Below, piece by piece: positions 1-64,000 of a DNA stretch of 64,000 nt. The first letter of the stretch is position 1. Each line of letters opens with the position of its first letter. Under the pieces are notes generated by a model. The model was not told the origin of the DNA and made no database searches. It saw only the letters and a program-made list of their open reading frames with translations. Both the position numbers and the translations under genes were made by a program. This stretch comes from Siphonodentalium dalli (taxonomy: Eukaryota > Mollusca > Scaphopoda > Gadilida > Siphonodentaliidae). The DNA lies in assembly GCA_032622095.1 (NCBI GenBank), contig CP136068.1:11203729-11267728 (forward strand), written 5' to 3'.

Positions 1-194
1 TGTGATGACATTTATTGGCGAAGAGAGCATATAAATCGCATGGTGATTAAAAATGTTCCTAACAAAAGAGGGCGAGTAAAGATATTCAGACGACAATGAG
101 CTAAAATATGAACCATTATACTAGAAGAGTGGTTAGTTTAGAATAGGAAAATGATGAGATATATCGAACCATCAGCATCTTTAAGATTGTATAG

Positions 195-900
195 CCGGAA
201 ACGTAACACTACCCCTTAAAACGTACCCCATGGCTTTGAGTATCTGAAAGGCAAAATACCACACAATAGTCCTGCCGTTTGACGTAACAATTGTACACAT
301 GGTGACAACACTATGAAACTTGGCACATAAGTTCCTTATACACTATTAATCATTTTCAGATGTATAGACGTCGCGGCAGGTCCGCCATTGACAACGGTTG
401 CTAGGCAACTATCCCACATCGAAGAAATACAAATATGACTGATATTATGGCAGTTTTAACAATCTAACCTACGTCATGCAGCAGTTTTATGGTAAAAGTA
501 ATATTAGTTGTTGTTCGAGTAGATCTGGCTGGAAAATTACCATCGTTCTTACGTACATGGGTGGTAGCGGTTGTTAGGGACATACCCGAAATCGAAAAAT
601 GCCGAGCTGACTGATATTATGATAGTTTTGACAAACTAATATAAACTACGTCATTATCATTTTATGGTGAAACAATTGTAATAGTTATTGTTACTGTGGG
701 TTCGACTTTAAAATTACTATATATTTCTGGTAACGGTTGCGTTGCTAGGGACATACCAGACATCGAAAAATGCACACATGTCTGATATTATAGTAGTTTT
801 AGCAAACTAAACTACGTCATGTAACATTTTTATATTGAAAACAATTATTATAATTGTTGTTAGAGTGAACATGGCAGTAAAGTTGCCGCATTCGTTACCT
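195..900 (+). repeat. Left inverted arm, tandem ~170-bp subunits
   Basis: The recurring core is GTTGCTAGG...ACATACC followed by TGACTGATATTAT and an AACTACGTCAT block. It recurs at about 398, 570, 741 and 915, a spacing of roughly 172 bp. The units are diverged. The opposite arm carries the same units in reverse. Confidence 0.6.
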
Positions 901-1499
901 AACGGGTGTGTAGTCGTTGCTATGGACATACCCACATTTGAAAGCATACCATATGTATGAGTTTCTGGTAATTTAACTGATATAACTGTTTCATGATATG
1001 GTATGAGTTTTGGGAAATTTGCATGATATAATTGTTTCATAATATGCCATATTATGCTTATATTGACAATAATTCATAACTAAAGATTGTTGTGTTGTGT
1101 ACTGACGCATTCTCGTGTGGCAAATTGGTATTGAGATTTCATTGTTGCTAGGTAACCACCTACCATTCCCAATCTTCTTTAAACTGACAGACTATTCAGT
1201 TAGTTTTATCAGAATCACATACCTGTGTGGAGTTTACTATTGTTTCTTCCATGATTCGATTTTTGGAATACATTTTGATGAGACATGTAAAAATATTGAC
1301 CCACATTTATGTCGATACCACCTGAACCCCCTCCATGGAATCCGACATTTGCACTACATTTGACAATGGCATCCATACAGAACACTCTATCACGGTGTGG
1401 TAGCATCCGCATACCAGTTGCTATACGGTACAAACTAACTGTGTTTCTTTCATATCCATGCCTTAACTACATATATGTCAATACATGGTCATGAGTCAT

Positions 1500-3000
1500 T
1501 TACAAGTCTATAGGAGCTCGTACATGAGCGTGGCCTATATATTTCAGATTGAGATACCATGAACTACCCTATGGAACCGGTGACCAATACCCATTTACAT
1601 GGGCAGCCATGGGCCCATTACCAACCCACAGTTACTAAGGAACAGCATCCAATGACGTGTCTTAACTACTGTGTCCATGTCATAGAAAGGGGCCTGGGCT
1701 AATAATATACTATTTAGGGTTCGTTCTATTGATTTGTCTGGGTAAATGGCATGTGTACATAACTATAGACACTTGTGTATTTGCGCTACATGTGATGTTC
1801 ATATGGGTCCATGGCGTATGCGTGGCTGTGGTTATAACCTAGATAGTCATGGCACATGTACATTCATGGGATGGGTTCATGTTTTACATATAAATGTCTT
1901 GTAATAAAGTCATAACTAAATCAGCCTGGATACATGGGCTGTCCATAGTGGCCCGTCTCAATTTCCTACCTATGTGAGCTTGGGGCTATGGTGGTGCAAA
2001 TCGATAGGGATCTTCATGCTATAGGGCGTTAGTCGAATGGCTGAAAACGGACTTACGTATACGGTATTCATATTGTATAGAGATGTGGATCCATGCAATG
2101 CATGTACTTATCCGTAGGTATGGGGTCCATGTGTCTCCTATATATGTGGATCAGTCCATGGCCTACCAGCATATATGTGAATCTATGAACTGATTGATAA
2201 CGCCGGTGTCGTAGCTTTTATTTAGGGGCATGTGTCCATGTCCTACATATAGGCACCTGTATCACTGCATACATCATTATAGTCACTTGTGTATTAACAC
2301 TATTTAAACTTGCCTGGGTCTTTGGTGTAGATATATCGCATACGAGGGGTTGGTCCATATCCTACATATAGACAGACACCTGCTTATGCATGGGTATAAT
2401 TCAATATGGCATACATAAATTATATCGGCCTTGGTCCATGGCGTACACGTTTGGATATGTGTCCATGGCCAACCTACAGTGCCATATGTGTATGGGCTAT
2501 TTATAAGGGCCCCCATCCTCAACTTTCGTCTATGTGGCATCGGTCCAATAGCTATATATAGGTTGGTCTGTCATAAAACTGTCTCATATGTTCATACCAT
2601 ATATAGGTTCCTGAATCCATGGTGCACTAATCTATTGTGCATCGGACTTGGTCTATGGTTTCTTAGTACATGGTCTATCTGTGGGCACTTAGTTATTTGC
2701 ACCATGTAACAGTGTCATGGTCATGATCATAGATATCATACATGTATGGTTATATGAAGCGGTCTGGTTCATGGACTATACATATCCTACGTACATAGCC
2801 TATATGTATGGACATGGGTCATGTGAGAATATATGTGCCTGGGTTCCTAACCTAACTATTGTAGGCTAGGGCCATGGCTAACATATTGGTGGCTGACCCT
2901 AGCTTTGATCTTCATATATAATATAGTTGGTCCGTGACTTACATTATATAACTAGCTGGGTCTATGGCTTATATAAATATTATGGTCATGCCTCATATTA
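1500..3000. repeat. CATGG/CATATG-rich degenerate minisatellite core
   Basis: Short related phrases recur throughout (GGTCCATGGCCTAC, TACATATAGG, TCCATATCCTACATATAG) at irregular spacings of about 35-60 bp. Composition is strikingly rich in CATG and ATAT steps. Short frames here (for example 2431-2709) look like by-products of the repeat and have no recognisable domain. Confidence 0.5.
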
Positions 3001-3089
3001 AATATAAGCAACAACTTTTCAACTCTCACTTTGAATTCCCGATATATAAACTGATGGACAACAACGGATAAGTGTACCCATATTCTGGT

Positions 3090-3835
3090 TAGACTCACAC
3101 TAACAACATGTATAATTGTTTTCACTATACAAACGTTAATACTACCATAATATCAGTCATATTTGCATGTTTGTATTTCGGGTGTGACCATGGCAACAGT
3201 TACCACTCATATAAGTAAGAATTATATGGTATTTTTTTCAGCCATTGTTTTCACCATAGAAACGTTAATACTACCATAATATCAGTCATATGTGCATGTT
3301 TGTATTTCGGGTATGACCCTGACAACAGTTACCACTCATATAAGTAAGAATTATATGGTATTTTTTTCAGCCATAACAACTATTCTAATTGCTTTCAACA
3401 CAAAAGTGCTATTAGGTGTAGTTTAGTTTGTTAAAGCTACCATAATATCAGTCATATGTGCATTTTTAGATTGTGTGTGCGTCCGTAGCAACCGCCACCC
3501 TTTGTAAGTATGTGATATGGCAATTTGTCAGTAGGTCAAGACTGACAACAAATATGTTCACCATAAACATGCTACACGACGTAGTTTAGTTTGTTAGAAC
3601 ACGTATAATATTAGTCATATGCATTAATCCGATGCCGGGTAGTAGCCTAGCAACCGTTGCCACATGTGAAAATGAGCAGTATCGTATAAGGAACATATGT
3701 GCCAAGTTTCATGCTTTTATCACCCTTTCCACATTTGATGTGTTTTCTACAACAAGCACTTGGACTAGCGGAAGGGCAAAATGTGACGAGAGCCAGTTTA
3801 GGGGGTAGGGTTATGTTTTTACAAGTATTGACCAC
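3090..3835 (-). repeat. Right inverted arm
   Basis: This is the reverse complement of the left arm. Two units at about 3120-3240 and 3240-3370 are nearly identical (CATAATATCAGTCATAT... then TACCACTCATATAAGTAAG), showing local tandem duplication inside the arm. Further, more diverged units follow at about 3430 and 3600. Confidence 0.6.
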
Positions 3836-3849
3836 TTATCATAGGTATA

Positions 3850-4600
3850 GTTGCTAATCCCGCATATTATGTTGGAGGAGTGATATCTGTGCAGTTTTTA
3901 AAACAAATTGACATCGAATAATACAGATTGTCTGAAAAAAATCGTCATTTGTTGGGGTCATTATGTTATTTTATATCCATATCGGCGAAATTCATTCTAA
4001 TCCCCCCGTTGAATTTGTATCTCTGGTTCGAGAATTGTGTATTGAACATTATTGAGTACATTTGGTATATGTTTCGGCTGAAAAATTGTTATAACATTAT
4101 TCCTATGATTGTGAAAAATATATAAGTTTTTTATGAAAAAAATTGGTTAACTCCGAAAGCTCAACTCCGATTTTAAGGATCTTTTCGTGACGCATCGGCG
4201 ATGTTATGGCCTAAATAATATAAAAAAAATCAGCTTTCCGGGATTTATTTCCTTACTTTTCCCCATTCACGTGCCTGGACTAAACTACTGTAATATGATC
4301 GTACGTGACACGTAATGGAGCAACCACCAAGTTGATCATTAAGTTCAATATTACAATAATTATAGGATGTTCCGTACAGGGTACTTCGTGTGCTACACCA
4401 CTCGGAGAAATGTCCGTGTCGTCACGCAAATACCATGCTAGAACTTGGACTGATATATTCGTAATCGTATATAGTCACCAATAGCCGGGTTAACACCGTA
4501 GTAACGGACATTGCCCATATAGTGAACTATTAAAATCATGGTTATGATCAGTCCAAACATATGAGTAAAGTTCGAACATCTATATCTATATTTGCGGATG
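3850..4600. other. Unassigned AT-rich DNA with a block shared with 60.2 kb
   Basis: No gene is seen. A block at about 4298-4335 (ATCGTACGTGACACGTAATG, then GAGCAACCA) recurs almost unchanged at about 60226-60258. There it lies just upstream of the second satellite-family locus, so the segment is probably part of a dispersed repeat. Confidence 0.4.
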
Positions 4601-4621
4601 TCTGTCTGTCTGTCTGTCTGT
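4601..4621 (+). repeat. (TCTG)n microsatellite
   Basis: Five consecutive TCTG units are followed by TGTTCTATATAAATTCACAG. A related shorter TCTG tract followed by TTATATATAACTTCACG lies at about 5516-5558. The microsatellite therefore seems to belong to a repeated module rather than to have arisen independently. Confidence 0.85.
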
Positions 4622-4769
4622 GTTCTATATAAATTCACAGGGGACCATCTAGATGATGCCAAAGGGGTCTACTAGGAGTAACTTTTTACGAGAACGATAA
4701 TGGTCGGGGTTAAAATTTTCTAAAGTGACGCTGTTGTTGTCAGGGGCAGAAAGGGGCGGGGCAGAAAAA

Positions 4770-5640
4770 AAAATTGTTAGCAATTGCCACGAAACTTATA
4801 TATATTTATTCCCATAATATGAGGAATCTAATGGTGTGTTTTAGATATGGCAAAAGTCGCGCCGTTCGCGCCAGGGGTGCCCGGAAGGGGGAGGGGCAGA
4901 ATTATTTTCTGTCGCCGATTGCCACGAAACTTATATATAATCATCCCCATAATATGAGGAATCTAATGGTGTGTTTTAAATATGGAAAAAGTCGCGCCGT
5001 TCGCGCCAGGGGTGCCCGGAAGGGGGAGGGGCAGATTTTGTTTCTGTCGCCGATTGCCACGAAACTTACATATAATCATCCCCATGCTATGAAGAATCCA
5101 ACGGTGTGTGGCGTCGTTCGAATCACATTACACGAAAGGGGAGAGGGGCACCAAAATTGATAAAACTAAAGCGCCGACATTATAGCTATATATTTAGTGC
5201 CGATTTCCACCAGATTGATACATATTCTTCTCCGTAATACGAGGAATCGTATCGTGTGGTTTAGGCACAACAAATTGGTGCCTTATGGGTGAGAGATATG
5301 GGGACCTTCAATTTGATACGAATTTGTATACTCGCCAATTTTCACCAATTTCATATATATGCATCTCTAATCTCTAATGCGTCTTAATGTGTGCATCTTG
5401 ATACAAAAACTGATACAAAATATTTTTAGTACCAATTACCATCAAATTCAGACACGTTCTTCTCAAATGATACAAGAAATCAAACAAATGATACAAGAAA
5501 TCAAATTGTGCTGTATGTCTGTCTTTCTGTCTGTCTGTGTGTTATATATAACTTCACGCGGTACAATCGAAGAGGAAAAAGCTGATACAAATATATTTGG
5601 CACTAATTTCCAACAAAATCATACATGTTTTATCTAATGA
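4770..5640. repeat. 135-bp tandem repeat, decaying downstream
   Basis: The phrase ATTGCCACGAAACTTATATA begins at about 4784, 4919 and 5054, giving two exact 135-bp steps. Each unit continues with CCCATAATATGAGGAATCTA and AAAGTCGCGCCGTTCGCGCC. More diverged units follow near 5201, 5335, 5435 and 5605. The 128-codon frame at 4774-5160 is a consequence of 135 being divisible by three and is not a credible gene. Confidence 0.85.
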
Positions 5641-5649
5641 TATACCATG

Positions 5650-6770
5650 AATTAAATCACATTTGGTGTCGTTTGCGTCACGGACGGCGATCGGATATGC
5701 ACTATCATAGATAAGATCGCTATCCACATATAAGTTATATATAGTCACCCAGGCCATCTCCATGACATTTTAAGGAGATTTGGGCGTTCACATTTCCCAA
5801 TCCCGACAAATGGTAACCCACTTATAAGTCACTTGAACAATTATATCTTCTTAATTGTCATATTTATATGGGGATGGCAATCAGGACATTCACACATTGA
5901 GCTAGCAAAAAGAGATACATAGAAGAAGCATTAAACGTATATTTATCATTCTATTGAAGAGATACATATATTCGTGCAAACTGGGAGACCTCGAACCGTC
6001 AGCGGATTGCATATATAATATAACAAAATTGAGTCTGTTCCATTCAATACAATTTCCACAAAAAAATTACAATTTGTCAGGATATATGGAAGGCCTGTTC
6101 AAACATAATGGTCATAGTATGAAGTCATATATAGTTTCTTCTGATATACAATAAAATGCAGTTAGTAGCACATGCCTTTTCAGGATCCTCCCAATACTGA
6201 CATCTGACAAGGGGTTTAGAACAGACTCATCGACTGACATAAACAACTCAAAATCTCGCTCTGTGTCTGGCAAATGTAGCTGATTTGCCAGCGCAGCAAC
6301 ATTTCGTTGAAACTGAGAATATTTAGCCAATATATAGTACCATGAACAGAGGAGCACCTGGAAATTTCTTTAAAACATCGTATCTTCATGGAGATATGAT
6401 AGCCAGGTATCCTCGAGATCTTAGTCCATCACCCTAGATTGCTTGATGCATCTCAATATGTAGAACCCAATTGTCATCTTTTATTTATGCGAACTAATGT
6501 CTTTATGATGTCCATGTATCATATTATAACGTCTGACGTATACGCAGTTGTAAATAAATAAATACATCATTATTGGTGGAACGGATTAATCGCGATAAAC
6601 AGCATGACAATTGACAAGGTGGGCCACTACTTATATTCCATGACTGTAATAATCATGTTTTGTGATGCTATTTGAATATACATTTTATGAGAAAACGTAT
6701 AACACTTTGAACAAGAGTGTTCTCTATTCCCAACAAATAGCCACAGCATACAGAATATGGTTTCACATCG
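5650..6770. other. Unassigned DNA upstream of a Helitron-like terminus
   Basis: No gene is recognised. Short frames such as 6112-6357 on the minus strand show no domain. The sequence may be the body of the non-autonomous Helitron ending at 6804, but no 5' TC terminus was identified. Confidence 0.3.
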
Positions 6771-6775
6771 CATTA

Positions 6776-6804
6776 ACCTGGGCAACGCCGGGTAACCCTG
6801 CTAG
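6776..6804 (+). mobile_element. Helitron-like 3' terminus
   Basis: A short GC hairpin (ACCTGGGCAACGCCGGGT) is followed by AACCCTG and CTAG, and the next base is T. Known Helitron 3' ends consist of a hairpin, then about ten bases, then CTRR, inserted before a host T. The 5' end and length of this element are unknown. The preceding 135-bp array could be its cargo, as in many tandem-repeat-bearing Helitrons. Confidence 0.6.
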
Positions 6805-6852
6805 TAAGATAATAATAGCTGAGAACCTGGTGTGAATTTAACTGTGGTGGGG

Positions 6853-6920
6853 CCTCAAGCATATCTACCCCTGCACGTCAGAACAAAATTATGCCATGAA
6901 ATGGCATAATTAGCTTGAGG
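6853..6920. repeat. Nested short inverted repeat
   Basis: AATTATGCCAT (6887-6897), a 3-base loop and ATGGCATAATT (6901-6911) form a perfect 11-bp hairpin. It is enclosed by CCTCAAGC (6853-6860) and GCTTGAGG (6913-6920). This could be a small foldback element; function unknown. Confidence 0.6.
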
Positions 6921-7139
6921 ATGGAAGTGAACCATCATCCCACAGCGAAATCAACCAGGCCTGTTGGGTTTGAATTCAAGTTATAACATGGTATTTTAGT
7001 GTGATGACAGACATTTATCTGAGTGGTGTAGCACAAGAAGTACCATGTATGCATACATACATATATATATAGATACATATATCACAGCAGAAGATTCCTT
7101 AGAATTAACGAATGGAAATGGAATGCCTTTAATATTTGT

Positions 7140-7545
7140 ATTATTTGAGTCGGACATAGATTACCTTAGCTGCAGGCAATCAATGAAATATATGTAAACT
7201 ATGTAGAAAAAGAAATTATTGAATGAGTTGTAGTGAATATGATGCGTCACTTTAATATTTGAGTCGGACATAGCTTACCTTACCTGAAGGCAATCAATGC
7301 AATAAGTGATGTAGAAACAGAAATTATTGAATGAAGTGTAATGAATATGAAGCGTCATTTTAATGCAATATCGATTGGGTGGAAGAGAAATGTCACTTTA
7401 GTAGTTAACGATGATATACATATAAATTATAGATTATCCACATTGAAGACGATCAATGCAATGAACAGTGTAGAAATGGAGAAAATGTTGCCTGAATGAA
7501 TCAATGTGTGAACATAAAGTCTCACTTTAATGAAATATTGAGACG
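7140..7545. repeat. ~115-140-bp tandem repeat, about three units
   Basis: Units share TTGAGTCGGACATAG, GGCAATCAATG, GTAGAAA, GAAATTATTGAATGA and a CGTCA..TTTAAT block. They begin near 7145 and 7258, with a more diverged third near 7440. The array sits directly upstream of the module that precedes the 160-bp satellite. Confidence 0.7.
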
Positions 7546-7800
7546 ATGGAATCAACGATGAATTTGCAATTTCTGTAATGATGAAATTGGTTTACATATG
7601 CATGTATATGCAGCTGAAAATGTGAATTGACTGAAATGTAATTATGAAAGTGTCAATGGCACTGTAGCTAACGTGGAAAGGGAATAATTTCATGTGTTAC
7701 AGTTAATGGAGCGATTAGGAATGTGGAACGTTGAAAGGCCTAGTTATGCAACGATTAAAATCAAAGATGGCCGCGACAGCCATGTTTTTTGGAAATGACA
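7545..7800 (+). repeat. Conserved leader module of the satellite family
   Basis: This segment (ATTTGCAATTTC..., ATTGACTGAAATGTA, GTTACAGTTAATGGAGCG, TTGAAAGGCCTAGTTATGCA) recurs in the same order at about 60300-60520, again directly before satellite units. A shorter relative (GTTACAGTCAATGGAGCGAT) lies in both arms of the 46-59 kb element. It behaves as the fixed 5' part of a transposable element whose 3' part is the satellite array. Confidence 0.65.
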
Positions 7801-9324
7801 CAAAAAAGACTCCTTCCTATTTACATGTCATTGTTAACATCCCTCACAAATTTCATGATGATCCGACAAAAGATACTAGCCCGTGTCAAAGGATTTAGTT
7901 GTGTAAAGAGTAAAATACAAGATGGCTGTTGGTTTTTTGGTTGAATTTAAAATGAATCATTTCCCATCTACATGTAATTGTTAACATCCATGACAAATCT
8001 CATGATGATTGGACCAAAGATTCGACCTGTAGCCCTTGACAAAGAATTTAGTCATGCAAAGAGTATAATCCAAGATGGCTGCTGGCGGCCATGTTTTTGG
8101 CCGAACAACCCCAAAATTACTCGTTTCCCATCTACATGTCAATTTTAACATCCATGACAAATGTAATGAAAGTGTCAATGACACTGTAGCTCAACTTAGT
8201 AGGGGAATGATTTAATGGTTGACAGTAAATGGAGGAATAGGAAAGGTGATAATTGAAATGTCTAAGTAAGACTAGATGTACATGTCAATATCAACATTCA
8301 TGACAGGTTTCATAATGATCGGATCAGGGATGTGGTGATTATGGTGTGCCAAAGGATTTATTGATGCAAAGAGTAAATTCTAAAATGGCCAATGGCAGCC
8401 ATGTTTTTTCCGAATTACCCCAAAATGACATGTTCCCATCTACAGCCTTTACAATCTCATGGTGATCTGATCAAAGGTACGACCTGTAGCCTGTGCCAAT
8501 GGATTTAGTCATGCAAAGAGTAAAATCCAAGATGGCTGCTGGCGGACATGTTTTTTAGCCCAACGACCCCAAAAACACTCGTTCCCATATACATGTTAAT
8601 ATTAACATTCATGATAAATATCATGATGATCAGACGAACAGTACGACCTGTAGCCCGTGCCAATGGATTGAATTTTGAAATCCAAGATGGCCGCCAGTGG
8701 CCGTGTTTTTTGGTCGTATGAGCCCAAAATGACTCGTTCCAATCCACATATCAATATCAACATTCGTAACAAATTTCATAAAGATCAGACCAAAGGTACG
8801 ACCTGTATCCCCCGCCAAAGGATTTAGTCATGCAAAGAGTAAAATCCAAGATGGCTGCTGTCGGCCATGTTTTTTGACCGAACGACCTCAAACTCACTCG
8901 TGTGCCCATCTACATGTCATTGTTAACATACATGGCAAATTTCACGAAGTACTGACCAAAGCTACAATCTGTAGCCCCCGCCAAAGAATTTAGTCATGCA
9001 AAGAGTAAAATTCAAGATGGCTGCTGGCGGCCATGTGTTTTGGCTGAACGACCCCAAGATCACTTGTTCCCATTTACATGTCAATATTAACATCCATGAC
9101 AAATTTCATGATGATCAGACGAACAGCACGACCTGTAGCCCGCGCCAATGGATTGAATTTTGAAATCCAAGATGGCCACCCGCGGCCATTCGTTCCCATC
9201 TACATGTCAACATTCGTGACAAATTTCATAAAGATCAGACCAAACGTACGACCTGTAGCCCGCGCCAAAGGAAACTGTTGCGGGACACACGCACACACGG
9301 ACGACAGACGCCAAACCATGGCAA

Positions 9325-9354
9325 TAGCTCAAACTTACAAAGTAAGTTGAGCTA
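9325..9354. repeat. Hairpin-type element terminus (internal)
   Basis: TAGCTCAAACTTAC, a short A-rich loop and GTAAGTTGAGCTA form an inverted repeat, preceded by GACGACAGACGCCAAACCA. The same arrangement closes the array at 14082-14113. This is probably the 3' terminus of one satellite-bearing element, with another copy following. Confidence 0.65.
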
Positions 9355-9489
9355 ATAGTGATCCGACAAAAGATACGACCTGTAGCCCGTGCTAATGGAT
9401 TGAATTTTGAAGTCCAAGATGACCGCTGACGGCCATGTTTTTTGGTCAAACGAGACCAAAATGACTCGTTCCCATCTACATTGTACATG

Positions 9490-12400
9490 TCAATAGCCAT
9501 GACAAATATCATAATGCTCTGACCAAAGGTACGACCTAGAGCCTGTGCCGAAGGATTTAGTCATGAAAAGAGTAAAATCCAAGATGCTCATGACGGCCAT
9601 GTTTTTTGGTCGAACTACCCCAAAATGAATCATTCCCATCAGCCTGTCATTAGTAACATCCATGACAAATTCCATGATAATCAGACGAACAGTACGACCT
9701 ATAGACCGCGCCAATCTATTTAATTTTGAAATAAAAGATGGCTGCCAGCGGCCATGTTTTTTGGCCAAATTACCCCAAAATGACTCATTCCCATCTACAT
9801 GTCAATGTCAACATTCGTGACAAATTTCATAATAATCTGACCAATGTTAGGACCTGTAGCCTGTGCCAAAGGATTTAGTCACACAAAGAGTAAAATTCAA
9901 GATGGCTGCTGGCGGCCAAATGACTCCAAAATGACTCGTTCCCATCTACATGTCATTATTAACATTCTTGATAAATTTTATGATGATCAGACTAAAGGTA
10001 TGACCTGTAACCCGTGCTAAATAATTTAGTCATACAAAGAGTAACATCCAAGATGGCTGCTGGCGACCATGTTTTTTGGCCGAATTACCCCAAAATGACT
10101 CGTTCCCATCTACATGTCAATATTAACATCCATGACAAATTTCATGACGATAAGACGAACAGTACGACCTGTGGCCCGTGCTAATAAATTAAATTTTTAA
10201 ATCAAAGATGGCTGCTGACGGCCATGATTTTTGTCGGAATGAATCCAAGATGACTCGTTCCCATCTACATGCCATTGTTAACATCCATGACAAATTTTAT
10301 AATTATCAGACTAAAGGTACGAACTGTAACCCGTGCTAAAGAATTAGTCATACTAAGAGTAAAATCAAAGATGGCTGCTGACGGCCATGTTTTTGGCCGA
10401 ATGACCCCAAAATGACTCGTACCCATCTACATGTCATTATTAACATTCATGAGAAATTTTATGATGATCAGACTAAAGGTACGACCTGAAGCCCGTGCTA
10501 AAGGATTTAGTTATACAAAGAGTAAAATTCAAGATGGCTGCTGGCGGCCATGTTTTTCGGCCAAATGACCCCAAAATGACTCGTTCCCATCTACATGTCA
10601 TTGTTAACATTCATGATAAATTTTATGATGATCAGACTAAAGGTATGACCTGTAACCCGTGCTAAAGAATTTAGTCACACAAAGAGTAAAATCCAAGATG
10701 GCTGCTGGCGGCCATGTTTTTGGCCGAATTACCCCAAAATGACTCGTTCCCATCTACATGTCAATATTAACATCCATGACCAATTTCATGATGATAAGAC
10801 GAACAGTACGACCAGTGGCCCGTGCTAATGAATTAAATTTTGAAATAAAAGATGGCTGCTGACGGCCATGATTTTTGTCGGAATGACCCCAAAATGACTC
10901 GTTCCCATCTACATTGTACATGTCAATAGCCATGACAAATATCATAATGATCTGACCAAAGGTACGACCTAGAGCCTGTGCCGAAGGATTTAGTCATGAA
11001 AAGAGTAAAAACCAAGATGCTCATGACGGCCATGTTTTGTGATCGAACCACCCCAAAATGAATCATTCCCATCAGCCTGTTATTAGTAACATCCATGACA
11101 AATTTCATGATAATAAGACGAACAGTACGACCTGTAGACCGCGCCAATCTATTTAATTTTGAAATCAAAGATGGCTGCCAGCGGCCATGTTTTTTGGCCA
11201 AATTACCCCAAAATGACTTATTCCCATCTACATGTCAATGTCAACATTCGTGACAAATTTCATAATAATCTGACCAATGTTAAGACATGTAGCCTGTGCC
11301 AAAGGATTTAGTCATACAAAGAGTAACATTCAAGATGGCTGCTGGCGGCCATGTTTTTCGGCCAAATGACCCCAAAATGACTCGTTCCCATCTACATGTC
11401 ATTGTTAACATTCATGATAAATTTTATGATGATCAGACTAAAGATATGACCTGTAACCCGTGCTAAATAATTTAGTCATACAAAGAGTAAAATCCAAGAT
11501 GGCTTCTGGCGGCCACGTGTTTTGGCCGAATTACCCCTAAATGACTCGTTCCCATCTACATGTCAATATTAACATCCATGACAAATTTCATGATGACAAG
11601 GCGAACAGTACGACCTGTGGCCCGTGCTAATGAATTAAATTTTGAAATCAAAGATGGCTGCTGACGGCCATGATTTTTGTCTGATTGACTCCAAGATGAC
11701 TCGTTCCCATCTACATGTCATTACTAATATTCATGACAAATTTTATGATGATCAGACTAAAGGTACGACCTGAAGCCCGTGCTAAAGGATTTAGTTATAC
11801 AAAGAGTAAAATTCAAGATGGCTGCTGGCGGCCATGTTTTTCGGCCAAATGACCCCAACATGACTCGTTCCCATCTACATGTCATTGTTAACATTCATGA
11901 TACATTTTATGATGATCAGATTAAAGGTATGACCTGTAACCCGTGCTAACGAATTTAGTCACACAAAGAGTAAAATCCAAGATGGCTGCTGGCGCCCATG
12001 TTTTTGGCCGAATTACCCCAAGATGACTCGTTCCCATCTACATGTCAATATTAACATCCATGACAAATTTCACGATGATAAGACGAACAGTACGACCTTT
12101 GGCCCGTGCTAATGAATTAAATTTTGAAATCAAAGATGGCTGCTGACGGCCATGATTTTTCTCGGAATGACCCCAAAATGACTCGTTCCCATCTACATTG
12201 TACATGTCAATAGCCATGACAAATATCATAATGATCTGACCAAAGGTACGACCTAGAGCCTGTGCCGAAGGATTTAGTCATGAAAAGAGTAAAATCCAAG
12301 ATGCTCATGACGGCCATGTTTTTTGGTCGAACCACCCCAAAATGAATCATTCCCATCAGCCTGTCATTAGTAACATCCATGACAAATTTCATGATAATCA

Positions 12401-13999
12401 GACGAACAGTACGACCTGTAGACCGCGCCAATCTATTTAATTTTGAAATCAAAGATGGCTGCCAGCGGCCATGTTTTTTGGCCAAATTACCCCAAAATGA
12501 CTCATTCCCATCTACATGTCAATGTCAACATTCGTGACAAATTTCATAATAATCTGACCAATGTTAAGACATGTAGCCTGTGCCAAAGGATTTAGTCATA
12601 CAAAGAGTAACATTCAAGATGGCTGCTGGCGGCCATGTTTTTCGGCCAAATGACCCCAAAATGACTCGTTCCCATCTACATGTCATTGTTAACATTCTTG
12701 ATAAATTTTATGATGATCAGACTAAAGATATGACCTGTAACCCGTGCTAAATAATTTAGTCATACAAAGAGTAAAATCCAAGATGGCTTCTGGCGGGCAC
12801 GTGTTTTGGCCGAATTACCCCTAAATGACTCGTTCCCATCTACATGTCAATATTAACATCCATGACAAATTTCATGATGACAAGGCGAACAGTACGACCT
12901 GTGGCCCGTGCTAATGAATTAAATTTTGAAATCAAAGATGGCTGCTGACGGCCATGATTTTTGTCTGAATGACTCCAAGATGACTCGTTCCCATCTTCAT
13001 GTCATTATTAACATTCATGACAAATTTTATGATGATCAGACTAAAGGTACGACCTGAAGCCCGTGCTAAAGGATTTAGTTATACAAAGAGTAAAATTCAA
13101 GATGGCTGCTGGCGGCCATGTTTTTCGGCCAAATGACCCCAACATGACTCGTTCCCATCTACATGTCATTGTTAACATTCATGATACATTTTATGATGAT
13201 CAGATTAAAGGTATGACCTGTAACCCGTGCTAACGAATTTAGTCACACAAAGAGTAAAATCCAAGATGGCTGCTGGCGGCCATGTTTTTGGCCGAATTAC
13301 CCCAAGATGACTCGTTCCCATCTACATGTCAATATTAACATCCATGACAAATTTCACGATGATAAGACGAACAGTACGACCTTTGGCCCGTGCTAATGAA
13401 TTAAATTTTGAAATCAAAGATGGCTGCTGACGGCCATGATTTTTCTCGGAATGACCCCAAAATGACTCGTTCCCATCTACATTGTACATGTCAATAGCCA
13501 TGACAAATATCATAATGATCTGACCAAAGGTACGACCTAGAGCCTGTGCCGAAGGATTTAGTCATGAAAAGAGTAAAATCCAAGATGCTCATGACGGCCA
13601 TGTTTTTTGGTCGAACCACCCCAAAATGAATCATTCCCATCAGCCTGTCATTAGTAACATCCATGACAAATTTCATGATAATCAGACGAACAGTACGACC
13701 TGTAGACCGCGCCAATCTATTTAATTTTGAAATCAAAGATGGCTGCCAGCGGCCATGTTTTTTGGCCAAATTACCCCAAAATGACTCATTCCCATCTACA
13801 TGTCAATGTCAACATTCGTGACAAATTTCATAATAATCTGACCAATGTTAAGACATGTAGCCTGTGCCAAAGGATTTAGTCATACAAAGAGTAAAATTCA
13901 ATATGGCTGCTGGCGGCCATGTTTTTCGGCCAAATGACCCAAAAATGACTCGTTCCCATGGCTCGTTCCCATGGCTTGTAGCCCGTGCTAATGGATTGC
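9490..13999 (+). repeat. 1284-bp higher-order repeat within the satellite
   Basis: The same minus-strand frame starts at 9490, 10923, 12207 and 13491: steps of 1433, 1284 and 1284 bp. A second marker frame at 10754, 12038 and 13322 also gives 1284. The 1284-bp unit holds eight ~160-bp monomers. The first interval carries about 149 bp extra, roughly one additional monomer. Monomers within a unit differ clearly, while corresponding monomers of adjacent units are nearly identical. That is the signature of higher-order amplification by unequal exchange. Confidence 0.88.
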
Positions 14000-14081
14000 A
14001 TTTTAACATCAAGATGGCCAATGGCAGCCATGTTTTTTTCCGAATGACCCAAAAATGACGACGGATACCAAACCATTGCAA

Positions 14082-14113
14082 TAGCTCAGACTTTACAAAG
14101 TAAAGTTGAGCTA
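14082..14113. repeat. Hairpin-type element terminus (array end)
   Basis: TAGCTCAGACTTTAC, a short loop and GTAAAGTTGAGCTA follow GACGACGGATACCAAACCA. Satellite units stop here, so the hairpin marks the right boundary of the repeat element. Confidence 0.65.
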
Positions 14114-14314
14114 AAAATCAGAACTCGGTCAGATACCAAGTTTGTAAAGCTGAAAAGTATCATTTGAGATTACTGAATAAAGATCCGAATGCAAAAATAC
14201 CGACTTCCCCCATTACAACATCTATCCAGGTATTTTGTTGTTCTGCAGTATGTTGTCTGATTGGGGGTGCGGACATTAATGGCTGACCTGTGTACTTGCC
14301 TCGGGGTATCAAGA

Positions 14315-14990
14315 GAAGTCAGCCCAAAACAAGGTCGGCCACAAGAGAAGTCGGCCCGGGTAAATTAAAGATTGGTCAAGAAAAGTCGGCCCCATTATTA
14401 GTTTACTGTCTGTTAATGCCTGTGGTACAATAAGATGTGACCGACATTTCGCCACACGGTGTCATAGGGGATTACATCACCTCGTAGCTTTCCATTTTAT
14501 GTGACCATGTTTTGGTCACATGGTGTCAAGGAGGATTATATGTCACCTCCTGGCAATCCATTTGCTTGTCGCGCATTGTCATGGCTTTACGCAGATATGT
14601 CGATAGGGTTCGTTAAACGGAAATTTAAATCTGTACCGGAAAAAGAGCCATATATACAAGACATGGTATTATAACCTTCACACTTAGTCAGCCAATTAAT
14701 CTATAGACCTAAACAATGTCCTGTCATAATTATAATGGGCGTCGCGCCAGAGGGATTTAAACATGGAAGCATTCAGCGAAACGCCGATAAAGATCAACAC
14801 TAAGTCATATACAATGTAGTGTTGAACAAGGTTTCCGTGACACCTGATATACATGTATGTTACATGTGTACTCAATTGAGTAAACATGTCACTAACTGAT
14901 GTTAATAGCTGGGCCGACTTCGTACGGGGCCGTCCCGACTTCTCTGTGGCCGACTTCGTAGCGGGGCCGACTTCTCCTGTATTCCGCCTG
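14315..14990. mobile_element. Small element with AGTCGGCC-rich inverted ends
   Basis: AGAGAAGTC..CC and GGTCGGCCACAAGAGAAGTC at 14315-14395 reappear as reverse complement at about 14907-14985. The two clusters therefore face each other across roughly 600 bp. Inside, two related ~60-bp blocks (GTGACC...CACA.GGTGTCA followed by GGATTA..TCACCTC) occur near 14438 and 14502. The right cluster overlaps the last two dozen codons of the gypsy integrase frame, suggesting insertion into the 3' part of that retroelement. Exact ends and a target duplication were not found. Confidence 0.5.
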
Positions 14991-15849
14991 GAATATGACG
15001 TTTCCGAACCTTAGGCTCTGGTGGCCGTACAGGTGGGATACGAGGATCCACAATTGGGGCATCAGCATCTCTCTGTTCAAGAGGAGATTTAAGGGCTGTG
15101 TCGTCATCTGGAAAGTCAAAGGGTAAAGAACCAATAGGCAACAAGTGGTTCCAATGTAAAGTTCTTTGCTTTCCATTGTCATCTTCTAAATTAAAAACAG
15201 GAATGTCAGAATTTGGTTGGGATTTAACAGTGTATACTTCAGAATCATATTTATCTGCCAATTTATGTCTGCCTTCGAAAGCTAATGTCTTTACTAAGAC
15301 TCTGTCACCTACATGTATAGTTGCACCACGAAGCTTTCGATTATAATATTTGGCATTACTACTCTGAGCACCAGACATAGATTTGGATGCTAATCTATAA
15401 GAATCAGAAAGTCTCTGTCTGAGATCTGAAACATAATCACAATAAGAAGTTTGATCAGAATCAGGTTTATTCAGACCAAATAAAACATCAAGAGGTAACC
15501 GTGGTTCTCTTCCGAACATCAACTGAAAAGGAGCAAAACCAGTAGTTTCATGCCTAGTACAATTGTAAGCATGAACAAGAGGACCTATATGGGATTTCCA
15601 GTCATGTTTCTGGTCAGGATTAAGTGTACCTAACATACTAATAAGTGTGCGATTAAATCGCTCTGTAACACCATTCCCCATCGGATGATAAGGAGTAGTT
15701 CGGGACTTCTTGATGCTGCAAAGCTGACAAAGTTCAGAAATAAGTTGAGATTCAAAATTAGCACCTTGATCACTATGAATACGTTGAGGGTAACCATAAT
15801 GAATAAAGAAATTGTTAAACAATACATCAGCAGTAGTCTTTGCAGTCAT
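14902..15849 (-). pseudogene. Ty3/gypsy integrase, C-terminal part
   Basis: This frame continues the integrase begun in the frame ending at 15846. It holds the second catalytic Asp in IHSDQGANFES (about residue 27) and the catalytic Glu in GNGVTERFNRTL (about residue 64). A C-terminal module follows, beginning GDRVLVK near residue 175 and resembling the GPY/F-type domain of animal gypsy integrases. The family role is insertion of retroelement cDNA into the host genome. The frame is displaced by -1 from the upstream one, with the break inside the core between the first and second catalytic Asp. The last ~25 residues are Arg/Ser/Pro-rich and encoded by AGTCGGCC repeats, so they are probably read-through into another element. 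The listed start is not a genuine initiation site. Confidence 0.88.
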
Positions 15850-18533
15850 GTTCCTTGTGGGATAAGCCTGTGCATATTTAGAAAATGATCTGTCATAACA
15901 AGCACATATTGGTAACCACCTTTAGAACAATCAAGAGTAAGAAAATCAATACAAACAAGTTCAAGAGGTTGAGACGTAGTGATGGATACTAAAGTTGCTC
16001 TGAAATTCGGATTAGTTTTCACTCGAAGACATCTATGACAATGTTTTATCCAATCATCGACAGCACTGTCGATACCTGGAAAATAAAATCTTTCTTTCAC
16101 GAGTGAAACTGTTCTGTCACGACCTGGATGTCCTATATCATTATGTAATGCTTTTAGAACAAAAGAAATCTGTGAATGTGGTAAAACGAGCTGAGTGGTG
16201 GTTTTACCATTAAAAGTGGACTCTCTATAAAGAACTCCTCGCTGCAACCTAAGCTTAGAAAAATGTCTTAAAAATGCTGAATGAAGCTTAGAAGGGGGAA
16301 GGGACTTTCTCTTTGGGCAACTATTTCTTCTCACGGCTGATAACCATACGGACAATACATCATCTCTTTCTTGCAATCTTCTCCAATCCCTATAATTCAT
16401 TTCATCAAGATCATGACCTACATCATCTTGAACAGAATTTAAAACATCAGTGCTGCAACATAAACTTTCAACAAAAGGTTGCTGAACCTGTAATGAATTA
16501 CAAATAACTTGAACTGAATCATTTGTAATCTGAGGAGGTGTATCCAACCTAGATAAGGCATCTGAATCGGTATTAGATTTACCGGGTCTGTAAACAATAT
16601 CAAATTTAAAAGAACCTAAGGCTGATAACCATCTCTGTCCAGTAGCATCTAATTTGGCTGAAGTTAAAACATATGTTAAAGAATTGTTATCAGTATACAC
16701 TACAAAATAATTACCATATAAATAGTCATAAAACTTTTCTGTAACTGCCCACTTTAAAGCTAAAAATTCTAACTTATGTGCCGGGTAATTCTTTTCTGCT
16801 GCTGTGGTTCCTCGGCTGCCATATGCAATAACTCTCTTCACGCCATCGATCTCTTGGTAAAGGACACAACCTAAACCATGAAAGGACGCATCAGTATGGA
16901 CTTCAAAGGGCCTGCTGTAATCAGGGTAACCTAAAATTGGGGGATTAGAAAGACGATTTTTCAAAGTATCAAATGCAGACTGCTGCTCATGCTCCCATTT
17001 CCATTTCCCTGTAAAAGAGGATTTAACCTTGTTCTTTGGCTTCTTTGTATTTGTAGGGGGAAGTAAATCTGTCAAGGGCTTAGCAATCCTGGAAAAATTA
17101 GGACAATACTTTCTGTAATAACCTGCAAAGCCAAGAAATGATCGCAATTGATCAGAGTTCTTGGGAACTGGCCAGTTGACAATTTTGTCAACTTTCGCAG
17201 GATCCGTCTCGATACCTTTCTCTGAAACTACATGGCCTACATATGAGACACGGCGCATGAAAAACTTACACTTTGCTGGGGCCAGTTTCAAACCACATTC
17301 TCTGAGCCTGTCAAAAACAAGTCTAAGTCGCTCCAACATCTCTGGAACAGATTTTGACCATACAATGACGTCATCAACATAAATATTACATATATTCCTG
17401 TTAAGACCATCGAGGCAGTCTTCCATCATTCTCTGAAAGCTAGAAGGACTATTGTTTAAACCAAATGCAAGTCTATTATATTCATAGAAACCTAGACCTC
17501 CAACAGTAAAAGCTGTTCTCTCTTTGTGCTCCTCTGCAATTTCCAATTGATGAAAACCAGATTTGAGATCGAGAACTGAGTAGTACTTGGCACCTGCTAA
17601 GTAATCAAAAAGGTATTCAGGCCTAGGGAGTGCATAATTATCTGGAATAGTGCGTTTATTTAAAATTCTAAAATCTGTACACATACGAAGGTCATTTGAA
17701 CCCTTCTTCCTAACTAAAACAACATTAGAAGAATATGGACTGTGATATCGGCGTATAATGCCGGCAGCTAACAACTGGTGAAGATGATTTCTCACTTCAT
17801 CAATCATGCTCGGAGGTAAACGTCTCGGACGATCCTTGAAAGGCGTAGAATCATACATGCCGATCCTATGCTTAACTGCACTGTAAAAACCTAAATCAAG
17901 ATCATGCTGTGAAAAAACATCTGAAAACTCTTTGATGAGATTCATTGCAACAGATATATCCTTTACATCATCGAGAGAAGAAACATCGATAGTAATTTTA
18001 TCAAGAAATGAAGAGGTAGTCTCTGAACCTGGGGAGGTTTCAATATCTTGCTCAACAGAGACTGGCTGTACTTGACAAATAACAGAGTTGGGTGCTATAC
18101 TAATAGTCCTAGAAGAAATATTTGACAAGTGAACATCAACAGAATCAGTGCTCTTGAAATCATATTTCACAATATATGGACCTATCTCTAAAAATTTGAA
18201 CCGCTCATCATCTGGAAGTGGCTGCAAAATAGCACATGTGGGTTGGTACGGAATCTTGTGATCAATAAAACCAGTAACAACTTTCTTAGTATTAGGATGG
18301 AGAATAACATGAGTATTCTCAGCAGACTTTACATGACCTAGAACAAAGTTGTGTTTAGCAAGTTCTTTCTCCCTAGAAATCATGCATCTGAATGCCATGA
18401 ACCAAGACGATGACAAGTTTGCATTCTGTAAAAACCTGTTACCATGTTCACCCTTGCACAACTGCATGAGTTCTGAAAGAATATTAGTTCCTAGCAAAAC
18501 TGGCACTGACATGTTATAAAAACTGTTTGGCAC
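15846..18533 (-). pseudogene. Ty3/gypsy pol: protease end, RT, RNase H, integrase N-terminal part
   Basis: Domains in order. The C-terminal half of an aspartic protease (VPVLLGTNIL, residues 10-19). Reverse transcriptase at about 220-440, with LDLKSGFHQLE (first catalytic Asp near 322) and YVDD at 385-388. RNase H at about 540-660 with HTDAS, the Glu of KLEFLALK, YTDNN and the SDALSRL motif. The integrase HHCC zinc domain (H..NDIGHPG, C..C near 832) and the first core Asp in CIDFLTLD. The frame then ends after TDHF. The order PR-RT-RH-IN identifies Ty3/gypsy (Metaviridae). It is -1 relative to the gag-protease frame upstream, and a second -1 change truncates it within integrase. Neither site has a canonical slippery heptamer. 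I read this as a decayed copy, though sequencing indels are possible. Confidence 0.93.
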
Positions 18534-19300
18534 TACAAGAACTCTTTACTGGAATCTTGTCCTAAAGAAGGAACTGTAATAGGACACTGAATATATCCAA
18601 GATAAGGGAGTTTGTTGCCATCAGCACACTCTATATTACGTATAACGGACAAGGGCTGCAAAGGAATATGTTTCAAGAAAGTGCTGTAAAATTGCTCGCA
18701 AATTGTGGAGCAAGTCGAACCTGTATCAACAAGTGCCTTAGTATTGTAACCTGAAACAATAATATCTGACTCCGTAGCATTTCCATTTATACAATGTTCC
18801 TTACTGGAATCATTAACAAATTGAGATTTGTTAATAAATCTCCGGGATCTATCCTGTGGACGAAAAATTTTATCTCTATCATAGTAGCGATAGTATCCAC
18901 CTTTCCTACAACCAAACGCTTTATGCGTCAAATCACCACATTTCCAACATCCGGTGTATCTACCAGATACATACTCTCCTTGTAACCTATCATTTGTGTG
19001 ATTACTATAATCATTTGTCTCATCTGAAATATTATGTGACTCCTTCTGAAAATAATGAGCATTATCGCTTCTCTCTGCATACTGCCCTCTGTGATTCCTA
19101 TTCCGATATCTCTGCGCACGCCGTCTGGAGTAAGAGTTATAACCACTGTTATAATTATCATTTCTGTAATAATCATCATTGCTGTAATTATTATCATAAC
19201 TATTTTCACTATTTCTCTTTAACTCCTCTATCCGAACTGTCAATTCCAATATCTCAGCCTTTATCTTCAACATAACTTCCTCTGAAATCTGTGACGCCAT
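18533..19300 (-). CDS. Ty3/gypsy nucleocapsid-protease frame (short Gag)
   Basis: The N-terminus (residues 1-30) is helix-forming and rich in Glu, Leu and Lys. An Asn/Tyr/Ser/Arg-rich low-complexity region follows. One CCHC zinc knuckle, CWKCGDLTHKAFGC, lies at about residues 117-130. The protease active site ALVDTGST lies near residue 190. The protease is interrupted at the frame end, and its second half lies in the next frame. No capsid-like helical domain is seen between the start and the knuckle. The element therefore has an unusually short Gag, has lost capsid, or encodes it upstream in a broken frame. The ATG at 19300 is the first Met and looks like a plausible start. Confidence 0.82.
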   Translation of the reverse strand: MASQISEEVMLKIKAEILELTVRIEELKRNSENSYDNNYSNDDYYRNDNYNSGYNSYSRRRAQRYRNRNHRGQYAERSDNAHYFQKESHNISDETNDYSNHTNDRLQGEYVSGRYTGCWKCGDLTHKAFGCRKGGYYRYYDRDKIFRPQDRSRRFINKSQFVNDSSKEHCINGNATESDIIVSGYNTKALVDTGSTCSTICEQFYSTFLKHIPLQPLSVIRNIECADGNKLPYLGYIQCPITVPSLGQDSSKEFL

Positions 19301-20560
19301 CTTCCACTAACTCGCAAGTAGCTAGGAAAAATTTGAAAGTATTTCAACAACGATCGACCTACAAATTCTAAGAAATGTCTCTGGAAAAAAAAATGTCTCT
19401 TTAACTAACTGGAATAAAAAATAATTCAAGTCGAAACCTACAAAAGAATTCGGGGAAAAAATCACTAAGTGAAAAGGTCAAAGTAATTAACCTTGTTGAA
19501 CGCTGAAAACGTTAAGTGAAAATAGACTAAACTCAATATCTGAAAAACCGACGCGCTGAAATTTATACAGAAAAACCTAAGTATTTTCTGCCTACCAACT
19601 CAGAAATCACTGAAAAACAAAATTCATTTTGTAATTAAACCTGCGTAAAAAAAAAAAATTCTGCGGAAAAAATTCTCAAGTCCAACTACGTAAGAAAATT
19701 TCTGAAAAATAAAAATTTCTCAAGTTCAACGTAACTCAGACAACTGTAAGTCACCTACAATTTTACTACCAAGCGAATACCTACAAGTCGCATCAAAATT
19801 CAAAATTAATCTGCGATTAAATATTCAAGTCACCTATTTCCGCTCGCTATCTGACGTCAACTGAAAAAATTTCAAAGTCAGATCTAACCTGATCTATCAT
19901 AAACTACAACTCAACAATGGAAAAATAAATTAATTTTTCACGACGCCACTAACAAGTCACCTAATTTCAAGTTAATTGTGCCGTCCGGCGACAAAACTGA
20001 AATATAATCAATCACGTGTTGACACAACAACACATATGAACAGTAAAGTTCACCGTCAACTGAAAGTGATTCGAAAAATTATTCTCCGAACTTGCTCTGA
20101 AAAATCACCTATTTTCGAGCTATATACTCCACCGTCAACTACAAAATTCTCAAATCACAATTCACCGTCACTGAAAATCAATAAAGATTTTTACAATCAC
20201 CTATTGTCGCACTATAAATTCACCGTCGTCTGAAAATTTGAACACAAATTTCACTTCCGCTTGCATGCTAAGTGTGGACTGGCTGAAAATTTATAAGTTT
20301 TCTTGCCGACAACTGCTACTAATTAGTTTGGTTAAGTTAACTTCCACCTAATTAGTGTCGCGAAGAATTTAACTCATGCACCTATCTGATGAAATGAGAT
20401 GAAAGCAAGCGCGATGCGTACTTGGCTCACAAAAAAAAAAATTAGTGGGAAGAGGGTGTGGCAGGGGAGGGGTCAGGGTTGACTCACCGTTAACCTGAGA
20501 CTCCGACAACTGCAGACTTCGACACCAACTTACCATATCACGACTATCAACAAACCAAGA
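19301..20560 (-). other. Probable leader of the gypsy element, A-rich, non-coding
   Basis: No frame is seen. The plus strand is rich in CTGAAAA and CAAGTCACCTA phrases, repeated irregularly. A sequence TGGTGTCGAAGTCTGCAG on the minus strand (about 20516-20533) begins with TGG and could be a tRNA primer binding site, which would place the 5' LTR to its right. No matching LTR was recognised on either side of the element. Confidence 0.35.
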
Positions 20561-23500
20561 TGACAACACCTGCTTGTACTACCAGAACTAGTTGGGACAA
20601 TTTGTCCAACACCGGGTCTGAAAACTACTAACTTATTAATGCTAAGTCAGAATTGCATTGCATAATGTTGGAGACAGAAAGTATTTATCACACCGTCACA
20701 AAAAAGTGATGACCGAATGTCAAGAAATTTTAAATATTCTCGACCAAAATCTCCGGTAATATGCAATGAAATTCACTTTTGCAATTCATAAGCTGACATT
20801 TGGCCTACATGTATGCATTTATCAACAGATGTCACTTTATGACAACATTTCAGTCAAAGAATAAACTTTGAAAGCAAACAATACATAATGTGTGGCTGGA
20901 CGGATATATTATATACCTAACTACACCTAAACAAAAGCTAATAATTAGCTTTAAAGGCTACTAAAGTTGATCAGAATATTTGAAAACAAACTCACGTGTT
21001 ACTGTTTACATTTTTGCGTTCTGACCAATAGAAAATGTAATCCGGTGACGAAACGAAAACGAAACCACGGACTACCAAATTCCGGAAAACACAACTTTAC
21101 CGGGTTTCAATTTACCAAAATCCGGACCACAAATTATTGGCAGAGTAACAAATCGAATTTAAAGTTTGGACTTTGCCCAAACGCTAAAAACGACTAAACA
21201 GAGCTGACAATACACACATTTAGACATAACTATAATATTAAAGTAATACAGCCACACCAAAACAATGTGTTTACAAATTTCACTGAATAACATGAAAATT
21301 TAAAAATTTCAACAAAATTTATAAAATTTTCAACATAATTTATGTTTTTATGCATTTTTTAGCATAAAACTGTTCAAATATTATTGTCTCTTCCAATCCA
21401 ACGCTGAATATCTCCAGAAATCCTGATTGTCATTTTTTTCACAGTTTTTTGAAGCACGAAAACACGAATTTCTACAAAGTTCCAATTTCCACACCAAATT
21501 CAAAGTTCCATACTATAATCAGAGCTATAGCTATACGAATGGGCGCCATTGTGGTAGAGCACAGGGGTGGGTCGTTAGTGAACCATCAGTCGCTATATCA
21601 CAAATATTTATGGGCTCTGAGTCTTAACATCTGGCAGGGTCTATGAAAACACTAAGCCTACCTTAAAAGTCTTCATCATGCATTTAATGAATATTCATTA
21701 TATACCAAACGGAACACATCCAACAAGCATCACACATGGATGACATCACAACACATCTTTATAAACAGCTTGACAGCAACATCACAACATCACATCGAGC
21801 ATCAAACATCAGACATCAAATCGAGAAAAAAGGACCCTGGTGAACAAATACATAGGTTGTAGTTGCTGCCGAATAAATATCCAGTATGGATATTAATAAA
21901 TATATGAAATGTGATTGTGTCAATAAACCAACTTCCCTATTGTCGATATAAACAACTATTTTGACACAACCCTAACTGTGAAGAACAGTTAGAAATAAAA
22001 CCTACATGCTAGTATAAAAGGGTGATTATGAACGCAGTGTGCGATTTCCAACATCACTAAACTATTGGGCAAATATATATTGCAAATGTGATGTAAATCT
22101 AAACATTCAAAACGAAGACAATAGTATTAAAATACAGATATAATAATGTGTAAAAACGTAACAGAATATCACATACCATATCGTAGGAACATAGGTCACG
22201 ATGTCATAACGTAGTTTACATTACACTTTATAGCTTCTACATTCTTCAAGGCATTTGAAGAATTTACTCTATGACTGACGCAATAACAGGAGCGATGTTA
22301 ACTGCGCGAACGCTAATTATGAACTGACAAAAGGCGGCAAATAAGCTTACCTGTCATTGGCTGAAATCCAATGGTGTCTAACAGTTTGATCTAATATTGG
22401 GCGCTGAACTAGACAGAGGAAGACTTAAGCGGGTAAGAGATTGGGCGTAGATGGAAATAGGAAATAGCAAAGTGGAGAACAGGAATGCAACTGGGAAAGG
22501 AAGTGTATAGAACGGAATAGCGCGAAATGGAATGAAATGGACCAAGTACGCGGAATGAAATGATAATGCTGCTATAAAATGTATATTAATGAGTTAGATA
22601 TAATAACTTAGTTAGTCTACATGTGTAGCATGTAATAAAGGCACATACTGTTTTGGTATATAAAGTAGCACTGTCACATGTGCACATTAAAGAACGCTAC
22701 TGCAGTCGCCACAGGGTTATAAAGTTACTAGTACTCGACCGTGGTAGCACCTGGACCCGACATGAATAATTAACAGCCCGAGGGCCTAGTTATAGACCCA
22801 AGACGGAGTTAATCATTCTTGGAGGGTGCCAAGGTGCCCGACAAAATCATGCTATTACTATCATTACCACACCGTCCTGGTGTGAGCATGCGTTAATGAA
22901 AACAACGTTTAGCGCTCGCTTCTGTTCAACTTCACCTTAAAATCATGGAATCATGTCGTGTGTGTAAAATAATATTCATCTAATAAAGAACGCCCTCTAA
23001 AGTGGTAAAAATATTAAGTAATAGTGTTAACGTTGGAATCAACAGAAAGATCAGACTTCAATTTTTGAAGCGCGCGATCGCTCTTGCGGACCATCGCGCG
23101 GCTAAAATTGAAAACCAGTCGGCATTCATCAAAAGGTGATCCTTCGTGCCACGATGATTGACAGTTTAAGTTCTTTGACGTCACACGATGTGAAGTGTCA
23201 AATGCACTATCTGTCTGAGACTGAATGATTCGAAGCTAAAAATACATTTGACCGATTTCTATGTATGGCTTATGACGTCACATAAATTCCTGGAAAATCA
23301 AAGCGAGACCACGTGGCCGGGAGATGTTAACGTATTTATTTCGACAGCATTGAATCGGAGTATTAAATTAATTCATTATTAATAATTATGAATTACAATT
23401 AATATAGGAGCATGTACAATATGAAAACACAGTGTGTAACACTCACTTGTGCTTATGGATAGTGGATTAAGCAGTGTTAAACCATCAAAGAGTTTCAATG

Positions 23501-23684
23501 GACATCCATCGTGAGTAAACTAATTCAATTTACTCAACATTTATGAATGTATTTCCGCTGTTTATTGTATCTTGATAGAAACCGCGCGGCTGGCCAAAAC
23601 CCAGCGAGCGGGACTATGCGCGCCTACATTTTGTAAACATGAAAGTCTGAAAGATATCTGTATGAATTTCAACTGAATACACAT
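20560..23684. other. Unassigned intergenic DNA
   Basis: I see no gene, RNA gene or clear repeat in this 3.1-kb stretch. It is AT-rich with scattered homopolymer runs. A tRNA A-box-like phrase at about 21550 has no matching B-box downstream. Confidence 0.4.
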
Positions 23685-24011
23685 GTACTACCCTGCTGGG
23701 CTAAACAAGTGTCCACTTAACCACGGTGCGCTTAGCATTGCCACTGCGGCCGAAATGCAACTACACAGCGGCTCCACCAGCTAACTATAGTTGGGCCGCG
23801 GTGTATTTGCCATTCGACCATGGTGTAGTTGCCGCTGTGTGCATTCATTAAACTGAAAAAAGACAATATAAACCAGAAATCTAACCACGGTGTACATGCC
23901 ATTCGGCCCCATTGTAGTTACTCAACTGCAGTTACAAACTCTGACACCACCGCCGAACGCCAAACACACCGCGGTGCCAATGGACACTTGTTTTGTCCAG
24001 CAGGGCAGTAC
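23685..24011. mobile_element. MITE with CCCTGCTGG inverted termini
   Basis: Left end GTACTACCCTGCTGGGCTAA, then ACAAGTGTCCA, is matched by the reverse complement at the right end (TGGACACTTGTTTTGTCCAG then CAGGGCAGTAC). The terminal inverted repeats are about 35-45 bp with a few mismatches. Internal DNA repeats CGGTGT, GCCATTCG and GTAGTTGC phrases. At about 327 bp with no coding capacity it fits a MITE. Superfamily is undetermined because the target duplication is ambiguous. Confidence 0.75.
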
Positions 24012-26164
24012 GACTGATCTGTTCAATTTAAAAACAGAAACAATTCTTTTTCAGTCATAAATCAAATGATTAAATTAATGATAAGCAAATACCTGTGCAA
24101 CCTTTGATGAACAAATTCAACAAAGCCTCCATAGAAGCTCCTGTCGACAGTGAAAGTGCAATAATCATGTCACAAACACAGTTTACAGTAAATTACACAT
24201 GATGTCATGAAATTGAATACACTTAACATTGAATTGCCTAGTCTTCGTGTATCTGTGGTACGGTACACAATAATTCATAAAATCCTAAAAACAACATTCA
24301 TTGTTGCAAATTACATGAAACACAGATCAATAACTCGTTGATTTTTCAATTTCGTGCCATGTGGGCCTTGACCTTGTAGTGGAGAAATCGGTGTATATAA
24401 AGTGTTTGTCGACGCCGATGCCGGCTCTAAATAAAAGTGTAATGTCGCGCTTCTTCGTTGTTTCTCAGCGGATGTGAATGCGATTTGGTATGTGTGTCCG
24501 GGTTGGGTCATGGATGATATTGATTATCGCACATGCACATTTGATTTTTTTTTTTAATTTACAAATTTCGAGTAGAATATTTGTTTACAATCGAGATGGA
24601 TAATCACAAACTGTGCCACGGTAATATTTTACCGAATGCCATGTTATCAGACGAGAAAGGCTGTGATTAATCCTCGATTAATCTATTATTTCATTGAGTC
24701 TCTGAATGACTCAGTGAGGACAATTAAAAAGTGATCATCGGCAATCGTTGTTGTTGTTGTACTTGCATGTAAATTCCTCCGTCGCGGATGTCTTCGGAGC
24801 ACGTTGCTCTCCTAACTCAGTACCGTTACTAGCAGTCGATTGTGTTGAAGTTGAAGTGAAGAAAACGTAATTCTTCGATCAGTTTCTGCTGGATTCTGCG
24901 CAGTAACCTCCCGGAAGTCACGTGTGGAATTTACAAAAAAAAGCATACACGCTATTTTCGCTCTTGGTATAGAAATATAGAAAAATTATATGACGTCATA
25001 ATTCACATGCATTTAGGTATAAACACCCACTGGGGTGGTTGCTATAAATATTGCTGTAAAAAACGATAGTAATAATAGCTGATAACCCATCACTATTCAG
25101 TTATGAGTAATACTTATTTTGACCATTCTAAAACATGAATCGACATGCCCTTTTAAGCCATAAAAAGAACAAAGCTGCATGTTTCACAGTTAAAACTCAA
25201 ATGTATGTATACATGTAAAAGTAAAATATCTTGTTATCCTGCATCCCTTCTGATTGGATGAGAGTGATTCACATGGCGGGCCGTAAATCAGTTATTACCC
25301 TCGATGGCAACATTTTCTCAGTTATTAACCGCCCCGCTATTACCAGTAAACATGGAACTACGAAGAACTCAGCGTGCAGAGATTATCTCACAGCTCTCTA
25401 ATAATTTCCGAAAACATTGTTTTTATAAACCCCACTGTTTCATAACAACCGTGGAACTGAGGTGTTTGTTAAGTTGCATAATTGTGTGGTTTTTTTTATT
25501 TGCAATTAAAGCACGCTATGATTAAATGGTGTTATCACGGACACAAATCCGTTATAAGGTGTAATGTTCCTATTGGACATGTTTATATCAATAATAAATA
25601 CCGTGGGACAAATAGATAAACCTTATTATGCAGTTGGTATGTGCTGCAGACAATTGCACATACAATGTGCATACGTTACAAATACGTGTATGTATAAGCT
25701 CTAAAGATCAAATAGCCACTCTTTACTGTTTATCAATTGACTATTTCTTTTCGGCAATACATTCCTCAGACTTCAGAAGAATACACTTATCTTGCGTAAC
25801 AATCTGTAACATATGCCAATTTCTTTTTGCATAACTACAACGTGTTAGTTTTACATTTTAGCGTTCTGGTAATTAACACGTGTGTCTGCGTCTTTACGCT
25901 CATTTGAACGAAACCGAACATTTCGCTGCATGGCTACTCAACTTAGAAATTGCTTTACTCCTCTGTCTGTGAACCGATTCCCACCATGCGAACAGCAAAC
26001 TGACCGGAGAATAGATGCGCAAATGACGGGTGTGTCAATGTGAATGTGAATGTTTTATTTTTTGAAAAGAGAGGATTCCAACATAAAATGGATTAAAGCA
26101 TATACGCACGCACTTAGTCCTGCTATTAAGGAGGTTCGTGTGTACTCCTTTGTCAGATAACAAA
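24012..26164. other. Unassigned intergenic DNA
   Basis: No gene or repeat was recognised. Several short frames (24311-24511 minus, 25304-25525 plus) show no domain or codon signal. A promoter or exon of a host gene cannot be excluded from sequence inspection alone. Confidence 0.35.
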
Positions 26165-26301
26165 ACAGTTATCACCCTTGTTTTCGTGAGACACGGGGAT
26201 TTGACGCCGCTCTCGACCTGGAATGTCACCCTCGGGCCATATTCCAGGTCTCGAGAGGGCGACAAATCCCCGTGTCTCATTCAATCACGGGCGATAACTG
26301 T
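26165..26301. repeat. Foldback element, ~60-bp arms
   Basis: ACAGTTATCACCC...GACCTGGAAT (26165-26224) pairs with ATTCCAGGTC...GATAACTGT (26241-26301) across a 16-base loop, with a few mismatches. GAGACACGGGGATTTG against CAAATCCCCGTGTCTC is perfect. It would form a long hairpin as RNA or single-stranded DNA. Confidence 0.85.
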
Positions 26302-26403
26302 ATGTTAATAGCATACTTTTTGGTAGCATGTATAAGGCGTGAAATTGTTCAGTCACTTGTAATTACGGATTTTGTTAATCCGTGAATGTACATCATGAAA
26401 ATA

Positions 26404-26907
26404 CAGTACCAGTGAGAATGGTATCTTTAGGCGCACCTTTATTGCGATATTGAGCGTGCTTAATTTATGAAAAAACGGGATTATAGCACATTACCAAAAA
26501 TATGTCGTGCTTATTATTGCAATATTGAACGCAACATATTGCAATACTAAGCGCGCTAAATGTTTACAGAACGAGAGTGTTATATTTATATTACATAAAT
26601 ACTGTGCATATAATGTACATATAGTGTACATACATGTATATAATTTACAACTATAATTATATACATATCTAAAACATTGTCTCTATTTAAACAATAAACA
26701 ATATAGAAGAAGCAATAATTTGATTTAAATGTCACAATGTTGAGCGCAAGATGTCGAAATATTAAGCGCAAAATATTGAGACATAATATCAAAATATTGC
26801 AATAATATCATTAGCAACATGCTTATAAGCGTTTCCACTTGCAATATTATTGCGATATTGGGCGCAAAATAACGCGCTTAATATACCACTTCTTTTTACT
26901 GGTACTG
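26404..26907. mobile_element. Tc1/mariner-like MITE, 504 bp
   Basis: Termini CAGTACCAGT and ACTGGTACTG are inverted and flanked on both sides by TA, the target duplication of the Tc1/mariner superfamily. Similarity continues inward (GAGAATGGTATCTTTAGGCG against the complement of CGCGCTTAATATACCACTTC). The interior repeats TTGCGATATTGAGCGC-like phrases in both orientations. There is no transposase frame, so it would depend on an enzyme supplied elsewhere. Confidence 0.82.
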
Positions 26908-26909
26908 TA

Positions 26910-28512
26910 TATATCAATAACAGCTAGTTGGGATTGGAACCTTCAAGACAACAGCAGATACCATAATACATGTGCGTACATTTTCCATGAAATTTTAAAG
27001 CATGATGCATCAAACGGTATACTAGTATCACAACATTTAGTATCAATATCAGTGATTCAGCCAAAGATAGTTTAACAAGAACACCTAACCAATAGTGTAC
27101 TCCGGTAAAGTGTCGTAATAACTTGACGATAACATGGCGAATGATAACAATGTCTAATATCCACACGTTTCAATGAAAATTGATCAACATGGGATGAATT
27201 GGACCATGTAATTGTAAAGTTGGAATTGTAGATATATGATCATCCATCACTGCGCGGCGTCAGTTCGTTGTTACGGTGTTGTTGTTGGCATAGAAGCTCA
27301 TGTGAAAATACGGGTGCGAACAGTACATGTACATGTATATCCTCTCTTGTAAATGTACATACATGTGCTTTGAAGCAATCAGATTCTGAACACTGTCAAC
27401 TGCAATTTTAACATTTTAATAGCTGCTTGTTGAGACATTGTTGTTATTATTGTCACTATTGGTTGACATCGAAGCTCGTGTTAGATGTACCTATATCCTC
27501 TGTGTCAGTAAATGTGCCAGTGTTTTGATACTAAATCACAACACAGCACTAAGTCGAATGAAATCAGACCATGGATCATGCCTTGATTGGCATAAATCGA
27601 TTGGCATGAATTTCGGCTCTCGAATTTGTGGAAATTGTCAATAATAAAGCCGATTTTTGCATAATTCAATCTTGTCCGGTCATCAATTGCAAAGGAACCA
27701 AAATCAGACCGTCTTAACAACTGTCCACAATCGAAAAGGTAACAGTTTCCCACAAACAATAGTTTACGATTAAATATGCATTGGCAATGAAAGAAAAATG
27801 GCGAAGAAATGAGCTGTCCTAAAGCGGTAACTTAACCCCGGAATGAGAATAACGTACCGTACTGTTGATGATTCGTACGAATCCGCATAACAAATAATGA
27901 ATGCCTGATAAATAATATATATCAAATTTATTAATATTCAGTGATTCTGTATGGAGTAATTGCCGTGTATAACATGGTCGCCGATAAATTTACTGATGAA
28001 TTTTGACGGCATTACTTTGAATTTTCATGGGCACATAAAATAACGGTATGGGACCGTCAAACTGGTGAAACGGTATGAGACCGTCGTTTATGACGGCCCG
28101 AAACCAACAGTAATTTCTAACAGTGTACTCTTGGTGGCCTATGTTGTCCTTAATCGTAGTGCTCTGATAAACTTCCCAAGATACCGAATCGAATTGTCAT
28201 CCATGTGTGTGATCCATACACTATAGCGTTTGTCGTGATTGGTACGCTTGGCTGCTCCAATTGTGTTGGTCAAATGCGCAAAGACCTGTCAAACTTTACC
28301 AGCTACACGAATAAGATAAACTATTGCGCACTGCATCTAACCAACTGAGTATACGGTCAGTCCCATACAAATTACTTTACGTGCGTCAAATGCGCAAAGT
28401 TCTATCTAACATGCCCAGATACACGAATAATGTAAACCGTTGCATAATACACCTAGCCAACCGAGACATCACCCCAATTGGTTAGTCCCATACAAATTAC
28501 TTTATATTGTTA
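26910..28512. other. Unassigned intergenic DNA
   Basis: No gene was recognised. A pair of similar ~50-bp phrases (AAATGCGCAAAGACCTGTC... near 28272 and AAATGCGCAAAGTTCTATC... near 28387, each followed by ACACGAATAA.ATAAAC) suggests a local direct duplication of about 115 bp. Confidence 0.4.
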
Positions 28513-29136
28513 CTAGCAGGTAGACCCGACTTCGTCCGGGCTGTTTCCCCTCTGCTTTTTGGCGAATTGCGCGATTTGACCTTGAATTGTCCATTTTGAA
28601 GGTCAAGGTCAGGTGGGGTCACAATTTGACCCGTCCAAAACACTGGACGGACAAAAGTACCCCACAAAAGTACCCGTCGAAATCCATCCGGTTTTACCCG
28701 ATTTGACATTGAATTGATCATTTTGAAGGTCAAGGTCAGGGTCACAATTTGACCCGTCCAAAGTGGACAAAAGTAACCCTATGTATAAAATTTCGTCGAA
28801 ATCCCATCAATATTCGCGATCTGACCTTGAATTGACCCGATTTCAAGGTCAATGTCATATCGCACGGGCAAACGAATAGGCTTACGACACTCCCCATACA
28901 CTCCCCATACACTCCCAGACACTAATTTTCATCGAAATCCCGTGATACTGGGGCGATTGACCTTGAAATGACCCGATGTCAAGGTCAATGCCATTTCGCA
29001 CGGGAAAATTAATAGGCCCATGCCATTCCCCGGCCGAAAGTACCCCCACATACCAAGGTTCATCGAAATAGGTTCAGTCGTTTTCGAGTCCATCGCGAAC
29101 ACACATACAGACAGATTTCCCAAAATATATCATAGA
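28513..29136 (-). mobile_element. Non-autonomous Helitron, 624 bp
   Basis: Read on the minus strand the element starts TCTATGATATATTTTG after a host A (complement of 29137). It ends with the hairpin AGCCCGGACGAAGTCGGGT, then CTACCTG and CTAG, followed by host T. TC at the 5' end, a hairpin before CTRR at the 3' end, and insertion between A and T are the defining Helitron features. The body holds about four units of ~125-130 bp containing AAGGTCAAGGTCA-type phrases. The 5' section (GATGGACTCGAAAACGACT) and 3' hairpin match the Helitron at 44723-45550. No Rep or helicase is encoded. Confidence 0.85.
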
Positions 29137-29242
29137 TGATCCAAATTGTATATGCTAATTGATGTGTATAGTATATTATATAGATAATGAATGGCTTGGA
29201 GTTGACTATATTGTACAGATAATGAATGGCATGAAGTTGACT

Positions 29243-29282
29243 ATGCCAAAATAGTGGTCCTCGATGACCACTATTTTGGCAT
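29243..29282. repeat. Perfect 17-bp hairpin
   Basis: ATGCCAAAATAGTGGTC (29243-29259) and GACCACTATTTTGGCAT (29266-29282) are exact reverse complements around a 6-base loop. A nearby direct repeat (AATGAATGGC.TG.AGTTGACTAT) at about 29187 and 29221 suggests a small element or local duplication. Confidence 0.85.
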
Positions 29283-29664
29283 ATTGTATCTCACGTGACT
29301 TTGTTATTGAAATCAAGCTTTCCGATTGGTTGGCTACTCGACTCTATTAGTCGTAGTCGTATACTACGCCTTCAAGTCTCTCCCATCGTGCACTATGCAT
29401 ATGTAGTTTTGACTACTAAAAATAGTAACGAACACTACATCAAACTTTGTTCTGAAACTACTTTTTATTTCGCCGCTGATCCAAATTAAAGCTTCAGTAA
29501 GGCGAACATCAATTGTCTGAACTTAGTAAAAGTTGAAAATAGTAGTTTCCTACTGCTAAATCAAAATTACAAGGTAAATTATAATGAGGTTTAGAGAGAC
29601 TTACATTCAGTAAATTATAATGAGGTTTGTAATTTCTGCATTTGTTCGATACAATATAATAATT

Positions 29665-29795
29665 AGAGCATGACTTGTCGTGAAATACGCCGATATAGTG
29701 CATAGTGCGGTTGTGTAGTTCACGCCGCTTCGCGTCGTGAACTACACAACCTCACTATGCACTATATCGGCGTATTTCACTCCAAGCCATGCTCT
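29665..29795. mobile_element. Foldback/MITE, two 60-bp arms
   Basis: The arms 29665-29724 and 29736-29795 are reverse complements with only a few mismatches. For example GAAATACGCCGATATAGTGC pairs with GCACTATATCGGCGTATTTC. The loop is 11 bases. The near-complete pairing resembles fully palindromic MITEs. Flanks AATT and ATTT are AT-rich and the target duplication is unclear. Confidence 0.85.
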
Positions 29796-29807
29796 ATTTA
29801 TTAAATA

Positions 29808-30640
29808 GTCAACGATAAGACATTTAGTATGTATCATATTATATCGAACATTGGTGCCAATTAATTCTCACATAATTTCCGTGTTTGATTTTGAATTTTG
29901 AATTTTGGAAATCGGTCTCAGATTTTACAATTTACGGCAAACTTTTGACGATGGCAGGGGAGCATAACTATGTTATTAGTTACGTCTAACAGCATCTCTT
30001 CGTGATTCATGCATTTGGTTCTATAAATTCGTCATTGGCAAAGACAATTTTGCGAAATTTTAGCAGTTAACTTGCTTAACTTCGGTTAAAACGAAAAAGA
30101 TGTTATAAATAACGTAAACTGGCATTATAAAATTAGGAGTGGCCTTTTGCCAACTAAACGGACAAACTATTAAATACATTGGCTTGCTATTATCGGATGT
30201 GTGTAAGATCATTACAATTCACCAATACATCTAATGATATACCGATATTCCAACAAGTTCCGTAAGAGGTTTGTAAGTGAGTTTGTTACTATAAATAGAA
30301 ACAAGAATAGTAGGCAGGTAGGAACCGTACTGTGTGCAGCAAATCAGAATGCGAGAAAGTTACGTGAGATATAATATGTAAAAATAGTCAACGACAAGAG
30401 ATTCATTATTTATTATATTATATCGAAAATTGGTGTCAATTCTCTCACAATTTCTGCATTTGATTTTGTCACATTATTTACCATGAATTTTGGAAATCGG
30501 TCTCAAAGTTTACAATTTACGATATACCGCTATTGCAACAAGTATTGTACAAGGAATAGTTTCAGATTAGCCGTATCTTCAGGCGGCAACCCGATTCCGC
30601 GAAATGAGTTTGTTATAGAAAAAGAATAGTAGGTATGTAG
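29808..30640 (+). repeat. Diverged direct repeat pair
   Basis: A ~140-bp block starting AGTCAACGA.AAGA (about 29810) and containing ATTATATCGAA.ATTGGTG and TTTTGGAAATCGGTCTCA recurs from about 30388. A following block (GATATACCG.TATT.CAACAAGT, then GAATAGTAGG.A.GTAGGAA) occurs near 30236 and 30521. The two repeat units are about 570 bp apart for the first block and about 285 bp apart for the second. No coding content. Confidence 0.65.
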
Positions 30641-31061
30641 GAATCCTACTGGGGTACTATCGTATAATAGTAGACCAGTACTAGTGTGCAGCCATGTATA
30701 TATGTACGCGGTTCGCGTTCGCGTTGGCTAACATAAGCTAACAAACATCTACATAGACCGCTAAAATTTAGGCGGTCAACATCTGAAGACAGGAGCAACG
30801 CAGATAACCATATACACGTGCACATCTGGCTTACGAGAAGCTCCACATTCGGTGATTGCGTCTTTAACCACTAGGGAAAAGTACTTTAAATCTAATGACC
30901 TGCGGTCAAACGATTCAAAGAATATTTCCCCTAGTACAGCGTTCCAGTATACATCACGAATATTCCCAAGAATAGCAACACCCATATAGGATAGCGCGTT
31001 GCATCGTCGCGCGGACCACATATTGACAAAGAACGAATTATGAATAATTGAACATCCCCAA

Positions 31062-32980
31062 TCTATACTATATATTTTGAGACTTCGTATATGTGTGTGT
31101 GTACTTCATAGAATCCAAAACGCGAGTACAGATTGAGATCAAATTTCGTATGTAAGTGTAAAATCCCACCGACACCGCCGTAGTCGTGTTTTCGAGAAGC
31201 CCTGAGCACCCTTTATCCACTCCCAAATCACCGCAAAGGCACGGCGGGGGTTAATCAAGTGATTATTTAATGAGCGTCTGTTTGCCATTCAATGTTATTT
31301 GCATCTGCAGAGAGATATACGGAACATACATTAAATTTAAAAAACATTTGTTTCTGACCAACCCTGCGAGCACAGATGGCGCGCTTTGTTTTTACAGTAT
31401 ATATTTATATACCGAAATCATCCCAGATAATCACGAATATAGCATCAGATTTATCCCCAGATATACCGCTATGAAGCTACTGGAATCTGCCAATCTACGG
31501 GAAATTCCAGGGAATGCCGATTGAGATCAAACTTGCTACCCACGGGAAGTGTCATATATATGAGTGTGTCCTTTATTGACTCGAACCGATTGAGCTCAAA
31601 CTTGCTAAATAAAAAAATAGCCCCCAAGCCGTAAATATCAACAACAACGATATTGCTACATACGGGGAGCAACGTTATTAGCATCTGCCGAATAATGCAG
31701 AGAGAGAAAGTGCTTTCCTATTTTTAGAACGTAACACATGTTTACGTCGCGTTGGTGATTGAGGTTCACAGCGGGGTTAATTGACTGTCCGCTCTTTGCG
31801 ACGATGATGTTCACGGCGGGGACTATTGACCAACACTCACAATTTCGTCTTTTGCATCAGATACCAACACCTCGACCGATCGGGGCGAAACTTGGTACGT
31901 GAGTGTAGTTTGACCAGGTGGTCGTCGCTGTCGTATTGGCGAGCCCGTGCGACACCCGTGCAGCGCATGTGCAGACGAGATCTCGGAAACGGGTGGAGCT
32001 ATCGACTTGAAATTTGCTATGTGAATGTATCTTGCACCTGGAACAAATTTAATCGGGTCGCCGAGTCCGTGCGACGCCAGCTTCGCGCAGGCGCAGACCA
32101 GATCTCGGAAACGGGTGGAGCTACCGGGTACAAATTGTTCTTATTGAAACGCGTGGATCTAAAAATTAAAAAATCCAAAACGCGTGTACAGATTGAGATC
32201 AAATTTCGTATGTAATTGTAAAATCCCACCAACACCGCCGTAGTCGTGTTTTCTAGAAGCTCTGAGAACCCTTTATCCACTCCCAAATCACCGCAAAGGC
32301 ACTTCGGGGATTAAGGCCATAACGCTCTTTATCGATACCGTATACGGAGGTTTTAACAATAAACGCTCTGTATTGCAATGGACGTGGCTAAACGATACCC
32401 CATGCGTCCGATGCGGATTCCAATGGACGTGGCTAAACGACTGACCCATGCGTCCGAAATACGGATGCGGTCGAAATGCAACTCAAAAGGCAGAATTGAT
32501 CTAAGAGCTCGAAATATTATGCAGAGGGATTTCACGACGGGATTAATTGACTGTCCGCTCTGAAGTTTAGGACGGGGAGGACGGGTGCCATGAATTAACT
32601 CATTGAAAAACAAAGAATGCGTTATCTCGCAAACGGGTGGAGCTATCGAATTGAAATTTGCTATGTGAATGTGTCTTGCCCCGGATACAAATTTTATCGG
32701 GTGGCCGAGTCCGTACGACGCCAGCTTCGCGCATGCGCAGACGAGATCTCGGAAACCGGTGGTGCTATCGACTTGAAATTTGGTATGTGAATGTATCTTG
32801 CCCCGGGTACGAATTGTATCGGGTCGCCAAGCCCGTGCGACGCAAACTTCGCGCATGCGCAGACCATATCTCGGAAACGGGTGGAGCTATCGACTTGAAA
32901 TTGGGTTAAATTAAAATAATGTCATGTTTCTGAAACAAAGCCATGAGACGAATGCCGCCAGTGGCGGGCTAACCTGCTAG
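31062..32980 (+). mobile_element. Helitron copy 1 of a head-to-tail array
   Basis: Starts TCTATACTATATATTTTGAG after host A (31061). It ends with hairpin GCCGCCAGTGGCGGGC, then TAACCTG and CTAG (32977-32980). The next base begins another element's TC. The body carries a 5' module (AATCCAAAACGCG...AGATTGAG...TCCCACCGACACCGCCGTAG), part of which is repeated inside near 32170. It also carries ~122-bp units (GAGATCTCGGAAACGGGTGG, AGCTATCGACTTGAAATTTG, GGGTCGCCGAG..CGTGCGACGC). No Rep/helicase frame; non-autonomous. Confidence 0.85.
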
Positions 32981-33312
32981 TCTATCTATACTATATATTT
33001 TGAGACTTCGTATATGTGTATGTGGTACTTCATAGAATCCAAAACGCGTGTACAGATTGAGCTCAAACTTCCTATGTAAGTGTAAAATCCCACCGACACC
33101 GCCGTAGTCGGGTTTTCGAGAAGCCCTGAGCAACCTTTATCCACTCACAAATCACCGCAAGGCACGACGGGGGTTAAGACAACAGCGCTCTTTATCTATA
33201 CCTTATACGGAGGTTTTAACAATTAACGCTCTTTATTGCAATGGACGTGGCTAAACGATACCCCATGCGTCCGTTGCGGATTCCAATGGACGTGGCTAAA
33301 CGACTGACCCCA

Positions 33313-34061
33313 TGTGCCAATACGGGTACATATAACTCTTAAGGCTATCAGAACGGTTTGATTATTTATATATAACAAAGTCAATAATGTTCAATCATCG
33401 GTATCTGGGTTTCTCTTCCTGTCGTCTGCTTGGGTTGGGATCTTCTTCCGTCTTCATAGGTTGGATGTATCTGCTTGTCTTCTACTCGGTTGAGTTCCGG
33501 TTGAGTTTATCTTCCTGTCGTCTCATGTTCTTCTTCCGCCGGCGCATCAGTGAGATGTTGTTAGGATCACAAGATCATCGTGTTTACCTTGTATCTTCAT
33601 CCATCCTTCTAGCTGCTTTTCTCTGGCGTCCGAGAATTCGTTGTTACTATCGGGTAGCTGGTTAGAACTGTCTTCTCATGTCGGCTTCTTCTTCCTAAAA
33701 TACCCAGTGTCTGCTAATGACCGCCATGTGTATTTTCACGGCGCGTCGGTTCATCGTACTTAGGGTAATTGAGTTATCGTCATCTCCCCATGGGTCCTAT
33801 TAACTCTCCTGGTTTCAGTAGCTTTCTAGGCGATACATCTGGTCTTGCTAATCCTCAAGACCGTGTTCTGTTTACTCCACAAATCATTTCCCTATGTTAT
33901 TGCATGGACGCTCGCTAATTCGATTTGGTGCTCAGTACTTTTGTGATCTAGATGTGGTCAACAGCGACGCTGATATGTGTGGTAATCGAGCGCCCCTCTG
34001 ACAGAGATTTCCTAGCTTCTTCCCGGGTTGAAAGTTATGTCCCTGTGGTTGTCTTGGCACA
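33313..34061 (-). repeat. LTR (3'-most on the coding strand)
   Basis: 749 bp with TG...CA ends and an 8-bp terminal inversion TGTGCCAA/TTGGCACA. It is preceded on the coding strand by a purine-rich tract. The 92-codon plus-strand frame inside it recurs in all three LTRs only because the LTRs are identical; it is not a credible gene. Confidence 0.93.
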
Positions 34062-34080
34062 TTACTCCTTCACTTTTTCG
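34062..34080 (-). other. Polypurine tract, left unit
   Basis: On the coding strand CGAAAAAGTGAAGGAGTAA directly precedes the TG of the 3' LTR. That is the position of the plus-strand DNA primer in LTR retroelements. Confidence 0.75.
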
Positions 34081-34865
34081 ATTTAAAGTTGATCTTGAAA
34101 TCGCAAGTCCAATTCGTCGCTGCGCAGCAGGTCGATGATTCGTCGAAGTGTTTCGCAACAGCGGCATCGGTGATGGATAGCTGGTTCGATGTCGGTCGTC
34201 TCCGTGTAGATCGGGTCGTCTGGGCGTCTCTCAGACAACTCCGACCCACTGGCTGTGACTCTTTCGGTGTAAAACTATGATTGAAATTTCATGGCGTCGT
34301 CATTTTCGTCATCATCGGATGTCGAGGTATTTTCGTCCTCAATGTCCGAGTATGGGGTAGGTTCTGACAACTGGTCGACCCTTGTTCCACCGCCATGGTC
34401 AGCCTGTAATACTCAAACGGATATTTGTGTGAGGTTTGAGAACAAATGACACAGTCAGAATACACAATGGTTAATTTTCCAATTTATCGGTATCGCTTGA
34501 GGGTCGTCAGATCGGCCCAATACGAAAATGGAATTTACAACTAATTATATAGATGGATTTGTTGACGAACAGTTTAAACACAAGATATGTCGGGGTGATT
34601 GATTTCAATTATCAAAACGTATGACTGAATGTCGGGATTTATAGTCCCTATTCAACGCTTGCTATAATCATTCTGATGATTATACAACTATAATACCCTT
34701 TACATCGTTATGCAACAATTAATATTTGAAATATATGAAATGCATAAATGTCTATATACATGCGAATGATTCTGATATCCGCGCAACAATAATTACGGAG
34801 GAAATTCGGAATACATTAATATACGATACATAATTAATACTAATCCAAATCCGCCACAGATGTGG

Positions 34866-35156
34866 TCAGCCTCTGACGGCTATAATTGGATATACATGTA
34901 GGCGTTCCTGAGTGTTGTCCCGGAATAGCGCAGACGGCTTTGGTGCATCCGTCTCCATTGCTTCGTCGATGGGTCCTTTGAACACGGCATTCGGGATATC
35001 CTCAGGTCGCTGGTCTAACTGCTTACTATACATAATGGCTAACCTTGGCAACTGATGTTTAACAAATTTCCACCAGAATCGGTGGGTCAAGATAATTAAA
35101 ATTACTACTGTAACTACGTTTCTAGGGCAAAATACCACCCTAGCCATCTCTACCAT
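34866..35156 (-). CDS. Small ORF between pol and 3' LTR, left unit
   Basis: 96 codons starting at ATG, about 350 bp downstream of the protease-integrase frame on the coding strand. A hydrophobic stretch NVVTVVILIILTH at about residues 13-25 could span or anchor in a membrane; the rest is charged, with an acidic C-terminal half. The position is where some gypsy elements carry an env or accessory gene, but I recognise no envelope feature: no signal peptide, no glycosylation or cysteine pattern. It may be a residue of a longer lost gene or chance. Identity with the second unit is not evidence of selection, because the units are recent duplicates. Confidence 0.4.
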   Translation of the reverse strand: MVEMARVVFCPRNVVTVVILIILTHRFWWKFVKHQLPRLAIMYSKQLDQRPEDIPNAVFKGPIDEAMETDAPKPSALFRDNTQERLHVYPIIAVRG

Positions 35157-35501
35157 TCATTGGGGTAATACTTTTTCGTTCACTAAGTCAGTCGTGAGCA
35201 TATTTTCGATCGTGTTTATTTGAGCGGGGTGCGCTCAAACGTAGTAACCCTAAGGGTGGCGGCGTGCACGTTATCTCTCGGTGCGCGATTGCAAAGTTCA
35301 AAGCTTTATTTATTAAATCGTCATGCGCACGTGCCGGGTTTCATGGGGCGCGCGACCAGTCATTGATCCGAACATGACTATTTATTCGCGATTCGGTCTG
35401 GGGCGTTGGGCTAACTATTTTCAACATTTACGAAGCCAGGTTAGGTTTGCCAATAAGCCAGTTAAGGGTAGGGTCGCATTTCTTCTGTAATGGACCCCAG
35501 G

Positions 35502-37092
35502 TCACTGTTTCGAGCACTCAATTATTATTGCTGATAGCACGGCTTGAAACAACGGTTTATCTATTAAGTTGCTGCTCGCTCCATTCATGAGCTGCTTACA
35601 CTTGCGAGGGGCCGGTACGGGCCTACATTCACGAGGGTTTTGTTCAATGGCGGCCACTTCCATTAACTCATCCTCTGAGCTGTCATCACTCGTAACCATC
35701 TTTGTTACTTTGCGCCCGTGTCGACGAGGCGCTGGAGCGCGTCGTGCCTTGGCACTCGGCTCTGGTCTCTCGTCCATGGACGAGTCAGGGTTTTGTAGCG
35801 GCTCTGAGCGCGCGAGTCGCGTTTTCCTACGCTGTAAGCGCATCTTAAGCTCGCTTAAAGGGACATCTTCGTCGTCGGAGTCCGAACATTGTCTCCGATA
35901 TCGAGCGATTACATCATCTGGTAATGGTTCTGTTTCATCGCCAGAAGACCCACCCACAGGGTTAGGGGCAGGAACGTCGCTATCTTCGTCTTCGGGGGGA
36001 ACAACATACGTTTGAGCACGCTTGTTGTTGTCAGTTTTGGGGATTTCCCATTCCAGGTTGGCTTTGCGCATATGTTCAGCATGGGATTGTGTGACTTTCC
36101 CAGTTAATTGATTCCTTAACTCGAAAGTAACGGGCGTTATTTGCTTGGTTATGCGGAAGTAAAGTTTCCATTTGCTTTCACGTTTGCTTTCTCGTAAATG
36201 ATTCTTCACATAGACGGCCTCGCCAATCTCGAATTTGGTGTCTGTGGCCTTTTTGTTAAATTTCGCTGCTTGTTGGCGTTTCGCCTGTTTCACGTGTTTG
36301 TGTACCATCATAAATGATTTAGGCTGTTGCTGTAATGTTATTTGACAATAACCTTTCCCAGCACGATTGCGTCTTCGTCCATACGTGACTGATTTTCCAA
36401 CTACACTGCCGCGCCGTAGATAAACGGTTTTATTAGTGTTGTTCACAAGTAGCAATGGGACTTGATGTCTTTTACCTAGTTCCGAAATCGAATTCCTTAC
36501 CTCCAAACCGGGTTTTGATGCTAGGTAACCTTTCTTGATTTGGGCAACCTCTATTAATGTCGACTTGTGAAGAGAAGCTAAGTTTTTTGATTTTCCCATA
36601 CATAAAGTCGATGTTCGGGGCTTTAAACTAACTTTGCTGGTTAATCTCAGAAGGGAAGCGATATGCGCATCTGCTTCCAAGGGGACATACACGTCACTGA
36701 TCTTGAGGCATCCCAGGTCATAATATAGTCTGACCCCCCGAGAGGTCAACCAATCCCTCCCCAAGATCATATTCCGGGTCATATCATTCGCCACATAAAA
36801 TTTATGGGTTAATTTTAGTTTCGCCATTCTGAAGGTCAGTTCCACGCTACCAAGTACGCCCAGTGATTTCCCATTCACGGAGCTAAGGTTGATGTGTTCC
36901 CTAGTTAGTTTCGGTCGGAACTGTAATGCGTCATAGACGCGTTTGTGAATCAATGATACTTCCGCGCCACTATCCACTAATGAGCGATATTTATTTTTAC
37001 CTATTCTAACTAAACAGGAGCTGGGGTTCCCTACAATATTTATGTTATATTTCCTCCCATTTGTGGCCTCAATGAGAGGATTCCTTAGTTTT
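35502..37092 (-). CDS. Protease fused in frame to integrase C-terminal tail, left unit
   Basis: The frame is entered from gag by a probable -1 shift; there is no ATG near its start, and the Met at 36977 is actually a GTG codon (Val) inside the protease. Counting from that codon: aspartic protease at 1-100 with active site DSGAEVSLI and the C-terminal motif NMILGRDWL; then the gypsy pre-RT linker VPLLLVNNTNKTVYLRRG (173-190). At about 195-225 the sequence passes directly into an integrase C-terminal domain (FEIGEAVYVKNHL, then WKLYFRITKQI, 249-280). An acidic Ser/Arg-rich tail runs to 491. RT, RNase H and the catalytic integrase core are missing without loss of frame. The product could cleave Gag but cannot copy or integrate the element. 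Confidence 0.85.
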
Positions 37093-38173
37093 TTGCATAT
37101 GTGGGCGGGGTCATCATTCGTGGCGGTTCGTTTAATGTCGGATATCTCCGGCTGTGTCGCGGTGTATCATGGGATATGTCACGTGATCGGTTCGGCTGAT
37201 CTCGGCGGATTCCCCTAGGTGGCGTTACTGGCGTGTTCCATTGCCTTTGCTTCGAATCTCCGGATTTAGAGGGGCAATGTCTAGCCAAGTGATTACCGTT
37301 GCAACCCCAGCAAGATACTTGCCTTCGGTTTTCGGTCTTAAAGGGGCAGTCGCGAGCGAAATGGTCACCTTGACACGTCCAACATTCGACTGTTCGTGGT
37401 TTAACCACCGCTTCGACATGCACCTGTCTCGGGCGTGATCGGTGTTCACGGGTCGTGTGGTTATCGCTTGCGCAAATATCGCAGGTTGTTCTCGCGCGTT
37501 TGTTTCTGAAACTATCGATTTCCATTGCTTCCGGTTCGTTTTCGTTGTAATTTTCGCGGCCCGTTCGTAGGTTGAATACCCGTCGGATCCCCATTTCCCG
37601 CATGGCGATGTCGGCTGCCAATTTTAGTGTCTTCGGCGCATCCCTGATCAACTTCATTTTCAAACTGTCGCTTCTTAAAGCGTCAATATAAAACCCTACG
37701 AGTTGGCCTTCAACCGCGTTGATCCCGCCGGGCTGCTCTCGGTATGCCACAATCGCGATCTCCAAAATCCGTTCGGCAAGCACATGTAAATTTTCGTTTT
37801 GTTTTTGCTTGATTTTTCTTAGCATCGAAAAGGCGAATTGAATGTCATTTATCTCGGCAAATCGACTAGATAATTCAGTTTTTGTGTCTTGCCACGTGGC
37901 GTTAGGATTCGTGGCCAAATATCTTTGTAAAAAATCTGATACGGGGCCCGTCGCGCTCTGAAATGCCATATAGGGCTTCTTTGCTTCGTTAGCACCGGTT
38001 AGGATCGCGCATTTTTCTATCGACTTGACCCACCCGTGGTATTTCGTGGGGTCCCCGTCAAATGACGTCACTACCTGTGTCACCGTAGTCATGGCCATTG
38101 CAGCAATTTGAGAATTGATAGATTCTGTTAATGGGGCGAGAACACCAGCTGATTGTTGTTGTTGGGTAGCCAT
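37085..38173 (-). CDS. gag: Gag, left unit
   Basis: 362 residues from the ATG at 38173; an apparent earlier start at 38188 is a TTG codon. The N-terminal ~200 residues form a capsid-like helical domain (FDGDPTKYHGWVKSIEK, SELSSRF-type and MLRKIKQKQNENL segments typical of gypsy Gag). Two CCHC knuckles follow, CWTCQGDHFARDC at about 264-276 and CWGCNGNHLARHC at 288-300, preceded by a third, incomplete Cys/His cluster near 231. Gag assembles the particle and binds the element RNA. The frame ends at UAA directly after A AAA AAC, a classic -1 slippery heptamer. The frame is intact, so particles could in principle still form. Confidence 0.9.
   Translation of the reverse strand: MATQQQQSAGVLAPLTESINSQIAAMAMTTVTQVVTSFDGDPTKYHGWVKSIEKCAILTGANEAKKPYMAFQSATGPVSDFLQRYLATNPNATWQDTKTELSSRFAEINDIQFAFSMLRKIKQKQNENLHVLAERILEIAIVAYREQPGGINAVEGQLVGFYIDALRSDSLKMKLIRDAPKTLKLAADIAMREMGIRRVFNLRTGRENYNENEPEAMEIDSFRNKRARTTCDICASDNHTTREHRSRPRQVHVEAVVKPRTVECWTCQGDHFARDCPFKTENRRQVSCWGCNGNHLARHCPSKSGDSKQRQWNTPVTPPRGIRRDQPNRSRDISHDTPRHSRRYPTLNEPPRMMTPPTYAKN
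37088..37094 (-). promoter_or_regulatory. Probable -1 ribosomal frameshift site, left unit
   Basis: Coding-strand A AAA AAC fits the X XXY YYZ rule in the gag frame and is immediately followed by the UAA gag stop. The -1 frame is open from here into the protease, with no stop in between. This heptamer is a well-established -1 site in retroviruses. A downstream pseudoknot was not tested. Confidence 0.75.
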
Positions 38174-38277
38174 TATGATAATAAACAATTAGACTCACGT
38201 TTTGCGAATTTTCCCACACTGTTTCTGTTCACACTGTTCCTCTTCTGGCTTCACGTTGTGTCTATGATTAGCGTTCA

Positions 38278-38298
38278 GATCCTGGCTCGAAGGCACCA
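38278..38298 (-). other. Candidate tRNA primer binding site, left unit
   Basis: On the coding strand TGGTGCCTTCGAGCCAGGAT begins 11 bases after the end of the 5' LTR. The plus strand ends in CCA and is preceded by TTCAGATCC, resembling the T-arm and acceptor 3' end of a tRNA. The tRNA identity was not determined. Confidence 0.6.
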
Positions 38299-38309
38299 GT
38301 TAAGAGATA

Positions 38310-39058
38310 TGTGCCAATACGGGTACATATAACTCTTAAGGCTATCAGAACGGTTTGATTATTTATATATAACAAAGTCAATAATGTTCAATCATCGGTA
38401 TCTGGGTTTCTCTTCCTGTCGTCTGCTTGGGTTGGGATCTTCTTCCGTCTTCATAGGTTGGATGTATCTGCTTGTCTTCTACTCGGTTGAGTTCCGGTTG
38501 AGTTTATCTTCCTGTCGTCTCATGTTCTTCTTCCGCCGGCGCATCAGTGAGATGTTGTTAGGATCACAAGATCATCGTGTTTACCTTGTATCTTCATCCA
38601 TCCTTCTAGCTGCTTTTCTCTGGCGTCCGAGAATTCGTTGTTACTATCGGGTAGCTGGTTAGAACTGTCTTCTCATGTCGGCTTCTTCTTCCTAAAATAC
38701 CCAGTGTCTGCTAATGACCGCCATGTGTATTTTCACGGCGCGTCGGTTCATCGTACTTAGGGTAATTGAGTTATCGTCATCTCCCCATGGGTCCTATTAA
38801 CTCTCCTGGTTTCAGTAGCTTTCTAGGCGATACATCTGGTCTTGCTAATCCTCAAGACCGTGTTCTGTTTACTCCACAAATCATTTCCCTATGTTATTGC
38901 ATGGACGCTCGCTAATTCGATTTGGTGCTCAGTACTTTTGTGATCTAGATGTGGTCAACAGCGACGCTGATATGTGTGGTAATCGAGCGCCCCTCTGACA
39001 GAGATTTCCTAGCTTCTTCCCGGGTTGAAAGTTATGTCCCTGTGGTTGTCTTGGCACA
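38310..39058 (-). repeat. Middle LTR shared by the two units
   Basis: Same 749-bp sequence. It serves as the 5' LTR of the left unit and the 3' LTR of the right unit. A shared LTR is what unequal recombination between LTRs, or integration of a tandem cDNA, would leave. Confidence 0.93.
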
Positions 39059-39077
39059 TTACTCCTTCACTTTTTCG
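39059..39077 (-). other. Polypurine tract, right unit
   Basis: Same sequence and position relative to the middle LTR as in the left unit. Confidence 0.75.
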
Positions 39078-39862
39078 ATTTAAAGTTGATCTTGAAATCG
39101 CAAGTCCAATTCGTCGCTGCGCAGCAGGTCGATGATTCGTCGAAGTGTTTCGCAACAGCGGCATCGGTGATGGATAGCTGGTTCGATGTCGGTCGTCTCC
39201 GTGTAGATCGGGTCGTCTGGGCGTCTCTCAGACAACTCCGACCCACTGGCTGTGACTCTTTCGGTGTAAAACTATGATTGAAATTTCATGGCGTCGTCAT
39301 TTTCGTCATCATCGGATGTCGAGGTATTTTCGTCCTCAATGTCCGAGTATGGGGTAGGTTCTGACAACTGGTCGACCCTTGTTCCACCGCCATGGTCAGC
39401 CTGTAATACTCAAACGGATATTTGTGTGAGGTTTGAGAACAAATGACACAGTCAGAATACACAATGGTTAATTTTCCAATTTATCGGTATCGCTTGAGGG
39501 TCGTCAGATCGGCCCAATACGAAAATGGAATTTACAACTAATTATATAGATGGATTTGTTGACGAACAGTTTAAACACAAGATATGTCGGGGTGATTGAT
39601 TTCAATTATCAAAACGTATGACTGAATGTCGGGATTTATAGTCCCTATTCAACGCTTGCTATAATCATTCTGATGATTATACAACTATAATACCCTGGAC
39701 ATCGTTATGCAACAATTAATATTTGAAATATATGAAATGCATAAATGTCTATATACATGCGAATGATTCTGATATCCGCGCAACAATAATTACGGAGGAA
39801 ATTCGGAATACATTAATATACGATACATAATTAATACTAATCCAAATCCGCCACAGATGTGG

Positions 39863-40153
39863 TCAGCCTCTGACGGCTATAATTGGATATACATGTAGGC
39901 GTTCCTGAGTGTTGTCCCGGAATAGCGCAGACGGCTTTGGTGCATCCGTCTCCATTGCTTCGTCGATGGGTCCTTTGAACACGGCATTCGGGATATCCTC
40001 AGGTCGCTGGTCTAACTGCTTACTATACATAATGGCTAACCTTGGCAACTGATGTTTAACAAATTTCCACCAGAATCGGTGGGTCAAGATAATTAAAATT
40101 ACTACTGTAACTACGTTTCTAGGGCAAAATACCACCCTAGCCATCTCTACCAT
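39863..40153 (-). CDS. Small ORF between pol and 3' LTR, right unit
   Basis: Identical 96-residue product to the left-unit ORF, with the same hydrophobic stretch and the same position relative to the LTR. Function unknown. Confidence 0.4.
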   Translation of the reverse strand: MVEMARVVFCPRNVVTVVILIILTHRFWWKFVKHQLPRLAIMYSKQLDQRPEDIPNAVFKGPIDEAMETDAPKPSALFRDNTQERLHVYPIIAVRG

Positions 40154-40498
40154 TCATTGGGGTAATACTTTTTCGTTCACTAAGTCAGTCGTGAGCATAT
40201 TTTCGATCGTGTTTATTTGAGCGGGGTGCGCTCAAACGTAGTAACCCTAAGGGTGGCGGCGTGCACGTTATCTCTCGGTGCGCGATTGCAAAGTTCAAAG
40301 CTTTATTTATTAAATCGTCATGCGCACGTGCCGGGTTTCATGGGGCGCGCGACCAGTCATTGATCCGAACATGACTATTTATTCGCGATTCGGTCTGGGG
40401 CGTTGGGCTAACTATTTTCAACATTTACGAAGCCAGGTTAGGTTTGCCAATAAGCCAGTTAAGGGTAGGGTCGCATTTCTTCTGTAATGGACCCCAGG

Positions 40499-42089
40499 TC
40501 ACTGTTTCGAGCACTCAATTATTATTGCTGATAGCACGGCTTGAAACAACGGTTTATCTATTAAGTTGCTGCTCGCTCCATTCATGAGCTGCTTACACTT
40601 GCGAGGGGCCGGTACGGGCCTACATTCACGAGGGTTTTGTTCAATGGCGGCCACTTCCATTAACTCATCCTCTGAGCTGTCATCACTCGTAACCATCTTT
40701 GTTACTTTGCGCCCGTGTCGACGAGGCGCTGGAGCGCGTCGTGCCTTGGCACTCGGCTCTGGTCTCTCGTCCATGGACGAGTCAGGGTTTTGTAGCGGCT
40801 CTGAGCGCGCGAGTCGCGTTTTCCTACGCTGTAAGCGCATCTTAAGCTCGCTTAAAGGGACATCTTCGTCGTCGGAGTCCGAACATTGTCTCCGATATCG
40901 AGCGATTACATCATCTGGTAATGGTTCTGTTTCATCGCCAGAAGACCCACCCACAGGGTTAGGGGCAGGAACGTCGCTATCTTCGTCTTCGGGGGGAACA
41001 ACATACGTTTGAGCACGCTTGTTGTTGTCAGTTTTGGGGATTTCCCATTCCAGGTTGGCTTTGCGCATATGTTCAGCATGGGATTGTGTGACTTTCCCAG
41101 TTAATTGATTCCTTAACTCGAAAGTAACGGGCGTTATTTGCTTGGTTATGCGGAAGTAAAGTTTCCATTTGCTTTCACGTTTGCTTTCTCGTAAATGATT
41201 CTTCACATAGACGGCCTCGCCAATCTCGAATTTGGTGTCTGTGGCCTTTTTGTTAAATTTCGCTGCTTGTTGGCGTTTCGCCTGTTTCACGTGTTTGTGT
41301 ACCATCATAAATGATTTAGGCTGTTGCTGTAATGTTATTTGACAATAACCTTTCCCAGCACGATTGCGTCTTCGTCCATACGTGACTGATTTTCCAACTA
41401 CACTGCCGCGCCGTAGATAAACGGTTTTATTAGTGTTGTTCACAAGTAGCAATGGGACTTGATGTCTTTTACCTAGTTCCGAAATCGAATTCCTTACCTC
41501 CAAACCGGGTTTTGATGCTAGGTAACCTTTCTTGATTTGGGCAACCTCTATTAATGTCGACTTGTGAAGAGAAGCTAAGTTTTTTGATTTTCCCATACAT
41601 AAAGTCGATGTTCGGGGCTTTAAACTAACTTTGCTGGTTAATCTCAGAAGGGAAGCGATATGCGCATCTGCTTCCAAGGGGACATACACGTCACTGATCT
41701 TGAGGCATCCCAGGTCATAATATAGTCTGACCCCCCGAGAGGTCAACCAATCCCTCCCCAAGATCATATTCCGGGTCATATCATTCGCCACATAAAATTT
41801 ATGGGTTAATTTTAGTTTCGCCATTCTGAAGGTCAGTTCCACGCTACCAAGTACGCCCAGTGATTTCCCATTCACGGAGCTAAGGTTGATGTGTTCCCTA
41901 GTTAGTTTCGGTCGGAACTGTAATGCGTCATAGACGCGTTTGTGAATCAATGATACTTCCGCGCCACTATCCACTAATGAGCGATATTTATTTTTACCTA
42001 TTCTAACTAAACAGGAGCTGGGGTTCCCTACAATATTTATGTTATATTTCCTCCCATTTGTGGCCTCAATGAGAGGATTCCTTAGTTTT
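40499..42089 (-). CDS. Protease fused in frame to integrase C-terminal tail, right unit
   Basis: Identical in product to the left-unit frame, including the position of the missing RT to integrase-core section. The deletion therefore predates the tandem duplication. The frame is also entered through the A AAA AAC site at 42085-42091. Confidence 0.85.
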
Positions 42090-43170
42090 TTGCATATGTG
42101 GGCGGGGTCATCATTCGTGGCGGTTCGTTTAATGTCGGATATCTCCGGCTGTGTCGCGGTGTATCATGGGATATGTCACGTGATCGGTTCGGCTGATCTC
42201 GGCGGATTCCCCTAGGTGGCGTTACTGGCGTGTTCCATTGCCTTTGCTTCGAATCTCCGGATTTAGAGGGGCAATTTCTAGCCAAGTGATTACCGTTGCA
42301 ACCCCAGCAAGATACTTGCCTTCGGTTTTCGGTCTTAAAGGGGCAGTCGCGAGCGAAATGGTCACCTTGACACGTCCAACATTCGACTGTTCGTGGTTTA
42401 ACCACCGCTTCGACATGCACCTGTCTCGGGCGTGATCGGTGTTCACGGGTCGTGTGGTTATCGCTTGCGCAAATATCGCAGGTTGTTCTCGCGCGTTTGT
42501 TTCTGAAACTATCGATTTCCATTGCTTCCGGTTCGTTTTCGTTGTAATTTTCGCGGCCCGTTCGTAGGTTGAATACCCGTCGGATCCCCATTTCCCGCAT
42601 GGCGATGTCGGCTGCCAATTTTAGTGTCTTCGGCGCATCCCTGATCAACTTCATTTTCAAACTGTCGCTTCTTAAAGCGTCAATATAAAACCCTACGAGT
42701 TGGCCTTCAACCGCGTTGATCCCGCCGGGCTGCTCTCGGTATGCCACAATCGCGATCTCCAAAATCCGTTCGGCAAGCACATGTAAATTTTCGTTTTGTT
42801 TTTGCTTGATTTTTCTTAGCATCGAAAAGGCGAATTGAATGTCATTTATCTCGGCAAATCGACTAGATAATTCAGTTTTTGTGTCTTGCCACGTGGCGTT
42901 AGGATTCGTGGCCAAATATCTTTGTAAAAAATCTGATACGGGGCCCGTCGCGCTCTGAAATGCCATATAGGGCTTCTTTGCTTCGTTAGCACCGGTTAGG
43001 ATCGCGCATTTTTCTATCGACTTGACCCACCCGTGGTATTTCGTGGGGTCCCCGTCAAATGACGTCACTACCTGTGTCACCGTAGTCATGGCCATTGCAG
43101 CAATTTGAGAATTGATAGATTCTGTTAATGGGGCGAGAACACCAGCTGATTGTTGTTGTTGGGTAGCCAT
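42082..43170 (-). CDS. gag: Gag, right unit
   Basis: Same 362-residue product as the left unit. One visible difference is Asn instead of His at the non-ligand position just before the last Cys of the second knuckle, so zinc binding should be unaffected. Start, knuckles and the frameshift site before the UAA are conserved. Confidence 0.9.
   Translation of the reverse strand: MATQQQQSAGVLAPLTESINSQIAAMAMTTVTQVVTSFDGDPTKYHGWVKSIEKCAILTGANEAKKPYMAFQSATGPVSDFLQRYLATNPNATWQDTKTELSSRFAEINDIQFAFSMLRKIKQKQNENLHVLAERILEIAIVAYREQPGGINAVEGQLVGFYIDALRSDSLKMKLIRDAPKTLKLAADIAMREMGIRRVFNLRTGRENYNENEPEAMEIDSFRNKRARTTCDICASDNHTTREHRSRPRQVHVEAVVKPRTVECWTCQGDHFARDCPFKTENRRQVSCWGCNGNHLARNCPSKSGDSKQRQWNTPVTPPRGIRRDQPNRSRDISHDTPRHSRRYPTLNEPPRMMTPPTYAKN
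42085..42091 (-). promoter_or_regulatory. Probable -1 ribosomal frameshift site, right unit
   Basis: Same A AAA AAC heptamer with adjacent UAA and open -1 frame as in the left unit. Confidence 0.75.
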
Positions 43171-43274
43171 TATGATAATAAACAATTAGACTCACGTTTT
43201 GCGAATTTTCCCACACTGTTTCTGTTCACACTGTTCCTCTTCTGGCTTCACGTTGTGTCTATGATTAGCGTTCA

Positions 43275-43295
43275 GATCCTGGCTCGAAGGCACCA
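43275..43295 (-). other. Candidate tRNA primer binding site, right unit
   Basis: Same TGG-starting sequence, 11 bases from the 5'-most LTR. It is the primer site that a transcript of the whole array would use. Confidence 0.6.
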
Positions 43296-43306
43296 GTTAA
43301 GAGATA

Positions 43307-44055
43307 TGTGCCAATACGGGTACATATAACTCTTAAGGCTATCAGAACGGTTTGATTATTTATATATAACAAAGTCAATAATGTTCAATCATCGGTATCT
43401 GGGTTTCTCTTCCTGTCGTCTGCTTGGGTTGGGATCTTCTTCCGTCTTCATAGGTTGGATGTATCTGCTTGTCTTCTACTCGGTTGAGTTCCGGTTGAGT
43501 TTATCTTCCTGTCGTCTCATGTTCTTCTTCCGCCGGCGCATCAGTGAGATGTTGTTAGGATCACAAGATCATCGTGTTTACCTTGTATCTTCATCCATCC
43601 TTCTAGCTGCTTTTCTCTGGCGTCCGAGAATTCGTTGTTACTATCGGGTAGCTGGTTAGAACTGTCTTCTCATGTCGGCTTCTTCTTCCTAAAATACCCA
43701 GTGTCTGCTAATGACCGCCATGTGTATTTTCACGGCGCGTCGGTTCATCGTACTTAGGGTAATTGAGTTATCGTCATCTCCCCATGGGTCCTATTAACTC
43801 TCCTGGTTTCAGTAGCTTTCTAGGCGATACATCTGGTCTTGCTAATCCTCAAGACCGTGTTCTGTTTACTCCACAAATCATTTCCCTATGTTATTGCATG
43901 GACGCTCGCTAATTCGATTTGGTGCTCAGTACTTTTGTGATCTAGATGTGGTCAACAGCGACGCTGATATGTGTGGTAATCGAGCGCCCCTCTGACAGAG
44001 ATTTCCTAGCTTCTTCCCGGGTTGAAAGTTATGTCCCTGTGGTTGTCTTGGCACA
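43307..44055 (-). repeat. LTR (5'-most on the coding strand)
   Basis: Third 749-bp copy, directly followed on the plus strand by CCCA and then the remainder of the split Helitron (TGCGTCCGAAA). Confidence 0.93.
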
Positions 44056-44722
44056 CCCATGCGTCCGAAATATGGATGCGGACGAAATGAAATTATCTCG
44101 ACTAAAAAGGCAGAATTGATCTAAGAGCTCGAAATATTATGCAGAGGGATTTCACGACGGGATTAATTGACTGTCCACTCTGAAGTTTAGGACGAGGAGG
44201 ACGGGTACCATGAATTAACTCATTGGAAAACAAAGAATGCGTTATCTCGGAAACGGGTGGAGCTATCGACTTGAAATTTGCTATGTGAATGTATCTTGCC
44301 CTGGATAAAAAATTTACCGGTTCGCCGAGCCGGTGCGACGCCAGCTTCGCGCATGCGCATACGAGATCTCGGAAACGGGTTGAGCTATCGACTTGAAATT
44401 TGGTATGTAAATGTATCTTGCCCCAGGTACGAATTTTATCGGATCGCCGAGCCCGTGCGACGCCCGAGCAGCGCATGCGCAGACGAGATCTCGGAAACGG
44501 GTGGAGCTATCGGCTTGAAATTTGCTATGTGAATGTCTCTTGCTCCGGATATGAATTTTATCGGGTCGCCGAGGTCGTGCGACGCAAGCTTCGCGCATGC
44601 ACAGACCAGGTCTCGGAAACGGGTGGAGCTATCGACTTGAAATTTGGTTAAATTAAAAAAATGCCATGTTTCTGAAACAACGCCATGAGACGAATGCCGC
44701 CAGTGGCGGGCTAACCTGCTAG

Positions 44723-44761
44723 TCTATTATATATTTTGAAAGATCTGTGTGTGTATGTGTT

Positions 44762-44792
<31 letters not shown>

Positions 44793-45550
44793 TTGAAATC
44801 GATGGACTCGAAAACGACTAAGCCAATTTCGATGAAATTTGGTATTTTATGGTATTTTCGGCCGGAGACGAACATAGGCATATTTATTTGTCCGTGCGAG
44901 GTCAACTTTTCACGTGCGGAGGTCAAATCTATTTTTACGCCGTTTTTGCGCTAATATATTTCAGTTCGGTGCTCACAAATCGATTCGATATAGCGCGAAT
45001 AATAAATTGCCAGTCATATAATTTGCACGGTTAGAATCTGTGTGGCTTCATCTTTCCAACGATATATAATATGTATGTATCCGTTTTAGTTATCTGCCTC
45101 AATTATTAGGTACAAGTGGTACGATGCTTTTATCAGGATAAAATCAATGCGTAATTTCTATGACGTCGTCAGAGGTCATAAAGTTAGATTACGTTAACTC
45201 TCACCCTGCCGATGCATTTGACTGTGTCGCGTTAACTCATCACCGGCCGAGGTATCCGCAAATGACATTGGGCTATATATCTCGAAAACGGGTGTAGCTA
45301 TCAACTTGAAATTTGGTATGTGAATGTATCTTGCCCCGGATACGAATTTTATCGGGTCGCCGAGCACGTGCGACGCCAGCTTCGCGCATGCGCAGACGAG
45401 ATCTCAGAAACGGGTTCAGATATTGACTTTAAATTTGGTATGTGAATGTATCTTGCCCCGCATGCGCAGACCAGATCTAGGAAACGGGTGGAGCAATCGA
45501 CTTGAAATTTGGTTTTTTAATAGCCCGGACGAAGTCGGGTCACCTTCTAG
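44723..45550 (+). mobile_element. Helitron copy 3 (second subfamily)
   Basis: Begins TCTATTATATATTTTGAAAG directly after the CTAG of copy 2. It ends with hairpin AGCCCGGACGAAGTCGGGT, then CACCTT and CTAG (45547-45550). Its 5' part (ATCGATGGACTCGAAAACGA) and 3' hairpin match the minus-strand Helitron at 28513-29136, yet its interior near 45280-45510 has the ~122-bp units of copies 1, 2 and 4. It looks like a chimera of the two subfamilies. No coding capacity. Confidence 0.8.
44744..44792 (+). repeat. (TG)n microsatellite
   Basis: An interrupted TG tract ending in about fifteen consecutive TG dinucleotides, close to the 5' end of Helitron copy 3. Short frames through it (44711-44926, 44736-44954) are artefacts. 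Confidence 0.85.
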
Positions 45551-46430
45551 TACTATATATTTTGAGACTTCGTATATATATATGTATATATGTGTGTGGG
45601 TACTTCATAGAATCCAAAACGCGTGTACATATTGAGCTCAAACTTCCTATGTAAGTGTAAAATCCCACCGACACCGCCGTAGTCGTGTTTTCGAGAAGCT
45701 CTGAGCACCCTTTATCCACTCCCAAATCACCGCAAAGGCACTTCGGGGGTTAACGCAACAACGCTCTTTATCTATACCTTACACGGAGGTTTTAACAATA
45801 AACGCTCTTTATTGCAATGGACGTGGCTAAACGATACCCCATGCGTCCGATGCGGATTCCAATGGACGTGACTAAACGACTGACCCCATGCGTCCGAAAT
45901 ACGGATGCGGACGAAATGCAACTAAAAAGGCAGAATTGATCTAAGAGCTCGAATTATTATGCAGAGGGATTTCACGACGGGATTAATTGACTGTCCGCTC
46001 TGAAGTTTAGGACGGGGAGGACGGGTACCATGAATTAACTCATTGAAAAACAAATAATGCGTTATCTCGGAAACGGGTGGAGCTATCGACTTGAAATTTG
46101 CTATGTGAATGTATCTTGCCCCGGATACAAATTTTATCGGGTCGCCGAGTCCGTGCGTCGCCAGCTTCGCGCATACGCAGACGAGATCTCGGAAACCGGT
46201 GGAGCTATCGACTTGAAATTTGGTATGTGAATGTATCTTGCCCCGGGTACGAATTGTATCGAGTCGCCGAGCCCGTGCGACGCAAACTTCGCGCATGCGC
46301 AGACCAGATCTCGGAAACGGGTGGAGCTATCGACTTGAAATTGGGTTAAATTAAAATAATGTCATGTTTCTGAAACAAAACCATGAGACGAATGCCGCCA
46401 GTGGCGGGCTAACCTGCTAGTATCTGATGA
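45551..46430 (+). mobile_element. Helitron copy 4
   Basis: Starts TACTATATATTTTGAGACTT directly after CTAG of copy 3, lacking the first few bases (TCTA) seen in copies 1 and 2. It ends with hairpin GCCGCCAGTGGCGGGC, TAACCTG and CTAG (46427-46430). Three ~122-bp units at about 46070-46340 step by exactly 122 bp. It retains the uninterrupted version of the site into which the LTR element inserted in copy 2. Confidence 0.82.
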
Positions 46431-46434
46431 TACC
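46429..46434. other. Left target-site duplication AGTATC
   Basis: AGTATC spans the AG of the Helitron copy-4 CTAG terminus plus four host bases. The identical hexamer follows the right arm. Confidence 0.8.
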
Positions 46435-46667
46435 CACCCTGTTTGGTGACATTTCAGGAACGATAACTCTATCCGACCTATATGCAGTACTCCCGTCTAG
46501 ACAGTTTGACCTATATTCTCCGCCCACGCATTGCATCATGGTCTATTTGTACCGGTTGGACATGTCCGGACATGACCCGCTGGTTATATCCAGACTTCTC
46601 CATATGAATGGTATATTATCTACATGTATATCACGTGATGATCTCGGTGGGGGTAGTTTCAGTCTTG

Positions 46668-46785
46668 AATATTAAAGGGACACTAGGCTCTCACTGGGGA
46701 TGATTATTAAAGTGACACTCACTATGGATGAATGTTAAAGTAACACAGGGCGCACACTGTGGGATAATGTTAAAGTGACACTCGC
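46668..46785 (+). repeat. Subterminal TTAAAGTGACAC motif cluster
   Basis: Variants of TTAAAG(G/T)(G/A)ACAC occur near 46672, 46709, 46734 and 46768, about 25-40 bp apart, with a further AAAAGGGACACTTC near 48092. They are mirrored in the right arm. Repeated subterminal motifs are commonly transposase-binding sites in large DNA transposons; that role here is inference. Confidence 0.6.
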
Positions 46786-46788
46786 ATT

Positions 46789-47040
46789 GAAAACTTCCAA
46801 AAATTCAAAACTTCAAAAATTTCAAAAATTTCAAAAACTTCAAAAATTTCAAAAACTTCAAACATTTCAAAAATTTCAAAAATTTCTAAAATTTCAAAAA
46901 CTTCAAAAATCTCACAAAATTTCAAAAAAGTTTAAAAACTTTTCAAAAAGAAACAAAAATGAAAAACTTAAAAAAAATTCATAAATTAAAAAAATATGAA
47001 AAACTTAAAAAACTTCAACTTTTTCTAAAATTCAAAAATA
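46789..47040 (+). repeat. A-rich ~10-bp minisatellite (AAAATTTCAA type)
   Basis: Units alternate between CAAAAATTT and CAAAAACTT. The corresponding tract in the right arm lies at about 58600-58880 and differs in unit order and length, so it has changed since the arms formed. The Lys/Phe/Gln-rich frame 46775-46984 is produced by the repeat. Confidence 0.85.
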
Positions 47041-47650
47041 ATTTAAAATTAACGGTCTTTTAATATATCTAACCCACTGCCACTTCTGAGGGTTCCACAC
47101 TACACCTGAGGGGATATTGAGTGGTCTACACACGTCTCCTAAACCCTAGAATAAGATCCAGCCCATAAGAAACTCTGCCTCCTGCAATGCCTGTCATTCG
47201 AATCTGACGCAATCCCTACTTCTGGCGCAATGCCTGAGTCATTCGAATCTGGCGCAATCCCTACTTCCGGCGCAACGCCTGAGTCATTGGAATCTGACGC
47301 AATCCCTCGTGAAACCTACCGGCTGACTCCACACCCATCGGCTAAGCGTTGTATCACATGCTTATTATTTGATCATATCGTGGAAATTCAATGTTTTGTC
47401 ATCACTCATGAGATATAACCCATATCTACTGAAAAAGGGTGGATATCCTCTATTTATTCATAATTTTTCTTTGTTATCTTTTTTTTATCCCTATTTTTTA
47501 TCTACCACTTCCTGTTTTTATTCGCTCTTCTTTTTCTTACAACGTCTAATCCCTCATAATCTTCGAATATCCACTTTCATCTCCAAGTTTTTGAAAAAAT
47601 TCCTTGTTTAGTAGCACCTCCAGATGGGCTCTATAGAATTTGAACGAAGC

Positions 47651-47760
47651 ATCCATCTTGGATATTACTCTTTATATGACTAAATCCGTTAGCACGCTCT
47701 ACAGATGTCATATAGGTAGCACGCTCTACAGATGTCATATAGGCCTCTTCACATCTTGTT
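47651..47760 (-). repeat. Satellite-family fragment inside the left arm
   Basis: The complement reads GGATTTAGTCATATAAAGAG, then TAATATCCAAGATGG, matching the 7-14 kb satellite unit. Next to it GCACGCTCTACAGATGTCAT is present twice in a 28-bp duplication. Slightly inward, TAATCGCTCCATTGACTGTA is the complement of the satellite leader module. The mirrored copy is at about 57840-57990. Confidence 0.75.
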
Positions 47761-49364
47761 TTCCGTAATTTATTCATTAATAATCGCTCCATTGACTGTA
47801 ACAAATTAAATTACCCCCTCCCCCTGTATTGAGAATACAGCCTTGATTATTAATATTTCCTCCTTTCATGGTGTGCATGTTCCTTGGGACATCTTTGCTA
47901 ATGTGAAGCCACACCTATTATATATATATATACAACTTTAAAAGCCCGCGAAAATATTACTCATATTATAGACTTCCCTTTGAAGACCTTTGTATGTGAC
48001 AATGATCCGTAATATTGTTTCTAAGTGACACTGGCCAGTGAAACTGATACTACGGGTATGAACTAGCCAACTTCACATCGTAACAATAATAAAAGGGACA
48101 CTTCATCTATATCAGTCTCAAAACGTGTTGGTACACATCTGTGTGGAAACTAAAACCAATCACTCTTCGTCCGTCATCCGTACATCATTGTAATATAATT
48201 TTCTCAGAAACCACGGGATCCCTTTGGCTGAAATTTGGTCTCAACATGGGATCAGAAATTATCCATGGAAGACAACAGTGTCCGTGTGGGGAGAAGCTTC
48301 GTAGTGTTTCGCTGTCGCCATGGTGTTTGTTTGGGTATTGGCATGGGTGGTGAGTGTGGTTCTCATATGGTCTGAACTAGCCTTTACTGACTGAGGTCAT
48401 TTAGTGCACATGTCATCACTTCACTGATAACCATTATATGGTCAAATCCCTACACTATCAAACGCAATGTTTCAATAATGGGTTTTCTTAAAATTTTGAC
48501 TAAATATTGGTTATATTATACGCATCAGCGATCCTTCTTAATAACGCTCTGTATATTTTCAAACGCATTGCACTAAATGGGTTTGGAATAGCCACACAGG
48601 AAAGGAGAAACTGAGGTCCTAGGTAGGTCGACTGCATATAGCAGTATATATGGGGTACAGACATGGACAGCAATGGGTTCCTCGTGGCTTCTGGCCTACA
48701 CATGACATATTAAAGTTAACCACACCCATCGGCGCGCCTTTAATGGGCTATGAAGCGCCATACAGGCTCGAATCATGGCCTTCGCCATGTGTTTCTATTT
48801 GAACCCACATTAGTAACTAAATAAAATCTTTCTCTCCAGGTTGTTTCACGCCATAACCTTGATTTGGAAAGCTTGAAGGGCTAATTAAGCTTCAATTTAA
48901 ATCCCAACATTATTTGAAGAACGTATCTGGTTAAACATGTCCACCATAGTAAGCTCATTTAATTCAAAGAGCTTCACACATAGTCCCACTAGTAATGATG
49001 TGTCGTTATTTACTGCAGAAATTGTCATATATATAAAATACAATACAACACATTTTGGCCACATACCTTAAAGGTGCACGTCACTTTCGCAAGATATCTA
49101 ACTGACCATGTATAGAGTGGAATGACATGTCGTGTATCAAATGTATAATCAGTTCCAGTATTTCGTCCATAAGGCAGTTTTGGTTGTAACATCATTGTGT
49201 ATGACGGTTCATTCATATGATACCTTAGCGGTTGCACACGATACTGTCTGTTGTATTTTATGTCTTATATCATGTATATGAATTGCTCCATGGATGGTAG
49301 GAGTATGGCATTGGTGTCTGGTTCTTCGATGTATTCTAGTCATAGTTCATTCATATTATTACTC

Positions 49365-50560
49365 TAAAATCTCCATTAAATGGAGAAACTAAAGAGCCCA
49401 TATTATGTAGACTAGTGTATAAATACTTACTTCATGCATTATTTTCATCAATTATATGTATTATAACTCCCATCAAGATAGGCTGTTATACAGAGGAAAC
49501 AAAGCATGTACCAAGTGACAGTCTGTACCAAGTGACAGTCTCATGTCACGAAAGGCCTACTATGTGGACACATGTTCTTATCAAAACGCTCTATTATGTA
49601 GGGGGTTATCAACCATTGGTCTGGAAAAGGCATACGAGCGGAACGCGTGTATACACATTTATTCGATGTACTCTTTAATCTTCGATTTCTCTTTATTGTC
49701 GTTAATTTATAGCATTATTAGTAGGAATCTAAACTCGCCGTTATATTGAGAAAATAATGCGTCAATACCAGTCAATACTGCTTTATTGGCGGTAAATGAA
49801 ATTATTGAATCATGTATCGCAGCTAAACAAGCGAGACAACTGATCACAACACAAAAATTAGTAATATTTCTGAAGCCTTGAGTGGTTTGTAATACACAGT
49901 GTAAATTTTCATTATTGCTACCATTTAAGGAAACATGCCCCCGATAGGGCTACTATGCGAACACATGTCTATATTAATTTCACATATTCCTTACCGTTCA
50001 TTCATATATACTCCAAGCTCTCTGTTAATACAGAGGCATCAAAACATTGGTCTGGAAAAGACCTACTATGTGGATGCGTGTATACATATTTACTTGATGT
50101 ATTCTTTAATCGTTCATTTCTCTTTATTATCGTTCATTTATAGCATTATTAGAAGAAATTTAGTCTAAAATCTCCATTACATGGAGACAATAAAGAGCCC
50201 ATATGGTGTAGACTAATGCATAAATACTTCATGTATTCTTTTCACCAATTATATGTATTGTACATCCTATACATTTAGTCTGTTATACAGAGGAAACAAA
50301 GCATGTACTACGTGGCAGTTTCATATGACGATAAGACCTACTATGTGAACACATGTGCATATTAATTTCACATATTCTTCTCAAAACGCTCTATTTTATA
50401 CGGGGGTATCAAACATTGGTCTGGAAAAGGCCTGCTATGTGGACGCGTGTATACATATTGACTTCATATATGCATTCATAGTTCATTTCTCTTAATTGTC
50501 GTTCATTTAATAGCATTATTAGTAGAAATATAGTCTAAAACCGTCGGTATATGGATAATA
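49365..50560 (+). repeat. Diverged ~800-bp direct repeats in the arm
   Basis: CTAAAATCTCCATTA.ATGGAG followed by AAAGAGCCCATAT and a CTGTTATACAGAGGAAACAA block begins near 49366 and again near 50164. A GGTCTGGAAAAG...CGTGTATAC...TTATAGCATTATTAG block occurs three times (about 49618, 50050 and 50417). The same pattern is mirrored in the right arm. Confidence 0.65.
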
Positions 50561-51885
50561 TATAGCGTCAATACTATTTTATTGTTGGTAACTCAAATTA
50601 TTGCATCATGTATCGCAACTAAACAAGCGAGACAACTCATAAATTCTTAATAGTTCTGATGTCTATGGCAGTTCACAGAGTGTATATTTTCATTGTTGTT
50701 ACCATTTTAGTGCATAAATTACTGATTTCTGTGTAAGAACGCTGGTCTCCATTGTTGTTATGATTGTGCCTATAACTGTCCATATTCTTAAAGCAAGTAC
50801 GGTACCTCTATGTGATATGATGTATAAAAATTTCCATTTTCACAGGTAAATCACGTATAAACGCTCTTTAATGTATAGTTAAACTGAGTTTTCACATGCA
50901 GGGCTATGTCTTTGTGGACTATATACGTGGTATACTTCAGCATATACACGACGTGAATGTGTTCTAAGTATGCGTATCTGATTTATGTATACGTCCGTGT
51001 TTCTTAAAGCAAATCCAATACATATTAGTGCGTTATATTATGATGTACATTAAGTGCCCTTTTCACTGTTAAATCAAGTAAAAAAGCCCTCTACTATAGT
51101 TAACTATTCAGTTCCACATACGCTATAAGCTCTATGGTGGTCCGGTGTGTCTTATCAATATGCCATTATATGCACGAATGTAATGTGTTCAAATATGTGG
51201 GTTATGATGTATACTTTAATGTTAAAGTATATAAGCACTCTTTAAGATATGCATATGCAGAATGTTGCCTCTTTACACTGACAGAAAAAAAAAGGAATAT
51301 ATAATTTTGAATACTACTCTTCATAAAACGTTAGAAAACCATAATCTAACAACTAATATCGAAGAACAATGTAATTACTTGATAAGCATTGTAAATATTT
51401 CGTCTGTTTTAAATAAAATGGAAATATTTCGTCTATTTGAAATACAGTTGGAAGCAACAATCAAGTATTTAAATGAAATTTGGACCAAAATCTTATAATT
51501 TGAGAAAACGTATATAATTTCTATCGAAGTCTTATAATAAAGGAAGGCTTTGTGCGAATCCATTCGGTCTAATGTGTGAATGTGTTCATCGTCGCAAATA
51601 TAATGATGCAGAAATGAATATTTCCTAGAAAAATGTTAACATAGCTTGTATTTAACCGAAATAATATAGCATTTGAGTTAAAATGTTTCATATTAGGACC
51701 ATAACGAACCAATGCATAAAAATACAATATTTTGTTTTTCATTCTCGATCAAAATAATGCAGGGTTGTCAATTATCAACAAAAAACAAATACTTTGAAAC
51801 AAAAACGATGACATAAGAACGAATATCCAAGAGCTAGTGTGAAAATAACCCTCACATTTATAAAAAAAAAAACAATAAAAATTCA

Positions 51886-53590
51886 GTTTTCGAGTAAGTC
51901 CTTCATAATTATTGAATGTTTTCGTCTATGTTGGATCAAATTTGACACAAAAATCAATTAGCTCACTAACAGTTCGCGCAATATCTCATATTTTGAGAAA
52001 ACGTTTGCAATTTTAGACAACAATATTGCTAGTGAAGGTGAATATTTCATCCTGGAACTCATGATATATGATAAAAATAGATGTAAAGACACTTCACGAG
52101 ACCTCATATCTTTGAGTTATGAACATAAAGTCATCTCATAGTGCCAATGTACCCCATAATTTGGTCAGGAGAAATATGTATTTCATATTTGACCCTTCAT
52201 CTATGGTAAAAAATGAATTAAGGGACATGGGAGTGGTGTCCTAGACATTAACCTAGAGCATAAATTGACTCAATTTTGCAATTTTAGGCAACATTCTTGC
52301 CAGGGAAAGTGTATATTTCATGTTGGAACTCATCAAATGTGATAAACATGCATCAAAAGGCACTTACTGAGCTCTGATGACTTTGAGTTATGACAACAAC
52401 GGCATCTCATACTAGATTGTAAGCCATAATTTGGTCAGGAAAAGTGTAAATTTCATATTTTATCCTACATGTGTTGTAACAATCAATGTAATTACACCCC
52501 ATCGGTCGCCTAGACACAGCGTAAATGTTCTCAAGTTTTCAACTGTAGGCCACAATGTCGGCAGTGAAGGTAAACATTTCATGTTGGAACCCATGAAATG
52601 TGATAAAATGGATAAAAAGACACTTCATGAGTACTTATGACTGAGTTATGAACATAAAGGGACCTCATAGTGTATTGTAGGTCATAATTTGGTCAGGAAA
52701 ATTGTAAATTTCATGTCTTAAGCTCCATGTGTTTTAAAAATATATTTAATTACAGCCATTGGGTCCCTAGAGATCAATCCACAGTCCATATGTAGTCCAT
52801 ATGCAATTTTAGGGAACAGTATTGCTAGCGAAGGTGAACATTCCATGCTGGAACTCATGAAATATGATAAAAATAGATGAAAAGACACTTTCTGAGGCCT
52901 TGGTCAGGAGAAATGTGTATTGTATTTTGACCCTTGATGAGTGGTAGCAATCAATGAAATTACACCCCATGGTATCCTCAGATATGAAGCAACATCATAA
53001 ATGCACTCAGTTTTTGGCAATTTAGAAAACATTGTTGATAGGGAAGTTGTACATGTCATGTTGGAACTGGTGAAATGTGATAATAATTGATCAAAAGACA
53101 CTCGATGAGCCCTGATGGGTTTCAATTATGGTCATAAAGGCATCTGATAGTGTCATTATACAACGGGGAAAATTGTGAAGCGCTAACAAAGCGTATCTAC
53201 ACGGTGTTATACGATCCAAAATGATCCTGATATAAGAAATGCAATCTAGATCATACTCAGTATCTTCGTATCGACTGAATATATCGTTATTCGATGGTGT
53301 TCCCGACATACCTCCGTCTTTACTTTTCTTATGCCTTTGTAAATTGTAGTTCGTCGATAATATATTTCTGCACAAATGGCACCCGTGTATTGTCTCGAAT
53401 CATGGGAAGAACTATCGTCCTTATACCAGCGAAAAGATGAGCGAATATGGTGTGGTATTATAAACTCGCCGCCTTCGTACCTCTATTTATCGTTTAGAGT
53501 TATTGTTCTTAGATAAAAAATTGGCGCGCGTGCGGCTAAAAAGGGGGACACGACAATCTGCGGGATGGGATGGAATATGGAATAGAACGA
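51886..53590. repeat. Unpaired spacer with ~265-bp tandem repeats
   Basis: Present only once in the element. About five diverged units recur near 52012, 52285, 52545, 52808 and 53022. They contain CAATTTTAG..AACA, TTTCATGTTGGAACTCATGA, AATGTGATAAA, AAAAGACACTTC.TGAG, GAGTTATGA..ATAAAG and ATAATTTGGTCAGGA in fixed order. No convincing gene apart from the short zinc-finger-like frame noted separately. Confidence 0.7.
53160..53405 (-). CDS. Short frame with a C2H2 zinc-finger-like start
   Basis: On the minus strand, just after a stop near 53405, the frame reads CHLCRNILSTNYNLQRHKKS. This matches the first three zinc ligands and the hydrophobic spacing of a C2H2 finger (CX2C, twelve residues, His); the fourth ligand is not evident. 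The frame continues about 60 residues without a known domain. The candidate ATG falls within the finger, so the real N-terminus is missing or spliced. It is the only protein-like trace in the 12.8-kb element and may be a relic or chance. Confidence 0.3.
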
Positions 53591-53800
53591 CAATGTGCGG
53601 AACAGAATTTCAAATTGCGTGGAACGGCCGTTATCTCGAGGAATACAGCACGTAGAGGGCTCCTTTTGGTGTCTAACGAAAGGCCCTAGCCATACATATT
53701 AACTCCGCCACTGACCGGACACCAGAAGGAGCCCTCTACGTGCTGTATTCCTCGAGATAACGGCCGTTCCACGCAATTTGAAATTCTGTTCCGCACATTG
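53591..53800. repeat. Inner 83-bp hairpin abutting the right arm
   Basis: CAATGTGCGG...TTTTGGTGTC (53591-53673) pairs with GACACCAGAA...CCGCACATTG (53718-53800) with about one mismatch, around a 44-base loop. The right half runs straight into the right arm with no gap. Confidence 0.9.
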
Positions 53801-56800
53801 AATTTTTATTGTTTTTTTTATAAATGTGAGGGTTATTTTCACACTAGCTCTTGGATATTCGTTATTATGTCATCGTTTTTGTTTCAAAGTATTTGTTTTT
53901 TGTTGATAATTGACAACCCTGCATTATTTTGATCGAGAATGAAAAACAAAATATTGTATTTTTATGCATTGGTTCGTTATGGTCCTAATATGAAACATTT
54001 TAACTCAAATGCTATATTATTTCGGTTAAATACAAGCTATGTTAACATTTTTCTAGGAAATATTCATTTCTGCATCATTATATTTGCGATGATGAACACA
54101 TTCACACATTAGACCGAATGGATTCGCACAAAGCCTTCCTTTATTATAAGACTTCGATAGAAATTATATACGTTTTCTCAAATTATAAGATTTTGGTCCA
54201 AATTTCATTTAAATACTTGATTGTTGCTTCCAACTGTATTTCAAATAGACGAAATATTTCCATTTTATTTAAAACAGACGAAATATTTACAATGCTTATC
54301 AAGTAATTACATTGTTCTTCGATATTAGTTGTTAGATTATGGTTTTCTAACGTTTTATGAAGAGTAGTATTCAAAATTATATATTCCTTTTTTTTTCTGT
54401 CAGTGTAAAGAGGCAACATTCTGCATATGCATATCTTAAAGAGTGCTTATATACTTTAACATTAAAGTATACATCATAACCCACATATTTGAACACATTA
54501 CATTCGTGCATATAATGGCATATTGATAAGACACACCGGACCACCATAGAGCTTATAGCGTATGTGGAACTGAATAGTTAACTATAGTAGAGGGCTTTTT
54601 TACTTGATTTAACAGTGAAAAGGGCACTTAATGTACATCATAATATAACGCACTAATATGTATTGGATTTGCTTTAAGAAACACGGACGTATACATAAAT
54701 CAGATACGCATACTTAGAACACATTCACGTCGTGTATATGCTGAAGTATACCACGTATATAGTCCACAAAGACATAGCCCTGCATGTGAAAACTCAGTTT
54801 AACTATACATTAAAGAGCGTTTATACGTGATTTACCTGTGAATATGGACAGTTATAGGCACAATCATAACAACAATGGAGACCAGCGTTCTTACACAGAA
54901 ATCAGTAATTTATGCACTAAAATGGTAACAACAATGAAAATATACACTCTGTGAACTGCCATAGACATCAGAACTATTAAGAATTTATGAGTTGTCTCGC
55001 TTGTTTAGTTGCGATACATGATGCAATAATTTGAGTTACCAACAATAAAATAGTATTGACGCTATATATTATCCATATACCGACGGTTTTAGACTATATT
55101 TCTACTAATAATGCTATTAAATGAACGACAATTAAGAGAAATGAACTATGAATGCATATATGAAGTCAATATGTATACACGCGTCCACATAGCAGGCCTT
55201 TTCCAGACCAATGTTTGATACCCCCGTATAAAATAGAGCGTTTTGAGAAGAATATGTGAAATTAATATGCACATGTGTTCACATAGTAGGTCTTATCGTC
55301 ATATGAAACTGCCACGTAGTACATGCTTTGTTTCCTCTGTATAACAGACTAAATGTATAGGATGTACAATACATATAATTGGTGAAAAGAATACATGAAG
55401 TATTTATGCATTAGTCTACACCATATGGGTTCTTTATTGTCTCCATCACTCCATGTAATGGAGATTTTAGACTAAATTTCTTCTAATAATGCTATAAATG
55501 AACGATAATAAAGAGAAATGAACGATTAAAGAATACATCAAGTAAATATGTATACACGCATCCACATAGTAGGTCTTTTCCAGACCAATGTTTTGATGCC
55601 TCTGTATTAACAGAGAGCTTGGAGTATATATGAATGAACGGTAAGGAATATGTGAAATTAATATAGACATGTGTTCGCATAGTAGCCCTATCGGGGGCAT
55701 GTTTCCTTAAATGGTAGCAATAATGAAAATTTACACTGTGTATTACAAACCACTCAAGGCTTCAGAAATATTACTAATTTTTGTGTTGTGATCAGTTGTC
55801 TCGCTTGTTTAGCTGCGATACATGATTCAATAATTTCATTTACCGCCAATAAAGCAGTATTGACTGGTATTGACGCATTATTTTCTCAATATAACGGCGA
55901 GTTTAGATTCCTACTAATAATGCTATAAATTAACGACAATAAAGAGAAATCGAAGATTAAAGAGTACATCGAATAAATGTGTATACACGCGTTCCGCTCG
56001 TATGCCTTTTCCAGACCAATGGTTGATAACCCCCTACATAATAGAGCGTTTTGATAAGAACATGTGTCCACATAGTAGGCCTTTCGTGACATGAGACTGT
56101 CACTTGGTACAGACTGTCACTTGGTACATGCTTTGTTTTCTCTGTATAACAGCCTATCTTGATGGGAGTTATAATACATATAATTGATGAAAATAATGCA
56201 TGAAGTAAGTATTTATACACTAGTCTACATAATATGGGCTCTTTAGTTTCTCCATTTAATGGAGATTTTAGAGTAATAATATGAATGAACTATGACTAGA
56301 ATACATCGAAGAACCAGACACCAATGCCATACTCCTACCATCCATGGAGCAATTAATATACATGATATAAGACATAAAATACAACAGACAGTATCGTGTG
56401 CAACCGCTAAGGTATCATATGAATGAACCGTCATACACAATGATGTTACAACCAAAACTGCCTTATGGACGAAATACTGGAACTGATTATACATTTGATA
56501 CACGACATGTCATTCCACTCTATACATGGTCAGTTAGATATCTTGCGAAAGTGACGTGCACCTTTAAGGTATGTGGCCAAAATGTGTTGTATTGTATTTT
56601 ATATATATGACCATTTCTGCAGTAAATAACGACACATCATTACTAGTGGGACTATGTGTGAAGCTCTTTGAATTAAATGAGCTTACTATGGTGGACATGT
56701 TTAACCAGATACGTTCTTCAAATAATGTTGGGATTTAAATTGAAGCTTAATTAGCCCTTCAAGCTTTCCAAATCAAGGTTATGGCGTGAAACAACCTGGA

Positions 56801-59239
56801 GAGAAAGATTTTATTTAGTTACTAATGTGGGTTCAAATAGAAACACATGGCGAAGGCCATGATTCGAGCCTGTATGGCGCTTCATAGCCCATTAAAGGCG
56901 CGCCGATGGGTGTGGTTAACTTTAATATGTCATGTGTAGGCCAGAAGCCACGAGGGACCCATTGCTGTCCATGTCTGTACCCCATATATACTGCTATATG
57001 CAGTCGACCTACCTAGGACCTCAGTTTCTCCTTTCCTGTGTGGCTATTCCAAACCCATTTAGTGCAATGCGTTTGAAAATATACAGAGCGTTATTAAGAA
57101 GGATCGCTGATGCGTATAATATAACCAATATTTAGTCAAAATTTTAAGAAAACCCATTATTGAAACATTGCGTTTGATATTTTAGGGATTTGACCATATA
57201 ATGGTTATCAGTGAAGTGATGACATGTGCACTAAATGACCTCAGTCAGTAAAGGCTAGTTCAGACCATATGAGAACCACACTCACCACCCATGCCTATAC
57301 CCAAACAAACACCATGGCGACAGCGAAACACTACGAAGCTTCTCCCCACACGGACACTGTTGTCTTCCATGGATAATTTCTGATCCCATGTTGAGACCAA
57401 ATTTCAGCCAAAGGGATCCCGTGGTTTCTGAGAAAATTATATTACAATGATGTACGGATGACGGACGAAGAGTGATTGGTTTTAGTTTCCACACAGATGT
57501 GTACCAACACGTTTTGAGACTGATATAGATGAAGTGTCCCTTTTATTATTGTTACGATGTGAAGTTGGCTAGTTCATACCCGTAGTATCAGTTTCACTGG
57601 CCAGTGTCACTTAGAAACAATATTACGGATCATTGTCACATACAAAGGTCTTCAAAGGGAAGTCTATAATATGAGTAATATTTTCGCGGGCTTTTAAAGT
57701 TGTATATATATATATAATAGGTGTGGCTTCACATTAGCAAAGATGTCCCAAGGAACATGCACACCATGAAAGGAGAAAATATTAATAATCAAGGCTGTAT
57801 TCTCAATACAGGGGGAGGGGGTAATTTAATTTGTTACAGTCAATGGAGCGATTATTAATGAATAAATTACGGAAAACAAGATGTGAAGAGGCCTATATGA
57901 CATCTGTAGAGCGTGCTACCTATATGACATCTGTAGAGCGTGCTAACGGATTTAGTCATATAAAGAGTAATATCCAAGATGGATGCTTCGTTCAAATTCT
58001 ATAGAGCCCATTTGGAGGTGCTACTAAACAAGGAATTTTTTCAAAAACTTGGAGATGAAAGTGGATATTCGAAGATTATGAGGGATTAGAAGTTGTAAGA
58101 AAAAGAAGAGCGAATAAAAACAGGAAGTGGTAGATAAAAAATAGGGATAAAAAAAAGATAACAAAGAAAAATTATGAATAAATAGAGGATATCCACCCTT
58201 TTTGAGTGGATATGGGTTATATCTCATGAGTGATGACAAAACATTGAATTTCCACGATATGATCAAATAATAAGCATGTGATACAACGCTTAGCCGATGG
58301 GTGTGGAGTCAGCCGGTAGGTTTCACGAGGGATTGCGTCAGATTCCAATGACTCAGGCGTTGCGCCGGAAGTAGGGATTGCGCCAGATTCGAATGACTCA
58401 GGCATTGCGCCAGAAGTAGGGATTGCGTCAGATTCGAATGACAGGCATTGCAGGAGGCAGAGTTTCTTATGGGCTGGATCTTATTCTAGGGTTTAGGAGA
58501 CGTGTGTAGACCACTCAATATCCCCTCAGGTGTAGTGTGGAACCCTCAGAAGTGGCAGTGGGTTAGATATATTAAAAGACCGTTAATTTAAAATTATTTT
58601 TGAATTTTAGAAAAAGTTGATGTTTTTTAAGTTTTTCATATTTTTTTAATTTATGATTTTTTTTTTAAGTTTTTCATTTTTGTTTCTTTTTGAAATTTTT
58701 TTTAAGTTTTTTGAAATTTTTGAGTATTTTGAAGTTTTTAAACTTTTTTGAAATTTTTTGAGATTTTTGAAGTTTTTGAAATTTTAGAAATTTTTGAAGT
58801 TTTTGAAATGTTTGAAGTTTTTGAAATTTTTGAAGTTTTTGAAATTTTTGAAGTTTTGAATTTTTTGAAGTTTTCAATGCGAGTGTCACTTTAACATTAT
58901 CCCACAGTGTGCGCCCTGTGTTACTTTAACATTCATCCATAGTGAGTGTCACTTTAATAATCATCCCCAGTGAGAGCCTAGTGTCCCTTTAATATTCAAG
59001 ACTGAAACTACCCCCACCGAGATCATCACGTGATATACATGTAGATAATATACCATTCATATGGAGAAGTCTGGATATAACCAGCGGGTCATGTCCGGAC
59101 ATGTCCAACCGGTACAAATAGACCATGATGCAATGCGTGGGCGGAGAATATAGGTCAAACTGTCTAGACGGGAGTACTGCATATAGGTCGGATAGAGTTA
59201 TCGTTCCTGAAATGTCACCAAACAGGGTGGGTATCATCA
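53799..59239 (-). repeat. Right inverted arm
   Basis: Reverse complement of the left arm, 5441 bp. It lacks a ~60-bp block present in the left arm near 50.8 kb (junction at about 54842, with TTC microhomology) and has a local 8-bp insertion at about 55445. It begins exactly where the small inner hairpin ends (53799/53800). Confidence 0.9.
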
Positions 59240-59245
59240 AGTATC
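59240..59245. other. Right target-site duplication AGTATC
   Basis: Direct, not inverted, copy of the hexamer before 46435. It therefore cannot be part of the inverted duplication itself and supports insertion of the whole palindrome as a unit. Confidence 0.8.
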
Positions 59246-60290
59246 ATATAAAACTAAATGCCACCTTATCACATTCGGATCTTCGACGATGGTGCTATTG
59301 AATAATTAATAGAACATTTCAAGATTAACACAAGCTGCCACACTTATGGCGCGTCCACATGTAACTGCAAGAAAATAGCTTCAAGAAATATCTGATATTT
59401 TCTTGCTGCAAAGATTAAGCACGTGAGAACGCGGCGGTGTAGATGATGTTGATTGAGCTCAATCAACAATATTAGTCGTGCTGGTTCAAGTGAATTGCGT
59501 CCGGTAAACAGCCTATAGTCCATGTTGCTACTCTCTCATGCATAAAGATATTCTATATAATGAGAAAGTGGTCTCGTTATTTGGAAATAGGTACACGCCT
59601 ATGTTATAGTTCTAGAGTACATGTATATGGGGTGACAACAATATTATCATGTTTTTAAATCGAATGAAAACATCCACAATGAGACCCAATATGAAGTTTT
59701 ATAGCATTGTACATTTGGCTTGGTTCGTGGTATTGGTGTATATTTCGTTGCCAAACATTTCCAACCAGTATTGTATGTGGGATTTGTTATTTTAGACCAA
59801 CATTTGCATTTCTCCCTACTTTTGGTCAAAATATTGGTTTAAATTTCCACTAGATCCCTCTCTCCCCTCAAATTCAAGTTAAAATAACAAGGCATGTGAG
59901 GTATCAGATGGGAAATTCAAAGGCAGGGGAGGGTCGCAAATTGAATTATGTGATATTGTGATTTTTATCTGGTCCAAGGTGGGTGAAGATTGAACACAGG
60001 ACATCCTCTTTTAATGGCTTATACAATTACCATCGTATCCCTAAGATATTATTTAACGGATAACAATGACCAGCAATCAAAGTGAACAAATATCGCACAC
60101 AGGCGATAACATACCAGTTCACTGTCTCCATCGGATATTTTCCTGTACTATTTTTTCATTGGTCAAGTAAGTCACATCGGGTATACCTGGTATGTTCTTG
60201 CCCGGCATGTGGACGCACTAATATTATCGTACGTGACACATAATGGAGCAACCATTGTTCAACTGTATTACCAGTTGATAATGAAATGTT
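59246..60290. other. Unassigned DNA between the palindrome and the second satellite locus
   Basis: No gene is seen. It contains a hairpin at about 59369-59408 (GCAAGAAAAT...ATTTTCTTGC). A short inverted pair GCGTCCACATG (about 59351) and CATGTGGACGC (about 60208) could be termini of a ~870-bp element. The block ATCGTACGTGACACATAATG near 60226 repeats that at 4298. Confidence 0.4.
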
Positions 60291-60572
60291 GATATGATGG
60301 AATCAGCTATGAATTTGCAATTTCCTTTAATGAAGAAAACAATGATGAAATTGGTTTACATGCAAATGTGAATTGACTGAAATGTATTTATGACACTGTA
60401 TCTCAATTTGGAATGGGATTAATTTCACGTGTTACAGTCAATGGAGCGTTTAGGAATGTAGAAAGTTGAAAGGCCTGGTTATGCAAAAATTAAAATCCAA
60501 GATGGCCATGACAGCCATGTTTTTTTGCCAAATGAACCAAACAGACTCCTTCCCATTAACATTTCATTGTTA

Positions 60573-62086
60573 GTGTAAACATATTTTTATTTCCAAATCC
60601 AAACATAATACACATAATACACAAATGACATAAATATACAACATATAAGAGATAATGTATGGAAATGAGGATCAGACAACAAGCCCGAGGGCTTATATGA
60701 AGTCTTCTCCTCTTTGGCGACATGCCCCTTCCCCAATAAGTGAGGGAGGGGTATCGATCAGACGGGAAATAATATAAATAATATTTTTTAAAGGAGAAGT
60801 AACTAAGTTTAAGTTGGGATGGACACAGCGGGTAGATAGTGTTAGGGATAGCAGGAGACAGAGAGAGGGGGAGGGAGAATAGAGAGAGAATGAGAGGGAG
60901 AGTGAGAAAGTAGAGGGGACAGGGTTTTCAATTATTTAGTTGCTGCGTGATGAAAGTTATGCTCGTAGTAATATGCATGCATCAGGCTCCATGGGAGGGG
61001 GTCAATCGCAATGGCCAATTCCTATTTCAATGGGGTTCACTGTGAATATCGCTGCATTCTTCACGTAGAATCATTTCACGTATATACAGGATAGTGACAA
61101 GTAAAGTAACTTACAAAATAATCGTTATCGGAAGACATTTAGTACTACATATATAATGGAGAACATCGTGCTGCCGCATAACGCGGCCGGAATCCAAAGC
61201 AATTTGTTACCCATACAGATCATGGAAATCTTTTTGTTCTCATAATATATGTCTGTACTGCATTAAATATTTGTTTGTTTTCGCGAAGACTAAGCTCTCT
61301 TGACCCCCGCATTAGTGTATTCTCAGATAAGGCAACATTTGGTAGGGAGTCATATAGTTCTCTTCTGGGCTCTTGATAAAATGTACATTCAAAGAGATAG
61401 TGGTAAGTTGTCTCAAATTCCCCACATAGACAGAAGGGGGGGTTTTACATGGTTATCTGTCAGGTCACCACTTAGGTGGCTGCAGTTCAATCTTAAACGG
61501 GTATGGAGGATATGAGATTTACGACATTTACTATGATAAAAAAATAGGCAGGTGGACGTATATTGTCACTGTTCAGTTCCTTTTTGAAGTCTTCGATTGT
61601 ACTGCTGCTCTTTGTAGTTTCTGACAGTTTGTGCCATTCGGTAATTGCAGATGGTAAGAAAGAATCCATATAATAGTCATAATTAATATTCGAGGGTAGT
61701 CTTATATGTTCAAATCTTAAGTTATATCTGGAATTATTTGCCTGAATTGGTCGTACATAATTTCTTAAAATTGATGGAGCAGTTCCTCGTATCATTTAAA
61801 AAAAATTGGCATAGCTTGTGTTTTCTACGGCGTGAAGAGAGGAGTTCCCAGCCAGTCTCTGACAAAAGGCACCTGTTACTATTCGGGCCATTTCATACTG
61901 AACTTTTTCAATGTCATCACTAAGATAATCAGGGCAGTTATCCCAAACAGGGGAGGCATATTCCAGTATTGGTCGGATAAATGTATAATGTATTTTTTCA
62001 AGCGTTACTCTGCTTAGCTTGTATCTGTGTTTACGTACTAGATTTACTCGACTCCATGCTTTGTCAAGCATAGACCCCAAGAGCCC
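60573..62086 (-). mobile_element. 5'-truncated LINE with 12-bp target duplication
   Basis: The insertion is bounded by the direct repeat ATTTCATTGTTA (60561-60572 and 62087-62098), which lies in satellite sequence. The minus strand encodes the C-terminal end of a non-LTR reverse transcriptase, then about 900 bp of 3' UTR including a GA-rich tract (about 60850-60915). Truncation at the 5' side and a target duplication of this length are expected from target-primed reverse transcription. There is no long poly(A) at the 3' end (plus-strand GTGTAAACATATTTTTATTT). Confidence 0.82.
61493..62080 (-). pseudogene. LINE reverse transcriptase, C-terminal fragment
   Basis: Residues such as YTFIRPILEYASPVWDNC and IEKVQYEMARIVTGA are typical of the conserved region after the RT thumb in CR1/jockey/I-like LINE ORF2 proteins. 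The downstream part (SRYNLRFEHIRLP and DSFLPSAITEWHKL) matches the usual ORF2 C-terminus. The frame is disturbed between about 61860 and 61800: similarity continues in another frame for some twenty residues, and an in-frame TAA separates the two halves at 61796. The catalytic RT core lies in the truncated, missing part, so this copy is inactive. Confidence 0.82.
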
Positions 62087-62597
62087 ATTTCATTGTTAAC
62101 ATCCATCACAAATTTCATGATGATCCGACAAAAGATACGACCTGTAGCCTGTGTCAAAGGATTTAGTCGTATAAAGAGTAAAATACAAGATGGCTCGTTT
62201 CCCATCTACATGTCCATTTTAACATCCATGACAATTTTAATGAAGATCCGACAAAAGATACTGTAGCCCGTGCTAATGGATTTAATTATGAAATCCAAGA
62301 TGACCGCTGGTGGCCATGTTTTTTGTCAAACGACCCCAAAATGACTCGTTCCCATCTACATGTCAATGTCAATAGCCATGACAAATTTCATATTTATCCG
62401 ACCAAAGGTACGATCTGTAGCCTGTGCCAAAGGATTTAGTCATTGCAAAGAGTAAAACCCAAGATGGCTTTTGGCGGCCATGTTTTTGGCCGAATGGCCC
62501 AAAAGGACTCGTTCCCATCTAAATGGCATTGTTAACATCCATGACAAATTTTATGAAGATCCGACCAAAGCTATGACCTGTAGCGCGCGCCAGGGAA

Positions 62598-64000
62598 CGT
62601 AAACAAATAGTAGATTTTATCACTGATTACGATATCTTAGCTTTCACTGAAACTCACTTAGATCCCTCTTTTTCCTCAGAAAAACTAGAAATTACTGGTT
62701 ATTGTAGCCCAATAAGAGAAGACAGAAATTCAGAAGGAGGTGGAATTTGTGTATATTTTGCACAGCATCTAATATATCGTAGAAGACATGATCTGGAGTT
62801 TGATTCCTCAATAATTTGGTTCGAAATATGTTCAAAATCGCGACTATTCCTGTTCGGGTTGTCTTACAGATCTGATCAATACTGTCACCCGAATTATTGG
62901 GAATTATTGGAAACATCTATTCATGATGCATTAGACATAACTGAAAACATTATACTAACCGGGGATTACAATTCAAATCTCCTTGATCCGGCCTCAAAAT
63001 TAAATGATATAATCAACTTTTACACCCTCAAAAACGTAGTCACGTCCCCAACAAGAGTTACTCAAAGTTCTCAAACACTATTGGACCCTATAATTATTAA
63101 CGGCGATTTTAATCTGCAAGATACTGATACCATAGATTTGGAAATTTCCGACCATTGCGGTGTCTATGCGACCCTCTGTTATGATAATACTCACACATCC
63201 TCTTTTAAAAGACAAATCTGGGACTATAAACACGCTGACTTCGTAAGGGCGGGTAATCTGATAAACGACCTGAAATGGAATAATCTTCTTCTCCCCCTTG
63301 AATTAAATGAAGCTGCAGAACTGTTCACTAAAACATTTCTCAATATTATGTACAAATGTATCCCATTTAAATATGTCACCATCCGAACAAATGATAAACC
63401 ATGGTTTAATTCAGAAATCCGCAGACAGATAAGACGTAGAGACAGGTTGAGATCGATTGCTATTAAAAAAAATACCACAGAAACATGGAAAAAATTTAAA
63501 CAATGTCGAAATCATATCAATAACATGAAGAAATATGCTAAGGCACAATTTAATGAAAATTTAGAAGAACGCATTAGTACATCTGATTCAAAAGACTACT
63601 GGCAATTAATTAATTACCTCCTCAACAAGAAAAAGACAACATTAATTCCCCCGCTGTATAGACAAGAAGGTGGGGTAAAAATGGATTCTAAATCATATGA
63701 AATTAACGATTTTGAAAATGCACAAATTCTAAACAAAAGATTCATTTTAAATTCCTCACTTGATGATTCAAGAAAATCATTACCCCCGTTGACCTCTAAA
63801 ACACAGAATATACTGACTGAAATTCCTTTCGAAATGCAAGAGGTAATTGATATTATACTAGCTTTGAAAACAAATAAGGCACATGGACATGATGACATAA
63901 GTGCTAAAATGTTACGCTGTACTGCACAGCAGATTGCTTTACCGCTGTCATTACTATTTAAAAAATCTCTGGAGGTTGGAATATTCCCGTCATCTTGGAA
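62598..64000 (+). CDS. LINE ORF2: APE endonuclease and start of reverse transcriptase (5'-truncated, runs off window)
   Basis: The plus-strand frame is open for 467 codons from 62598 to the window end with no stop. The N-terminal part is an apurinic-like endonuclease: DILAFTETHLDPS (catalytic Glu), EGGGICVYF, LTGDYNSNL and SDHCGVYA (Asp/His). About residues 225-330 are a Lys/Arg-rich connector. Reverse transcriptase begins near residue 425 with KTNKAHGHDDISAKMLR and LEVGIFPSSWK. The catalytic Asp pair would lie beyond 64000. The frame joins satellite DNA at about 62590 without an ORF1 or the first strand of the endonuclease, so the copy is 5'-truncated. Codons are clean and no frame break was seen, which suggests a young insertion. 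Confidence 0.9.

What the first reader, a model, noticed from the sequence alone, without database searches (positions are those of the whole stretch)
46435..59239. 12.8-kb palindromic element with 5.4-kb arms and a 6-bp target duplication
Both arms are near-identical reverse complements over about 5.45 kb, the outer ends match to the base, and AGTATC flanks the whole structure as a direct repeat. Terminal inverted repeats this long, making up 85% of an element with no recognisable gene, do not match a standard transposon class I can name. A non-autonomous Polinton/Maverick-like element is one option because of the 6-bp duplication; a foldback element or an integrated linear plasmid-like molecule are others.
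Basis: partly seen in the sequence, partly recalled or inferred. Interest (0 to 1): 0.88.

Follow-up and report, generated by a model that had tools for sequence, protein, structure and literature searches.

The report
Giant palindromic satellite of Polinton transposons
The finding is one copy of a many-copy, gene-free mobile element of about 14 kb that is almost perfectly its own mirror image and seems to be spread by virus-like Polinton elements of the same genome, much like the fold-back defective genomes that some DNA viruses make.

Summary
It is one of many copies in its genome. Complete copies are near-perfect palindromes of about 14.2 kb: two 7.1-kb non-coding arms around a centre of about 20 bp. 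The window's 1.9-kb 'spacer' is mostly inner left arm whose right-arm partner is deleted. Of 19 copies with both ends read, 18 have exact 6-bp target duplications, one 5/6. A nested 14,429-bp element with the same type of ends carries integrase and DNA polymerase B ORFs, so the palindrome is best read as a non-autonomous Polinton/Maverick element. Arms match within a copy far better than between copies; a hypervariable 27-bp terminus is identical at both ends in 18 of 19 copies, with 15 versions. The same genome holds gene-bearing Polinton elements with inverted duplicated ends (six of nine integrase pairs checked: six with matched ends, five with target duplications). I propose fold-back, self-complementary genomes made during extrachromosomal replication and integrated by Polinton integrase; the replication steps are inferred. 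In-place arm copying also occurs.

The parts
46419..46424 (.). left target-site duplication AGTATC
   Evidence: 6-bp length seen in other copies
46425..53536 (+). complete left arm, 7,112 bp (arm positions 1-7112)
   Evidence: self-comparison; arm length set by other copies
46425..46451 (+). 27-bp terminus beginning (TGA)2TA; hypervariable between copies, identical at both ends of nearly every copy read
46790..47039 (+). A-rich tandem repeat (9-bp unit AAAACTTCA) near the outer end, also seen at the left end of the nested Polinton
53537..53798 (.). 262 bp of filler replacing the lost inner right arm; contains a small inverted repeat (53591-53810 against its own complement, 85%)
53799..59239 (-). 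truncated right arm (arm positions 1 to about 5440)
58623..58874 (-). right-arm copy of the A-rich tandem repeat
59213..59239 (-). right terminus, identical to the left one over 27 bp
59240..59245 (.). right target-site duplication AGTATC

Best explanation
The element is one copy of a high-copy, non-autonomous, palindromic member of the Polinton/Maverick group. Shown: it is mobile DNA with 6-bp target duplications; complete copies are about 14.2-kb near-perfect palindromes without recognisable genes; their termini are shared with gene-bearing Polintons of the same genome; the arms and termini of a copy carry the same copy-specific sequence; and Polintons in this genome have repeatedly given rise to other inverted-end elements, with an integrase gene on both arms and different fold points. 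Inferred: the Polinton DNA polymerase copies the linear element outside the chromosome from protein-primed ends; now and then the growing strand folds back and copies itself, making a self-complementary genome with the same end on both sides; such a genome keeps both origins and both integrase sites, is copied with helper proteins, and its arms are made alike again while the strand is folded as a hairpin; the Polinton integrase then inserts it with a 6-bp duplication. After insertion, arms are occasionally recopied from each other in place and often lose a piece of one arm, as in the window copy.
For: Copies: the terminal query gives 17 inverted pairs among 40 scored matches of 1437 candidates; the central query gives 38 of 40 scored places (454 candidates) with both arms facing each other, mostly about 20 bp apart. 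Target duplications: 18 of 19 exact, 1 at 5/6. Empty site: three array units beside copy C8_207 align without a gap across the junction with CATATC once (93-95% over 153 bp). Helper: a nested 14,429-bp element, TSD AATATG, is identical over its first 27 bp to palindromic copies C8_207 and L049, and has rve integrase (E 5.8e-11) and DNA_pol_B_2 pieces (6.9e-9, 1.3e-12). LTR-like homogeneity: arms differ by 0.08-0.54% within a copy, tandem and central parts left out, against 0.70-2.45% between the nine copies other than the window; 165 copy-private sites are in both arms, 125 in one arm, and 10 arm differences show both states elsewhere; 27-bp ends match in 18 of 19 copies with 15 haplotypes, chance of a shared haplotype 0.023. 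Recurrent fold-backs: six of nine convergent integrase pairs checked, six with matched ends, five with TSD, several fold points, two with 7-bp junction overlaps; integrase neighbours under 30 kb: nine convergent, none divergent, two same-direction. Another inverted-repeat family that shares only a PC4 ORF with the Polinton has ends (TGC)2ATA, the same end rule and 6-bp TSDs in 2 of 2 copies read.
Against: Apart from about 143 terminal bp and the A-rich tandem repeat (arm positions up to about 624), the arms show no similarity to the nested Polinton in DNA search and none better than E 0.03 in translated search, so this palindrome is not simply two copies of that Polinton's end. Arms are also recopied in place: C7_202 carries a 722-bp inverted copy of its right host flank, and arm differences cluster in 4 of 10 copies (C4_114, C5_263, C8_207, C9_200), so part of the homogeneity need not come from replication. 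Within-copy divergence is relatively highest near the centre, which fold-back synthesis through the centre would not by itself predict. Coding palindrome A and right-end pair C1:26.58 lack a target duplication. The two PC4 families were not shown to be Polintons, and their middles (2 of 2 copies each) are not palindromic over the 500 bp read. No extrachromosomal form was observed; protein priming is inferred from the helper's genes and the triplet ends.
Confidence: 0.72

Rival explanations
1. A non-autonomous Polinton element moved as ordinary double-stranded DNA; its arms are kept alike only by gene conversion between them after insertion, as in other long chromosomal palindromes.
For: C7_202 shows arm copying that ran 722 bp into the host flank; arm differences are clustered at p<0.05 in at least one of two tests in 4 of 10 copies; relative arm divergence changes along the arm (0.02 outermost, 0.09-0.24 along the arm, 0.37-0.39 near the centre).
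Against: In 6 of 10 copies, C7_202 among them, neither clustering test reaches p<0.05; the 27-bp ends match in 18 of 19 copies although the flanks differ; the nested Polinton, with an inverted repeat of only about 110 bp, also has matched ends. None of these excludes conversion.
Confidence: 0.25
2. A foldback-type cut-and-paste transposon unrelated to Polintons (for example of the FB, Galileo or Mutator kind) that happens to make 6-bp duplications.
For: Long inverted arms with internal tandem repeats and no recognisable transposase are foldback-like.
Against: The 27-bp end of the nested gene-bearing Polinton is found unchanged on palindromic copies, and inverted-end elements with Polinton integrase on both arms exist.
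Confidence: 0.04
3. An assembly fold-back or a local inverted duplication rather than a mobile element.
For: Long palindromes are a known assembly hazard (general knowledge); coding palindrome A has no target duplication; no raw reads were seen.
Against: Many copies at unrelated sites, with their own 6-bp duplications and private changes; an empty site in a tandem array.
Confidence: 0.02

Closest known systems
Polinton/Maverick (polintovirus, adintovirus) self-synthesising elements
   Same: 6-bp target duplications; inverted terminal repeats; a short repeated motif at the very end, here (TGA)2 where vertebrate Mavericks have (AGT)2, (AG)3 or (AC)3A (PMC8097293: passages, section 7); length near that of the nested Polinton (about 14.2 against 14.4 kb).
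   Different: No recognisable genes; inverted repeats of 7.1 kb instead of 46-1,447 bp (vertebrate range); no unique middle in complete copies.
Left-end palindromic defective genomes of adenoviruses (recalled, no paper seen)
   Same: Linear genome with protein-primed ends duplicated head to head so that both ends are the same.
   Different: Here integrated in a host genome as an amplified family and without recognisable coding sequence.
Foldback, Tetris and Galileo elements of Drosophila (search listing and abstract starts only)
   Same: Long, internally repetitive inverted arms.
   Different: Different target duplication length (recalled as 7-9 bp); not tied to Polinton genes.
Ginger1/Ginger2 transposons (PMC2836005, passages)
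   Same: Integrase-type DNA transposons.
   Different: TGTNR ends and 4-bp (5-bp in TDD) duplications; here TGATGATA and 6 bp.

Membership tests
Polinton/Maverick | 6-bp target-site duplication | tested here: met
   18 of 19 copies exact, 1 with 5/6
Polinton/Maverick | terminal inverted repeats | tested here: met
   7.1-kb arms, far beyond the 46-1,447 bp given for vertebrate Mavericks
Polinton/Maverick | short repeated motif at the termini | tested here: met
   form met as (TGA)2//(TCA)2; the letters differ from the published (AGT)2, (AG)3, (AC)3A
Polinton/Maverick | protein-primed DNA polymerase B and rve integrase genes (autonomous member) | tested here: not met
   six frames of the window's arm without a Pfam match above cut-off; present in the nested helper. 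The claim is therefore a non-autonomous element using Polinton ends, not an autonomous Polinton
Polinton/Maverick | ends shared with an element that carries those genes | tested here: met
   27-bp end of the nested Polinton identical on copies C8_207 and L049; the window's own version differs from it in this stretch
Polinton/Maverick | mobilised by Polinton proteins | not testable with these tools
   needs observation of new insertions together with helper activity
Ginger | TGTNR termini and 4-bp target duplication | tested here: not met
   termini TGATGATA, 6 bp
Dada | insertion into multicopy small RNA genes | tested here: inconclusive
   no Rfam match or tRNA in the window; the array and LINE-like targets seen are other sequences; the flanks of the other copies were not scanned for RNA genes
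IS3EU | TAY termini (recalled) and 6-bp duplication | tested here: not met
   duplication length met, termini TGATGATA; the TAY rule comes from memory
Foldback elements | long inverted arms of internally repeated sequence | tested here: inconclusive
   anatomy similar; no foldback family end or transposase was available for comparison

The most novel reading that the evidence does not exclude
Polintons in this animal generate self-complementary genomes as a regular by-product, and some have become selected, amplified satellites: a gene-free 14.2-kb palindrome kept at helper length, and two further inverted-repeat families that keep an open single-strand-binding-like (PC4) ORF on each arm. They would be an integrated record of defective genomes of a virus-like element with a real extrachromosomal, protein-primed and possibly packaged phase.
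Probability: 0.4. Interest if true: 0.9.

Novelty: new variant of a known kind. Interest (0 to 1): 0.77.

Why it matters
Polintons are called self-synthesising and virus-like mainly from their gene content (general knowledge). Recurrent fold-back genomes, integrated with target duplications and with both ends rewritten together, are the trace that extrachromosomal linear replication should leave, so the replication model becomes testable from genome sequence. The family also supplies a large natural set of long near-perfect palindromes (38 centres seen, 454 candidates) for studying how a genome tolerates, edits and recopies them.

Tried and rejected
Exact matches of the 22-base terminus in two Desulfobulbaceae MAGs lie in stretches that are about 91% alike to each other and share only 25 bases at this place with the window; read as chance (an ABC-permease reading frame, my recognition). 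Viral contigs gave no match. A transposase, RNA gene or Pfam domain inside the element was sought and not found. The bare idea that the arms are two copies of the nested Polinton's left end fails beyond about 624 bp. An uninterrupted empty site for the window copy itself was not found: only 40 of 2039 candidates were scored, the left flank is a dispersed repeat (matches end near query 155) and the right flank matched only its own place; this is inconclusive. Whether right-end palindromes obey the same rules is open: of four divergent PC4 pairs of the main family, C3:70.58 had both ends and a TSD, C1:26.58 had both ends without a TSD, for C3:299.36 only the right end and for C5:262.28 neither end lay in the pieces fetched. 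Three convergent integrase pairs (C2:120.78, C6:86.4, C8:115.4) and the three convergent PC4 pairs of the main family were not examined. Ends of the convergent PC4 family were not determined. Literature: (25 of 66 listed), 54, 62 and 63 were answered; in their listings I saw no palindromic or non-autonomous Polinton family, but the library is open-access only and the more direct searches failed, so no claim is made that it is not in print.
Full report
Observation. Self-comparison of the window shows one large inverted repeat, 46425-51885 against 53799-59239. The two outer ends agree to the base and lie directly against AGTATC on both sides. Outside the A-rich tandem repeat the arms differ at 15 of 5,025 aligned sites, so the palindrome is not an exact duplicate of itself.

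Multicopy. The window lies in an assembly of 2.23 Gb in 9 contigs. The first 276 bases of the element give 40 scored matches of 1437 candidates: 17 inverted pairs 6 to 29 kb apart, one extra end beside a pair and five single ends. A query from the inner left arm gives 40 scored places of 454 candidates; 38 of the 40 have both arms facing each other, mostly about 20 bp apart, and the two exceptions include the window copy. So at least 38 palindrome centres exist; that there are several hundred is inference from the unscored candidates.

Anatomy. Nine further pairs were fetched in pieces and compared with the window element. Four (C7_202, C4_114, C9_168, C8_207) have two arms of about 7.1 kb with about 20 bp between them, total about 14.2 kb; C8_449 has the same plan with one arm interrupted by another element; C9_200, C5_263, C6_213 and C7_144 have deletions that leave unequal or shortened arms. 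The centre is a G+C-rich hairpin in the five non-window copies printed. In the window copy the right arm lacks positions of about 5441-7112 and has 262 bp of filler; the 'spacer' is mostly the unpaired inner left arm.

Target duplications and empty site. Both ends were read in 19 copies including the window: 18 have identical 6-bp repeats and one has 5/6. For C7_202 the duplication belongs to an outer end at L011:453. A twentieth copy (L045/L046) showed only its right end in the stretch fetched. With both strands counted, A stands at position 2 in 18 of 36 duplications, a weak preference. Copy C8_207 sits in a tandem array; three other units align without gaps across the insertion point with CATATC once (93-95% over 153 bp). 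The joined flanks of C8_449 read through a reverse-transcriptase-like frame (recognised by eye).

Helper. Copy C8_449 is interrupted by a nested element of 14,429 bp with TSD AATATG. It carries ORFs matching rve integrase, DNA polymerase B and TBP and PC4. One ORF piece has 18 relatives, none with an informative name; I read it as the major capsid protein, and another ORF as the packaging ATPase from its P-loop, both by recall, since Pfam gave no match for either. Its terminal 27 bp are the same as those of palindromic copies C8_207 and L049; its inverted repeat is only about 110 bp. It shares with the palindromes about 143 terminal bp in pieces and an A-rich tandem repeat, the latter only at its left end. 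Beyond that the arms do not match it.

Arms behave rather like LTRs. In ten copies, arms within a copy differ by 0.08-0.54% (tandem repeat and centre left out), while the nine copies other than the window differ from each other by 0.70-2.45% (all columns; the window row, up to 2.77%, is inflated by misaligned filler). Copy-private changes are found in both arms at 165 sites and in one arm at 125; 10 arm differences have both states in other copies, and 4 of 131 arm-difference columns recur in two copies. The ratio of within-copy to between-copy divergence is 0.02 in the outer 340 bp, 0.09-0.24 along the arm and 0.37-0.39 near the centre. The 27-bp terminus comes in 15 versions among 19 copies, mixes variants in all four combinations of CC or AG with TGTTTGG or CAGTTGG, and is identical at both ends in 18 of 19; the exception differs by one inserted base. 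The same holds for 8 of 8 Polinton or gene-bearing inverted elements examined. Both ends of a copy thus change together.

In-place copying also happens. The left end of C7_202 holds 371 bp of terminus, then an 835-bp stretch that is the reverse complement of 722 bp of the right host flank and the outer 113 bp of the arm at 99.8%. Copying from the right arm ran past the end into host DNA, so it took place in the chromosome. Arm differences are clustered (p<0.05 in at least one of two tests) in C4_114, C5_263, C8_207 and C9_200, and not in the other six copies.

Recurrent fold-backs. The helper integrase searched against the genome gives 113 matches (112 scored of 3415 candidates). Of neighbours closer than 30 kb, nine are convergent, none divergent and two same-direction, one of these apparently a split gene. 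Six of the nine convergent pairs were sampled at ends and middles (analysed in 75, 78, 83). All six have identical outer 27 bp; five have exact TSDs (AATATA, GATATT, CATCAC, ATGCGA, ACCAGT), pair A has none. Fold points differ: A joins Polinton positions 3722 and 3976, B 4263 and 4757, both with 7-bp overlaps; F 4895 and 2852; D leaves the Polinton at 3645 on both sides and C at 3470 on the side read; E reaches at least 7043 and includes a 338-bp piece of the gene-free arm. The PC4 ORF gives 150 matches (150 scored of 693 candidates): in the same Polinton family four divergent and three convergent pairs; in a second group 18 convergent pairs, 14 of them 4.9-5.2 kb apart; in a third nine divergent pairs 8.8-9.3 kb apart (grouping by me). 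In the paired matches of the second and third groups no stop was counted. These two groups resemble the helper's PC4 ORF at only 46-49% and were not shown to carry Polinton genes. In the third, two copies were read at both ends: (TGC)2ATA, next bases different between the copies but the same at both ends of each, TSDs CAATGC and CGTCAT; the middle 500 bp read are not palindromic in either group.

Mechanism. The shared ends, the 6-bp duplications and the helper's genes point to Polinton integrase for insertion. The end rule and the recurrent fold-backs point to linear replication from the ends with occasional fold-back of the growing strand, as recalled for adenovirus defective genomes; a self-complementary strand could then pair along its whole length, which would keep arms and ends alike. 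The last two steps are inference. Gene conversion in place is the main rival for the homogeneity and certainly contributes.

Confidence by layer (my estimate): bounded mobile palindrome 0.97; Polinton-type ends and mobilisation 0.88; fold-back origin during extrachromosomal replication 0.55; homogenisation mainly during replication rather than in place 0.5.

Noticed in passing
window 33312-44055: A 4,997-bp unit repeated in tandem (33312-39058 matches 38309-44055 at 99.95%), with weak Ty3-capsid- and protease-like matches below the curated cut-offs; looks like an LTR-internal-LTR-internal-LTR tandem retroelement.
   Followed up: partly
window 14902-19300 (-): Gypsy-type element with three abutting ORFs (RT, RNase H, integrase matches in two of them); the best-scoring relative is Pol of Haliotis discus at 54%, which suggests a mollusc host.
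   Followed up: partly
window 8453-13959: Long 164-bp minisatellite arrays; up to 65 bp of the same unit also lie inside both arms of the palindrome.
   Followed up: no
window 46275-46424: The left flank is a dispersed repeat ending in a small hairpin and CTAG, Helitron-like by eye; the palindrome sits just beyond it.
   Followed up: no
L028:4394-4927 and L030:2-478: The nested Polinton carries a TBP-domain ORF and a PC4-domain ORF, which I do not recall as standard Polinton genes.
   Followed up: partly
L011:453-1541: The left end of one palindromic copy contains an inverted copy of its right host flank.
   Followed up: yes
L092: A right-end-type inverted pair abuts the inner part of a gene-free palindrome arm and lacks a target duplication.
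   Followed up: no
G000:C8:11154751-11155839 (about 94 kb left of the window copy): A helper-type integrase match, with a PC4 match about 9 kb further on, lies on the same chromosome close to the window copy.
   Followed up: no
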